From Porphyra umbilicalis (Eukaryota > Rhodophyta > Bangiophyceae > Bangiales > Bangiaceae), in contig KV918765.1 in assembly GCA_002049455.2 (NCBI GenBank), positions 426,309 through 490,308 of the forward strand: a DNA stretch of 64,000 nucleotides, written 5' to 3'. Shown here piece after piece: positions 1 to 64,000 of the stretch (position 1 is the stretch's first letter; every line of letters starts with the position of its first letter). A model generated the notes under the pieces. It had not been told where the DNA came from and searched no databases. It saw nothing but the letters and a program-made list of their open reading frames with translations. The position numbers and the translations under genes were made by a program.

Positions 1-478
1 CAAGTCGGCACACGTAGCAAATGTGACGATGAGCGCGCCGCTCCTCCGTGCGGCTCAAGTAGCCGCCCGTGCTGCCAACCCAGCGCCATCCCCAGCCTGG
101 ATGAGCAGAAGGCCTGCGCGCCCACGGGCACGGGCACTCCTCAGGGCAGATGAAGACGTTGGAGCTCACGCTCTGCGCGCGCTTGCACTCAGTGCAGATG
201 CCTCTGAGGCCGCGTGGGAGCTGGGCCTTGGTGATGCCACGCGCCGAAGGCCCATGGGCCGGCCGCGGCGTGTAGGCGAGGGTGTCCTTCTCAGCAGGCT
301 CAGGCGGCCCTGCGCGAGAGCCCGAGCCCGATGGCGGCGACGCGGACAGCATCGAGCTGGCGGGGGCCGTAGGCGACGAGTTGGCGTGTGATAAGGAGTC
401 GGAGAGGGGTGCAGAGTCGGCTGGGGGTGTCGACGACAAGTTGGGCGTCTCAGCTGGCGCGGCAGGTGAGTCCGGCAT
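1..478 (-). CDS. Cys-rich putative zinc-binding protein, partial (runs off left edge)
   Basis: An open frame on the minus strand starts at ATG 478 and is still open at base 1, so the C terminus lies outside the window. The first 75 or so residues are Ser/Pro/Ala-rich and probably disordered. The following part has Cys pairs typical of zinc-binding folds: CTEC, a CPEECPC cluster and CYVC near the edge. The frame also stays open upstream of the ATG to about base 670, where another CxxC (CARC) sits just before the chosen Met, so the true start or an upstream exon may lie there. I do not recognise the family; a zinc ribbon or RING-like protein is possible. The coding call rests on the ordered Cys pattern. 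Confidence 0.42.
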   Translation of the reverse strand, partial: MPDSPAAPAETPNLSSTPPADSAPLSDSLSHANSSPTAPASSMLSASPPSGSGSRAGPPEPAEKDTLAYTPRPAHGPSARGITKAQLPRGLRGICTECKRAQSVSSNVFICPEECPCPWARRPSAHPGWGWRWVGSTGGYLSRTEERRAHRHICYVCRL

Positions 479-3048
479 GGTAGTGCCGCAGCGAGCGCAA
501 CGTAGCAACGCAGCAGCGCGAGACAAAGCGTCACCTTGTGCCGGGCACCGACGGACGCCCAGATCGCGGTCTATTCGACACGAGCGAAGAAGACGTAGGT
601 AGTCCAGAAGCCGTGTGGAAACTAGTCGGTGGCAAGCCGCCGTAGACACTGCCCCCACCCAACTCACACCAGGTCAATGCGTCAGGAGCGAAAACGTCGC
701 GCAGGGGTGAGGGTGTGCACGGCGTTCGTGCGCGTGATTGCACGAGAGGGTGGGTACGGCGGCGGCAGCGCAAACGGAACGAGTCCTCAGGCATGCGCGA
801 TCCCTCACGCGCTCTTTGCGTTCGCGAGCGGGGGGAGGGGAGGGGCGCCAATGGCCAACGGGGCGCGGATGGCGAAGGGGCGCACAAAAGGCCACCAGCT
901 CAGATGATACCACACCCCCTCGCACAGTACCCTGCAAGACGGCCAAGGAGCGCCGCCAATCACGAGGTTTACGTGTGGCCCGAAAGCAGGCACTCAAAGA
1001 CAGGCCAACACCAGGGCCATGAGAGCCATGACGTCTGACTGTTGGATTGTGGAGACCAAGGGCACTGCAAAAAACGCCGCCCAGAGCTTGTGCAGGCGTC
1101 GCCGAGGGTTAGCCGAGTGCGGGTCAGTCTTCTAACCAATCGAAAATCGGCTGGCATGAGACGCTCGCTGGCGCAGCAAGAGTGTCTCGGGGTGCAGCCC
1201 TGCGCATGCGCCACCTGTCAACTAATCGCAGGCACGGGAGAGACGCTGCACTATCCTCATGGTTCCCGGCCTCGCGCACCGAGCCCCTCGCGCCGCGCGT
1301 ATGTCTACGTATTGAGTGCGAGGACGCCCAATAAAGAAGCACGCCTGCATTTGGCTCGCCTGCTCCCCGATCGGGCAGAGACGATCAGGACCAATCAGCT
1401 GCGGTCATGTATGAGGAGCGCCGCAACTCAACACACCTCGCTTCCGACGAGATATATGAGATGGGCACTTGCCACAGGGAAACGACGGACGATTCGTGGA
1501 AGGTAACAGTGTGACACTACCGCGCCTTGCGAACTGCTCTCATGACGCACGCATCCTGGCGACGTGGCTGTCGATCAGGCGGCGGGACGACAGCAAAGAT
1601 ACGGAAGTCACGTCGGCCACTGCATTGCCGCCCACTGATTGGGTACGGAAAAGTATACGTGTCCGTTCCAGGGGCTGGTCGTACCGCAGTTCCGCCTCTC
1701 AGCCGGGGCCACGGCACTGCGAGCCTTTTCCATATGTCGCCATGGCGACGCCCCAGTGTGGAATCTGGTGCGATGCATCCTCTGGCCGTGCACGAGACCT
1801 CTACTCCAATAGATGAGCTTCGCGCGTCCACAGGCAGCTTTGTGGTTTAGATCACATGTGGCGGGTAACGATAGAATCCTCATTCTTTGTGGCACGACAC
1901 ATTCTGAGTTAGACCCACCAAACGACTCATCTCAACAAGAGCTTTCGATCGCTCTTGGTCGCGAGTCCGAAAGACCGATGGTCGCGGAGTATTGGCCAAT
2001 GTAAAAAAATGTTCATCTCTGAAGCGACTTTCGGAATCGAGGCCTGCTGCCTCTCAGAGGGCGATTCCCCCAGGCGACTTAAGGATGACCGAATCTTCGA
2101 AGCAGGCTTTCTCGGTTCGACCGTCGTGGAAAAGATGAGGATTCTATCGTCGTCCGCCACACATGATGCTGTTTACTGATTGGTAAATTGCACGATTGGA
2201 TCCGGGGACAATTTCTTAGTGTAATGCGATCTCCTGCAATCTTGATCCACACGTCGACCCAAGCGACCTCATAGCAACCCGTTGACTTGGCTACTCCTGT
2301 CTTTCTGCTGTCTTTCTCCCATGAGCCTCTCGGAGCGTCACGGCCGCGCCGAAAGCCGCTACAGAGTCGTGCTAGGCCGATGCGTCGAGATCAAACTCGC
2401 GCACTCCTACTCACGTCACGCTTTCTGGTCTTCTTCTACATGACCGGGGCCGCCTTTGATGATTCCCTGGGCCACCCGGGTCAGAAATGGGAGCTGAACG
2501 AGCACATTGGGCCTGGAAAGAGGGATATGTCTGGAATAAAGCAGTGGCATGCGTCCGCTCGCCCCCCTCAGCTGCGCAAAGCCTGCTTTGGAACTACCAT
2601 TGCAACGTGCGGGAGGGAGCGGCAAGCCGCAAGCTGCGTCAATCATATATATTTTTCCCGCTCTGTACCTTTTCGTAATGCTTGCTATCTGCGCCCCCCT
2701 CTCAGCCGTCGGATTTGTTGCATACGGGACAAAGTGGGACTGAGAAACATTGACAGACGCAAGCTGCTTGTCGGAGCAGCGGCTTTGTCACTACCAGTCG
2801 ACGTCAATACGCACACAAGCATTCAATCTGAGACGATATGGACGACCGAGCTCGTGGAGCCTGTACGGCTCTTTCGCTCCTTCCCCACAAACCTACTCAT
2901 CGTCCAACATGAAATGCAGATGAACAAAACGATTAAGATGGCGGCCTGGCATGGGCCCTCGTGGGAGGCCCGGCGAGGGCCTCCATCTCTTGAACGTCAG
3001 CAAGCCGTCTTCACGGCAAAGTACTCCCGTGAATAGAGACCCTCTGCC
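479..3048. other. Intergenic region with one MITE-like repeat
   Basis: No convincing gene is seen here. Open frames exist on both strands but overlap each other and lack domain-like composition. The only structured item is the inverted-repeat element at about 1852-2166. Confidence 0.5.
1852..2166. mobile_element. MITE-like element with about 33-bp imperfect terminal inverted repeats
   Basis: The left end carries ATGTGGCGG followed by CGATAGAATCCTCAT, and the right end carries the reverse complement of both blocks with a few mismatches and a 2-base offset. There is no coding capacity. I could not identify a clean target-site duplication, so the superfamily is open. Confidence 0.5.
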
Positions 3049-4361
3049 CTACACAGCCTCGCCCGCGTGACCCAACTTTTCCTTGGAAGGCTCGTCCACA
3101 CTCTCGGCCTTGTTCTGGGCCAGGTTGAGTTTGGCACGGTCGCCGGCCATCGTCACGCTGACAACGACAATTTCGTCATCATCGTCCCCGTCAGATGCCG
3201 CTACGCTTGAGGCCGCGCCGGCCTTGTGCGTATCACCAACTGGGGCAGAAACAGCCCGCCACTCAATCGTGAGAGAGGACGAGCAGAGCTTGCACAATGA
3301 AAGAACGGCCTTGCGCGTCGAGGCCACCGCCGTAGATGTGAGAGCGGTCACTTGGTCGCTATGAATGGCGTCCAAGGCCGTGTCACACGCCGAGGCCCAG
3401 CGAAGCGCACCCCGGTAGGTCTTGCCTGTCAGCCACAGGTGCTTGAGCGCAAAATGAAACTTGCTCGTCATGAGGATGTCGCGCGTGCGATCGTCGATGG
3501 TGACGGCCTGGAGGTGAGCTAACTGAGCCTCAAGAAGCGCCGCGACGGTGCCATTGTTGTTCACGGCTTCCATGGCCGCCTGAAACTGGGCGACCGTGTA
3601 TCCCTTGTCCAACGCCAGCTCGGCCGCCTCAATCTGCTGGGCCGTCATGCAACCCGCGTCGTCGTCATTGTCAGCGGCAGTGGCTCCGACGGCCGCGCCT
3701 GCGGCCGCTTCGCGCTTCACCTTGACCTTCTTGCCGTGCACGTCGTCGCCGTTCGACAGGCCGTCGGCGGCCTTGCGCTTGGTCCCGGTGCCGGCCTCAT
3801 CCGAGGTCGCCGCGCTCCCCCCCTTACTCTTCGTGTCACGCTCACACACAGGGCTCGAGACGGCAGGGGCGGCCTGGTTATTGGTTCCTGTGCCGGACTC
3901 GTCGGAGGCCGCCGCGCCTCTCTCCTCGAGGCTCGGGCCGCTGACAGGGCGGCAGCCTGGCGAGGCGCCGCCCTTGACGTCAGTGGCCTCGTTGAAAGCC
4001 AAACGCTCTTCATCATGCGCCGTGTCGCGCGCTTCGCGACCATCGACTTGGCAAGCCTTGTTAGAGGCCTGTCCGCCACTAGTAGCCTCCACTTGATCGA
4101 GGACGTCGTGGGCACGGCGGCTGCTACGGAAACAGCCTCCACAATTCCGAGGTCGCCGCCACCGTTGTTCGCCATTTCACGCTCAGTGTCGGCATCGGCC
4201 ATGTCGCCAGGCCGCCAAGGTGCCGCGTCGACAGCGCAGGATGAGCAAGCGTCGTCGCCGCCGTCTGCGCCGGCGCGCCTCAGCGTGGCCGCGTGCGCGG
4301 CCACAGGTGTGGCGCGGAGAGCAGTAAAGGGAGCGTCATTCGCCTCAGAGGGTGAATCCAT
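3049..4361 (-). CDS. Acidic nuclear-type protein of unknown function, probable 59-nt intron
   Basis: Two minus-strand frames (4361-4128 and 4068-3049) join exactly in phase if a 59-nt intron at 4127-4069 (GTAGCA...ACAG) is removed, giving 417 codons. The alternative is a frameshift. The N-terminal part is acidic. The middle repeats the pattern SDE(S/A)GTGT and is followed by a basic cluster (GKKVKVKRE) that looks like a nuclear localisation signal. The C-terminal 200 residues look globular and helix-rich, then end in an acidic DGDDDDE stretch. I recognise no family. The proposed intron is short and its donor differs from the GTACGT donors of the zinc-finger gene in this window, so the splice is less certain than the coding status. 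Confidence 0.5.
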
Positions 4362-5756
4362 CTCTGCTCGTCAGGTGACGTGCGCTCGAAGGGCTGGTAA
4401 GTGCACGCTGCAAAAGCTTAAGAGCACAGGACGACGACGCAGCTCGAGAGCTTGCCCAGACGGTGGGCGTCGGCCGTGCTAAAAGCAACCGCCGGCCGAC
4501 AGCCCCCCTCGCCAGCGACCCCGTGGAAACGCCCAGTGTCACAGTGCCCGCTCCCCACTGAACGCGCTGTGGCGCGTTGGCAGACAGCAACGCCGCGCGA
4601 GCCAGGAATACAGTGGCCCGACGGTCTTGCATAGAGAAGTTCACTGCAGCCTGCCTTTAGTCCATTTCAGTCCAACACAGGCCCTTTGACGGCTTTCGCA
4701 CTGCGCCAGGACCCTCCTGCAATGCAGGTCGCACAAGGTTTCCAACAATCAAACCGTCTGCCCAGCGGGACGTTGCCACCGTCAATTGTGTCACACGTGC
4801 CGAGCCCTCAGTGGATTACTCCTTCTTTATGGCGAGGCTAGTGAGGTACCTCTCCAGTCCCCCCGCAGCGTATCATTGGTGGCCGTGCGCTGCGGCTCAC
4901 GCAACGCTGCAGGGCCGCCCAGCATCGTACTCAGTGATGGCACCTCAGAAGATTTTGTGTCCAGGTAGGTTCTGTGATGTTCGAGTCTGATTGGCTGCTC
5001 ACAACTGGTCCCGAGTTTTGAAACGCTACACTGATCTCTTGTCAATGTCGTCTCGCTCTGCGGTCCGCCTCCAACCATAGACATGTGCTCTCAGTTGTGC
5101 TTTGCGACGGACCGCAGCCGCGATACGTCTCTCTCTTGATGGTGTGTGATCTCGTCAACCGATCGCAGCGGTCCATGTGGCCCCACCACCGACGACACAG
5201 TTGTGGCACCTCGATTACTGGACCGTGCGCCGTATTCGGGTGTTCTCACGCCGTCGGCCGCCTTACTTCAATGCCCACTTCAGTCACAGCAAAGTGCCTG
5301 TGTCCATCCAGACAAATCCCTCGGGGCTACGTCGTCTCTCGCCTCTCCGTGCTTCGTCTGGTACAGCTATAGCCGCATCAAAGACCTGTTTGCTCCCCCT
5401 CGCTCGGGGCCCTCTGTCTTATTTCCCTTCTCCCCAGGAGATACGAGAGAGCGCATGCAAGAAACTGTTTTGCTCAGCTCATGCGTGCGCACTGCGACAA
5501 TCATATTACAACATCTTCGGACCACAAAAAAAACTGTAGGGTGGAAGATCACATTCACTGCAGACACGCTACTCGCCCCACCGCTCGTTTCTCACCCGCC
5601 TACCGCCTCTTCCGCACCCAGCACACACGAAGAAAAGGAACACAATGTGAGGCATGCGGCCCGGCATGGACACCCTCCACAGGCCTGGAAAAGGCCCGTA
5701 TCTTGGCGCAGAGCAGCTTGGGAGTCCCTTTTGGCTTTGTCCCAGGCCACGTTCTT
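4362..5756. other. Intergenic region
   Basis: The stretch lies between two minus-strand acidic genes and holds the presumed promoter of the 3049-4361 gene. I see no domain-bearing frame, RNA gene or clear repeat. Confidence 0.45.
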
Positions 5757-6311
5757 CTAAACCTTGACCGTCTTGTGAGCTTTGCGCTTGGGAGCGGCGG
5801 CGTCACCGTCGGCACTGCGCTTGACGGCCACGCTGGCCTGGTTCGAGGCCATGCCGCCGCTCCCACCACGACTCTCCGGTGAGGCGCCGTCCCAAAACTC
5901 CAGGCCGGCACTTGAAAGGCCTTCAAACTCCTTGCACTTGGACCCTAGCGCAACTTTGTCGTTGGCTGCCCCGACGCTGCTCACTTCTGGCGTTCCTGGA
6001 GCGTAGAGGAAGACCTCCTCCACCGTCGGCAAGCCGTGCTTGCACTTGATGTCAGAGAAGCTTTGGGCCTGGTCGGAGGCCGTCGGTTCCGACATGAAGC
6101 TGCTGCCCGAGGCCTCGTTCGGCGTGTCATAGTCGGCCTCGTCCGAGGCCGCCGCCATGCCCGTACGAATCGCCTCCGCCAATCGGCTACGGTGCTTTGC
6201 CGCCTTGGCCTGCTGGGCCAGGATGGCCGGGAGACGACGGGCCCCCTCGCGTGCCGCGGCCCGGGCACGCTCGAGCGCGGCCGCGCGGGCGGCCGAGGCC
6301 GCTTCGTCCAT
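5757..6311 (-). CDS. Small acidic/basic protein of unknown function
   Basis: An open frame of 184 codons starts at ATG 6311; the frame remains open upstream to 6764, with another ATG at 6386. The N-terminal third is Ala/Arg-rich and strongly helical (repeated ARAAA and ERARAAARE type segments), likely coiled coil. The middle is acidic and Ser-rich. The C terminus is basic (KRKAHKTVKV), like a nuclear signal. It resembles the neighbouring 3049-4361 gene in style (acidic SDEA stretches followed by KRK clusters) and lies on the same strand, so the two could be diverged relatives, but I cannot align them. The function is unknown. Confidence 0.45.
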   Translation of the reverse strand: MDEAASAARAAALERARAAAREGARRLPAILAQQAKAAKHRSRLAEAIRTGMAAASDEADYDTPNEASGSSFMSEPTASDQAQSFSDIKCKHGLPTVEEVFLYAPGTPEVSSVGAANDKVALGSKCKEFEGLSSAGLEFWDGASPESRGGSGGMASNQASVAVKRSADGDAAAPKRKAHKTVKV

Positions 6312-9300
6312 GGCAATTACAGAGAATCGGCGAGCGTGGGAGGGATCCTCACCGGGGCGGACGATTTGCAGGGCGTGCCAGTTCATGCACCGATGCTCGG
6401 CCCTGATAAGGCCGCGGTGATAGATACACCCAATGTCGTTCGTCCCGAGCCCCGGGACTCCGTCAGCATCCCTCAGGTTGTGCTCGCTGCGTTCCAAGCG
6501 TCGGAACGACCGCGGTTGCTGCCACCCCAGTGCGAGTGCATCCAGTGTGAGTGCTTGCCACAGGCCCCCACGTTCGCTTTTGGCGGGGAGGGACGTCACG
6601 GCCGGGACCTGGTTCCAAATCAGCTCGGCTGTGAAGCCGCCGACACGATCATCGGCGCTGCACGTGCCTTGCCCTGAGTGGCTTTCCAAGCCGTGGTACG
6701 TCGCTCCGGCCGTGCTTCGCGCTCCCCCTGGCAACGTAGTCCGTGCCTGCGCTTCCGAGATCAAATCAGGTCAAACGTGTCACCGTTCTGACCACCGCGC
6801 TGCACAGGATTTGCCCTGAGACACATGGTGATCATGAAACTGGCATCTATTCGAGTGACGATCGCCTCCATGACCGCAAATTTAGGCCAGATTTTGTTCC
6901 CAATAGGCTTCGTGTCACAGTTTTTCGCAACGATCGGGCTACGATCGCCCATGCACACAGCTGCGATTGCCCATCAACACGCGACGGGCGCGGCAGAGTC
7001 AACTGGGGCGTCTGGGACGGTTGAGTTCGGAAGGCCACAACCATCAACACGCGCTCTCATTTCCGCAGATAAAAATGATGTAGCCTACCCTTTTTTTGAC
7101 AAGTGCATGGCCGCTGTCAGCATCAGTTCGGAAAGGCTCGTTGCCGGTTCGACACCCAATCAAACAACTACACGTTTGCTTACGTAGCGCTCTTAAATAG
7201 TTCGGAAGCGGCTCGATGCGGACACTGTTGGCGTTGCTCTAAGGCCGCGGTTCGCCACTCTCCCAAACCCCTGGTCGGCTGGAGAAAGATAGAAGTGCAC
7301 ACACGGCACTGGTACGTACGATGGACTCCTTCAGCTAACACCAGTGCCAGGTCCGCCACCGTGGCCCTGAATAGGGACCGAGAAGTTTCGTGCAGGGGGT
7401 CAGCACAGGACAAGACAGCTAGAAGGGGGTGTGCAACGCATCAGAGTCAGGCATGGCGGTACCTGGTGGTACCGTAACAAAAAAATGCTCTCCAGTGTCA
7501 AATTCGGCCCACACTCGCTGCTCATCTCGAGGGGGAAGGGGGAAAACCGTACTTCTCTCTTGCACCGGTATCAGTCATCGCGGGACCCTCCCCAAGGTGA
7601 TGGTTACTGAAAACGGACGCAACCATGAAAGAGTTTTCGGGGACGCCTCTGTGCAAGACGCTTTCAGGGGTGAGATCAATGAAGGATCGCGTGTTGATCC
7701 ACCGCTGGTTTTTGGTGGTGCCGCACCCCCCTCAGAGTTGCCGTGTGAAGCGACGCAGAAATGCGTCCAGACGCAATTGCGTTTCGGCCACTCAGGTTCC
7801 TGCGCGTTGCCGAAGGGCTTTCGGACGATGTCTGTAAAGTTCCGACCCAGAAGAGCCACCTTGACTAGGCGTGGGTGCCCCCCCCAGCGGTGTGCGGCCG
7901 AGCAGCTTCGTCAACAAAACGCTTCTCCCGGCCTTGTCCCACTTCTATGTTCACCCACATCCCTTTCCCACCGACGGCGCAATTCCAAGGACGCTCGTGA
8001 TGTGTCTTTGCTTGTTGAAAACGCCACGATACAGCCCCGGCGTTACGCACGCTACCTTGCATCGAAAGGTTTCGACACTGTGCATCTCTTTTCTGTTTAC
8101 TGCGCGCACGTTCTTGTATCCAGTTTGCACCACCCCACCACGAGGAAAATGAACATTCTATGGTGTACGACCAGCAGGTACCAACGCAGAAATCGCGCCG
8201 TGCCGCCAGTCCGCGCTTCATCATGCCCCCAGTCCACGCTTGTCTGCGAGGCCGCCGTGTTCGGAACAGTCATAGTTAAGACAATCCGTAGCATTTAGGT
8301 TGACTGAACCATAGTTGATTCGTGGTCCACAGGGGCCGCATGACAAATACGAAATTCTCATACTTTCTTGGTTCTTTGGCGATGCTGTCATCGCCGCTGT
8401 CAGGGAGGGTAAAACGTCTCGCTTGTCGGGCCGTGTGGCCATATTGTTGGTATATCGGTAAATTTGATCGGTAAGGGTCTCGGTATCCCGATCAATAGTC
8501 GGTATTGTCCATTTTATCAACGGCCTTCCAGCCTTTCACACCACCACTCCATCGTCGTCACCGCACCGCCATGCTCTCTCTTCGACGCGCGCGCCGCATC
8601 CGCTCCTTCTTCGGGCCCGCGCTCCGCATCCGCCCCTTTTTTTGCCCCCCGCCCTCCCCTTTTCTTTGCGCCCGCGCGCCGCATCTGCCCCATTCTTTGC
8701 CCCCCTCCCTCCCCCCATCCGCACGCCATGCAAGTCGCGCTGTACTGACGTTCGTTTTTTGCCTCCATGCGTTTCACGTCCTTCCCCGTTCCCCCCCCCG
8801 GCCCCTGCCGGAGTGTTTACTCATCTCTTGTTCATTTCTTGAGGCATCGGGCGGCCTCCGCTGTCGACCTCCCCCTGCGTGTGGCGGAACGCCGGGTGCT
8901 GTGCTTGTTTGCATTGCTGACCATTGCTTTATACTGAGAACCATACGACAAAGATGAAGATATCAAATGGGGACCGACAATGAGGACGTGACAACTGGAG
9001 AAGAGAAAAAGACACAGCGCCAACGGGGTAAGAAAAAAGGGACCCAACGCCATGGTGGTCACAAGAGCAAAGGGACATGACGACTAGCCGCCATTACAGT
9101 GACAAAGCTGGGAATTCTATGACAGCATCGAAAAGACATTCTCCCTCAATGTATTGCTAATCCCACAATTTTGTCCACATCGGCCAAGACCGGGACTGCT
9201 TTGTAAAACAGGCCAACCATTGGTCTAGAACAGCATCAAACAGGTGCTGAGTGCGTATCTTCGACGCGCCATTGGCTCTCCAACCGCCAGGTTCGTGCAG

Positions 9301-10784
9301 AATCGAGATTCTCCGTTTTCTTGAGATATTCTTCCTTTCTCAGTCGTCTCATGTGGTAAAGTAGCCCAGAGCAGTGAGTTATCGAGATTTTCTTCAGGAT
9401 TCTCAAATAATCTCAGAAACACGAGTGCGCCGATTGTGCGTTTGCGGGCCGTACGGGCACATTCTGTAAAGATGGGACCCGACATGCACTGCTGTTGCTC
9501 CTCTTGGCCAATCACAAACGTCCTTGCATTCCAGCTTGTGGGGGGTGGCGCTCCGGCCGTGGTGCGGACACTGTCCAGCTCACTCACACCTCGGCCGGGA
9601 CCAGTGCTTTGCCTGACAGGCGGTGAGTGTTTTCCGTATGTCCGACACGAAACAGCAGAGCACGACAGGCCGAGAAAATGAATGCAGACTGTCATCTTTG
9701 AAACGGAGGGCAAGTTCCACGATCTAAGTATATGTGTGCATCACTACACTTTGAGAGTACCCTGTCCTCATCATATTCGTATTTAATCCTGGGAGAGCTC
9801 GACAGACGCCACACACCGGGCGAGACACTCACCGATCCCATTAGTCGCCGACCAGATAGACCAGCAAAACAGCCACGATGCAATATTGATCGCACAAGAC
9901 ACCCGCGTCTAGTATGCAGGCCCTCCTGCTTCAGTCCAGCTCGCCTTCTCTGTCCAAGCAAGCGTGTCCTCTGCCCTTTCAAAAGATACCTGGGTATCCC
10001 TAAGAGGTAGTGTTGCGGCTGCGGAACTTCCGCGCCACCAAGTTTCCTTTGCGTCATAATGTTCGTAGCAGAGTTGGCGAGCGGTATGTTGTCGATGTAT
10101 GTGCCTTGATGTCTGGGGAATGCATGGCGCGCTGTGGTACGCAGGAGTATTATTAGTGGGGAGGCGAAGGGATGGATCCGAGCTTGCCCAGGTCAGACAC
10201 AGTCGAGGCCGTGGTGCTTGTCGGGTGGAGTACAGAGGCGGGAGGTTGGTATGGTCGGGGTCATGCGGTGGTCGTTACACTGTGTGGATGAGGTTGCGGA
10301 CGCGAGTGGGGCTCTAGCCACATATGCCACAAAATCGGAAACTTTATGAAACGTGAGACTACCGAGATATCGGAACAAAGTCGATAAATCAGTATTCCGA
10401 TTGGGAAACAGCATTTATCGCAAAGTTCGGTAAATGCCAACCTTAGTGGCCACGCCCTGACGGTCCAGAAACACAGAGCGACAGGACAGCTACGCATCGT
10501 TCGTCTGAGATGAGAACGTCCGCGAGATGCCATTGGCAACACGCCAGGTCTGACGTCATACTGTCATGTGGACTTTCATCCACCTCATCCAGCCTGATCC
10601 TGTGCATTCTATTTTGCGTATTTTGCAACGACTTCGGCAAATGAAGTATTATACCTTTGCAACATTCGGAATGTAACCCCCGCATCCTCATTTAAGAAAG
10701 ACAGACGTTTCTAACTAGACTCCTAACGCATCAACCGATAAAAGAAGGTCTGAAAAAAAAGGAAGACAACAGTAACCAACTCCG
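6312..10784. other. Intergenic region with a dispersed repeat
   Basis: I find no gene I can support. The longest plus frame (7429-8298) has no domain-like features and begins at no clear start. The structured part is the 698-bp dispersed repeat at 8532-9229. Confidence 0.45.
8532..9229 (+). repeat. Dispersed direct repeat, copy 1 (698 bp)
   Basis: This block is nearly identical to 24211-24908, with only scattered substitutions and small changes in homopolymer runs. The first half is C/T-rich; the second half is A-rich on the plus strand. Both copies end at TGGTCTAGA. No terminal inverted repeats or coding frame are apparent, so it may be a solo non-autonomous element or a segmental duplication. 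Confidence 0.8.
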
Positions 10785-10787
10785 TAA

Positions 10788-11677
10788 GAGCAAGCCCAGC
10801 GGTTCGGCTTATGGCGGAGAATCTCCGCTAACGCCAAATTATGGCGGGGAAGGGTGCCCAGCGGTCAGATTTATGGCGCGGAATCCACGCCAAACGCAGG
10901 GATGGCGGAGATCCGACGCTATAATCCGGTGGTATGGCGTGAGATCTACGCCATCCCAACGTTTGGCGGAGCCATATGGCGGAAACATGCCGCTGCGAAT
11001 CGAAAGGTCATCTCGAATATGAGGACAGGTGACACTTCGAAGTGGCCATGTGGTTTCTTTGAATCGCCTGACCAATGACTACAAGACACGTCCGGCTGCA
11101 ACGTCGCTTTCGAAGCCAGCGACCATGCATTCCCTCCTCCTGGAAGCACGGTGCAACAGGGAGGATTCAAATGCTGTCGTCTTTTTGCCAGTCACTGCCA
11201 TTGTGCTCTACATAAACAGAGAAGCGATCTAATATGTGCGTCTGTTTCTTCGTCGACATCTTCAGTTGATTTCAGCTGGCCGAGGGTCGGGGGGGGGTGG
11301 CGCTGAACTCATGCATTCTTCCTGGCGAGCGTGATGGCCCAGTCCCCCAAAACACGCCCTTCAACTCATGCGGGGGGGGTGCAGGGCGGGGGGGCAATAT
11401 GCGAATAGAGAGGGGAGGGAGTACATATCTTCCGCAGCGGGCGCTCCGCCAGCAGAAAACGCATGGTTTGCAGCTGGGATGGTGCAGGCGGGGCTCCTCC
11501 TCCACTTCCTGGCGCGGTCCCGAAGAATTCAGATTTTCCGCTATACTCTGGCGCCCGAACCGCTGGAAGACACCGACCATCGGCCGCTCCATAATTTGGA
11601 GGGGCCACTCACAATGCGCCACGAATCGAGTCGAAAACGCTATACTATGGCGTTGGCGGGCACCGCTGGGCTTGCTC
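10788..11677. mobile_element. Harbinger-like MITE, 890 bp, TAA target duplication
   Basis: The ends are inverted copies of GAGCAAGCCCAGCGGT, flanked on both sides by TAA (10785-10787 and 11678-11680). A 3-bp TWA target duplication is the hallmark of PIF/Harbinger elements. The interior is full of short palindromes built on ATGGCG...CGCCAT, and no transposase frame is visible, so it is non-autonomous. Confidence 0.7.
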
Positions 11678-11680
11678 TAA

Positions 11681-12126
11681 GAGCAAGTCTATCCGTGGGC
11701 CATTGTGCTATCGCCATCTGGCCGTAACTTTTGGCTATGGCCAAGAGCATCTCTATCAGTCAATTTTTGTGCTATATATGCAAATCCAGCTGCTCACCCC
11801 CTTCTGAAGGCCCATACCTCTCGGATGACTCGCAAAGCACCTTCCAGTACAGATGATGGCCTTGTATGGTTCGAAGTCCGCGCACAGAGGGCCTGTGGTA
11901 AGGTAGCCAAAACAATTCCAAACTGGCGCGTTCGAGAGGCGCTGTTGCTCGTCGTCCTATTGGTCCACGTCTTTGGCACAAAGGATGGCTATAGCTATCC
12001 TTCTGGCTATCCTGCGCACATTTGGCACGAAGGATAGCAATATGGCACAGGATATGGCAAAATGACCTCCCGATAGAGATGCCCTTGGCCATCGGATGGC
12101 AAAATGGCACACCGATAGACTTGATC
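11681..12126. mobile_element. Harbinger-like MITE, 446 bp, sharing its TAA with the neighbour
   Basis: The left end GAGCAAGTCTATC and the right end (inverted GATCAAGTCTATC) continue as an imperfect inverted repeat over roughly 80 bp each, so the whole element could fold back. It is flanked by TAA at 11678-11680 and 12127-12129. The left TAA is also the right duplication of the 890-bp element, and the first seven end bases agree apart from one substitution (GAGCAAG, GATCAAG), so the two are related. Confidence 0.7.
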
Positions 12127-12194
12127 TAAGAGAGGCTCACAAAAAAGAGCGCTACTGATCCATGTTCTCGTGTAGTATCTCAAGAGAAACGGAC

Positions 12195-12237
12195 CCACGT
12201 TCTATTCTAGAGATTACACATCTAGAATAGATCGTGG
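12195..12237. repeat. Perfect-core hairpin upstream of the 12314 gene
   Basis: Arms TCTATTCTAGA (12201-12211) and TCTAGAATAGA (12221-12231) are perfect inverted copies. The pairing extends outward to CCCACG/CGTGGG with few mismatches and a 9-nt loop. It could be a solo transposon end or a regulatory or structured RNA element. Confidence 0.5.
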
Positions 12238-12313
12238 GGGCTGTTTCCAGCGCCTGAGAGGCGGTAGAGTTGCAAACGATTTAGATCCAAATCCCCCTCC
12301 TGACGCCATTGCG

Positions 12314-13987
12314 ATGGGGCCACTTTCCGCGCCTTGTGCTGCTCATGTTCAATTTATCACCCGATTTGAAGCCATTGTAGCTTCCTCATTGCTCAGGGGG
12401 ACCTCGCATTCACGCGATAAAACGGTCACACATGCCATGTGGCGGGGTGGGGGGCAGCGAACGGCGGCGCCTATACTGGGTGCCGGCTGCCGGTCTACCG
12501 CTGCCGGCATGCCCATGAGCGACCGCGCCGCTGGCGCCGCCCCGCCGGCAGCCCAGGCGGCCGTCGTGGTGGGCGCGGCTGCGCGCGCCGCGGCCGAAGG
12601 GCACGGGGACGTGGCGCCGTCGGCGGCCGTGTCGACAGCCGAGCGGGCGGGGAGCGCGTCCGCCGCCGCCGCCGCCACCACCGCCGCCGCTGCCGCCGCC
12701 ACCGCCGCCGCCGCCGCCAGCGCTTCGGCGTCGGCCGACGCGGCGCTGCCGACGCAGCGGTCGCCGGTGGCCAAGGTCGCGGCGGCGGCGCCCCTGGCGG
12801 TGGCCAGCGCCTCCCCGCTGCCCGGGCGGGTGGAGCGAACACCGCCCGCCCCCCGCGCGCTGCAGCCCCCCCCGCGCACGTCAGGGGAGCGCGCGTGGTC
12901 GGCGTTGCGGCAGCTGCTGCCGCCCGGGACGGACAAGTCCGGCCATGGCCGCCGCCGCACGTGGTCCGTGTCGCTGCCGCTCGAGCGCCTCAGCGGCTCT
13001 GCGGGCGCGGGCGACCGGGAGCGGGATCGGGGGCGCGGGCGGGAGCGGCAGCGGGACCGCGGCGGGGGCGGCGCCGACGCCAAGGCCGCCCCCGCCGAGC
13101 GCGGCGGCTGGCGCGCGTCGCGCGAGTCGAGCCGCTCCGCGGCGTCCGACGCCAAGCGGGGCGCCTCGGCCAAGGGCGGCGGCGGGGAGCCCCCCGACGG
13201 GGCCGCCGACGCCAAGGCGGCGGCGGCCACGTCGCCGGCGGGGGCGGTCGCCGCCGCCGCGGGGCGGCCGCCGCCGCCCCCCCTCGTGACGCCGACGGGG
13301 GTGCACCCGCTGGCGCTCGTATCCCGCCTTCCCGCCGACGCGGCGGCAGACGTGACGGTGCTGCGCCTCGACGCCGAGGCGGCGGCGCCCGGGGTGGGGC
13401 CGCCTGCGGCGGCGGCGGCCGCCGCCGCGGCCGCCGCCGCTGCGGCCGCCGCAACGGCCGCAACGCCGGCGCCGCCGTCGCGGCGGGGCTGGTTTGGCGG
13501 CGCCGCCGCCGCCACGACGGCGGCGGCGAGTGCGGCGACTGGCGGCGGGCGGGGGGCCAAGGCGTACGCTGCTTATGCAGAGCTGCGGTCGGGGGTGGTG
13601 CTGCTCTACCGGTCGGACGTGCCGGGGGGTGGGGGGAGCGCCCCCGAACCGGCCGTCTTTTTGGCGAGCGGCTCCATCGTGACCCGCTCCGCGGCGGGGG
13701 CGGGGGCAGGGGCGGGCGGCCGCTCCGGCCGCCGCTCATCGACGGTCGGCGGTCACGGGGGTGGCGGCGGCGGCGGCGGCGGCGGCGGTGGGGGCGGTGG
13801 GGGGGGCGCCGCCGCCGGCGGGGCCGCCGGTGGGATGGTGCCGGCCGGCCCCGCGGCGGGCACCGCAGCCACGCCGCGCCAGCGGTTCTCACGCAATGCT
13901 CGCATGTGCGGAAAAGCACTGTTGCTGGATATATATCGGTACAAAACAGCATGTTGGTGTGAGTTTCAGTCCATTCTGACTGTATAG
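12314..13987 (+). CDS. Low-complexity Ala/Gly-rich protein with possible PH-domain start, perhaps 3' truncated
   Basis: An open frame of 557 codons runs from ATG 12314; a second in-frame ATG at 12509 (MPMSDRAAG) is an equally good start. Much of the product is Ala, Gly, Arg and Pro homopolymer, including a Gly run near residues 480-500. Between about 13557 and 13690 the sequence YAELRSGVVLLYRS followed by a Val-Phe-Leu-Ala-Ser-Gly strand resembles the first strands of a pleckstrin homology domain, which would suggest membrane or phosphoinositide binding. The composition changes sharply after about 13890, so the last 30 residues may be non-native, read after an insertion or across a missed splice site. 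The very GC-rich sequence gives long frames on both strands; I prefer this one because of the PH-like strand pattern. Confidence 0.42.
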   Translation: MGPLSAPCAAHVQFITRFEAIVASSLLRGTSHSRDKTVTHAMWRGGGQRTAAPILGAGCRSTAAGMPMSDRAAGAAPPAAQAAVVVGAAARAAAEGHGDVAPSAAVSTAERAGSASAAAAATTAAAAAATAAAAASASASADAALPTQRSPVAKVAAAAPLAVASASPLPGRVERTPPAPRALQPPPRTSGERAWSALRQLLPPGTDKSGHGRRRTWSVSLPLERLSGSAGAGDRERDRGRGRERQRDRGGGGADAKAAPAERGGWRASRESSRSAASDAKRGASAKGGGGEPPDGAADAKAAAATSPAGAVAAAAGRPPPPPLVTPTGVHPLALVSRLPADAAADVTVLRLDAEAAAPGVGPPAAAAAAAAAAAAAAAATAATPAPPSRRGWFGGAAAATTAAASAATGGGRGAKAYAAYAELRSGVVLLYRSDVPGGGGSAPEPAVFLASGSIVTRSAAGAGAGAGGRSGRRSSTVGGHGGGGGGGGGGGGGGGGGAAAGGAAGGMVPAGPAAGTAATPRQRFSRNARMCGKALLLDIYRYKTACWCEFQSILTV

Positions 13988-16900
13988 GCGTGATCAGGGA
14001 CGTCACTTTACCCAGAGGAAATGATGAAGTCAAGGGCCGCACGACTTTTGTTTTTGACACCCTACTGTCCCAAGACGTGTTGCCCTTGCCCGCTCGGCAT
14101 GTCCATGGCATCCTCCGCGTTTTACCAGACGTCCGACCCAAAAAGAACACCACGTCACAATCAACCGAAGAGCTCAAGTAGGATGGAGGACAATCCCTGG
14201 TCACGTCGGTGTGCTCAGAATAGTACCGCAAGAGCTCCTTCATGCTCATATGACACCCTACCTGCTGCCCTTCACGCGTGCCCCGCGACCGATGTGAGCT
14301 TGAAACGAAGTTGGTCTGAGTGAATCTTGTAGAATACTCTAATCAGGTCCAGTGGTCAAAAGTTATCCATTCAACGTCGAGACGATGTGCAGCCTGAGTA
14401 CAGCACGACACAACCGCAGCTCCTTGCATGCAACTACCATTGAGAGGCCTCAGAACGCTTGACGCCTGACCGACACGGCTCCCAAGGCAGTGACCGTGCC
14501 ACGAGACTTCAGTAACATACGTCCAGTGAAAGCTGTCATCTGAACAGTATCTGATTGTCTGTTGATGGTCGCTTTTCGGCCGATTAGCTACAACCTCTGG
14601 CGCAGGATCTTCCCATGGGCCCCGTCAATACGAGACGAGGGTCACTGCCCGCACGCCGCCATGGTCTCACAGCTCCCCCCTCCCGATCCTCGTATACGAG
14701 CAAGTGATAGCTCATACGTTCGCACAATGGGGGAAGGACCTAGGTGGGGTACACACGTGAGTGGAAGTAGCATGAGGTCACCGTTGTCGTGCTCGCCGTT
14801 TCGGCGGTAGCCAGCCATGGGGGATGCATTTGGCCACCTGCTGTGGATTGCTCCGGTGGACCGGACCACCGCTGTGCGCGTGCCATCGAGAATAAACTAG
14901 GAGCGCATTGCTGGAGTGTCCCGGATTGTACGTCAAAGCAGTGCCAACACTTGCCAGTCCAATGGATCACGTGCGTTTTTCTGGCACTGCCCCATCTTGT
15001 GGATACCGAATGTGCCTTCTGTTCCTGCCTATAGCGATTCCCATTGCTTTTTGTTGGAAACAGCACTGCGGCCGGTCTCCCATACTGTACTCTGTTCTTT
15101 CTGACCAGCTCGAAACGGGAATTCTATCTTCGCGCGTCTCTTCTTGTCCAGCAGGACCTCCTTGGCAGATGACACGTCGGCAGCGGCCGGGTGGGCGGCC
15201 AGGCAGGAAAACACACAAAACGAGAAACACTTGTAGTGGCGACGGGCTGTCAGTGGGGAGAAGGGCAGGGACGGCCGCGGTAGCCGAGGAGTGGGGTGCG
15301 GTGCGGCACTGACACAGCACTGGTGGGGCGATGGTATCGGCCACGTCAGCTCCTCTGCACGTGTCAGGCCAGTGTGCGTCGAAATTGACGACCCGCCCAC
15401 AATGCCAATTTGCGCCCCCGAGCCCCCCTAGCACGCTGCTGAGCTCCCCCCGACCCCCGACCAAACCCCCCCCAACCCGGCCTCCAACCCCCCCCCAACC
15501 CCCCCCCAGCACCCCCCCCAGCACCCCCCTAATCCCTCGAATCCCCCTCCCCCCCCCCAACACCTCCCCAGGGAGCCCCCACGATCTCTTGTAGCCCCAC
15601 CCACGATCTCTTGTAGCCCACGTGTCATCGTGGGTCGTTTTTTTCGAGATACAACCCCCATGTTCTCCACAACCCAGCTTAGTACCAGTCGCCAAACATT
15701 GGAGCGTGATCGGCCGGCAGGAAGAGCATGAGAGGAAAAGTTGCTGGCACACTCACTGGCAGAGATTTACTGTGCAAGTGTGCCAAAGCTTTTCTCCATT
15801 TGCAGGCTCCAGTGAGGGGCCCAGAGCCCCTATTTCGAATTGTAAAACAATTCGCCGGATAGGGAAGTGGCCCCCATCCTTCGCTCTCGGTCGCATTCAA
15901 ATGCTGAATAACGCTACGTGCATGAAACATGGGCCAGATCTCGCCCGGGCCGCGAGTCGCGTGCCAAGTGAAGCGCTTCGATCGGCAAGAAACCGTGAGC
16001 TCTCGTGGATGCAAGGTCCTCACAGCCGATGCGTGTTTTCTATTGGCTTCGGGGCCCTCTAACGGTATATTTAGACCAATAGAGAGCTGTTATTCACAGT
16101 CAGTCTCTGTCTCGGTCTACTAGGACAAAATTGGGCGATCAGCAATATCAGCGCTCTCTCGCGTGATAGGTGCTACTCTCTCTCACCCTCTGGCTACGCC
16201 CACAGAACGGTATTTCAGCGGCATCGAGGCTGAAACCGCACGTTGTTGCGAATTGGACGGTGATCGTAGGAGCTCTGCCGACCCGTCCCGGACAAGAAAT
16301 CCCGTAAAAAGAGGCTTTCGAGCAACCGCGGCTTAAGCACCGCTGCGCCGGATCATCAGCCGTGGTCGGTCCCGTTGATGAAACGACAATGAGATTGGCC
16401 TTCAATACGCTTGTTGGCCGATCTGATACTTCACGTAAAGGCTGGAGTCCAACACGGTCTCTTTCATATACTGCGATCATCGATTGAGACACCAGTGACG
16501 ATGTAGCCACGCATCATGTAGTCCTTTACGTGAGCGCACGGTGCAGGCCCGCTCTCGAATCGGCCCAACGCGCGGTCTGCGCGCGGATGGCTTGGGATTG
16601 GTGGTCTGATTGCGGCTGTCTGACGCCGCCCCCGCTCCCTTTCGCAGAAGCCTGCCTGCCGACCGTGACCTCCCAGGCCCGCATCGTCGTCTAGTGGTCC
16701 GCCCAGTGCTTGTCGGTTCTGAATGGCTACCTCGCGATTCACGTCGCGAGATGCCCAACTGCAGCTCAATAGTTGTATATTTGCAGGTCAAACGGCGTTC
16801 TAGTCTAGGCTCACAGGTGTCGGCTACTTGAACTGCAAGGCTTGCATGCAAACTGGACATCCAATCCCCCTGTGACATCCGGCAAGCAGTTACACTACGT

Positions 16901-17749
16901 TCTCTTCAACATGTTGGTACTTCAAGCAGATTCTGCAGATTCGCACTCAAGCTTCCCCCCAGGTCTCCTCATGCTCACCTCAGGCCACCTGCGTGGTCGA
17001 TGAAGACGGGCACGAAGACGAGATCGTGTAACACCAGTTGTTGTGTGTGGGCTTAGTGTAACTATCGCAGGGATGTCACCCATTGATTGAGTGTCCTGTT
17101 GGCATGGCAACTTGAGCAGGTTCACTGCTAAGAAGCATCGATTTTGGGGAGGGCTGTGAGCCAAGAACCGCACGCTGTGGCAGCTGTAAATGCTAAACTC
17201 TCGACTCCCTCTTCATCAGCTCTCGATATTAAACACGAGGTTGTCCGGATGCGGCCGGGCACACGGCTGGCTGGCTTGCGTAGCGCACCACCGCATCACA
17301 TCTGCTCGCGCGGGAGGGGGGAGGACGGCGCCCCGCGTCGCCGGCCTATGGCTGGCCGGGGCGGCCCCTGCGCGGGCGCATCGGCACGGGGGTGAGTTGC
17401 AACACGCAGCGGCGGCGCGGCAGTGGCGGCGGCGGCTGCGGCTGCGGCGGCGCGCGCGCCGCCGGCCTTGCGGCGATCATCGGAAGGAGGGGGACGTGTG
17501 TTGCGTGCCGCCGTCACCTGTGACTGTCGTCCCGGTCGCCGCCGTGTGTGCGCCGGGGTGCATGAGCCTGGTGCGGCCGGCACTGCTTTTAAGCTGAGTG
17601 GTGGGGGGAGGCGCGTCTGCACGGACGAGTGCGGGGAGGGAGGCGCTGGGGGCGTGTGCGTCCATACCGTTGACGATCCGCCCGCTGTGGGCCGTGGAGG
17701 TCGGACCGAGGGCAGGGGCGGCCTAGACCAGGGACCTCCGCCTCGCGGA
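13988..17749. other. Intergenic region before the zinc-finger gene
   Basis: No gene is supported. The stretch includes an A/C-rich low-complexity tract (about 15412-15590, mostly runs of C broken by A) and a short direct duplication of a CACGATCTCTTGTAGCCC unit at about 15580-15620. An open frame in phase with the zinc-finger exon reaches back to 17423, so a first exon or a longer N terminus may lie in 17350-17749. Confidence 0.45.
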
Positions 17750-20700
17750 ATGTATCCGGGGACGCCTCACCTGGTGCTACCGAGCTACGACGGTGGCGGG
17801 GTGGGTGACGACGGAGGTCCACCGGGGCAGCGGCAGCACGTTTTGGGGGGGGCACCTGCTCAGGGTGGCGGTGGCGGCGGCGGTAGCGGTGGCGTCGGCG
17901 CCTCTGGTACGGGGAATATGCCGGGCGGCATGCCCGGTGGTATTCCGGGCGGCATGCCGGGCGGGGGGGCGGGGGGGGGCGGGGGGCATTACCCCCAGCC
18001 CTTCGTGCCGCAGATGCATCCAGGTGGCGGAATGAACATGGGAGGGGGAGGCATGGGCATGGATGCCAACGGGCTTGCGAGCGGTGGGGGTATGGGCGAC
18101 CACGCGGGTCCACAATTGCAGCGGCAGCACATGTTTGGTGGGGGACCTCCGCACGGTGGTGGCGCTGGTGCCTCAGGTGTGGGGATGATGCCGGGCGGTA
18201 TGCCGGGCGGTATGCCGGGCAGTATGCCGGGCGGTATGCCGGGCGGCATGCCTGGCGGAGGTGTGGGGGGGGGCGGGGGGCATTACCCCCAGTCCTTCGT
18301 GCCGCAAATGCACCCAGGCGGCGGAATGAATGTCGGAAGGGGAGGTATGGGTATGGATGCCAACGGGCTTGCGAGCGGTGGGGGTATGGGCGACCACGCG
18401 GGTCCACAAGTGCAGCGGCAGCACATGTTTGGTGGGGGACCTCCGCACGGCGGCGGTGGCGGCGGCGGCGGCGGAGGCGGCGGAGGCGGCGGCGCTGGTG
18501 CCTCGGGTGCAGGGATAATGCCGGGCGGTATGCCGGGCGGTTTGCCGGGCGGCGTACCCAGTGACATGCCCGGCGGCATGCCCGGCGGCATGCCGGGTGG
18601 CATGCCGGGTGGCATGCCGGGTGGTTTCCCGGGTGGCATGCCGGGTGGTTTCCCGGGTGGCATGCCGGGTGGTTTTCCGGGTGGCATGCCGGGTGGTTTC
18701 CCGGGTGGCATGCCGGGTGGCATGCCGGGTGGCATGCCAGGCGGTGGTGCGGGGGGGGGCGGGGGGCTTTGCCCCAATGCCTTCATGCCGCAAATGCACG
18801 CAGGCGGTGGAATGAATGTTGGAGGGGGAGGCATGGGCGGGGATGCCGGCGGGCTGGCCAACCACTTTTTTGATGGACCCAGTACGTTGTGAGTTCTGTG
18901 GACGAGGTATAAGGGCGGAGAGACACGCGGGTGGGGGGTGCGCCGTGCAATAGACGTGGACTGCATGGACTCTTCGTCGGTGGCAGTGTGTCTGCCTCGC
19001 GCTTGTCCAGCGCACGGATCCTCTTACTGACGCGACCAATCTCTCATCGACTCCCTTGCCACGTGTCTTCGCGATCCTTGCTCATCGCCGCGTCGAATGA
19101 GTCTCCTTGGCCTTTGTCTTTGTGCTCCCTCGCAGACGACCTCAACCTGGCGCCACCTGGCGGTGGTCAGGAAGCGGCAGAAGGCGGATATTGGCGGACG
19201 GTGTTGGGCTCGGGCAGGCAGCCGCCCCCATCAGCGCAGCAGGGACCGCCTCTAGGGTCCACGGCGACCGGCGGCGGCTTGCCTGCCACGTCGGCCCCGG
19301 TCCACGCGAGTGGCAGCGTCATGGCGGGCGCTCGGGGCGCGGGTGGCGGAGCTCGGCGGCCACATGCTGTATGTTGTTCCCTTTGCACGCCTATCTTGCT
19401 TTTGTGTCTTCGGACATGGCGAGTCGTGTCGTTGCGAGACTCGACCACTTGGTGTTCTCCGCCTGTGGGGACGAGCAACTGACTGGTCCTTTCTGTCATT
19501 GTGCCTCGTGGTTTGCGCTGCTTCATTTGATGTTGTCCTTGTTATTGTGTCGTCCCACTGGTCTCCTCCAGGTCTCTCCTGGAGGCTCTGCAGCCAAGCG
19601 GGACGTAAAGGTGTCGCCGCTTCGCCCGCCGACGGCCGCCACCCCGTTAAAACCGGGCCGGCGTCGCTTCGCTGGTGACGGTAGGCGTGGAGGTGGCGGC
19701 GGCGCCGGTTTGGGCGGCGACGGGGATGGCAAGAGCGTGAACGTCAACGCAGCGGGGAAGCAGCGGCGGCACGTTTGTGACCTGTGCAAGATGTCGTACT
19801 TTCACAAGGGGGATCTCAACCGTCATGTGCGAATGGTACGTTGTGTCGGGAACGGGTGGTGCCTCTGCTGCATATCAGGTGAAGCATCTGCGCTTGCTCG
19901 TCAGTGGCGGCGTATTCATTTGTCGTGGGAACTGTGCCTTGGTTTGTACGCATATCGCTCACTCGTGCTTTTGTATGGTATTGATGTGCGGTTGGTATGG
20001 GCATGGCATCTCACGTGCTGCGTGCCTTTTTTCTGGCTCCTCCTTTTGTGTTCTCTGATTGACTGCGGCTGCGGCAGGTGCATGAAGGGAATCGTCCGTA
20101 CTCCTGTTCAGTGTGCTCTGCTTCATTGTACGTTTATACGAGCCGCTTTTTTCTTTGTGTGATGCGTTTTTGGAGGAGGGTGTTGGGCAGAAAGCCTCCG
20201 ACGCGGTGACATTGGACTCATCACCGTTGTCATCGAGACCGTCTCTAACCCCTCGCTCGAATCATGTATGTCTTGCTTCCGTGTCTATGGACCGTACGAT
20301 CATTGTTTTTGCTCAACTGGCCCGCAGCGGCCAAAAGTACACTTTGGAAGAACACATGGACACCGTCCATCGCAAGAATCGCAAGTTCAGTTGCACGGAT
20401 TGCGGCGTAGGCTTTTCGCGACGGCACAAGGTGGCTCAGGTACGGTTGTTGCTGTTGTGTTGCTGCGTCTTCTTTGGTGACACCATCGTGGTAGTTCACC
20501 CGTACTGCTGCGCTCATCAGGAGAGAGACTTGTGGACGCAGCCACAGGGTGTAGACTCTACCCGAAGCTCCTCTGCGCGTGCCTGCACATCTGGTTTCTG
20601 ACGCGATCCGTTGTCCGTCGCTCTTTGTGGGGTTGGTGGCCGTTTGCATCCTGTCGTTCTTTTTTTTGTGTCATCCGCGTATTCTCTTGTGCCTGTCCGC

Positions 20701-21081
20701 CTTGCAGCACGTGCGAGCTGTCCACGACAAGGAACGGCCATATCAGTGTCCATGGTGCACTTCGTCGTTTGCGGCCAAGGGCAATATGGTGAAGCACTGT
20801 GCCGTCGTCCACGAACACGACGCGTTAACCGCAATGGCGGCCATGGCCCTGGCCGACGAGATGGACGGCGGCAGCGATAGCGAGCGGTGCGACGATGGCG
20901 AAGGGGCTGGCGGAGACCACGGCGATACGACCAACGCCGCCATGGATGACACGATGGGCAACACCGGGCGTGGTGGCGGCGGTGCTGTGGCGGACGGACT
21001 CGCGTCGCAGCAGCAGCCGCAGCAGCAGCAGCAGCCGCAGCAGCAGCAGCAACAGCAGTCGCAGCCGCCGCCGCCATCCCC

Positions 21082-21114
<33 letters not shown>

Positions 21115-21745
21115 GCCAAACCAGTCACCCAGCCCTTCGGGTCCCAGCCAGCAGGTGCCGCAGGTTGGCCCCGGGCCAGACGGCGCGGCTTGCCAAGGCC
21201 CTCGCCCGCGGGGTTCTGGTGGCGACGAGCCGGTAGCGGATCCGGCTTCGGCATACCTCGCTGCAGCCGTCGACCCAGAAGGACCCGAGAAGACGCTGGG
21301 CTCATCGCAGGCGGACCACACAATGGTGGACAACGCCACGTCGGCGGCGGCGCAGGTGCTAGCAACTGTGGCATCGAGCGCGCCGTTTTCAAGCCTACCC
21401 TTGCCTGCTCTCACTGGGCAAACGAGCGAGCTGGGCACGCACCCAGGCGGCAGCCCTGGTGGTCCTGGCGCAGGTGGTCCTGGCGCCGCGCAGCCTGGCG
21501 GTGTAGGCGCCGGCGATCGAGGACGAGCAGCCGTCGCAGGTCGAGGCGGAGACGGAGCTGGCGCCGGCGCCGGTGCTGGCGCCGGCGCCGGTGGCTCTGG
21601 TACTCGCGAGGGCGGTGGCAGCACCAGCGTAGGAAGAGCTGGTGGGGACACGGGCGGCCACGTGTGCCATGTCTGTGGACTGGGTTTCCGGGAGGCGTCC
21701 GTGCTGAACGAGCATGGGCGGGTGGTGCACGGGCTCCCCTTTTAA
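17750..21745 (+). CDS. C2H2 zinc-finger protein with Gly-Met-Pro-Gly repeats; six exons
   Basis: Exons 17750-18881, 19136-19368, 19572-19835, 20078-20127, 20328-20439 and 20708-21745 join in phase to 942 codons, ending in TAA. Donors are GTACGT, GTATGT, GTACGT, GTACGT and GTACGG, and every acceptor ends in CAG. Exon 1 encodes three imperfect copies of a Gly/Met/Pro-rich unit (MPGGMPGG runs, then [16 protein letters not shown]), likely disordered. Four tandem C2H2 fingers follow, all CX2CX12HX4H: CDLC (split by intron 3), CSVC (split by intron 4), CTDC (split by intron 5) and CPWC, with linkers of the HEGNRPY or HDKERPY type. After poly-Gln and Gly/Ala tracts a fifth finger (CHVC) sits at the C terminus. 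The intact finger spacing across three introns strongly supports the model. The likely role is sequence-specific DNA binding in the nucleus. The frame is open upstream to 17423 without an ATG. Confidence 0.85.
18560..18750 (+). repeat. Short tandem repeat inside the zinc-finger gene
   Basis: The unit GGTGGCATGCCGGG alternates with GGTGGTTTCCCGGG and encodes runs of Met-Pro-Gly-Gly and Phe-Pro-Gly-Gly. About a dozen units are present. Such an array is prone to length change. Confidence 0.85.
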
Positions 21746-24210
21746 GGCGAATCCCGGCATCGCCGCTGGGCGCCAGCGCAGGAGGGCGGGGGGGCTGTGT
21801 CGATGACCCCCGTTGGCATTCTCAGCGTGGGCAGCCGTGCTGGTGTGTTCCTCTGTGTTTCATTGTTGTTTTCTCCTTGTTTTGTTCCGTCATCTATGTG
21901 GCTCATCGTTTTCTCTCGCCCAGTGTGCCCATACAAGCCATTCTGATCAAGTGCGGCCAGGCGCACCTCGCCCCCGCCACCGCGCCCTCGCGCCCATCGG
22001 TGCCGCTCCCCCCGCGCCAACCGCTCATTCCGACAGCATGCCACAGCACGGCGGCGGCGGCGAGTACGTACACGTCGTGTCTGTCGGCCAGCGGCCGACA
22101 GGTCGGTTGTCGTGTAGCAGCAGGTGGGAGTCACTTCAGGGCCTGAATTTCAGCCAATGGGTCTACGATTATGGTCGTTGCGCCAAAAGCTGGACAGTCC
22201 CAGACAGGCGGATCGACGTTTGGGCCAATCAAACGCACAAAAGCGCCTCTTTGACAGGCCTGGACTCTCCACTTTTTGGCGGAACGACAATACGATTGAG
22301 GTACAGTCTTTCTCCAATGCTGTCCACCCTTTTCGTCGCCTGACAAACCCCCAAGTAGCCCTCATTTTTCGTGCAGAAGATGGCAGAATCGTCCTTCCTG
22401 CACGGGGTCGCAGAGGCCGATTTGTGAGAGTGGTGCAACAGTCGGCGTGCGAGGGTTTTCAGAGAACGGCTGTACTGTACAGGGGTGCATAGTGAAGGAA
22501 GCTACAGGAGTGGAGAAAGACTGTACTGAGACGGCTCCTACGGGTTCCAAGGCATAACCATGACATGGCCTACAAAAGCCGAGAACCCCAACCGCAACCA
22601 GGCGCGGGAGGACCCGCGTCTGTTCAACCATCAACAGCTGTCGGAGGTGGTGTTGCCAGGCTCCACCCCCACCCACGCGGAACTCAAGCTGCGGTGGGAT
22701 GCCAGACACACCCTCCGTCCCGATAGCAACGCCAGTTGGTTGTTGCGCACCACCCGGCTGTAGCGCTGCCCATGGCCCGCACACTGGTGGCGCCAACGGT
22801 GGCCGCTGGGACACCGCACCGTTCCGGACAGATTGAGGGGCAGCTAAGAATACGGCCTTCTCGCTCGCTGCAAAGCGACAGCCCGCGTCGACACACTGCT
22901 CCCCGATCCCCCTCTCGAAACAGCCTCTACCGCCCGGCTTCGATCCCGACCGCGCAGTCTGTACCGGCACCGGCAGTGCCGACCCTCAGACGCGCCCCCC
23001 CCCCCCCCCCCCCCCCCTTCCCCCTCAAGGGAGACCCGCCCTTGGGCGGAAGCACGAACGGGATGCACGAGACCAGACTCGCCACCTCGCGAGCAATGTG
23101 ATCCACCCACCGCGCCGCCTGGCCGACACTGATCGGTCCCCGCTGATGATGCCGCGCCTGCCGCGTGGCCGCGGCTAGGGCGGTAATCCGCCATGAGTGC
23201 ACTTCCACAGGTGTGCTAACCTAGTTTGGCCAAACAGCCATACTTTCAATACTATAGTCACGTCTTCCAGAGGTGACTACTGGTCAATACTAAAGCATCC
23301 GGCTTAGGGAGCGCAACTCGAGCTCGACGTGTGATTTTCGCAGCCGGAATGGGCGCACCTGCTTCGCTTCCATGAGGATTGGGAACTTCTGGTTGGTTCA
23401 TCACCATCGCCACGGCTAACTGTCTTTTTTTTTTCCAATAGGGGTGGCATTACAGCACCGAAATATGATTTGTTTGCTTTTCGATAGAGATAAACCATGT
23501 CAGTTGGCTTCTTGTCACACCGACAGAGGTGCTCGTGGATGGTGGCGGGTTGGGCCGATGCTCCCTTGGTCGGCGGCCACTAGCTTTGGATGCTGCTGCC
23601 TCGAGGCGTCGCGCCCGGGTGGAGGTAGTCAATTCCAACGAGTGGTCGCGAGTGGAGCCATGCATGGCTCCATCGGCTGGAGGTTTTCTTGAAGAAGCGC
23701 CGCAGGTTTCGCAATCCGTGCGGATCAAGATGCTCACACGATGCTGGGCAAGTCTGTCTACCTGCCTGTTGCGCACCAGTGCGGCAGAACATCAATTCAC
23801 CCAGTTGAGCACTGCCGGAGGCATCGTCAGCAAAGTTTTATTAGCGAAGCTTCTAGTAGGGATCCATTCGTGTTCTCAACGCTCAGGCAGCCACGTTGCA
23901 TAGAATGGATGGCCCTAGTCGATTTGATGGTCACCCTCTAGGCCATCTGATTGGATGGTCCCATCTGCACGCCCAATCAAGAATATCCACGTTTCAGCAT
24001 TCGATGGCTCACGATCGCTCTGGTCCAGATGGATTACGCACGCAAGCGATTACAGATTCCGCCAAAAGCGTTTACAGATGCCTTCGGGGAACCCCCACTG
24101 TACAGTATACACTCCACACCAAGGCCCAGAAATGGTCAGCAGCGCGCCTGCACTGCCTCCCCGCTCTCTTCCGTCGTTTCACCATCTTGTCATCTGGCCC
24201 CTCCGTCGGG
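21746..24210. other. Intergenic region downstream of the zinc-finger gene
   Basis: It begins with the presumed 3' UTR. It contains a foldback at about 22165-22293 and a run of about 20 C residues near 23000. No frame shows domain-like content. Confidence 0.45.
22165..22293. repeat. Imperfect foldback, possible small MITE or hairpin RNA
   Basis: ACGATTATGGTCGTTGCGCC followed by AAAAGCTGGACAGTCC on the left pairs, with several mismatches, with GGACTCTCCACTTTTTGGCG and GAACGACAATACG on the right. The arms are roughly 45 bp around a 40-bp spacer. No target duplication is clear. Confidence 0.35.
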
Positions 24211-24908
24211 CCTTTCACACCACCACTCCATCGTCGTCACCGCACCGCCATGCTCTCTCTTTGACGCGCGCGCCGCATCCGCTCCTTCTTCGGGCCCGCG
24301 CTCCGCATCCGCCCCTTTTTTTGCCCCCCCCCCCCCCCCTTTCTTTGCGCCCGCGCGCCGCATCTGCCCCATTCTTTGCCCCCCTCCCTCCCCCCATCCG
24401 CACGCCATGCAAGTCGCGCTGTACTGACGTTCGTTTTTTTCCTCCATGCGTTTCACGTCCTTCCCCGTTCCCCCCCCCGGCCCCTGCCGGAGTGTTTACT
24501 CATCTCTTGTTCATTTCTTGAGGCATCGGGCGGCCTCCGCTGTCGACCTCCCCCTGCGTGTGGCGGCGCGCCGGGTGCTGTGCTTGTTTGCTTTGCTGAC
24601 CATTGCTTTATACTGAGAACCATACGACAAAGATGAAGATATCAAATGGGGACCGACAATGGGGACGCGACAACTGGAGAAGAGAAAAAGACACAGCGCC
24701 AACGGGGTAAGAAAAAAGGGACCCAACGCCATGGTGGTCACAAGAGCAAAGGGACAGGACGACTAGCCGCCATTACAGTGACAAAGCTGGGAATTCTATG
24801 ACAGCATCGAAAAGACATTCTCCCTCAATGTATTGCTAATCCCTCAATTTTGTCCTCATCGGCCAAGACCGGGACTGCTTTGTAAAACAGGCCAACCATT
24901 GGTCTAGA
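24211..24908 (+). repeat. Dispersed direct repeat, copy 2 (698 bp)
   Basis: The sequence is nearly identical to 8532-9229, in the same orientation and with the same boundaries, ending at TGGTCTAGA. The open frame of the next gene enters this repeat without a stop, suggesting that the repeat replaced the gene's 5' end. Confidence 0.8.
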
Positions 24909-24927
24909 GCTCCTGCCGGTGGACTGG

Positions 24928-25383
24928 ATGCCGGGTGAGGATGAGCCCGTGAAGCGGGGCCGTCTTTATCGGCTTGATGGGGTGCTTCTCGACAGTGACG
25001 ACGACCCAGATGGGGAAGAGAACGCGACTATGGCCGGTGGGGACTTCCACGTGATGGGCGCTGACGAGGCTGGCTGCGGGGTCTCGTCGCTGCAGCTGCA
25101 GGCTGCGGTTGAAGACACTGCCATCGCGTCGGTGCTGCCGTCTGCGGATATCGTGGACGCTGTCCTGGGGGGGACCATCCCGTACGCGGCTGACGCAGCG
25201 GGACGAGAGCATCTGTGTGACAAGCTGTCGGAGGACCTCATGATGCTGCAGTTGTTTATTGAGCGAGTGCGCGGGCCCGACTTTGTCGCGTGGGCCTGGA
25301 GGGATGGGACTCTTTTGCGTGGCATTGCACGGGCCGCCGAGCGCCCCGGTCCCCTTCTGCTTTGCAAGCTTATTGCTTGTTGA
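24928..25383 (+). CDS. Unknown acidic protein, probably 5' truncated
   Basis: An open frame of 151 codons from ATG 24928 ends in TGA at 25383. The N-terminal part is acidic (LDSDDDPDGEE), and the rest looks globular with helices such as LCDKLSEDLMMLQLFIERV. The frame is open upstream into the adjacent 698-bp repeat, so the original start is probably lost. Downstream the composition changes at once to a poly-Gly/poly-G tract. I recognise no family. It may be a fragment of a gene belonging to the accessory block that follows. Confidence 0.4.
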   Translation: MPGEDEPVKRGRLYRLDGVLLDSDDDPDGEENATMAGGDFHVMGADEAGCGVSSLQLQAAVEDTAIASVLPSADIVDAVLGGTIPYAADAAGREHLCDKLSEDLMMLQLFIERVRGPDFVAWAWRDGTLLRGIARAAERPGPLLLCKLIAC

Positions 25384-27127
25384 GGAGGTGGTGACGTCGC
25401 GATCGCTTGACTATTCTGCCCCGGCGAGCGGCAGCGCCAAGGCCGGCGGCGGCGGCGGGGGCGGTGGCGGCGGCGGTGGCCAGGGGGGGGGGGGGGGAGT
25501 GCAAACGATGCCATGGTCGTAAAGGAGGACTGGCTTCCATCCCCCACATGCCGATGTGGAGTGCGCTGCGGCCGCGTTCCAACAGGTCATGTGCAGCACA
25601 CTTCCGGTGCGTTGAGCTCGACGGCCACGGCGGGGCATTCTTCATCGCGTTGAGACGCTTCTAACGCTGTAAAGCAATACACCCCCGTCGGCCCGGAAAG
25701 TTAATCCACATGGGCTTGAAGAAAAAATCGGCCCTGATGACCACGCACAGGCCGATTTCAGATTTCAATGTGGGTCCCCATTGCCAGCAATGACATTTGC
25801 GTCCCACCCCCAGTGAAGCGCCACTGCGCCGGGGAAAGGGCAGGGTCAGCCCGAGCCCTCTGTGCGGCGCGGCCATGAGCATCGCCAGCACCTCACGCAG
25901 CCGCAACATGTGCGCGTCGTGGCCCACCACCGTCGCCCGCGGGAGCGGGGCGCGGAATTCGGGCTCGGGCACAGTGTCGCCCGTCTAGCCCCGCCGGCGG
26001 CGCTTGGTCGCCCCGCCCGACACTGACCGGTCGGTGCGGGCGCGATTGGCGCCCACGGGGCGCGCCGGCGAGCCGCCTGCCTCGACAGGCAGGGGGGGGG
26101 GGTGGGCGCACGCGATTGGCGGCGCTCGCGGCGCTCGCAGGCGCCGCCGCCGCACGCGGGCGGGGCGGCAGCATGTGGCGGCGCACCCCAACGAGCGACG
26201 CTACGGCGTCCTGCACGGCGGCATGCGCCGCGTCCCGCGCGCAACGCCCACCACGAGACGTGCCGCGCGGCGACATGGTGCTGCAGACGGGGGGTCGACG
26301 GGCCAGCGCGGGCAAACGTCAGGGCGGCCCCGCGCGCACCCGCGCAGCCGAGCGAGCCGCGCGCGCATGCACGAGGGCGCCTCGGTGTGGTGGCGACGCC
26401 GTCGGCAGCGATCGTAGTCGCATCGACCAGTTCGTGTTTATACCCGCTGACAACCGGAAGGGCACCTTCTATTATTTCATCACGGATGTTTGTATAAAAA
26501 TTGTAGCCTGCGGATCTGGTATGACGTGGCACATGATTTTCTAATCTGAGAAATCATTGTGTGAAGAACTCGTACAGACATTTTCTTGGGTGCTGTTTCC
26601 AGCAGGACAACAGGAGCGCCCCTGCGGAAACGGAAAATACCCCCGACCACGCAAGGCTGTCCCGAGGCGAGCCGTGATTTTCTTTTCCGGTGGGGATGAA
26701 ATTAAGCCTTTATCAGAGCAGCCGACGCGATGGAGCGGCGACGCCTGTGCACACCCCCTGGCGCGGGCCCAGACGCGTGCAGCCAAGCGGGACAGACCAC
26801 GCGACCGTTGGCAGCGGCGCTGTGTCGCCACACCGGGCGAGGCGTTGCCGGATTGTCGACATCTCGTTTGACAGTTCTTGCAAAAGAGGAATTACAAACA
26901 CCCAAGACGTGGAAATCTCCCTTCACAGACGGTATACAGTGGTGTAAACATACGCGGGGATCCGTACAGTACCGGTTTACCGTCACGTGACGACCTCGGC
27001 CAATCGCATCCACCTTACGTCGGCACACCGTGCCACGCGCACGGACCACCCACTCGCAGGAGCAATGGACGGTCGACGCACGCCGCTCGGCTGCGGCGGT
27101 TTGTGGCTGCCACACCCCCCCCCCACC
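25384..27127. other. Spacer with AAA+ gene fragment and read-through frame
   Basis: It holds a G-homopolymer tract near 25486-25498, the AAA+ 5' fragment (25832-26442), and at 26702-27127 a frame that continues the next AAA+ gene after its TAG stop. Nothing else is supported. Confidence 0.5.
25832..26442 (-). pseudogene. Truncated copy of the AAA+ gene 5' end and promoter
   Basis: This stretch aligns with about 29062-29652: promoter TATA (here TATAAACA, 26442-26435), the N-terminal low-complexity region, the KRART-like basic segment and the LPRATVVGHDAH segment just before the Walker A loop. Homology stops before the ATPase core, and the frame is broken by indels. It is a partial duplicate of the intact gene about 3 kb away. 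Confidence 0.75.
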
Positions 27128-28393
27128 CTACATGTTGCAGCGGCGAACGGGGCGGGTGCTGCGCTTGCCCCGCTCCGCTCGGGGTGTCGGCGCGATCGAC
27201 GCCTCGTCCGACGGTTGGACAGGCGTCTCGTCAGTCGCGGCTCGTGTGCCACGCGGCGCGCCAGACGCGTCACTGTCTATGGCGGGACCACGGGCGCCGC
27301 GGTCGCCTGCGAGGGGGCGGTCAGCGTTCGTGTCGCGGCTACCGGCGCGGTGCCCCACAGGTGCGGCAGCAGCCACACCGTCCGGTGCGTGCGAGGCCGA
27401 CCGAGCGGCACGTGCGCCACCGAGGGACGTGCGGCCGCCGCTCTCAGACAGCTGGTCGATGGCCTCCAGCACTGTCACCACCCACGCGTCGATCCCGTCC
27501 GCCACAGGCGGTGCCTCGTGTACGCTCGCGAGGGCGTCGAGGAGCTGCTGAAAAACCCGCTCCATCTCGTCCACGGGTACGTTCGTGAGGTGCACGCCGC
27601 CCAACGCCACGTACAACTCGGTGACGCGGGCACGCGCGACGCCGTTCTTGTGCTTGCGCACGACCGCCTTGAGCGCGTCGACGACCGGGCACCAGTACTG
27701 CCGCCGCCGCTGCTCCGACGCCCCGTCCATGCGCACGACCGTCGACCACGTCGGCGCCCACGCGTTTGTCACGTCCTCGGTCGCGTTGGCAATGCCGAGC
27801 ACCAACACGGGCGTGTCGATGGGGATGCGGGCCAGCACGCTGCGCAGCAGCGCGGTGGGCGGCCCGTCGGCGGCGGCGGCAGATTCGGCCATCCACATCT
27901 CGGCGTCGGGCATGTACAGGACCGACGGCGCGACGCGGACGGCCGCCGCCACCGTGGACAGCAGCAGCGGCAGCTGCCCGTCGGTGCCACTCGCAGTGAG
28001 AGAGAGGAAGCCGACGGCAAACACGGGCAGGGACTGCAGGTGGCACAGCACCGCAGCCCCAACCAGCGACTGCCCCATGCCCGCATGCCCCGCAATCAAG
28101 AGGCGGTGCGGGAGGACCGGCCACGCGGCGAGCATGGCGGCGGCAGACGCACTTGACGTCGGCCCGCCCACGGCCTGGGCGGCCCACCCGGCGCCGGGGG
28201 TGGTCAGCTTGTCCCGCGGAAAGCGCGTGTCGAGGACCCCCACCACCCGCGACACGGTCGGTTCGAGGAGCGCGCTCAGGCGCAACGGCAGCGGCCGGTG
28301 CAGCGCCGGGGATACCCCCGCCCGGGCGTTCTGCGCTCGGGAGGCCAGCGCCACGTCCAAGTCCGCGTGCGTCACGTCTGGGAGCGGCGGCGG

Positions 28394-28425
<32 letters not shown>

Positions 28426-29494
28426 CCGCACCACCCCCGACTGTCGCCGGGTCTGTGGCGGCGGTCGCCACCGCCTCGAGCCACTGCGGGTCGGTCCGGC
28501 GCCACGCGCAGCACACGGCTTCGGTGGCGAGGCCCCGGATTTCCGCTCCCGACCAGCCGTCTGTGAGTCGGACGACGTACGAGACCGCCGTCTCGTCTGC
28601 GGACGTGCCTGCGTGCAACTCCATCAGCCGCCGGCGGTCGGACGCGTCGGGCAGCTGAAAGTCGAGCTCCAAGTCAAACCGGCCCGGACGCCGAAACGCC
28701 GAGTCCAACAGGTCCACCCGGTTGGTCGCGGTGAGGACCAACACGCGACCGCGCGAGCGAAAGCCGTCGAGCAAGGCGATAAGGGTATTGACGACCCGCG
28801 CGTGGTCGCGGTTGTCGTCCCGCGTCGCCGCGAGGGCGTCGACTTGGTCGAAAAACAAGATGGACGGGGCCGCCGCGGTCGCAGCGTCAAACAGGCGGCG
28901 CCGGCGGCGCTCGCCCTCGCCGACGTACTTGGAGAGGATTTCGCCGCCGCGGATGAGGTACAGAGGCACGGAGGCGCCACCATTGGCCGCCCGCGCGTGC
29001 GAGGCGAGCACCCGGACGCTCAGCGTCTCGCCTGTCCCGGGCGGACCGGTCAGCAGCACACCGCAGGGAAAGGGCAGGGGCCGCCCGACACCTCCCCCGC
29101 GCGGCGTGGCGGTGAGCAGCGCGAGCACCTCGCGCAGCCGCGACACGTGCGCGTCGTGGCCCGCCACCGTTGCCCACGGGAGCGGGGCGGGGGGCTCGGG
29201 CTCGGGAAAAATACCCTTCTCGTCCCGCCGGCGGCGATTGTTCGCCCCACCCGACACTGACCGGTCGGTGCGGGCGCGCTTGGCCCCGACGGAGCGCACC
29301 GGCGAGCCACCTGCGTCGACGGGCGGGGGGGGGGGCACGCGGTTGGCGGCGCTCGCGGCACTCGCCGGCGGCAGGGTGTGGCGGCGCCCGTCCAAGCGTG
29401 ACGCCACGTCTCGCACGGCGGCAAGCGCCACGCGGTCCCGCGCGGAACGACCACCCCGAGGCGTGCCACGCGGACAGGGCGACGGCGGAGACAT
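27128..29494 (-). CDS. ATAD2/Yta7-like AAA+ protein with substituted Walker residues
   Basis: The ATG at 29494 gives 788 codons ending in TAG; the frame is open a further 28 codons upstream. Residues 1-100 are low complexity and basic. The first AAA+ domain (about 105-330) shows GPPGTGET where GPPGTGKT is expected (Lys to Glu, codon at 29029-29027), the pore-loop motif SKYVGEGERR, LFFDQVDAL where DE is expected (Glu to Gln, codon 28846-28844), sensor ATN, and the arginine-finger stretch FRRPGRFD. A Gly homopolymer linker follows. The second domain has a degenerate P-loop (GHAGMGQS) and VLYMPDAEMW, the pattern known for the second AAA domain of ATAD2/Yta7/Abo1 nucleosome-associated ATPases. 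No bromodomain follows. The protein probably cannot hydrolyse ATP in domain 1. A TATAAATA box lies 151 bp upstream. After the TAG the same frame stays open to 26702. Confidence 0.82.
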
Positions 29495-29644
29495 GGTGCT
29501 GCAGACGGGGGGCAAACGACAGGGCGGCGGCACCGCGCGCACCCCGCGCGCCGCCGAGCGAGCCGCGCGGTCTCGCACGAGGGCGCCTCGGTGTGACGGC
29601 GACGCTCGTCGGCGGCGGTCACAGTAGTCTCATCGACCGGTCCG

Positions 29645-29652
29645 TATTTATA
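29645..29652 (-). promoter_or_regulatory. TATA box of the AAA+ gene
   Basis: TATAAATA on the minus strand lies 151 bp upstream of the chosen ATG. The truncated copy at 25832-26442 keeps a TATAAACA at the matching place. Confidence 0.55.
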
Positions 29653-30624
29653 CCCGCTGTCGACAGGGGGGCAGCGGCTAATTTTTAACCACGGAAGTTT
29701 GTATTCATAAAGTAGCCTGCGAATCTGGCAGTGGCACGTGTGGTGGCAGATGCGGGTTGCAGACGGTCCCGTCCCAACATCCGCTTCGGCATCATGAACC
29801 GCCCCCTGAGCCCTCAGCCAATGAAACAGTGAGTTTGCTGACGCATCGAGGTCCGAGTTTTGTGAGAAGCACAGTAACACACCCGCCCCCTGCCCGTCCA
29901 CCCCCCCCCCCTGCCTCCCCCACCCGTGCGCCCCCGTCCCCACGTCTCTGTTCTTGGCTGCAGCCTTCCCCACGTCTCTGTCCTTGGCTGCAGCCTTCCC
30001 CACACGCCTCCTCCCCTCCCTCCCCCCTGCTCCACCCTCGACGCCCGCCCAATGTCTTGTGTTTAGCAACCCCCCGTGTCTCATATCCCTAGAGTTTCCT
30101 CATCACCGCATTTGTCATAGGCCTCCTCTGCGAAGCGTCCACAGCTACACGCGCTCCCTTGGCTGTGTACCCCACAGGCGTCTTGGGGGGGGGGCTTGGA
30201 TCACCAGCGACGCGCCGGGGTCCCCCCGGGCCGCACCCCGGTAGGTGGTTGTTTTTGCAAGATATGTTTTTTGTAGCCCACCAGGCTACCATAAAACCAA
30301 CTGTATTGCTAGAGTCAACTCTCACGGGTTTTCCATTGGATTGTGGTACATCACCCCATCTGGGGGAGGGAGCCCTGGGGGTGCCCTGGGGGTGCCCCAC
30401 AGGCGTCGTGGGGGGGGGCTTGGGTGCCCAGCGACGCGCAGGGGTCCCCCCGGGCCGCACCGCGGTAGCCGCGACGGGGTGGTTGTTTTTGCAAAATATT
30501 TTTTTGTAGCCCACCAGGCTATCATGAAACCAACGGTACATCACCCCATCCGGGGTGGGGTGCCCTGGGGGTGCCCACTCGCGTCCACCTGCGCAAAGCC
30601 CCCCCCGCCGGTCGGTGTGTGCGT
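29653..30624. other. Intergenic region with tandem repeat
   Basis: It contains a C-rich stretch (29880-30040) with two copies of a CCCCACGTCTCTGT unit followed by TTGGCTGCAGCCTT, then the tandem repeat at 30166-30560. No gene is seen. Confidence 0.5.
30166..30560 (+). repeat. Tandem duplication, unit about 195-235 bp
   Basis: CCCACAGGCGTC followed by a G run, GTCCCCCCGGGCCGCACC, GGTGGTTGTTTTTGCAA and GTAGCCCACCAGGCTA occurs at 30170 and again at 30400. GTACATCACCCCATC follows at 30342 and 30536. Confidence 0.7.
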
Positions 30625-31430
30625 CTAGACACCTCGCGAGCGCTTTGCCGGCCGTCCACGAGAGCCGTCAGCGGCGCAGTCGCCGCCGCCGCCGCCGCCA
30701 CCATTGTACGTGTCGTCGCTGGCGACACCGTCGGCTTTGTTTGCGCCAACACTCGGCGCTTTGCCGTCGAGCGCGACGGTGGCCGCCAAAAGGCTCGCCC
30801 ACAGGTCCACCCCCGTCACGACTTGCATGCACAGGAGGGCGCGGAGACCGTCAAACACCTGCTCCATCGCGTCGACGCTCCACTCCGCCGACTGTGTCTG
30901 CAACGCCTCCAGCCGTTCGTGTACGGTAGTCATGTTCACTGGCAGGCGCACATTTGGCCCGCGCTTCACGGCAAACTTTTCAAGGCACGCCTTGACAATG
31001 TGGGCCCAGTAGTCGCGGCGCTGCGCATCCGTGGCGCATTTGACAGAAAAGGTGGAGGGGAAACTGGCCAGCAACGCAGGACGGGCGCGCCCTTCCGTTG
31101 TGGCCAGAACCAGCAGCGGCGTGCCGACGGGCACGTCCCGGAGCGCCGCCTCAAAAACGCGCGAGTCCGTCGAGTCCCCCGCCGACGGGTCGTCCACCCA
31201 CAAGTCTGCGTCGGGGATGAAGACCACAGCCGGCGCGGCGCACGTGGCGGCGTAAATCGTCTCTGCCAGCCGCTGCTGGGGGGTGCACGCCCCAGCCCCA
31301 CGTGACAGCGACACAAAGCCCGCGTCATAGATCGGATTTGGTGTCAGCGCATGCAGAACCGCACCCGCGACGGTGCCTGGGCACATCCCCTCGTCCCCGT
31401 CAATGAGCAGTCGCTGGGGTCGGGGGAGCT
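30625..31430 (-). pseudogene. 5'-truncated AAA+ second-domain fragment (ATAD2-like)
   Basis: The translated minus frame reads QRLLIDGDEGMCPGTVAG, then VVFIPDADLWVDD and VGTPLLVLATT. These match, segment by segment, the degenerate second AAA domain of the gene at 27128-29494 (HRLLIAGHAGMGQSLVG, VLYMPDAEMWM, IDTPVLVLGIA). It has no start codon of its own: at about 31431 it abuts, out of frame, the ParB-like gene to its right. The C terminus ends in a Gly-rich segment and PAKRSRGV before a TAG. It derives from a relative of the AAA+ gene, not a recent copy, since the proteins are clearly diverged. Confidence 0.7.
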
Positions 31431-33530
31431 GGTAAATGTCGCCAGCCCCGCGGGGTCGACCACGTCGGGGTCCACGGACGTTGGCAGACCATGGAAGAGG
31501 CGGTACCGCTGGCACCGCGGAGAGAAGCCATCCGAAGGATGCAACAAGGGCTTCAACTTGCACTCCTCGGCGCACCACACCAAGTACGGCCAAAACATCG
31601 TCATGGCGTCTGCGTAGCCACACTTGGCCGCGACAACGTCCCAGGACCGGTTGACGATCATGGCGGCGTACGACACGCGCACAGTCCGCATGTCGCGCTC
31701 GACAACAGCGCCGGGGGTTTTCGACGATGCCGCACCGGCCACTGAATTTCCCTTGGCAGACGCCGACAGCCGCTTTTGCTTTTTGGCCGACAACGTCTGA
31801 CCCGTACCGCGCCCCCGGGTGGTACCGTCGCCATCGCCGTCGCCGTCGGGGTGCGCCTTCCCCTCGCGCACGTCTACCATGAGCTGCAAAACGAGCCACA
31901 CGCGCTCGTCCATGGTGCTCAGGGCGCCGACGACCGGGTCGAGCGGGTCGTCCAACAGCTCCGGCACCGCGCCCCCTGCCGCCGACCCCGCGGCGGCGGC
32001 AGACGCAGGTGTGCCCCTATCACGAGGCACCAAACCGTCGCCTTGATCGTCCTCATCCGCGTCCAGGTCCGCGGTCTTGCGCTTGGTACCCTTTCCGGTC
32101 CCCGGCATCGGCAACAGATCCTGGCTCTGCTTCTTGGCTGCAGCGCGTCGCGCCTTGTCGATACCCGCCTGCCCCTCATCCGGCCGCGTCTGGATGTAGC
32201 TGACCATCACCTGCCACCGACGGAGGGCGCCCGCAACGGCGGCAGTGTGTGCTGCACCCTTTTTTGTCAGTCGAGGCGTCGCGGCGAGTGCGGCAAGGCA
32301 GTCCCGCATAGCCATCTCACGACGCCCGCTGCTCACCATGGGCCACGCAAAGCCGCTCAAGTCCCGCCACTGCAGGGCCACCGGATATCGACAAACCAAA
32401 GCGTCATCCCGGACGCGCGGCGTCCGGTCCGGCGGTCGGTCGCGGACGATCACACCCAACCCGCCGATGGGCGACACGAACCCAGGGGCGGGCACAGGGG
32501 TGGCCACCCGAGAGCTGGGACTGCCCCTGGTGGCCGCCGACGTGTCTGTCGGAGCGACGGGCGCCTGCTCCGCCGGCTCGTCAGCGTCGACCAGCACATT
32601 TTGCAGCTGCTCCAATCGGTGGCTCATGAAGAGCAGGGACTCCCACAAGCGCGTGTCCACGGGGGCGCCCCCCGCCATCCGCGCACAGTGCACGTTCCAC
32701 GTCACCCAGGCCTTGCACCACATGAGGACGGCGTACCACAGGTACGTGCGCTCCTGACTCATCTTGGCGAGCAGAGTTCTGCTTGACGTAGAAGACGGTG
32801 CCATGTCCTCCACCCTGGCCTTGAGTTCACCAATCGACACTTTCGGCCAGAAGGCAGCTCGCGCAGCGTCTCTCTTGAGCGCTGCGAGTCGCTCGTTCGC
32901 CACCTCGTCTCGCACGACGACCGCCGCAAGGACCACGTCCATGGCGGCCATGGCCTTGAAATTCTCGGCCACCCACTGCAAACCAATGGCTTCAAAGATG
33001 CGGCTGCCGTCGCGCGGGTTCGCAGCAGATGCTTGGGAGACGGCGTCCTTTGCCAAGAGCATCGGGAGGCGGTGGAACCCGTCGGCAAACGTGCCGTTGG
33101 TAGCGCCTCGGAGGGCCGCTTCGAAGCGGGCGTGCCCCGACACGAGCACCACGGCGTCCTCCTCCTCCACCTTGCGGCCAGCGCATGGCGCTTTGGCGTA
33201 CTTCTTGAGGGAGGTCACGCCCACGTCGACCACGTGCTCGTCGTATGCAGGCCGTATGTCCGTCCAGTAGCGCACCATGGAGAGGTGCACCCAAAAGGTG
33301 GCGTTGGGCGACTGCTCTCGCCAGTTGGCAATGGGAACACCCTCAACGTCCGTCACCAGCGCCTCGTCCTGTGCACGGGCTGAACGCACAACCGCAGTCC
33401 GAGGTCCGTCGGGCGGCATCGTCGGCGCACCATGAGGGACCCCCGTCGGCGGAACTGTCGCGGGCGCCACCGTCTCGGCAGGTGGCCCGGCCGCCGGGAC
33501 GCGTGGCGTGGGCATGGCACGCGCGAGCAT
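31344..33530 (-). CDS. ParB-like N-terminal domain protein (copy A), C terminus lost at a junction
   Basis: The ATG at 33530 opens 728 codons. A Pro/Ala-rich leader is followed, at about residues 55-140, by a ParB/Srx-like region whose key motif is VLVSGHARFEAA (residues 128-139), matching the GHxRxxA signature of ParB-type folds. The middle (about 140-540) is helix-rich with no recognised family. It then has a basic, Lys-rich segment (KKQSQDLLPMP, KRKTADLDADEDD) and a region VSYAAMIVNRSWDVVAAKCG. The related copy at 58523-62961 shows that the gene should continue into a DNA methyltransferase; here homology stops at about 31431, and the last 28 codons are read from AAA+ sequence in a foreign frame. 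A TATAAATA box lies about 170 bp upstream and a conserved 77-bp module about 350 bp upstream. The frame is otherwise intact, in contrast to copy B. Confidence 0.7.
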   Translation of the reverse strand: MLARAMPTPRVPAAGPPAETVAPATVPPTGVPHGAPTMPPDGPRTAVVRSARAQDEALVTDVEGVPIANWREQSPNATFWVHLSMVRYWTDIRPAYDEHVVDVGVTSLKKYAKAPCAGRKVEEEDAVVLVSGHARFEAALRGATNGTFADGFHRLPMLLAKDAVSQASAANPRDGSRIFEAIGLQWVAENFKAMAAMDVVLAAVVVRDEVANERLAALKRDAARAAFWPKVSIGELKARVEDMAPSSTSSRTLLAKMSQERTYLWYAVLMWCKAWVTWNVHCARMAGGAPVDTRLWESLLFMSHRLEQLQNVLVDADEPAEQAPVAPTDTSAATRGSPSSRVATPVPAPGFVSPIGGLGVIVRDRPPDRTPRVRDDALVCRYPVALQWRDLSGFAWPMVSSGRREMAMRDCLAALAATPRLTKKGAAHTAAVAGALRRWQVMVSYIQTRPDEGQAGIDKARRAAAKKQSQDLLPMPGTGKGTKRKTADLDADEDDQGDGLVPRDRGTPASAAAAGSAAGGAVPELLDDPLDPVVGALSTMDERVWLVLQLMVDVREGKAHPDGDGDGDGTTRGRGTGQTLSAKKQKRLSASAKGNSVAGAASSKTPGAVVERDMRTVRVSYAAMIVNRSWDVVAAKCGYADAMTMFWPYLVWCAEECKLKPLLHPSDGFSPRCQRYRLFHGLPTSVDPDVVDPAGLATFTSSPDPSDCSLTGTRGCAQAPSRVRFCMR

Positions 33531-33698
33531 AGGGGGGGGCGGGGGGGGGGGGGGGGGGCTGCGAACCGTCGAGCACCACTCCGACGCAAACCTCGCTCCG
33601 CGGCACCGGCACCCCGAAAGGAACGCAGTGTCGGGGGTCGCCGCGTGTCTCGGGACCGTGTGGCGAGCTCCGCAAGCCCAGGGCTTGACGAGACAACG

Positions 33699-33706
33699 TA
33701 TTTATA
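33699..33706 (-). promoter_or_regulatory. TATA box of ParB-like copy A
   Basis: TATAAATA on the minus strand lies 169 bp upstream of ATG 33530. It is conserved at 63127-63134 in copy B, 166 bp before that start. Confidence 0.55.
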
Positions 33707-33875
33707 GTGGAAAACCACGGCCAGACCCAGTGTGGGACGACTCGGCCCGTTGGTGGGCGGAACACAGCCCGATTATGGCTCGAGCGCCGCGCGCCCGAGG
33801 CACGCGTCGCGCGGGAGACGACCTGCGGGCGACCCGACAGGTACGGGTTGCGACGGCGTCCCCATGCAAAAATTT

Positions 33876-33952
33876 CACATATTTGTCACCAAGCGATGCC
33901 GCCGGAACGCTCTCGGATTATCCGGTGAGAACAGCGTCACGGTCATCTGGCA
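33876..33952 (+). repeat. Conserved 77-bp module, copy 1
   Basis: It contains TTGTCACCAAGC, the dyad CGGAT-T-ATCCG and GGTGAGAACAGCGTCACGG in order. It lies about 350 bp upstream of ParB-like copy A and points away from it. Confidence 0.8.
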
Positions 33953-35476
33953 CAACAAGAAGATCAAATTACATTTGGTGAACAACGCCTGTACCGTGGA
34001 GGCATTCCCACGTGTCTGCCGTGCGCGACAACCTGACTACGGTACGACCGTCCGCACGTACCTCTGCGGATCGCGCTACGGTCCTCCCACGTCACAGGCA
34101 CGGGGTGGTATTCTGTATCTTGACGAGGTGCTTTCGGGGCTGAGACGTACTCAACACATCATCACTGGGCTGGAAAGTCGACCCGCACGGCATGAATGAC
34201 TCCCAGTGCCGTTACGACCAGTTTATACTGATATTTGTGTCTCTTCCCAGGACAAACACCGCTGACGCGCTACGGTGCATCAAAGCGCCTCTCCGCTGCT
34301 GCGACACCTGGACCGTGCGCGCACGCAAATGCACCCAAGATCGGACGTCAGTGAGGTACGGTTCGTTTGACCACCCGCCCCACCCCTCGGAGCGATTCAA
34401 CCGTGAGGAGCTCGATGAATACCAGAGGTACCCTACAGCCAATACCCGCCTATGTCGCACCCTGACGCACATGAGAGACATGCAGGAACAGGTGGGCCAA
34501 AATATGGGCACCGCGACAGGAATTGATGTTTTCCCTTGTCCACAGTGCCTGAAAGGCCGATTCTGGACACAATTTTTCTCCCACTTATATAGCAGCGTGC
34601 TATACAACGAAAGGTGCATCCCACGCATTATAACCTCATGCATGCTCAGGCCCACCAGAGAGGGACACCAACGCACCCGATGCCGAATGTCCCGCTAAAG
34701 AAAGAACCACCAACTCGCAAGCTTTCAGTCCATGCGCGCCGAGGCAAATTTTGCACTGCATGTTGGAGCTTTGTCGTGCGTGCAAAAAGAAGAGGGGCGC
34801 CGGTTTTGTGGTACTTTTTGCGCCCTCGTTGACGCCATGCTTCTACGGTGGCCATGAGAGGCGTGCTCGACCAGGGAAAGTTGTGAGCATGTACATGACG
34901 CATGCAGCCAGCCGGCTTGATCCGCCCTATCAATTTGCGTGGACAGTATTCATCAGCTGCATCTTTGTTGCAACGGCAATTGTTGAGCTGGAAACCAGAC
35001 GCAGACCTTCACCAGTGTCACGCAACCCACGCGCATTCGGGCGCCTTTCGCACTTACAGGCCCTTTAATTCGGTGTACGGCCGGAACACCCATATCTGTC
35101 ATCTGGGAGACTTTGGCTCCTGGAGGTCATTTTCCGACGCCCTTACATCGTTTTTGGGACAGGTGTTAGTGCATGAGGTACGGTATACCTTTAGTGTCGA
35201 TATAACCGGATATTGGCTGTACCAGCTCGATGCCAGGGCGTCATGCGGGAGACGCGTCTCCAACCTCAAATGCGCGTCAACAGGGGGTGGTGTGGGCAGC
35301 GTATGCAAGGGCGGCGCCTCGCCCGTGCGAGTGGCTCGGCCGCTCGCAATAACAAAAGACGCACACACACGAGCAGCAAGGCGCTGGGGGGTCATGAGCA
35401 CCCCTTGTGTGGGGTTGACGAAATGACTGACAGTCACAGTGTGGTCGATTTCCCGGGCCTCTGTCCGCCCACAACT

Positions 35477-35552
35477 CCATGTATTTGTGACCTGGGCACG
35501 GCGTGGGAAGTTGATCGGATTATCCGGTGGAAACAGAGGCACGGTCATCTGG
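35477..35552 (+). repeat. Conserved module, copy 2 (degraded)
   Basis: TCGGATTATCCGGTG and CACGGTCATCTGGG are kept, with the dyad intact, but the flanking part is altered. Confidence 0.6.
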
Positions 35553-35714
35553 GAAAAAAAGAACAAAGACTTAGATCTACCGCCAAGTTGTCGCTGCTGG
35601 TACAGGTCCCACTGGGGCGCCTACAGTGAGCGCGCCGAGGGTGTCGTCAATAGCCACATTCGCCCGGTGCCATGCGACTGAACAGCGGGCCCACTGGGTC
35701 CCATCGTATGGTTC

Positions 35715-36440
35715 ACAGACGGTACACAGAGGGCAGGCACCCAGGCGCCCCTTCTTTCCCACGCACACGGGGCACTGGGCACACACGCGCAGCGTGGGTG
35801 GGGAAGGTCTTCCCAGGAGCAACCACCGCCGTGTCGCTCCTCCCCCCCGCACTTCACATGGCGGGGCAGCACACACAATCTCCGGCGAGAATCGGCGCGC
35901 CGGTCAAATCAGACGAGCAAGCAATCACAGTCACACACAGACACCCCCCCGCACGCTAGCGGCGCTGCGATCAGCCGGCACGGTCCGGCACGCCAGCAGA
36001 GCCACAGCCCGTTCCACACACACGACCAAAGAGGCACGTGGTTGGGCCATTGGTGGCCGACACGGTCAGATGTGCGCGAGGATATGCGGGCTGCCGCATT
36101 TTCCACATGACGCCCAGATCTCCGATCAGAATTCCACCATGTTGCTGTCTGTACGTCGCTTTCATATTGTACTTGTATTCTGTATTTATATCCCAAATGA
36201 CCGTGATGCTGTTCTCACCGGATAATCCGAGAGCGTTCTGCCCGCGTTGCTTGGTGACAGATACGTGGATTTGATTGTCGTGCCATGCGTTGTGCAACGC
36301 AGGGACCCGCTGCGCGCTCTGATTGGTCAATCTCCGACTCGTTTTAACCGCCGAGGCGGTGGAGACACATGCACGAGGGGGCCGATAAAGGCGGCAACGT
36401 CGGACCCGCCGGTCATCAGCCGACAGGCCCGCACTGTCCT
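35715..36440 (+). repeat. Upstream repeat of the 911-codon ParB-like gene
   Basis: It matches 48603-49236 plus 50204-50272, and in part 50265-50700. It holds module copy 3 and a conserved segment GACCCGCCGGTCATCAG that recurs at each copy. Confidence 0.75.
36192..36268 (-). repeat. Conserved 77-bp module, copy 3
   Basis: The dyad is intact (CGGAT-A-ATCCG on the plus strand). It lies about 375 bp upstream of ATG 36644, again pointing away from the gene it precedes. A TATAAATA follows on the minus strand at 36189-36182. Confidence 0.8.
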
Positions 36441-36643
36441 GTCCACACCACCCCCGGCGTGCACGCAGTTGCCTGAGGTGTGCGTGCGCACCGCTGCTCT
36501 TTCTCCCCAGGGACAGACCCCCGCGCTCACTCGCAGCGCCCTTCCCCCCCCCCCCCCCCCCCCCCGGCGCACTCCCCCTTGCCCATTCGTGGGTCCGACC
36601 CTGCGCTTCGTGTGGGCTGTTCGTCCCAACCCGCTGCTGTGGA

Positions 36644-39379
36644 ATGTCGCACGCCGTGGGCAACCTGGTGCCACGTGTGATTACCGTCGCGGACCTGTGT
36701 TTTCCGGACGAGTCTGCGCGGACGGTCGATGACGGGCACATTCGGAGCCTCAAGGCAGAAATCCTCAATGGGACCTTTATGGGCAACGTGTCCCGCATGG
36801 TCGTCTTTGTCCTACCAGGGGACCCTCCCCGCTACCGTCCCGTCCACGGCTTTCACCGTGGCAGCGCCTTGACGCAGTCGGTTCAGGAAGCCGTCCTCGA
36901 GCCGACGTTCCCGTTCTTCGTCGACGTAGTCTCATACGACAAAGGCCGCCCCCGCCATCTGAGTGACAGCGAGTGGGTCGGCTTGTCCATGCAACTGAAA
37001 GACATTGGCGACAAGCGCGCTGTCGTGACCCTGACGGACACGCTCAAGAGCGTCAAACTCCCGTTCGCAAGTGTGTGGGGCGACGACCCACTACCTTCCT
37101 ACGCCGTTGCCCAGTTGTTTCTGGCGAACCAGGCTGTCGCCGCGCTCTACACCAACGGCACTGTTCCGGTGGATCCGCAAGCCCGCGTCAAGGGGCTGAC
37201 CACGGTCGTCCTCGCGGTGTGGCCGTTCCTGGACAGTCCACGCGCCTGGGCGGAGTTCCTCAGGATCACCCACTTTCAGCGCTTTGGTCGAGGCTACCCG
37301 CAGAAGCGGTACTCCATGAGCATGCTCGGCAAACCGTCTTTCCGATTGCCGCTGGCCGACTTGGATCCGGCGCTCGGCTCATCGGCGCTCTCCGACTCGG
37401 TGCGCTTCGTTATGATGAGGACCGCGGAGGCTGGGCTTGATCTGCACACTGGCCATGTGGATGATGCGCGGGCGCGAGATGCGGAAAAGTCGCCCAAACT
37501 CTCCGTTCCGGTCGCCTCTGACCTGATCTCTGCCGTCTGCAAGTACGTGTTTGGCATGGTCGCGTGTGCCAAAGGTCAAGCGGACGTCCTCGACAACCCC
37601 ATCCTCGATCTACACGACGGTGCCCCCGTCGTTCCGTCGGTCTCGATCGTGGACGCGTTTCGCTTCTTTCGTGAACCAAAGAATTCGGCGGCTGGACTCG
37701 TGTCGTCGTCAGCGGCTATTGGCAGCATGGCTGAGTTGTTTGTTGACAAGGCCACGCGCCTGCGAGCACTCGTTCGCTCGTCACTGGCTGATGGGGGCGC
37801 GCAAGTGCCGTGGGGCATTGCAGGTGTCACGGACGACCCCGCGCTGTTGTCGGAACCTTTCCCGGCTGAGGACTCGACTGACGGAGCGCGTTCGAGGCTG
37901 TCGGCGTCGCCTCCTCCCGCCGTTTCTGAGGACGACGAAACAAACAAGTCCGGCGGCGGCATGCTCGCCTACGTTGCAGGCTTGAACATGAGCCAGGACT
38001 CTGGTGCATCTGCTGGGGACCCCAGCGACACAGCTGCGGCGGCCGGTGGCGCACCTGCGGTGGAGACCCATGGTGCTGCTGCAAAGGGCGGTGAGTCGCC
38101 TCCTGCGGACCCGCCTGGTGCTCCTGCAGGGCGCAGCGGCGCGCCTGGAGAGGCCCCGCCCGCTGCTCCTGCTCGGGGCGGTGAGTCACCTCGAGCAGAC
38201 TCGTCTGCGCCACCTGCGGTCGTCCCGGCGGCGCCGGGCGGTGAGTCGCCTGGTGCGGACCCGCCTGGTGCTTCTGCAGGGCGCAGCGGCGCGCCTGAAG
38301 AGGCCCTGCCCGGTGCTCCTGCTCGAAGCGGTGAGTCGCCTCGAGCAGACCGCCGTGCGACACCTACAACCGGCCGCGATTCGGGTGGAGCGGGTGGCGG
38401 AGCGGCCCCTACGGGGGACGCAGTGCTTCCCGAGCGCGACGCCGGGCAGCCGCGTGCGTCGACGCCACCGGCGGGGTCGTCACGTGGTGGCCGCGCGTTG
38501 AAGTCATCGACAAAGTCGTCACGTCGCGGCCGCAAGGCCACTCCCAAGACGCCCGTCAAGGGGGCACGCGCGTCGACCAACCCGACTCTATCCGGCGTGA
38601 CGCCCGAAGACAGGACGCCGCGAGGTGCGCGCACCAGGGCGGCGGCCGCCTTGTCGTCTGCCACGCCCTGCAACGCGCAGGACGTGCTACCGTCCGCCTC
38701 CACGGCCGGGCGCGGCTCGGCCTTGGTCAAAGAGCCGCCCGCCCGACCGCCCAAGACCATCGTCGGGACGGATCACGAGCTTCCGTATCGGCAGCTGGGC
38801 GGCGTCCAGACCCGGCTTGCGCCGCTGATAGACGATGTGACGCGTGCACGACCACCAGAGCCTGACCACACCCGCAAGCAGGACGCGGTAGGCTCGATCG
38901 CACGGCGGAGAGTTCTCTTACATGCCGGGCACGCCGCGTTGGAGCTGCCTGTCGGTGCGTGGGTCGACACTGAGTTTGCCATCCTGAGGTCTGGCCTCCT
39001 CCACGCCAATCACGTGCAGACGTACGTGAGGGACAGTGACCCACCCACCCGGGTCGCGACACATAAGGTGCATACGGGTGTGTCGGCGTACCGGGCACGT
39101 TTTGCTTCCCTGTTCAGTGGCCGGTTTGTCCGTGGGCACGCGGTGCTGCCACACGCAGCAAGCGCACTGATGATGGGCGATGCGGGTACCACCGTGTCTT
39201 TCGTTTTGTGGACCCTGCTGTGCGGCCCCATGGATGGGCAGCCCCCTCTGACCGACAACGTTCGAGCGGCCGAACACTTCCATGAGGCGATTTCGACCAA
39301 CGGCGGTGACGACGATCAGCACCGGCTCCAAGCCCACCTCGACCTGTTTCTCACCCTCCTGTTTGCGCACATGTCATAG
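36644..39379 (+). CDS. Second ParB-like protein family, 911 codons
   Basis: The ATG at 36644 opens a long frame ending in TAG. Residues 10-80 follow the ParB N-terminal pattern: VITVADLCFP, then DDGHIRSLKAEILNG (the H-I-x-x-L-x-x-x-I helix), a beta strand MVVFVL, and YRPVHGFHRGSA (residues 64-75; the broken copy reads VDGFHRGSA) as the GxHRxxA-type motif. The middle (80-440) is globular with no family I recognise. Residues about 480-600 hold a Pro/Ala/Gly repeat of roughly 45 residues (units containing PPGAPAGRSGAPGEAPP). A basic segment (SSRRGRKATPKTPVKG) resembles a DNA-binding or nuclear tail, and a globular C-terminal part follows. The same frame continues after the TAG for another 250 codons. 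The likely role is DNA binding for the mobile element, by analogy to ParB-type proteins; nuclease or CTPase activity cannot be judged. Confidence 0.7.
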   Translation: MSHAVGNLVPRVITVADLCFPDESARTVDDGHIRSLKAEILNGTFMGNVSRMVVFVLPGDPPRYRPVHGFHRGSALTQSVQEAVLEPTFPFFVDVVSYDKGRPRHLSDSEWVGLSMQLKDIGDKRAVVTLTDTLKSVKLPFASVWGDDPLPSYAVAQLFLANQAVAALYTNGTVPVDPQARVKGLTTVVLAVWPFLDSPRAWAEFLRITHFQRFGRGYPQKRYSMSMLGKPSFRLPLADLDPALGSSALSDSVRFVMMRTAEAGLDLHTGHVDDARARDAEKSPKLSVPVASDLISAVCKYVFGMVACAKGQADVLDNPILDLHDGAPVVPSVSIVDAFRFFREPKNSAAGLVSSSAAIGSMAELFVDKATRLRALVRSSLADGGAQVPWGIAGVTDDPALLSEPFPAEDSTDGARSRLSASPPPAVSEDDETNKSGGGMLAYVAGLNMSQDSGASAGDPSDTAAAAGGAPAVETHGAAAKGGESPPADPPGAPAGRSGAPGEAPPAAPARGGESPRADSSAPPAVVPAAPGGESPGADPPGASAGRSGAPEEALPGAPARSGESPRADRRATPTTGRDSGGAGGGAAPTGDAVLPERDAGQPRASTPPAGSSRGGRALKSSTKSSRRGRKATPKTPVKGARASTNPTLSGVTPEDRTPRGARTRAAAALSSATPCNAQDVLPSASTAGRGSALVKEPPARPPKTIVGTDHELPYRQLGGVQTRLAPLIDDVTRARPPEPDHTRKQDAVGSIARRRVLLHAGHAALELPVGAWVDTEFAILRSGLLHANHVQTYVRDSDPPTRVATHKVHTGVSAYRARFASLFSGRFVRGHAVLPHAASALMMGDAGTTVSFVLWTLLCGPMDGQPPLTDNVRAAEHFHEAISTNGGDDDQHRLQAHLDLFLTLLFAHMS

Positions 39380-40132
39380 GCCCACGTGCGTGTGAATGCT
39401 GCGACGTTCCGTTCGAAACGCAAAGCAGATGGTGGTCGGGTCTACGTGACGGGGGAGTGCGCTCCGGCTGGTGAGCCGTGGCGCTTTGGGGACGCCACGC
39501 GCCGTCCGGTCATGGACAACGGCGACGCACTGTCCACCGTCGACACTGGGGAAGGTGTCATGGCAATTACCACGTCCGTCAATGCGCACGCGTTTTGGGT
39601 TTGCCCCAGTGACGTGGATCGACCCCGCCTGATCGCCGTCCCTCCCTTTTCCGTCTTGTTGGTGTGTGACTCGGTTGTTCGCGCGTGGCCGTCGCGGGAG
39701 ACGATTGCGCGCGTGGCCATTGCACTCGCAGCAGACGCGTCCTCCCATGGCCTGCAACTGGCCATGCGGGACGCTCTGCCGTTTCTGGGCCCGGCGCCGC
39801 CCCTGCGCACGGGCGAAGCCAAGGTGTACGACATCCATTTTGACCACAAGCAACGCCACGCCGTCCCGGGGCCGGCCTTCCCCCAGCCCTATGCCTGGAA
39901 CCCGCGGAATGTGGCAGACAAGCAGCACCTTTTTCGCGAGTGGCAGACGCCGGTGGCGATGAGCGATTTTCGAACTGTGCGGCAGACGAAAAGGATGGCG
40001 AATGCCATCGAGTCGCTGAATGACACGACCGTTGATGACGGTTTTGAGCAGGGGAGTGGGTCCAGCTCAGAGTCCAGCGGAAAATGGACGTCGTCGTCCT
40101 CGACGGACACTCGCGCGGCCGGGGGTGCGTAG
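39380..40132 (+). CDS. In-frame continuation of the 911-codon gene after a TAG
   Basis: Directly after TAG 39377-39379 the same frame is open for 250 codons to another TAG. The sequence (SKRKADGGRVYVTGE, then FWVCPSDVDRPRLIAVPPF) looks globular, and the C-terminal 40 residues are Ser/Glu/Gly-rich. The first ATG inside is at 39512, and there is no intergenic space for a promoter. The natural reading is therefore the C-terminal part of the upstream protein, reached by a recoded UAG, or split by a nonsense mutation. No family is recognised. Confidence 0.55.
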   Translation, partial: AHVRVNAATFRSKRKADGGRVYVTGECAPAGEPWRFGDATRRPVMDNGDALSTVDTGEGVMAITTSVNAHAFWVCPSDVDRPRLIAVPPFSVLLVCDSVVRAWPSRETIARVAIALAADASSHGLQLAMRDALPFLGPAPPLRTGEAKVYDIHFDHKQRHAVPGPAFPQPYAWNPRNVADKQHLFREWQTPVAMSDFRTVRQTKRMANAIESLNDTTVDDGFEQGSGSSSESSGKWTSSSSTDTRAAGGA

Positions 40133-40551
40133 TGCTCCCTCCCGTCATTGTCATGTTTTTGCGCCTGTCGTTTATTTTTCTTTTTACCCGCTGCGTGTGG
40201 TGTATGCCTTTGCTTTCTTCACGTTTTGTATTCTTTTCTCACCATTTCCTTGTCATTTGTGCAGACAGTCTGTTGTGTATGGCCCTTCTCCATCAGTTCA
40301 TTGCAGCGCACGCAAGTCCATGTATTTGTCACCAAGCAACGCCGCTGGAACGCTCTCGGATTATCCGGTGAGAACAGCGTCACAGTCATCTGGCAAAACA
40401 AGTAGATCGAACTACATTTGTTGAACAACGCCGGTACCGTCGAGGGATTCCCCACGTGTCTGCCGTGCGCGTCGACCCGACGTGGGGCACTGCGACAGTG
40501 TGGGCAGTGAGGCCCCCAGGACAGGGTCGCCACCTGCCTGTGTGGAGCCCA
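40133..40551. other. Spacer with T-rich tract and module copy 4
   Basis: A pyrimidine-rich stretch (40140-40270) looks like a 3' UTR. The module at 40317-40394 and its right flank to about 40485 match 33876-34045 and 63288-63455. Confidence 0.55.
40317..40394 (+). repeat. Conserved 77-bp module, copy 4
   Basis: This is one of the best-preserved copies, with CGGAT-T-ATCCG intact. It lies between the 911/250-codon gene and the Ulp1-like gene, inverted relative to copy 3, so copies 3 and 4 bracket the ParB-like gene as an inverted pair. Confidence 0.8.
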
Positions 40552-41622
40552 ATGCATAAAAGGGGGAGCCCGCGACAATCCAGAGCCCGCCCGCCGATCA
40601 CGGTCGAGGCGTTTGTGCGCGGCTCCCGCCGTGCTGCGGCCGCTGAGGGTCCACCCGACCCCCTCGTGGCCGACGCGCCCCGGTCTGGTGTGACCATCGT
40701 CCTACCGATCCGTGAATCCGCCTCTACCCGTGAATACGCAATTACCACGAGGGAGCGCGACGCGCTGCACACTGGCACCATGCTACGCGATGAGACGGTC
40801 GACAAGATTGGTCATCTGCTCATGTCGCTCCACTGGTCTGAGCGAGAAGCTGGCGCCACGTGGCTGATGCCGTCTGCCACGGTCGGAATGATTCTGGGTG
40901 GCTACTCTGCCGACCGCTCTGGTGTTGGCGGCGGGGTGCGCCCCGCGACTGACGCGCGGTGGGCGTCTGATCCGTCAAAGGCCTTCCACTCCACGCTTTG
41001 GCGCAATACTGCGAGGACGTCGCCATTCACGATGGAGACGGTCTTCCTCCCTATCGTCACGGGGCAGCATTGGATCCTGGCGGTTCTTTGTGGTTTGCAA
41101 GGTCTGCTAAAGGACTTGCACCTGGAGGCCGCCAAAACCAAGGTCGAGACCGGCCGCCGACGGCTCGATGCGCCCGTCGTCTAGCGGGGGAGGCTCCACC
41201 GATGCCAACTCTTGATGTTTGACTCGGCGGTCGGTTTCTGCAACCACGAGCACGTGGCCGCGTCTGTGCGCGCGTGGCTGTTGGAGGAGTTTCGTTGGCG
41301 GCACACGGAGTTGCCACCCAATCGGCCCGTGTTGGCCCGCTTCCTTGGTGGCGTCGTCCTCTGGACACTCGTGCGCACCGGCCCGCAGGCCACGGGCAGC
41401 TTGACTTGTGGGGCCTTTGTCTTGGAAGCGCTGCACACATGTCTTGTTACGAGCGCAGGCAAACATGCTGCATTGTTGGGAAAGGAGTGGCACTCGCACA
41501 AATGTGACGGTCGAGATTGGGTGCTCGGCGAGGATGCCGGTCCACGGTTTTTGGAGTGGATGACATCGTTTCTAGACGTGTCCACGTCTCGTCCCGTCGA
41601 TGGGAGTGTGGTTGTGGTGTAG
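40552..41622 (+). CDS. Ulp1/C48-like cysteine protease with one in-frame TAG
   Basis: A frame from ATG 40552 is interrupted once, by TAG 41182-41184, and runs on in the same frame to TAG 41622. The C48 catalytic set is split by the stop: LRDETVDKIGHLLMSL (start of the fold) and VTGQHWILAVL (His with following Trp) lie before it, LMFDSAVGF (Asp) and PQATGSLTCGAFVLE (Gln and nucleophile Cys followed by Gly) after it. The order His, Asp, Gln, Cys and the spacing fit SUMO/NEDD8-type proteases, a family often carried by large eukaryotic DNA transposons. The ATG overlaps a TATA-like GCATAAAAGGG, so the true start may be later, for example at the Met before LRDE. It is probably part of the same mobile element as the ParB-like genes. 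Confidence 0.75.
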
Positions 41623-41982
41623 TGCTTTTTTTTTTCTTTTTCCCACCCCCATTCTGGGGACGCCCCCCATTTGGTCCTTGACCGCGCCAGCGGATCCCCA
41701 CGGTGAATGATCAGGCGTGTGTGGGCTGCCGTTGGTTGACCGTCGACCACGCTGCGCGGTCGGGCTGATGCCCCGTCCAATCCACCCCATTTGCTGCCTG
41801 TTGGCGCTGGCAGGGCCGCTGTGCAGGATCTGCGCCGGTTTTGGTCAAGACGGGTGGCAGCCGTCGGCTACGCATCACTGGCCGCGCGTCGGTGGTCCCG
41901 TGTCGTGCTCCACCCCCCACGCGACCTGGCTCTCGCGGACACCACCCCCGAGACGGCGTGGCGCCGTGCCGACACCCCCCAG

Positions 41983-42729
41983 ATGGCGTCTGCTGCACCG
42001 CCCCCGCCTCCTCCTCGCGGGCCACGTGTGCCTCCGACTCCCCCTGCTTCCGCTGTAATGGCGCGGGGACGGCCCCGCCACCAGCCTGTGCGGGCAGAGG
42101 TGTTGAAGGAATCCGCCATCCCATCCACCCGCATGACCGAGATGCTGAGGCTCCATGAAGGCCACGCGCCGACGCCGGGTATCGAGGAGACGACAGGGAG
42201 AGGGGCGCCCCTGCCGTGGGCCAACCCGCCGGGCAAGCGCACCCGGCGCCTGGCCCGTGCCAGTGGCAGTGGGCGGCCACCCCCCGCCACGGCCTCGACC
42301 TCGACCACCAAAAACGACGAGGCGGTGGCGCCGCCAGAGGCGACGGCCGTTGGTGGTGGTGCTGCGGGAGCGTCTCCCCCCGTGACAGCCGGGCCACGCG
42401 GCCGACCGCCCGCTGCGGCCGGCAACCGGAATGGCGGTGGCGACACGTCGGTCGCTGGAAGGCCTGACCGCCCCGACGGCCGGCCGGCACCCTCCGACGG
42501 CTCCGGGGGTATTGCTGGGGCGAGGCCCTCGACGCGGAGCGGTCGTGTCGCCGCGCCTGGTCCGGCGGCGAGTGTCGCAGCGGGCACCGTCGACGAGGGC
42601 AGCAACAGTGGCAGCAACGACGAACAAGATGATGGCGGTGAAGTGGACTATGAACCGTACCGTCCGAAGCGCGCGCGGCCTGGGGTGGGCGCGCCCGTGG
42701 GGTCTACCAAGCGCGGCCGTCGCCGGTGA
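41983..42729 (+). CDS. Pro/Arg/Gly-rich nuclear-type protein, unknown function
   Basis: An open frame of 248 codons from ATG 41983 ends in TGA. It is open upstream to about 41740 in the same frame as the protease gene, with a segment (VQDLRRFWSRRVAAVGYASLA) that looks coded. A spliced link to the protease gene, with an acceptor such as GCTGTGCAG near 41826, is possible. The protein is low complexity, with basic patches (GKRTRRLAR), an acidic stretch (SNDEQDDGGEVDYEPY) and a basic C terminus (KRGRRR). No family is recognised. Confidence 0.5.
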   Translation: MASAAPPPPPPRGPRVPPTPPASAVMARGRPRHQPVRAEVLKESAIPSTRMTEMLRLHEGHAPTPGIEETTGRGAPLPWANPPGKRTRRLARASGSGRPPPATASTSTTKNDEAVAPPEATAVGGGAAGASPPVTAGPRGRPPAAAGNRNGGGDTSVAGRPDRPDGRPAPSDGSGGIAGARPSTRSGRVAAPGPAASVAAGTVDEGSNSGSNDEQDDGGEVDYEPYRPKRARPGVGAPVGSTKRGRRR

Positions 42730-43641
42730 ACAGGCCGTGTGGGGTACTGACGTTTGTCTGCGTTTGTGGTTTTTGTTCAATAGGGTCCCTTCCGTACAAC
42801 GCAACCACACGCGACGGACGCGAGACGGTCCGCTTTGTCCACCGCGTCCGAGTGGGTGGTGGGGGCATCAGAGGCCCTCAGCGATCCTATCAAAACGGTG
42901 CGTCCCCGCCCGCCACACTCCGTCAATGCTGTCGTCTCGTTGACACCCGCTCCTGTCAGTTCCCCTTCCCCAACGGGGTTGCCGAGCACCGCGCCCCGTG
43001 ACGGCGGCAGGGGTGCCTACTGTGCAGCAGCACTACGAACCGTTTGGCATGCGTCTGATGGGAAAGAAACGGGCCGACGTGGGATGCTGGAAAACACGCA
43101 CACAAATAGCCCCGGCACCGGTACAGTCCATATCCGGTTATGTGCGCTCCAGTGGTCTAGCACCCCGCTATGTATAGATGTGGGAGAGCAGGGAAAAAAG
43201 CATTTTTTCGGTCGCGGCACGCACACTGACGCCCCCCCCAGTTCCTGCGTCCCGGCGACATGAGCGGACATTGGCTGTACACACAGTGTAGGTCGTCCCA
43301 CCACCAGTGTGGTACTGACGCGTGGCGGGTCCTCCGACCAAAAAGCATTGTCAGGGGCGCGCCTCTGACACTGTGTCCCATTTGTGTGCATTCGTGCGCG
43401 CCCCGGGTGGACGTTGGGTCTCAACAGGGGGCACGTGGACGCGCTGAGCGCCGCACACAAAGACCGGCAAGAGCGCCCCCGCGGCCAGTGCTGCAACACG
43501 GTCGTCTTGTGGTGCCACCGCTCACCATGCCCACCCCCGACGCGACCACCGCCGGGCCGTTTCCGCGGGCCCCCCACCACCGTGCGGGCGCCCCAGTCTG
43601 TACCCTCTCCCCCCCCCTCCCCCCCCGCCCTGTGTTCACCA
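42730..43641. other. Spacer between accessory genes
   Basis: No gene is supported. A CATATCCGGTTATGTG segment near 43130 resembles the ATAACCGGATAT segments near 35200 and 47300 and may be a shared promoter motif. Confidence 0.4.
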
Positions 43642-44166
43642 ATGGACAGGCAGGACGTCTGGTTAGGGCGCATCCGCGAGAGTGGCTGTTGGTTTGCCTC
43701 TTCGCAAGAGTTGGACACGGACGATGTTGATACGTTCCTTGTCGAGGGGATCAAGGTCGCTGTGAAAACCCGACCGCTGTGGTGCATCCACCTTGCTCGC
43801 AACGGGTTGACGAAGCTGAGCTGCTTTGGATGGTCGACGGCGTGGGGTGTGCGTGTGCTCGACATCTCGTTCAACCCCTTGCGCCATTGGCCCAGAGATC
43901 CCCTCCGAGCGCTTGCCGCGACGCTGCGCTCCCTCACCGCGACCGACTGTCCCTTTACTACCGCGGACGTGACGGGGCTGGTGCACGTGCGGTGGTTGGA
44001 CCTCGCACGCAACCAGTTGCGCGCACCGCCGGATAGGCTCGCAGGCCTGACCAACCTGGACGTCCTCAATTTGGCCGACAATCAGATCACCGCCCGAGAC
44101 TGGCCGGCGTTTGTGGCCAACATTGTCAATGTCGAGCACAACCCCGTGTGTCGGTCCCCGGGCTAG
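43642..44166 (+). CDS. Leucine-rich repeat protein, N-terminal part
   Basis: The ATG at 43642 opens 174 codons to TAG 44164-44166. Five LRR-like units are visible: CIHLARNGLTKL, VRVLDISFNPLRHWP, LRSLTATDCPFTTAD, VRWLDLARNQLRAPPDRLAG and LDVLNLADNQITARD. The LxxLxLxxNxL pattern is clear in at least three. LRR domains bind proteins, so a partner-recognition role is likely. The frame continues after the TAG into an acidic repeat protein without any gap. Confidence 0.65.
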   Translation: MDRQDVWLGRIRESGCWFASSQELDTDDVDTFLVEGIKVAVKTRPLWCIHLARNGLTKLSCFGWSTAWGVRVLDISFNPLRHWPRDPLRALAATLRSLTATDCPFTTADVTGLVHVRWLDLARNQLRAPPDRLAGLTNLDVLNLADNQITARDWPAFVANIVNVEHNPVCRSPG

Positions 44167-45147
44167 TCGGTTTCCGTGACATCCCGGAATGGCGACGCCG
44201 ACCCGACCGTCGTCGGTCTGTCGCGGGAACTTCCCGCCCCGCCGCGACTCGCAGCCGTCCCCGCCGATGCGAACGGTGGGGCGACGGACGACGAGGGCGC
44301 TGCAAGCCACCCACCCGTGGTGGACGATGGGCAGGAGGAGGACGAGACCGCCGCGGACGGCGGCCGGGAGAAGGAGACGCCCAGCTCTGCAACGCTCGAC
44401 CAGATGGTGGACTGTCCCGCGGACGAGGACGACGACAAGGACGGCAGTACCGACGAGGAAGACAGTACCGACACGGACGGCGGCGACGAGGACGGCAGTG
44501 CCGACACAGACGACGACGACGAGGATGCCAGTGCCGACGCGGACGACGACAAGAAGAAGGGCAGTGGCGACGCGGACGACAAGGAGGGCGGCTGTCGTGA
44601 CGCGGACGGCCAGAAGAAGGGCAGTGGCGACGCGGACGACAAGGAGGGCGGCAGTGGTGACGCGGACGACAAGAAGGGCGGCAGTGGCGACGCGGACGAC
44701 AACGAGGACAGTGAGGGCATCTGCGAGTCAGACCTGGATGTCTCAGACATGGTCGACGCGGACGAGGGAGCCGCCACGGCAAACGATCCCATGCAGGTGG
44801 ACCCCCGTGAGGACGGCGTCGCGACTGGGTGTGGCACGTTCGCCGGCTCTGTCAACGGCGTTGTCGAGGATGGCGGGAAGGGTGGCGACGATCAACATGA
44901 CGGGGTGGGCGTCGATATGGGCGGTGTGGTCGACGGTGGTGACGCCAATAGGGCGGCTGGCTGGGTGGGGGGTGCCATTGTCCCGGCCTGCTGGCGGGTG
45001 GGGCTCATGACGTGGGCTCATAGCCACAGGGGGGTGGCCGCGACCGCAGACGGGCCCCTCTGGGCCCCGTTGTATTCGTTGGGGCGGACGCAGTGCGTCT
45101 GTCGGACAACAGTAAAAAACACACACGCAGATCGACTCGTCTGCTGA
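44167..45147 (+). CDS. Acidic Asp-rich repeat tail, in frame with the LRR part
   Basis: Directly after the TAG the same frame is open for 326 codons, ending in TGA. The centre is a highly acidic repeat array with units such as GSGDADDKEGG and DADDKKGGSGDADD, recurring every 11-20 residues. The ends are less biased. The stretch has no ATG near its beginning and no room for a promoter, so it is best read as the C-terminal part of the LRR protein. Acidic tails of this kind often bind histones or basic proteins; that is inference only. Confidence 0.55.
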   Translation, partial: SVSVTSRNGDADPTVVGLSRELPAPPRLAAVPADANGGATDDEGAASHPPVVDDGQEEDETAADGGREKETPSSATLDQMVDCPADEDDDKDGSTDEEDSTDTDGGDEDGSADTDDDDEDASADADDDKKKGSGDADDKEGGCRDADGQKKGSGDADDKEGGSGDADDKKGGSGDADDNEDSEGICESDLDVSDMVDADEGAATANDPMQVDPREDGVATGCGTFAGSVNGVVEDGGKGGDDQHDGVGVDMGGVVDGGDANRAAGWVGGAIVPACWRVGLMTWAHSHRGVAATADGPLWAPLYSLGRTQCVCRTTVKNTHADRLVC

Positions 45148-45165
45148 AAACAATACATCGGAATA

Positions 45166-45337
45166 TTGCTGTCTTCCCTATTTTGGCCGATGCCGTCGAT
45201 GTCAAGAGGGGCGATCAACTGTGCGAAGCTGCTTCTCAGCCATCCATTCAGCTGAATAAAGTCGTTTGACCAATGGGCAGTTGACCGGGACCCTGTCTTG
45301 ACTTTGACCACATCGGCCAAAATTGGGAAGACAGCAA
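45166..45337. mobile_element. Stowaway/mariner-like MITE, 172 bp, TA target duplication
   Basis: The ends TTGCTGTCTTCCC and GGGAAGACAGCAA are inverted copies, and the similarity continues inward through ATTTTGGCCGATG with one mismatch. Both ends are flanked by TA (45164-45165 and 45338-45339). It has no coding capacity. Confidence 0.7.
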
Positions 45338-45360
45338 TACTGCGATCATACCAAGAAAGT

Positions 45361-45436
45361 CCAAGGATTTGTCGTCCTCCACCGCCGTGGGGATGCTCTC
45401 GGATTATTCGGTGAGAATAGGTGCACGGTCATCTGA
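45361..45436 (+). repeat. Conserved module, copy 5 (degraded)
   Basis: GCTCTCGGATTATTCGGTGA and GCACGGTCATCTG are kept; one arm of the dyad has a substitution. It lies downstream of the LRR/acidic gene. Confidence 0.6.
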
Positions 45437-46126
45437 GAAAAGAACTACACAGAAGGACAAGTGGCCACGCAAGTTGAGCAAACTCAATACATGCAAGTAC
45501 GAGGGACAACACAAGGTGGGCCATTGGACGGCCCCATGTGAGTACGTATTTGGTCTGTTTTGAGGCGGATTGTTCGCGCTCTATGGGCGCTCAGAGGGCC
45601 TTCCAGCGCCCACCCAGCGCCCACAATATTCTGGGCGCTTTGCTGCGCTCTATGCATAGATGTATTGTCATAATGATAAGACTGTCTGCAGCGTCTATGG
45701 GCGCAGCGGCCCTGCCTGCAGCTGCCTCAGCGGTACGGCGGGAAGGGTCCGTCGGGAGGTGGCCATGGCAGCAAAATCCTTCCCATTCCCCCCCCACGAC
45801 TGCAAGACGTTCGTGACAAGGATCTCTACTGGGCGTCGGCGATCGCTACTTGGCCACCGCTGCAGCCGTGCATAGGTGGGTGTGACTCTGCAGCGTGTGC
45901 GGGTTTTTCTTTTCCTTGTGGCCGGGCATTCTAGTCTGGTTGGTTGACCTTGTCACCACCTAGAACATATGCAGCTGTTCTCTTGGTTGTCCTTGACACG
46001 CAGACACCCTGCGGTTGGAGGATGACCGTCCGCAGTACTTTTTTCACAGATGGTCGCTGGTGATGGCGAAACACACTCAAGGTTGCGAGAACAAGGGGTG
46101 GCTGCCTGACCATTTCTGGGTGCTAC

Positions 46127-46262
46127 GACCGTCTTCCCGATGTTGGCCGCTGCATGGCTGTATTTCCAAATTTAGTCAAAGTCAATACGTGGTCTCGGTC
46201 AACTGCCCACAGGTCGAAGGACTTTTGACGGCATGGGCGGGAATTGGGAAGATAGCAATCCA
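46127..46262. mobile_element. Diverged relative of the 172-bp MITE
   Basis: In the opposite orientation this stretch matches the MITE at 45166-45337 in blocks (GTCTTCCC, TTGGCCG, CGGTCAACTGCCCA, GGGAAGA). Its ends are degraded. Confidence 0.45.
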
Positions 46263-47996
46263 TCATCTGGGGGACATCGACGGGGCGATGACGTGCCGAT
46301 GGACAAAAAGTGGAGCTTAACTGGGGGTGGGATACAAATGCGCTTTCTGGCCTTGTGGAACCGTCCTGGGTTTTGAAATCGACCTGTGTGGCGTGTGGGG
46401 GACGGCCGTAATTGGTGGTACGGGTGCACCAGTGGCACAACGCTGGCCAATCATTCGACCCTGAGCGATGGGTCCAACAAGGAGTCACCACAAAACCGTG
46501 CTGATGTGTGTGGGTTTTGACTCACCCCATGACTGTCCACGTGAAGACTTGTCGTTCATATCAAACACAGTCAGGAACAAATTTGTCTGTATTTCTGCTT
46601 GCAAGCACAGTCACTGAAGGATCACGGCGCGCTGGCATCTGTTGCGCACTTGGTGGCTGGGAGGGAACCATACTTTAGGGACGCGGCACACTAGGGCCGC
46701 AGCGACAACGGATATCACCATGATATGAATTGACGCGGCAAAGGGGGTACTTGCCGGCGCCCAGACGGCACGCACGCTCGGCACCCACGCTCAGCGGGCG
46801 GGGGACGCAGCTGAGGACGGGCGCGTGATGACCCACACCTCGAGGACCCGCGACCGGGGGCAACGAACCCGCAGCCGACCACACTGCCTGTGTGTGTCCG
46901 TCACCTACTTCTACCGGCGCCAGGTCGTCGATCGACGCGTGGCCGCCGATCGACGTTTACGTCGTCGATGGGTGCGCGCCGGGGGTGTCGGTGGTGGGAC
47001 CTTACGCGTGCGGCGCGCCAGACATCCGCCCGCACAGCGCTTTGCTTTTATAGGCTTGGGTGACGGTGGGCTACGTTTCAAGATTCAGCCAAACTGCGAT
47101 GATTGTGTCGCTCGCTCAAGTGGTACAGTCAATATCCGCTTACATGGCACCCCTGTGCACTTTGTAGCCCACCCGCTGTTTCAAGAAACATATTCCTCCA
47201 CGCCGGATACTGCGTGTCGTTTGCTGGATTGGGCCAATGAGATATCAGCTATCGCGACCCTCCCAGCTATATGGCAGGGTGCCATATAACAGGGACGCAT
47301 ATAACCGGATATCGACGGTACCCCCTGCGCGTCCCCAATCGGCAGAGTGGTTGCAGCACACGACTGAGCGCGCCTCGTGGGGGCAACCACCGCAGCCTGT
47401 TGGGCTCAAACGGTCACACGCTTCTCCCCAGCCCCCATTCCATGGCGAAACCAGGATGGGGGGCGACACGCCATACGCACCACCGGGTGCTGATCACCCA
47501 CCCCCACCCTCTCCGTTTGCGCATAGCAGACAGTCGTACGGGGCTGTCGTGTTTTGTGTTTCATTGTTGCCGCGCGCGTACAGGTCTGTACGCCTCATGT
47601 AGGCGTGTGAACAGGCGGCTTTCCTTGCACTTCCTGGCGTTTTGTGTCTCCTCCAGTGACGCACCTGGGGGCACGGTCGGCGACGCGGACCGCGTCCCTG
47701 GCGAGGTGCAACCGAGCGCGAGGCCGAGCATCGACCAGTGCTCACCGCGTATGGGGTGCGCGGCCGTCGTGCCGCGTGGGTGGGGGGCAAACAGGGATGT
47801 GCGCCAATTCCCAATGTCCGTGTGGGACACGACTTGTGTGCCACCGAAAAGATGTTTTCACAGAAAACAATCCGACGCCCATGATCCGTCCCGACGCGCT
47901 CTCGAGTGTGCGCGGGGTGTCGGAACGTCATTCTCAACGCCGCTGTAAGCCCTCCTGCTGTAAAAAAGCAAAATTCACGAAACCAGGTATTGACAG

Positions 47997-48080
47997 GGTT
48001 CGAACCCCCGACTCCCGGACGCGACCCGAAGGTCACGCCTAATGAGAGTGGGTGCCTACTCCCCAGTAGGCTACCCATGC
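47997..48080 (-). other. tRNA-like segment with B-box (GGTTCGAAC)
   Basis: The minus strand carries GGGGGTTCGAACCC preceded by a long-variable-arm-like hairpin (GACC-TTCG-GGTC) and a D-arm-like hairpin (GCCTACT-GGGG-AGTAGGC). A seven-pair acceptor stem cannot be formed, so it is at best a tRNA relic or SINE head. Confidence 0.25.
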
Positions 48081-49062
48081 AACTTCCTCGCGGTTTGGTG
48101 ACCGCTGGTGCATTCGACATTTGTACCCGTGCGATTTTGCGTGAAATTTTTGCGATTTCACATTTTTTGTTCTTGCGCTTCTGATGCTTTGATTTGCGTG
48201 GGCTTTGCTTTGATCCCTGATGCTTTGATTTGGTGAGCGTTTTGATTTAGAGTGTGGGCGGGCGCGTGCGCGGGTGAGCTGCTTGGGCTGCGTGGTGGGC
48301 TTGAGTGCTCCGACTTGGACTACTTGAGGAGGGCCCTTGATGGGAAGAGGGGCGCTTTGGAGAGACAACCAACAAAGCACGTTCGCACACATGCACACAA
48401 GCTCAAGCCACTCAACCACTTCACCGTGGTCCCCCATCCCCTATCCCCACAGCGTTTCAACAGGTTATGGGCCCAGAGCCGGAACTGTGAGAAGGGCAAG
48501 GTGTGCCAGACGGCGTCGCGGCGGTCGCGACAAGTGCGAAGAAGACGAGTGCAAGGTGGTTCAAGGANGAAGCCAGTTGCTAAGAATTAGTGTCGGGCGG
48601 ATACACAGAGGGCAGGCACCCAGGCGCCACTTCCTTCTCACGCACACCGGACACTGGGCACACACGCGCAGCGTGGGCGGAGGGGGTCTCCCCAGGAGCA
48701 ACCACCACCGTGCCGCTCCCGCCCTTCATATGGCCTGGCAGCACACACAATCGCCGGCGAGAATCGGCGCGCCGGTCAAATCAGACGTGCAAACAATCAC
48801 AGCCACACACAGACACCCCTTCGCACGCTAGCGGCGCTGCGATCAGCCGGCACGGTCTGGCACGCCAGCACAGCCACAGCCCGTTCCACACACACGACCA
48901 AAGAGGCACGCGGTTGGGCCATTGGTGGCCGACACGGTCAGATGTGCGCGAGGATGTGCGGGCTACCGCATTTTCCACATGACGCCCAGATCCCCGATCA
49001 GAATTCCCCAATGTTGCCGTCCTCACGTCGCCTCGTATTGTACTTGTATTCTGTATTTATAT

Positions 49063-49140
49063 GCCAGATGACCGTGATGTCGTTCTCACCGGATAAAACG
49101 AGAGGCTTTCTGCCCGCGTTGCTTGGTGACAAATACGTGG
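49063..49140 (-). repeat. Conserved module, copy 6
   Basis: This is a close copy of module 3, but the dyad arm is changed (CCGGATAAAACGAG), as it is in copies 7 and 8. Confidence 0.75.
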
Positions 49141-49235
49141 ATTTGATGGTCGTGCCGTGCGTTGTGCAACGCAGAGAACCGCGGCGCACTCTGGTTGGTC
49201 AAACTCCGACTTGTTTTAACCGTCGAGGCAGTGGG

Positions 49236-50203
49236 AACGTGAGGTGGAAACCACAGCCTTCGTGATGTGGTCACAGCCTTCGTCATCTGGCATGACCACA
49301 TCACGAAGGCAAGGCATCAAGAAGGCTGAGGGACCAATAGGATGTGTGTATTCCTGCAGCTTCAGGGTGTTTGGTTCGTATGCATATGGCCCCCCCCCCC
49401 TTCAGGGTGTTTGTTTCGTATGCATATGGCTTCCCCCCCCTTCAGGGTGTTCGTTTCGGGTGCATATGGCCCCCCCGTGCACGCGCCGCTTGCTGTTTGA
49501 CACTTGGTCAGGCCAGTTCGCTGCCAACCCACGGCCACTCCACTCGATCAGGCTCGCCGCATCCTCGGGCCGAAACGCCCGCTGCTGCCGCAGCCCCCAC
49601 CGCCGCCGCCGCCCCCGCGCTGGACGCGGCCCCCGCCACTGGCGCCGTCCCCGCCCCTGATCGTGGCCCCCGCCGCCGCCGCTGCCGCTGCCGCCGCCCC
49701 CGCACCCGCACCCGCACTCACACCCTCTCTGTCGCCACATCCTGACCACTGTATTCGGTAGGATCGCTGACACTGCTCAGTCCAGTGGATAACACGTCTG
49801 TCTGATGACACAGCACAATCCAGTGGAATCGTTGGTTGCGCTTCCCTACCTGCCTACAGCGGCTCTTGCGGCGGCGGGGGCGGCGGCGGCGGGAGGTGGG
49901 GCGGTGGTGGCGTGGTCATGACGGCGGTCACGCTGCACAGGACGTCGGTGAGGCATGTGGGGGGGGTCGTGCGTCGCGGTGTATGGACAGTGGAGCAGGG
50001 GGTCCGTGATCAGGACCTACGAGCTATTCAAAGGTGTCGCCTATGTTGTAGATATGCCCAGATACAGTCCGGAAATGTGTTGAGGAGCGCCACTTGTCAT
50101 ACAGGCACGGCCCCTGATTGGTAGAGGAGCCTTCGTGATGTGGCACTTGCCTTCGGGATCTGGCTGCCAGTTCCCGAAGTCTGTGGTTTCCCTGGTTGTG
50201 GAG
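49236..50203. mobile_element. Insertion with sub-terminal inverted repeats and a strong foldback
   Basis: The sequence interrupts the copy of the ParB-gene upstream repeat. Near the left end lies GGAAACCACAGCCTTCG and near the right end its imperfect inverse. An 18-bp perfect inverted repeat GCCTTCGTGATGTGGTCA (49256-49273 and 49293-49310) makes a strong hairpin. Inside is a three-unit tandem repeat (49360-49477) and a GC-rich simple-sequence stretch. No transposase is seen. Confidence 0.5.
49360..49477 (+). repeat. Three tandem units of about 40 bp
   Basis: Each unit is CTTCAGGGTGTT followed by a TTCGTATGCATATGG-like segment and a run of C. Confidence 0.8.
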
Positions 50204-50441
50204 ACACATTCACGAGGGGGCCGATAAAGGGGACAACGTCGGACCCGCCGGTCATCAGTCGACAGGCCCGCACACACGACCAAAGAGGCACGCGGTTGGG
50301 CATTGGTGGCCGACACGGTCAGATGTGCGCGAGGATGTGCGGGCTACCGCATTTTCCACATGACGCCCAGATCCCCGATTAGAATTTCACAATGTTGCCG
50401 TCTTTACGTCGCATTCATTGTATTTGTATTCTGTATTTATA

Positions 50442-50520
50442 TGCCAGATGACCGTGATGTCGTTCTCACCGGATAAAACGAGAGGCTTTCTGCCCGCGTT
50501 GCTTGGTGACAAATACGTGG
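50442..50520 (-). repeat. Conserved module, copy 7
   Basis: It is essentially identical to copy 6 and lies about 380 bp upstream of the broken 911-type gene at 50899. Confidence 0.75.
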
Positions 50521-50898
50521 ATTTGATGGTCGTGCCGTGCGTTGTGCAACGCAGAGACCCGCCGCGCGCTCTGGTTGTTCAATCTCCGACTGTTTTAACC
50601 GTCGAGGCGGTGGACACGCATGCACGAGGGGGCCCATAAAGGGGGCAACGTCGGACCCGCCGGTCATCAGCCGACAGGCCCGCACTGTCCTGTCCACACC
50701 ACCCCCGGCGTGCGCGCAGCTGCCTGAGGTGTACGTGCGCACCGCTGCTCCTTCTCCCCAGGGAGAGACCCCAGCGCTCACGCGAAGCGCCCTTCACCCC
50801 CCCCCCCCCCCCCCCCCCGGCGCACTTGGCCTCGCCCATTCGTGGGGTCCGACCCTGCACTTTGTGTCGGGCTGTTCGCCCCAACCCGCTGCTGTGGA

Positions 50899-52650
50899 AT
50901 GTCGCACGCCGTGGGCAACCTGGTGCCACGTGTGATTAGCGTCGCGGACCTGTGTTTGCCGACGAGTCTGCGCGGACGGTCGATGACGCGCACATTCGGA
51001 GGCTCAAGGAAGACATCCGCCATGGGACCTTTATCGGCAACGTGTCCCGCATGGTCGTCTTTGTCCTACCAGGGGACCCTCCCCGCTACCGTCCCGTCGA
51101 CGGCTTTCACCGTGGCAGCGCCTTGGCGCAGTCGGTTCGGGAAGGCGTCCTCGAGCCGACGTTCCCGTTCTCCGTCGTCGTAGTCTCAGACGACAAAGGC
51201 CGCCCCCGCCATCTGACCGACAGCGAGTGGGTCGGCTTGTCCATGCAACTGAACGACATTGGCGACAAGCGCGCTGTCGTGACCCTGACGGACACGCTCG
51301 AGAGCGTCAAACTCCTGTTCACGAGTGTGTGGGGCGACGACCACCACCTTCCTACGCCGTTGCCCAGTCGGTTCTGGCAAGCAGGGTGTCGCCGCGCTTT
51401 ACACCAACGGCACCGTTCCGGGGATCCGCAAGCCCGCGTCAAGGGGGCTGCCACGGTCGTCCTTCGCGGTGTGGCCGTTCCTGGACAGTCCACGCGCCTG
51501 GGCGGAGTTCCTCGAGATCAACCACTTTCGGCGCTTTGGTGGTGCCTACCCGCACAAGCGGTACTCCATGAGCATGCTTGGCAAACCGTCTTTGCCGATT
51601 GCCGCTGGCCGACTTGGATCCGGCGCTCGGCTCATCGGCGCTCTCCGACTCGGTGCGCTGTCTCATGCTGAAGACCGCGGAGGCTTGGCTTGATCTACAC
51701 ACTGGCCATGTGGATGAGGCGCGGGCGCGAGATGCGGAAAAGTCGCCCAAACTCTCCGTTCCGGTCGCCTCTGACCTGTTCTCCGCCGTCTCCCAGTACG
51801 TGTGCGGTATGGTCGCGTGTGCCAACGGTCAAGCGGACGTCCTCGACAACCCCATCCTCGATCTACACGACGGTGCGCCCGTCGTTTCGTCGGTCGCGAT
51901 CGTGGACGCGTTTCGCTTCTGTCGCGAACCAAGAATTCGGCGGCTGGACTTGTGTCGTCGTCATGGACTGTGGGCAGCATGGCTGAGTTGTTTGTTGACA
52001 AGGCCACGCGCCTGCGAGCACTCGTTCGCTCGTCACTGGCTGATGGGGGCGCGCAAGTGCCGTGGGGCATTGCAGGTGTCTCTGGACGACCCCGCGCTGT
52101 TGTCGGAACCCTTACCGGCTGAGGACTCGACCGACGGAGCGCGTTCGAGGCAGTCGGCGTCGCCTCTCCCACCGTTTCTGAGGACGACGAACCCAACCAG
52201 TCTGGCGGCGGCATGCTCGCCTACTTTGCAGACTTGAACATGAGCCAAGACTCTGGTGCGTCTGCTGGGGGCCCCAGCGACACAGCTGCGGCGGCCGGTG
52301 GCGCACCTGCGGTGGACACCCCTGGCGCTCCTCCTCGGGGCGGTGAGTCGCCTCGAGCAGACCCCCCTGCGCTGTCTGCGGTCGTCCCGGCGGCGCCGGG
52401 CGGTGCGTCGGCTCCTGCGGACCCGCCTGATGCTCCTGCAGGGCGCAGCGGCGCGCCTGGAGAGGCCCCGCCCGGCGCTCCTGCTCGGGGCGGTGAGTCG
52501 CATCGAGCAGGACCCCCTGCGCCACCTGCGGTCGTCCCGGCGGCGCCGGGCGGTGCGTCGGCTCCTGCGGACCCGCCTGGTGCTCCTGCAGAGCGCAGCG
52601 GCGCGCCTGGAGAGGCCCCGCCCGGTGCTCCTCCTCGGGGCGGTGAGTCG
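50899..52650 (+). pseudogene. Broken copy of the 911-codon ParB-like gene
   Basis: It aligns with 36644-38360 at high identity from the same ATG context. A 1-2 base deletion near residue 20 shifts the frame; the frame containing RYRPVDGFHRGSALAQS (the ParB-type motif) then stays open until about 51350. Further indels follow around 51350-51620 and 51930. The copy ends inside the Pro/Ala/Gly repeat region; the C-terminal third of the intact gene is absent, and unrelated sequence starts at about 52655. The poly-C tract near 50798-50818 upstream is shared with the intact copy. Confidence 0.8.
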
Positions 52651-52655
52651 CCTCC

Positions 52656-53910
52656 AGCATGTGAAGTCGGTGTGGTCAAGTGGGTGCGTTATTTTACTAT
52701 GGCAGAGGTCCTGGGCCGTGTCCAGCCACCTAATGTACCCCAGGCGGCCCCAGGACAGGTCGTCGGGCAGCCCGCTCTCGGAGCACACCCACGTGCCTCA
52801 GTTCTCAGTGCGCGCGGGCCGCGGCGCACCTCCCAGAACGGGGCATGCACCTCCCCACACAAGTCCCCCCCCCCGAGCTCACCCCAGCAGAGAGTGCCCA
52901 CTACGAGACCAACAAATCAAGTACACACAAGTACAAAACATACAACAAGTGCATAGGTAAATACCCAAAACTGAGTCCCAATGCTCAACCGGGTAAGTAT
53001 AGACAAATGGAATTGCTGAGCCATGCTCAACACTCCCCCCAATTACATTGTGACGGTTCCGGAGTCCGGATGCAAGGTAGCCCGGCTTCCGGCTTACAGC
53101 TTGATTTGGCTTCCCGATCGCCGCTTCTCGGGCCCGGTCTGTAGCAGTACAGCCCTCCTCGGGAAGCCATATCAGTTTTGGGCTGTACTGATACAGAACC
53201 CCCCCTCCCCGACTAGGCCGCAAAACGCGATGTGGGCCAAAAAACCGCCCACCGCCAAGTCGACAACCGCCGACTCGGACAGCATCAGAGCACCCGCCAG
53301 CCGACCGCCAGGCCGCCGCAAGCCGCCCAACCGCCGCAAAGTCGACGCAAACCGCCGACTTGTTAGAGACGCATGAAGCTGGGCTGTATCAGTACAGCCC
53401 TCCCCCCGCCACTTAAAACAAAAAAAAACGATGTCCGCCAAGTCCGCCTCGGTCGACGCGGACAGCATCGGAGAAGCCCTTAGCCGACCGCCCGACCGCC
53501 GCAGGCCACCCAGTCAGCGTAAAGGCGACGCAAGCCGCTGCCTTCGTAGCGATGCAAGGGCCTGGAGCTGTATCAGTACAGCCGTAACGGCTACCGCCCA
53601 GCCGAAAATCGAATTGACGCGGTCGTCCAATGTTGATCGGATCGTCCGACGAAACGTTCGGTAGACATCGATTCGACCGGCCGCCCCCGACTCGATCGGC
53701 GAAACGTCGACTTGATCGACGAATTTCGGCACGAATCCGACTCGGGCTGTATCAGTACAGCCCGCCGACAATCGGATCCCGATTCCGAGGAGGGCTGTAC
53801 TGATACAGCCCAGCCCCCGACTTCGCCGTAAACCGCCCAATCGACCCGAAGCCGTTCCGGGCCGCCGACACCGCCACTCCGCCGCCAACCGCCGCCCCCC
53901 CCGAGGGGGT
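52656..53910. other. Spacer with tandem units and six palindromes next to the copia element
   Basis: From about 53130 the sequence is built of loosely repeated units of about 180-200 bp (segments such as GACAGCATC and CCGACCGCC recur). Each carries one 20-bp palindrome. No gene is seen. If the copia element had a 3' LTR, it should lie here. Confidence 0.55.
53136..53811. repeat. Array of six palindromes GGGCTGTA-N4-TACAGCCC
   Basis: Sites are at 53136-53155, 53180-53199, 53381-53400, 53565-53584, 53744-53763 and 53792-53811. Three have perfect 8-bp arms (the one at 53744 has 9), and the others have one or two arm mismatches. The 4-bp centre is TCAG, CTGA or GCAG. The regular symmetry suggests a protein-binding site or a hairpin. 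Confidence 0.8.
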
Positions 53911-56900
53911 TCAGCACTGCGGCGCAGGACGTAGGGCCCGCGTGCCGCTACTCCCCGAAGTGCCCAGATCCGAGCCAACGCCGATGACGCCCCGGAATGT
54001 GGTGAACGCCGGGGCCGGCAGTGGCTTCGTCATGCCATCTGCGGGCATGTCGGCGCTGGGAAGAAAGTAGAAGGCAACCTCCCCACGCGCGACGTAGTCG
54101 CGCACCATATGGTACGCAACGTCTACGTGCTTGGTACGCCCGGTGGCTTCGGGATTGTTGACCAAAGCGAGGCACGCCTGGTTGTCCTCCCCCATGGGCA
54201 CGGCGTCCCCGTCGACGCCCAGCTCCGACAGAAGTTTGCGCAGCCACAGCGCCTCCTTGGTCGCCATAGCGGCGGCGACGTACTCGGCCTCGGCCGTTGA
54301 CGTCGCCACGGTCGACTGGCGCTTGCTCGTCCACGATATCGGCCCGCCATTGAGGGTGAAGACAAAGCCCGTCGTCGACCGACGAGCGTCAATATCGCCT
54401 GCCCAGTCTGCGTCAACGTACCCTTGGAGAGGCTTGTCGTCGCCGTACACGACCCCTAATCGCGTAGCCCCGCGAAGATATCGGAGCACCCCCTTGGCCG
54501 CGCGCATGTGGTCCTCCTCGGGGCATGACATGTAGCGGGAGAGCACGCCCACGGCAAAGGCAATGTCCGGCCTCGTCGTCGTGGAGAGGTACAGCAACGA
54601 GCCAACAATCTCGGCGTACCGGTTGCCCTCGGGCAGTAGATTCTCCCCCGTCTTGCAAAGCTTGGCACCTGACACCATGGGCGTCTTGTTGGGCGCAGAC
54701 TTGTCCATCTGGAAAGCCGCAAGCAGGGAACTGACATGCCCCGGATTGCTCAGGGTGACCACCTTGGCAGCCCGATCTCGCATGGCCTTCATGCCAATGA
54801 AGTCCTTGACCTCACCCATGTCGCGCACGTCGAAAGACGCCGACACCGAGGCCTTGACCATCTGGACCCCTTCGAGGCTTTTTCCAGCCACAATGAGATC
54901 GTCAACGTAGACGAGGATGTAGGCAAGCCCGTGCACAGGGTGGCTCCACGTGTAGAGGCACGGGTCCACCTTGGACCGGACCGCTCCGATGGCATTGAGC
55001 TCTTTGTTAAGCTTGATGCCCCACAATCGTCCCGCCTGTTTGGTCCCATAGAGAGCCAGGTTCAGACGGCGGACATCACCTTCCTCCCCCGGCTCGGCTC
55101 CGACCGGAAGCTTGATGTACATCTCCTTGTCCATCTTTGCGTTGAGGAAGGCCGTCTTCACATCCACGTGGTGAACTTCCTAGTCCTTGGCCGCCGCCAC
55201 CGCGAAGAGCGCGCGTGTCGTGGCCGAGCTCGGCACTGGTGCCCATGTCTCATCAAAGTCGCGCCCCGGCACTTGGTTGAAGCCCTGCGCCACCAGTGGC
55301 GCCTTGTACCGAGTCATGTTGCCCTCAGCATCGTGCTTGATGTCGTACACGTACCGCGTTTTGACAGCCTTACGCTTGTTGCTGCTCCTGGTATTGGACC
55401 AGGTACCAAGCTTCTTGTGTGCGAGGTACTCTTCTTTCTCAGCCGCCTTCCAACGCGGCCAGTCCGATCGCGCACGCGCCTCCTTCGCATTGGCTGGCGC
55501 CTTGGTCAGGTCCCATCCCGACGGATCTCCGCCCTCGGGTCCTTCTGCAGCGTATGCCTTTGGGTTACGCTCCCACCAGGTAACCTTGGGTGCCGGCTTG
55601 CGCTTCGACCGCCGGAGTGCTTGCACCCCGTCAACACCACTCTCTGTGGTGGATCCAGACAGCACGTCGTGTCCATCATGATCCGCCGCGTCCTCGCCGG
55701 CGTCATTGTCATCTCCGTCTTCTGCGTCGAGTCCGGAAGCCTCGTCCGGCTCAACTTCGCTCTCTGACGACTGCTGCGAGGCATACTCGTCCCCGCTTGC
55801 GGCTTCCGCTTCCAGCATGTCCATGGCGCCGTCCTCCTTGTCACCATCCGTCTGACTGGTCAGGAAAGGGGTGAGAGCAGGGCCAGGGACAGAGGTCATC
55901 TTGATGGCTTTGCTTGAGGTCTCCTCCATGAGCACATCTCGGCGCTCAAAGACCTTGTTTGAGCCATCCTCTAGGATGCGGTAGGCCTTGCCACCAACAG
56001 TGTAGCCGACACAACGGCCGACGTCGGTCCTGGGTTCCAGCTTTCGCTGCTGCTGCTTGGGCTTCAGAGCCCATGCCCGGCTCCCCCAGACCCGAAATCC
56101 CTTCACGTCGGGGCGTCTCCCCGTGAGGGCTTCCAGCGGGGTCACATCTTGACCCGCCTTGGGGGATCGGTTGAGCACGTGGATGACGGATGACAAAGCC
56201 TCCGCCCACAGCTCCTCTTCCGCTCCGGCGTCCAGAAGAGCCGCACGGACGCGCTCCATGATGTACCGGTTGGCGCGCTCTGCCTTCCCGTTCTGCTGCG
56301 AAGAGTACGGCGCCGTCTTCTCAGACGTAATGCCTTTGTCTTCATACCAGGCTTGGAGGTCGCGGCTCACGTACTCCTTGGCGCCATCGTTACGAACCCG
56401 CTTCACCTTAAGCTCAGTTAAGGTCTCTAGCTGCTTGATGCGGGCCTTGAGGACATCCGGAACCATGCCCTTGGACTTGATGGGCGTCGCCGTGATGAAC
56501 CCAGTGGAGTCTTCCATCAGAGTCACGAAGTAGACAGAGCCGCCCAGCGACGCCGTCAACGGCCCATCAACGTCCGTGTGAACCAACTTGCACTTGGTGG
56601 TGGTCGTTGTCGAGCGATGATGCAGGGAACGCGCCATCTTTCCGTCGACACAAGGCACGCATACCGTACCAGGAACGCGCTTGGCGTCGGCTACCGTCGA
56701 TGGAATCCCATCGACCATCCCAACCACACGCTTGAGGTTCTCGAAACCCAAGTGGTTGAACCGGCGGTGCCACAGCTCTGCCTCGCCGTCCATGTGCGTG
56801 AAGGCGGCTCTGGCCGATGCCGTGACCGGAGTCACCTTGAGCACGTAGTTCTCCGACTCGTTGACCGAGCCGACGACAGACGCGTTGCTCAAAACTCCGC

Positions 56901-58095
56901 TCGCGAGCACCGCTTCCCCATCACTGAGGATATAGCAGGCGTCGCCAACGAACACCACGGCACCGCCACAGCGGTCGACCGCTCGGACAGACAGAAGGTT
57001 GTCTGTCAGATCCGGCACAAGCATTGCCTCATCGAGGACCATGCGAGCCGTGGTGCTTCCCTTCCCCACGTCCATGGACGCGTATCCGTGCCCCTTGATG
57101 GGCACCTTGTGGCCGTCAGCTAGAGTGACCTTGGCCCCGCTCCCCGTCGTCTTGACGGTGAAACCCGCGTCCTGGGCGGCCATATGGTTGGTCGCACCCG
57201 AGTCCAACACCCAGGTCGAGGACCCGCTGGTGCTTCCGGAAGCGTTGAGCTTCCCGGCCTGGCCTGCCGACGCAGCGTAGGCCAATGCGGCGCGGGGAGG
57301 TGCACCACCTCCACCGCCACCCTCACGACGCCCGCCATTTGGCTTCTTGTTGCCCTTGGCGTCGTCGGCCTTCTTCTTGAGACAGTCGCGCTTCATGTGC
57401 CCCTTCTTGTCGCAGTAGTAGCACACGACCGTGCGCTTGTCCCACGGCTTCTTAGAAGCCTTTGCCGCGAACGCTTGCGACTTGACGCCGGTCGCCGAGG
57501 ACGACCGCCCATGGCTCCCCCGCTGCTCCACAGTGAGCAGCTTGGCGCTCACGTCAGCGAGGTTGCGCTTCCCGTCCATGTTCTCCAGAACGGTCTTGAT
57601 CATGTCATACTCGGCCGGAAGGCCCGACAGGATCTGCAGGACAAGCGTGTTCTCGTCCACCTGATTTCCCAGCATGGAGAGCTCTTGACGGATGCCCTTG
57701 GCGCGCGACGTGTACTTGATGATGTTCTCGTCGCTGCCCTTCTTGAGGTTGCTCAGCTCATGCATGAGCTGCAGCAGGCGTGCATTGTCCCGCGCCTCAA
57801 AGATGTCCTTGAGCGCATCCCACGCCTCCTTGGCCGTACTGACCGCCGTCACCGAATGAAGATGAACCGGCTTGACCGACATCTGGATAGTCGCCAGGGC
57901 CGACTCGTTCATGAGGTCCCACGCCTCAGCTGCAACGTCGCTCTTGGCACCGCTCCCAGACGCGGGGCGGTCCGTCACAACCGCAGCCCAAACCTTCTCC
58001 TTGATCATCTGTGCACGGCAGTACACAGCCCAGACCTTGTAGTCGTCGTCCAGCTGCGCGAAGTGAGGGCCAGCGTAGCGGCCGTACTCCGACAT
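53911..58095 (-). mobile_element. Ty1/copia retrotransposon gag-pol with one TAG stop, no LTRs found
   Basis: The frame from ATG 58095 runs about 1,394 codons to TGA 53911, broken only by TAG at 55182-55180. In order it has: a gag region of the copia UBN2 type; a zinc knuckle CYYCDKKGHMKRDC (about 57384-57425); protease WVLDSGATNH; integrase HHCC (HRRFNHLGFENL then CVPCVDGK) and the QNGKAERANRY part of the catalytic core; reverse transcriptase with DVKTAFLNA and the YVDD box (about 54900); and RNase H with YVDADWAGD and TSTAEAEYVA. This domain order (integrase before reverse transcriptase) defines copia. The TAG sits directly before EVHHVDVKTAF, where relatives usually have Trp. I could not find matching LTRs on the two sides, so the copy may have lost them or sit in a misassembled repeat. 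Confidence 0.9.
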
Positions 58096-58149
58096 GACGA
58101 TGACAACCACGCCAGCAGGCGCGGCACTGACGACGTGGGAGGCTATACN

Positions 58150-58330
58150 CGAGAAACAGCTCCTCCCCAAAGGCGACGTCCGCCGTGGCCACAACCGTCA
58201 ACAGGTCGGGGGCACCATGTCGGACGGGCACTTGAGGGGCCGCAAGCGCAGGTGCACGTTGGGCTTGCGGGAGAGCGTCGAGCCGTCCGCTTGAAAGTTG
58301 ACCTTTCGGCGCCACTAACCGCCCCATAGC
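58150..58330 (-). pseudogene. Possible SET-domain remnant next to the copia gag
   Basis: On the minus strand one frame reads RKPNVHLRLRPLKCP and another, after a shift, LLTVVATADVAFGEELFL followed by an ambiguous codon and YS. The last part matches the C-terminal SET-domain signature (AxxDIxxGEELxxxY). The fragment ends at the ambiguous base 58149, where the copia leader begins. It is short and frameshifted, so the call is tentative. Confidence 0.35.
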
Positions 58331-58522
58331 GCTTGATGTAGCAGCGCCGCAGCCGACAGACGGGACGAGCCAAACTTGGGCGGCGGCGGAGCACCGCGCG
58401 CCGCGCCTTGAGCCGGCACCAAGTGCGCATTGCGGCTAAACGTCTGGTGGGTGATGCGGGCCCGTCCCCTCATCGTGCCATACGGTCTGTGGGGTGGTCT
58501 TGCAACGTTTCAGACGGAGTCC
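58331..58522. other. Short spacer between SET-like remnant and methyltransferase gene end
   Basis: Nothing recognisable is present. The methyltransferase gene ends at TAA 58523. Confidence 0.4.
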
Positions 58523-61500
58523 TTAAAGACGACCCCCCCACATGGACCCAACCTGGTCCCGACGCGCAAGCCGCCGGTGGCTGAAAAAGACGCCCAAGCC
58601 ACCAAAGGGGTCGCCCGACGAGTGACGCGCACCCGACATGCGGTCGGCGTCCGCAGCCCGCACAGTGGCCGTGTCGTCACACTCGAAAACCGCCCGCATC
58701 TGCTGCGGCCAGTCGTGCACCGGCTGGACGAGGAGGTCGTCGAGGCCCTTGACGGTAAAGAAGTCGTTTGGCACAGTGGTGGCCAGGGAGACGAGAAAGT
58801 GGACGATGTGTGTCGGCACCCGGGTGTGTGCCGGCTCGCCGGCTTTCAGGGTCAATGCCGACAACAGCCACTTGGTCGACGACGAGGGCTGAGGGCGACG
58901 CGCCGCGAGGTCGGCGGCCACCCTTTCCACAGCGTCGAGCAGCTGCGGTGTCACCCCACCTGCACCTTGATCAGGGGTTGTCAGGATACGCATTTCACGG
59001 CGAAATAGGATACGGATACACGCCGATGCGGTGTATCTGATTACGGATAAATCGCTTAACTAAGATCCGGATGCGGATATCTGCCTCCGAAACCGGATAC
59101 TTACGTAGATTTCATCCGTATCCGAGTACGATTATCGTATCCGATTATATTCCTACAAGTCCGTCAGGACGCACAATTAGGGCCAAAGACAGACGCCATT
59201 CAGACACTTGTTGAGTGCTAAATGGACGTCAATTATGATGTGATATTCACATTTGATGTGTGCGCCCCAACGGGCGCGGTCCAAGCAGTTCCCCGCCGTT
59301 TTTGTAAACGGTCGTCAGATAGACCGTTCTGAACCTCGTGTCACACTTTGCTGGTATCGCAAGCGGGCCGAGTCGCGTGCTTGAACGGTTTCTTCCGGGT
59401 CGGGCGGGATTGCCGCTTGTCGCTGCAACATGCTGGCACATGAATCTCCCGAAGGTCGGATTGGGAAAAGAGAGGTGGACTGCGTTGTACCGGAATTCTG
59501 TCGGCCCGAGAAGTTTTATAATCTTGTATATCCCTGTATCCTGCCTCTCATATCTGGAATACGGATCTGATATAATCTTGCAGTTTTTGTCGGACAGGAT
59601 AGCTATATCCGCTCCTCTCTTTCTCATAATGCATTTAGAATATGCGTCCCCGGCGCGTATCCGAAGTGGATACGGATATCATGCATGGATATATTCCTCA
59701 GGGATATATCCATGACAACCCCTGACCTTGATTCGCCTTGGCCCAGTCGACAAACGCAAAGTAGGTGCGACGACGCGCGGCCTTGACGACCACGTCGTCG
59801 ACGTCGCAGCCGTAAAACGTGCGTCGCGTCTGCACACACGCGACCGCCGTCGTGCCCGTCCCCATAAACAGGTCGAGGACCGAGTCACCCGGGTGAGAAA
59901 AGCGGGACACTAGCTCCCGCACGCACCCGACCGACTTTTGCTCGGGGCGCGACCACTTGCCGTCCTCGTTGTACACAATCTCCAACGGGCCAGGCGGAGC
60001 GACGTTGGTGATCGCGTTGCAGTGGGCGGGCAGGGGAGACGAGGTTTGGTTGTGATTCTTATAGCTCACCATGCGATGCGTCCCGGCGCCGCCGCCCTTA
60101 CGCGTCGCGTGGATGGCCTTGTCCACCCAATTGGCCAGCGTCGTGCTGGAGCGACCACCCCCACCGCCGTTGGACGACACTGTGACCATGGAGCACGGGT
60201 CGACGCTCCACTCGGGCTCGCTCCGACCCTTCAGCGCCGTCGCCGTCCGTAGGTTGGACAGGATGGCATGCCACTTGGGAAACTGCAAGTCGGAACACTG
60301 GATGATGAGCTGGCCGCCGTGACGCACCATCCCAGTCACGTCGCAAGCCACCGCCAGCATGTCCCGCTCCGACAGCCGGTCATGGGCAGAGTTGGGTTCC
60401 CCGCGCTCCAGCCGTGTGCCGTAGGGCGGGTCCAAGTACGCCAGTTGAATCTTGTTCTTGAGGTTGGCCGTGGGGAACTGCCAAAAGTTGCACGATACCA
60501 TATGGACAGCGCCGCGAGGGCGCCCTCAATGAGACGCACGTCGGCGACGCTGACGGCAGAGAATGGTCGGCCGTCGGCCACGGCATCGAGTATGTCCGAA
60601 GAGGGCGCCCCATCGGCCAACTTGGCGGGCGCCTCGTCGTCCAGCCACAGTTCCCGCAGGGAGGGCACAAGGACGGGCACCACGCCACCAACGAGAGCCG
60701 ACTCGTGGGGGAGAAAGGAGCAGACGCTCACCTTGCCCCTGTCCGTTTGCCGCGACAGCGGCTCGTACGTCGCGGACCACAACTCTGGGGACCCCAACAC
60801 GTCGCTCATGTGCCGCGCGTACTGCGCCGCCGCCTTGCGCAGCAGCCGATCGTCGTCGGGGGAGTTGGTAAAGGTCGCCAGCGCCACGGGGTCGACCACG
60901 TCGGGGTCCTTGGACGTTGGCAGACAATGGAAGAGGCGGTACCGCTGGCACCGCGGGGAGAAGCCATCCGAAGGGTGCAACAAGGGCTTAACTTGCACTC
61001 CTCGGCGCACCACACCAAGTACGGCCAAAACATCGTCATGGCGTCTGCGTAGCCACACTTGGCCGCGACAACGTCCCAGGACCGGTTGACGATCATGGCG
61101 GCGTACGACACGCGCACAGTCCGCACGTCGCGCTCGACAACAGCGCCGGGGGTTTTCGACGCTGCCGCACCGGCCACTGACTTTCCCTTGGCAGACGCCG
61201 ACAGCCGCTTTTGCTTCTTGGCCGACAACGTCTGGCCCGTACCACGCCCCCGGGTGGTACCGTCACCGTCGTCGTCGCCGTCGGGGTGCGCCTTCCCCTC
61301 GCGCACGTCTGCCATGAGCTGCAAAATGAGCCACACGCGCTCGTCCAAGGTGCTCAGGGGGCCGATGACCGGGTCGAGCGGGTCGTCCAACAGCTCCGGC
61401 ACCGCGCCCCCTGCCGCCGACCCCGCGGCGGTGGCAGACGCAGGTGCGCCCGATCACGAGGCACCAAACCGTCGCCTTGATCGTCCTCATCCGCGTCCAT

Positions 61501-62961
61501 GTCCGCGGCCTTGCGCTTGATACCCTTTCCGGTCCCCGGCATCGGCAACAGATCCTAGCTCTGCTTCTTGGCCGCAGCGCGTTGCACCTTGTCGATACCC
61601 GCCTGCCCCTCATCCGGCCGCGTCTGGATGTAGCTGACCATCACCTGCCACCGACGGAGGGCGCCCGCAACGGCGGCCGTGTGTGCTGCACCCTTTTCCG
61701 TCCGTCGAGGCGTCGCGGCGAGTGCGGCAAGGCGGTCCCGCATAGCCATCTCACGACGCCCGCTGCTCACCTTGGGCCACGCAAAGCCGCTCAAGTCCCG
61801 CCACTGCAGGGCCACCGGATATCGACAAACCAACGCGTCAACCCGGACGCGCGGCGTCCGGTCCGGCGGTCGGTCGCGGACGATCACACCCAACCCGCCG
61901 ACGGACGACACGAACCCAGAGGCGGGCACAGGGGTGGCCACCCGCGAGCTGGGACCGCCCCCGGTGGCCGCCGACGCGTCTGTCGGAGCGACCGGCGGCG
62001 CCTGCTGCGCCGGCCCGTCAGCGTCGACCAGCACATCCTGCAGCTGCTCCAAACGGTGGCTCATGAAGAGCAGGAGCTCCCACAAGCGCGTGTCCGACGG
62101 GGGTGCCCCCCGCACTCCGCGCACGGTGCAGGTTCCACGTCACCCAGGCCTTGCACCACATGAGGACGGCGTACCACAAGTAGTGCGCTCCTGACTCAAC
62201 TTGGCGAGCAGAGCCGTGCTTGACGTTGACGTCGGTGCCATGGCGTCACCCTGTCCTGAGTTGCACAATCGACACTTTTGGCCAGAAGGCAGCTCGCGCA
62301 GCGTCGCTCGGGAGCTCTGCGAGTCGCTCGTTCACCACCTCGTCTCGCACGACGACCGCCGCAAGGACCACGTCCATGGCGGCCATGGCCTTGACATTCT
62401 CGGCCACCCACTGCAAACCAATGGCTTCAACGATGCGGCTACCGTCGCGCGGGTTCGCAGCAGACGCTTGGGAGACGGCGTCCTTTGCCAAGAGCATCGG
62501 GAGGCGGTGGAACCGTCGGCAAACGTCCGTTCCTAGCGCCGCGGAGCGCCGCCTCGAAGCGGGCGTGCCCCGACACGAGCACCACGGCGTCCTCCCCCTC
62601 CACCTTGCGGCCAGCGCATGGCGCTTGGGCGTACTCCTTGAGGGAGGTCACGCCCACGTCGACCACGTGCTCGTCGTGTACAGGCCGAATGTCCGTCCAG
62701 TAGCGCACCATGGAGAGGTGCACCCAACAGGTGGCGTTGGGCGACTGCTCTCGCCAGTTGGCAATGGAACACCCTCAACGTCCGTCACCAGCGCCTCGTC
62801 CTGTGCACGGCTGGGCGCACAACCGGAGCCCGAGGGCCGTCGGGCGGCACCGTCGGCGCCCCATGAGGGACCCCCGTCGGCGTAACTGTCGCGGGCGCCA
62901 CCGTCTCGGCGGGTGGCCCGGCCGCCGGGACGCGTGGCGTGGGCATGGCACGCGCGGGCAT
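58523..62961 (-). pseudogene. ParB-like / DNA methyltransferase fusion gene (copy B), frameshifted and interrupted
   Basis: Read from ATG 62961, the pieces follow copy A (31344-33530) in order: the SGHARFEAA ParB-type motif (about 62530-62570), the middle region (62497-62246, 62124-61555), the basic segment, and VSYAAMIVNRSWDVV (about 61100). At least six frameshifts and one CAG-to-TAG change (61558-61556) break it. Unlike copy A it continues: a segment of about 170 residues leads, across a 1-nt frameshift near 60505, into a beta-type DNA methyltransferase (60501-59733) with AYLDPPYG (motif IV) first and VLDLFMGTGTTAVAC (SAM-binding motif I) after it. The last 150 residues (58993-58523) follow in the same frame once the hAT-like insertion and one target duplication are removed. 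ParB-methyltransferase fusions are known from bacteria and phages; here the host is eukaryotic. The natural length would be about 1,250 residues. Confidence 0.8.
58972..59724. mobile_element. hAT-like non-autonomous transposon, 753 bp, 8-bp target duplication
   Basis: The ends are CAGGGGTTGTCA and TGACAACCCCTG, a typical hAT terminus. The element is flanked by ACCTTGAT at 58964-58971 and 59725-59732, a perfect 8-bp duplication as expected of hAT. The interior is AT-rich and built from GGATACGGAT-like repeats, with a further inverted pair TGGATATAT/ATATATCCA at the right end. No transposase is encoded. It interrupts the methyltransferase frame near its C terminus. Confidence 0.88.
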
Positions 62962-64000
62962 AGGGGGGGGGGGGGGGGGGGGGGGCGGCGAACCGTCGAG
63001 CACCACGCCGACGCAAACTTTGCTGCCGCGGCACCGACACCCCAAAAGGCACGCAGTGTGGGGGGTCCCCGCGTGTCTCGGGACCGTGCGGCGAGCTCCG
63101 CCAGCGCAGGGCTCGACGAGGCAACGTATTTATAGTGGAAAACGACGCCCAGACCCAGGGTGGGACGACTCGGCCCGTTTGTGCGCGGAACACAGCCCGA
63201 CGGTGGCTCGAACGCCGCGCGCGGGAGACGACGTGCGGGCGACCCGACAGATACGGGTTGCAACGGCGTCCCCATCCATACAAAAAGTCCACGTAATTGT
63301 CACCAAGCGACGCCGCTGGAACGCTCTCGTTTTATCCGGTGAGAACAGCATCACGGTCATCTGGCAAAACAAGTAGATCAAATTACATTTGGTGAACAAC
63401 GCCTGTACCGTGGAGGGATTCCCACGTGTCTGCCGTGCGCGACAACCCGACGACGGTACGACCGTCCGCACGTGCTTCTGGGGATCGCGCTACGGTCCCC
63501 GCACGTCACTGGTACGGGGTGGTACTCTGTATCTTGACGAGCTGCTTTTGGGGCTGTGACGTACGCAACGCATCATCACTGGGCTGAAAAGTCGACCCGC
63601 ACGGATTGAATGACTCCCAGTGCCGATACGACCAGTTCATACTGGTATTTGTGTCTCTTCCCAGGACAAACACCGCTGACGCGCTGCGGTGCATCAAAGC
63701 GCCTCTCCGCTGCCGCGACGCCTGGACCGTGTGCGCACGCAAATGGACCAAGATCGGACGTCAGTGAGGCCGATTCTCGGCACAATTGCTCTCCCAGTTA
63801 TATAGCAGCGTGCTATTCAACAAAAGGTGCATCCCACGCATTATAACCTCTGGCGGCGACGCATGCTCAGGCCCAGCAAGAGGGACACCAACGCCCCCGA
63901 TGCCGAATGTCCGAAAAAGAACCACCAACTCTCATGCGTTCAGTCCATGCGCGCCGAGGCAAATTTTGCACTGCATGTTGGAGCGTTTGTCATGCGTGCA
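62962..64000. other. Upstream region of ParB-like copy B
   Basis: It contains a G homopolymer of about 23 bp (62963-62985), the TATA box at 63134-63127 (minus), module copy 8 and the conserved stretch matching 33950-34786. No gene is seen. Confidence 0.6.
63288..63365 (+). repeat. Conserved 77-bp module, copy 8
   Basis: It sits where copy 1 sits relative to copy A. The left dyad arm is changed (CTCGTTTTATCCGG), as in copies 6 and 7. Confidence 0.75.

Follow-up and report, generated by a model that had tools for sequence, protein, structure and literature searches.

Known relatives of the fusion gene

Proteins that join a ParB-like domain to a DNA methyltransferase are known from mobile DNA. 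The closest described case, reported in 2025, is the giant transposon Sola1 of Ectocarpus, which according to PMC12477816 encodes a 1104-residue protein with two named domains, ParB-like and N6/N4 methyltransferase. The same article cites ParB plus methyltransferase genes on transposons of green and red algae. Phage and prophage proteins in which a ParB-CTPase is fused to an N6_N4_Mtase domain are described in PMC12704722. Retrotransposons of dinoflagellates and charophytes are reported to carry cytosine methyltransferases (PMC5890265), and the N4-methylcytosine (4mC) enzyme of bdelloid rotifers, of bacterial origin, is described as producing an epigenetic mark in a eukaryote (PMC8885841).

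Here we analyze a window of 64,000 nucleotides from the red alga Porphyra umbilicalis that contains two copies, A and B, of a gene encoding a related fusion protein. Unlabelled coordinates are positions in the whole window; L and C numbers designate loci and contigs elsewhere in the host genome. As in Sola1, a ParB-like region, here putative, and a methyltransferase belong to one long protein of what is apparently a giant eukaryotic mobile element, and a self-marking role was also proposed in the Sola1 article. The likeness rests on the fusion gene and its dispersal, ParB being putative here. The present protein differs by its length of ca 1400-1500 residues, its SET-like part, its two subfamilies, its AAA+ neighbours and the repeats linked to each type; the term “SET domain” does not occur in the main text of PMC12477816. 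Phage and prophage fusions resemble it in pairing both kinds of domain in a single chain and in having a phage-type methyltransferase, whereas here the host is eukaryotic, the middle region is long, a SET-like part is present and the ParB fold is putative. The dinoflagellate and charophyte enzymes are likewise DNA methyltransferases borne by transposons, there C5-cytosine enzymes on retrotransposons. The rotifer case is comparable in that an enzyme of bacterial origin is linked to 4mC as an epigenetic mark in a eukaryote; that enzyme is not known to be borne by a mobile element. Finally, the primate protein SETMAR, made of a SET domain and a mariner transposase and devoid of a DNA methyltransferase, offers the parallel of a histone methyltransferase domain fused to a transposon protein.

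The original prediction of an undescribed system does not hold, as ParB plus methyltransferase genes have already been published for algal transposons, among them Sola1 of Ectocarpus (PMC12477816). The fusion to a SET-like part and the type-linked repeats are apparent additions. Neither was found in the literature searched; Petroll et al. 2025 (red algae) and Iyer et al. 2011 could describe them.

A dispersed family with intact members

A search of the host genome identified 21 loci matching PF01555 on 19 contigs, 9 of type 1 and 12 of type 2, the two types being ca 35% identical (34-36%). L016 is a single open frame of 1495 residues with all four motifs: GHARFEA at position 245, DPPYG at 960, DLFMGTGT at 1146 and GEELFLDY at 1464. 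The original prediction had proposed looking for intact copies, and this gene unites both of its parts. L009 (1463 residues) and L013 (1419 residues) also have the ParB-like motif and the methyltransferase within one frame, giving 3 of 21 loci with this pair, and the complete set of four motifs is lacking from single frames at the 20 loci other than L016. Open frames of more than 1400 codons have persisted in two subfamilies that are only 34-36% identical, which makes chance an unlikely explanation.

The comparison of L016 with the decayed L022, which carries 5 stops, gives dN/dS values of 0.33 for the ParB-like region, 0.56 for the middle, 0.51 for the methyltransferase and 0.47 for the SET-like part. 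These values were relied on instead of those from frameshifted blocks, which are inflated; dS between type 1 and type 2 is saturated. As judged from these substitutions, the fusion gene has been under selection against amino-acid change.

Both copies in the window are broken. Copy B is a decayed type-1 gene (58145-63331, minus strand), delimited by blastn to L009 and L016 and by frame blocks, with an approximate 5’ limit. Its coding sequence is split into at least six blocks, with the frame changing between blocks. The methyltransferase frame (59701-60525, minus strand) contains DPPYG (60418-60432) and DLFMGTGTT (59848-59874), and the ParB-like region (62249-62774, minus strand), spread over two frames, contains SGHARFEAA (62547-62573). 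The three motifs of the original prediction are therefore all located, on the minus strand. Its idea of a single chain has to be moved from copy B, where the frames change, to L016, L009 and L013. The C-terminal SET-like part had been missed. Its remnant in copy B (58145-58993, minus strand) retains GLGVF (58586-58600) and GEELFL (58151-58168), the latter next to a copia junction, and INHY is not retained. Homology of copy B to L009 and L016 in blastn ends at 58145, where its 3’ end is cut by reading frames (53911-58194, minus strand) identified as copia from translation alone.

Copy A comprises a 785-residue open frame (31347-33701, minus strand), delimited by homology and frame blocks, that covers the ParB-like region and the middle of a type-1 gene. 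It is 93% identical to copy B (over 31419-34356). The gene is truncated from about residue 818, so that the methyltransferase and SET-like parts are gone, and it is fused at 31419 to the remnant of an AAA+ ATPase gene (gene 1; 30628-31419, minus strand), recognized by homology to L013 and L030.

Domains of the fusion protein

The methyltransferase part is solidly assigned, by its sequence, to the beta-order N6-adenine/N4-cytosine enzymes, as had been predicted, with a putative 6mA or 4mC activity. PF01555 matches the copy B frame with an E-value of 8.6e-15 (55.7 bits) and the proteins P0001 and P0002 with 51.1 and 48.0 bits, for a curated cut-off of 26.7 bits; only the final quarter of the profile is matched (for the copy B frame, positions 163-219 out of 221). 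The family phrog_67, from a library made of phage families only, covers the whole domain in both types (P0001 of type 1, E 3.4e-17, 63.8 bits; type 2, E 1.3e-20, 75.1 bits). Sequence matches in the PDB are DpnA, MboIIA, RsrI and CcrM, and NCBIfam models of CcrM and related enzymes match with scores below their cut-offs. In beta-order methyltransferases, motif IV, (D/N/S)PP(Y/F/W), precedes motif I, DxFxGxGT. Among the 9 type-1 loci, 7 have DPPYG followed by DLFMGTGT, in this order. In type 2, DIPW replaces DPPY in 9 of the 11 copies covering motif IV; the remaining two are further decayed and none has DPPY. AGSFS is present in 12 of 12 copies, with GSFS where type 1 has GTGT. Having DIPW and GSFS instead of DPPY and GTGT, type 2 may be inactive or altered.

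The N-terminal region retains, in most copies covering it, GHARFEA or GHHRLLA, reminiscent of the box II motif G-x-x-R-x-x-A of ParB. HHalign comparison with a profile of 8 plasmid ParB proteins, taken from 8 of 10 plasmid stretches, scores 19.8 against a maximum of 15.9 for 200 shuffles, over 36 columns and with a probability of 4.6%. PF02195 matches neither whole proteins (E up to 1) nor excised regions (E up to 10), and a profile search of the host genome with it gave no candidate. Thus, of the two profile searches suggested by the original prediction, the one with PF01555 is significant and the one with PF02195 is without match; what remains of the proposed ParB-type domain is the motif and a signal above shuffles. 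ParB is absent from the NCBIfam, PHROGs and PDB sequence search results for the fusion protein, and tblastn of the type-2 region against phages and plasmids gave chance-level hits only. With a plasmid ParB as query, viral contigs gave no relative and genome contigs a single one, at 97% identity. Viral contigs were also without a relative of the full fusion protein in a pattern-based search, and no ParB fusion was found in 16 phage or plasmid stretches with methyltransferase relatives, as assessed by Pfam for 3 of them and by gene length and annotation for 13. The motif and the low profile signal weakly suggest a ParB-like identity.

The C-terminal part is probably SET-like, the signal lying mainly in its last 20 positions. 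The motifs GxGVF, xNH and GEELxxDYG occur in this order in most copies of both types. A SET domain usually displays the string NHSC..N, which is missing here. Profile comparison with 12 of the 89 SET matches of the host genome scores 32.2, against a maximum of 18.0 for 200 shuffles, in an alignment of 20 columns only; the type-2 part by itself reaches a probability of 13%. With Pfam SET (PF00856), the two types taken separately score 14.0 and 14.1 bits, both with an E-value of 0.07, below the curated cut-off of 22.4. Three collinear SET blocks are seen in type 1, of which only the last scores well (7.7 bits, against 1.8 and -1.4 for the first two). A genome-wide SET search, in which 100 candidates with E-values up to 1 were scored, did not include any of the 21 loci.

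Repeats, neighbours and terminus of the element

Type 1 and type 2 are for the most part associated with different repeats. Copy A carries a dyad repeat, CGGAT-T-ATCCGGTGAGAACAG, at its 5’ end (33871-34040, plus strand), and copy B has the same repeat, with the dyad altered to CGTTTTATCCG, at its own 5’ end (63285-63455, plus strand). Two further copies of this repeat border a companion gene, one upstream and inverted (36190-36300, minus strand) and one downstream (40314-40483, plus strand). The 13 exact copies of the dyad in the genome are all on contigs with type-1 loci. Of the 9 type-1 loci, 7 have it in a relaxed form, namely copy B and 6 out of the 8 stretches that were fetched; the 12 type-2 stretches all lack it. 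The core GAGTTGACTCT of a tandem array is found in 10 of the 12 type-2 stretches and in none of the 8 fetched type-1 gene stretches; on C88 and C25, its copies cover 15-17 kb next to the gene. It was not found in the type-1 5’ repeats. The array is not exclusive to type 2, since a remnant of the 224-bp right-hand array with one core is also present at copy A (30156-30576). Linkage alone could account for the association of repeats and types, and binding of the protein to these repeats would be a separate supposition that their distribution does not imply.

A second AAA+ ATPase gene (27131-29629, minus strand) has an open frame of 833 residues, and its DNA is 95% identical to L035. Among relatives, PF00004 matches the L013 version of gene 1 (E 5.8e-29) and the L035 frame (E 1.1e-36). 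The companion gene encodes 911 residues with the motif HGFHRGSA (36644-39379, plus strand) and has no Pfam match; a broken second copy with DGFHRGSA was identified by homology (50940-52659, plus strand). Read by eye, it had appeared as a second ParB. Its profile score of 11.8 is below the maximum of 18.5 for shuffles, so it is a ParB-like candidate only. Its tblastn search against plasmids gave chance-level hits only.

The element ends with a terminal segment (23840-24126, minus strand) terminated by GAAGCTTCGCTAA and followed by T, beyond which the C25 and C88 copies are no longer homologous. The end is precise and the flanks are different in the three copies compared, on three contigs. The genome contains 111 exact copies of this terminus, the next base being T in 75, A in 21, C in 14 and G in 1. 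At 12 of the 21 loci a terminus is located 11-28 kb downstream of the PF01555 match, in the same orientation. Large units are nearly identical: C88 and C60 are 98.9% identical over 9741 columns, C88 and C25 99.3% over 9603. The 21 dispersed loci, these large units and the common terminus support the prediction of a mobile gene in a eukaryotic genome. A copy on C113 is flanked by direct repeats of about 490 bp.

Helitrons have a CTRR 3’ end and are inserted before a T. The terminus described here ends in CTAA, and the next base is T in 75 of 111 exact copies. Folding of the terminal 68 nucleotides does not give a strong hairpin beside the end. Helitron Rep/helicase PF14214 has 28 matches among 29 candidates in the genome and the KDZ transposase PF18758 has 28 among 34 candidates, all scored; the 19 contigs that carry the fusion-gene loci have none of these matches. 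Among the 123 matches to the Plavaka transposase PF18759 that were scored, out of 169 candidates, none is within 20 kb of the loci, the nearest being ca 24 kb from one, on C82. A terminal inverted repeat was not found for copy A: in the region 35001-50000 of the window its terminal 14-mer has no match in inverted orientation, and a single one, with 3 mismatches, in the opposite orientation. A left end of the element at C5:494093 was rejected because it is the edge of an N run.

Proposed role and alternatives

We propose, with a probability of about one half, that copies A and B are decayed versions of an accessory gene of a large, multi-gene mobile element family, the product of which marks its own element. 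The intact protein, of ca 1400-1500 residues, would comprise the N-terminal ParB-like region, the conserved middle, the methyltransferase and the C-terminal SET-like part. The ParB-like region or the middle would target it to the repeats of its own element, the dyad repeats for type 1 and, for type 2, the tandem arrays of 220-224 bp. At these sites the DNA of the element, and perhaps histones nearby, would be methylated by the protein. As a result, the element may stay transcribed, escape silencing or be marked for transposition.

A captured methyltransferase of phage type could instead be a passenger giving general protection, for instance from nucleases made by the host or by a competing element, with the element’s own repeats left unmarked. 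Profile relatives in phage families and the tblastn hits in phages and plasmids are in line with this, as is the excess of 111 exact termini over 21 gene loci, which indicates that most terminus-bearing elements lack the gene. Against this, conservation extends jointly to the ParB-like region, the middle and the SET-like part (dN/dS below 0.6 in the L016-L022 pair), and each type is accompanied by its own repeats; we regard the passenger role as doubtful. That the protein is a non-catalytic transcription or assembly factor on the element, its methyltransferase fold being vestigial in type 2 if not in both types, would explain the type-2 motifs described above. This is unlikely given that DPPYG and DLFMGTGT are kept at 7 of 9 type-1 loci and that type 2 scores higher than type 1 with phrog_67. 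A segmentally duplicated or centromere-associated gene cluster, with ordinary satellites and no transposon, might account for the long runs of array-core copies by the gene on C88 and C25 and for the large-unit copies close to each other on C5; the precise common end in different flanks on three contigs and the biased base after 111 exact termini make it improbable. Contamination of the assembly by bacterial or phage DNA, which the bacterial type of the methyltransferase might evoke, is practically negligible in view of 21 loci on 19 contigs interspersed with AAA+ genes and copia-type frames (from translation), and of the 123 scored matches to Plavaka and 28 to Helitrons that the same genome contains.

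Usually, transposons are the target of epigenetic marking and not its author. The fusion of possible DNA-binding, DNA-marking and probable histone-marking parts suggests that the elements of our proposed family may mark both their own DNA and their chromatin. Because each subfamily has distinct repeats in the same genome, it can be directly tested whether the marks of an enzyme are confined to elements of its own type. ParB-type DNA clamps would also gain a eukaryotic setting beyond sulfiredoxin. In a bolder version, which we hold to be rather unlikely, one transposon-borne protein writes base modification and histone methylation on its own element, its ParB-type domain being bound to the type-specific dyad repeats, or to tandem arrays of up to 15-17 kb, much as ParB loads at parS. 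If true, the mobile element would have a self-contained system of its own for chromatin identity.

Copies in the window and in the genome

In the window (G000:C5:426309-490308), the gene is found as two broken copies of type 1, one of its two subfamilies. Copy B is a decayed gene, delimited by homology and frame blocks, at about 58145-63331 on the minus strand. It carries the motifs named in the original prediction, but they are spread over several frames and do not form the single chain proposed. Its homology ends at 58145, abutting copia frames (53911-58194). In copy A (31419-34356) the ParB-like region survives within an open frame of 785 aa, and the remainder of the gene is lost.

A search of the assembly (83.8 Mb, 665 contigs; 23 candidates, all scored) for the N6/N4 methyltransferase profile PF01555 identified 21 loci on 19 contigs, sorted by motif and alignment into 9 of type 1 and 12 of type 2. 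Three aligned type-2 sequences are 34-36% identical to type 1. An intact copy elsewhere in the genome was found in the fetched stretch L016, a single 1495-aa frame with all four motifs. Two further stretches, L009 and L013, carry the ParB-like motif and the methyltransferase within one frame; at the remaining 18 of the 21 loci the two are not in one frame. With the type-1 ParB-like region as query, 26 of 27 candidates matched. Some of these matches are fragments of a single locus, and one is a third form, 53% identical, on contig C61. Window 12169-13977 matches sequence next to this form (L076 2212-4501) at about 95% identity.

dN/dS between L016 and L022, a decayed copy with five stops in the block compared and 72-81% identical to L016 by part, is 0.33 for the ParB-like part, 0.56 for the middle, 0.51 for the methyltransferase and 0.47 for the SET-like part. 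Between types it is 0.50-0.77, with dS saturated.

Domains of the protein

The methyltransferase assignment held: PF01555 matches above cut-off, via the last quarter of the profile. phrog_67 matches residues 952-1181 of type 1 (E 3.4e-17) and 895-1118 of type 2 (E 1.3e-20), and PDB relatives are DpnA, MboIIA, RsrI and CcrM. DPPYG and DLFMGTGT are retained at 7 of 9 type-1 loci. Type 2 shows DIPW in 9 of the 11 copies covered there and AGSFS in all 12. The sequence firmly supports this domain as the putative writing part, and less so the SET-like part.

For the latter, Pfam SET gives E 0.07 with each type independently. Comparison with 12 of the genome's SET matches scored 32.2 against a maximum of 18.0 in 200 shuffles, through the last 20 columns only, with a probability of 53% jointly, 77% for type 1 alone and 13% for type 2 alone. 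The type-1 motifs GLGVF, INH and GEELFLDYG are collinear, with only 1.8 and -1.4 bits for the first two blocks. The 21 loci are absent among the matches listed in a genome-wide SET search (E up to 1, 100 candidates scored), and a PDB sequence search with this part gave nothing meaningful. That genome-wide search revealed a large SET expansion, with at least 89 PF00856 matches, many in open frames of more than 1000 aa, possibly carried by other mobile elements.

The ParB assignment fared less well, as profile searches gave no ParB match to the ParB-like region. In a three-sequence alignment compared with eight plasmid ParB proteins, GHxRxxA aligned on ParB box II and the score exceeded all 200 shuffles, yet over 36 columns and with a probability of 4.6%.

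The element and its terminus

The type-2 copy on C88 is 98.9% identical to that on C60 over 9741 columns and 99.3% to that on C25 over 9603. AAA+ ATPase genes adjoin the gene (PF00004, E 5.8e-29 and 1.1e-36). On C88 the gene is flanked on the left by a tandem array of 220-bp units and on the right by one of 224-bp units, which run in opposite orientation and have a common core.

The C25 and C88 copies and window copy A share homology up to the same point, GAAGCTTCGCTAA followed by T, beyond which each has a different flank. This terminus has 111 exact genome copies, followed by T in 75, A in 21, C in 14 and G in 1. If the C88 unit includes the left array, it spans 39.6 kb or more, from the first exact array core (69074) to the terminus (108648); the C25 equivalent (366742 to 400806) is 34 kb. 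At 12 of the 21 loci (C25b, C60, C88, C272, C82, C265, C94, C48, C31, C8, C33 and C113) the PF01555 match is followed 11-28 kb downstream by a terminus in the same orientation. C25a, C5:486084, C5:499865, C363, C7, C22, C62, C445 and C40 have none of their own at this distance; for C25a and C5:486084 the next terminus, 43 and 36 kb off, belongs to a neighbouring copy. The copy A terminus is 7.5 kb from its broken end. As candidate mobilisers, Helitron and KDZ domains had no match on any of the 19 contigs, and of 169 Plavaka candidates the 123 scored matches all lie more than 20 kb from the loci.

Several other arrangements were observed. At C293:12474-12808 two termini in opposite orientation are separated by one base. 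A 699-bp repeat (window 8531-9229 and 24210-24908, 98% identical, 15.7 kb apart) belongs to a segment adjoining the terminus. Direct repeats of about 490 bp, 86-91% alike, surround the type-1 gene on C113 (166943-167446 and 173686-174177; L028, L032). The companion gene (window 36644-39379, second copy 50940-52659) has a (H/D)GFHRGSA motif and 150-bp coding tandem repeats, and its region is also conserved next to the type-1 gene on C113 and at other sites on C5; it looked ParB-like by eye and failed the profile test. Window 40588-44580 is a region with a frame that looks Ulp1-like by eye, with no Pfam match at E 0.01; the region recurs at L029:4952-5875 (C5:510851-511774).

Type-linked repeats and a possible self-marking protein

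Type 1 carries a repeat, some 140-170 bp long and containing a CGGAT-T-ATCCG dyad, whose sites include the gene's 5' end and the region upstream of the companion gene; the window holds 8 relaxed matches. All 13 exact genome copies of its 21-nt core are on contigs with a type-1 locus (C5 6, C33 3, C8 2, C113 1, C265 1). Of the 8 type-1 gene stretches fetched, 6 contain the relaxed dyad (the exceptions are L022 and L027), as does copy B; the 12 type-2 stretches, one of them including a run of 2959 N, all lack it. The array core GAGTTGACTCT is found in 10 of 12 type-2 and none of 8 type-1 gene stretches. A longer core has 215 exact genome copies; the 100 listed are all on C7, C22, C25, C31, C48, C60 and C88, each holding a type-2 locus. 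Separation by type is incomplete, since GAGTTGACTCT occurs once in the window, inside an array remnant beside the type-1 copy A.

This kind of system had been proposed as a candidate undescribed one, but is already known from Dinatale et al. 2025 (PMC12477816) and a ParB-fold survey (PMC12704722). The latter reports frequent ParB-CTPase/N6_N4 methyltransferase fusions in phages and Srx as the commonest eukaryotic form. In the literature searched, no counterpart was found to the SET-like part, to the division into two subfamilies with type-linked repeats, or to the AAA+ neighbours.

The gene anatomy fits a protein marking its own element via its repeats, a reading to which we give a probability of about one half, because linkage alone would also yield type-linked repeats. 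We infer that such a protein would locate its element by binding the type-linked repeats and would write marks on it, to the possible benefit of the element.
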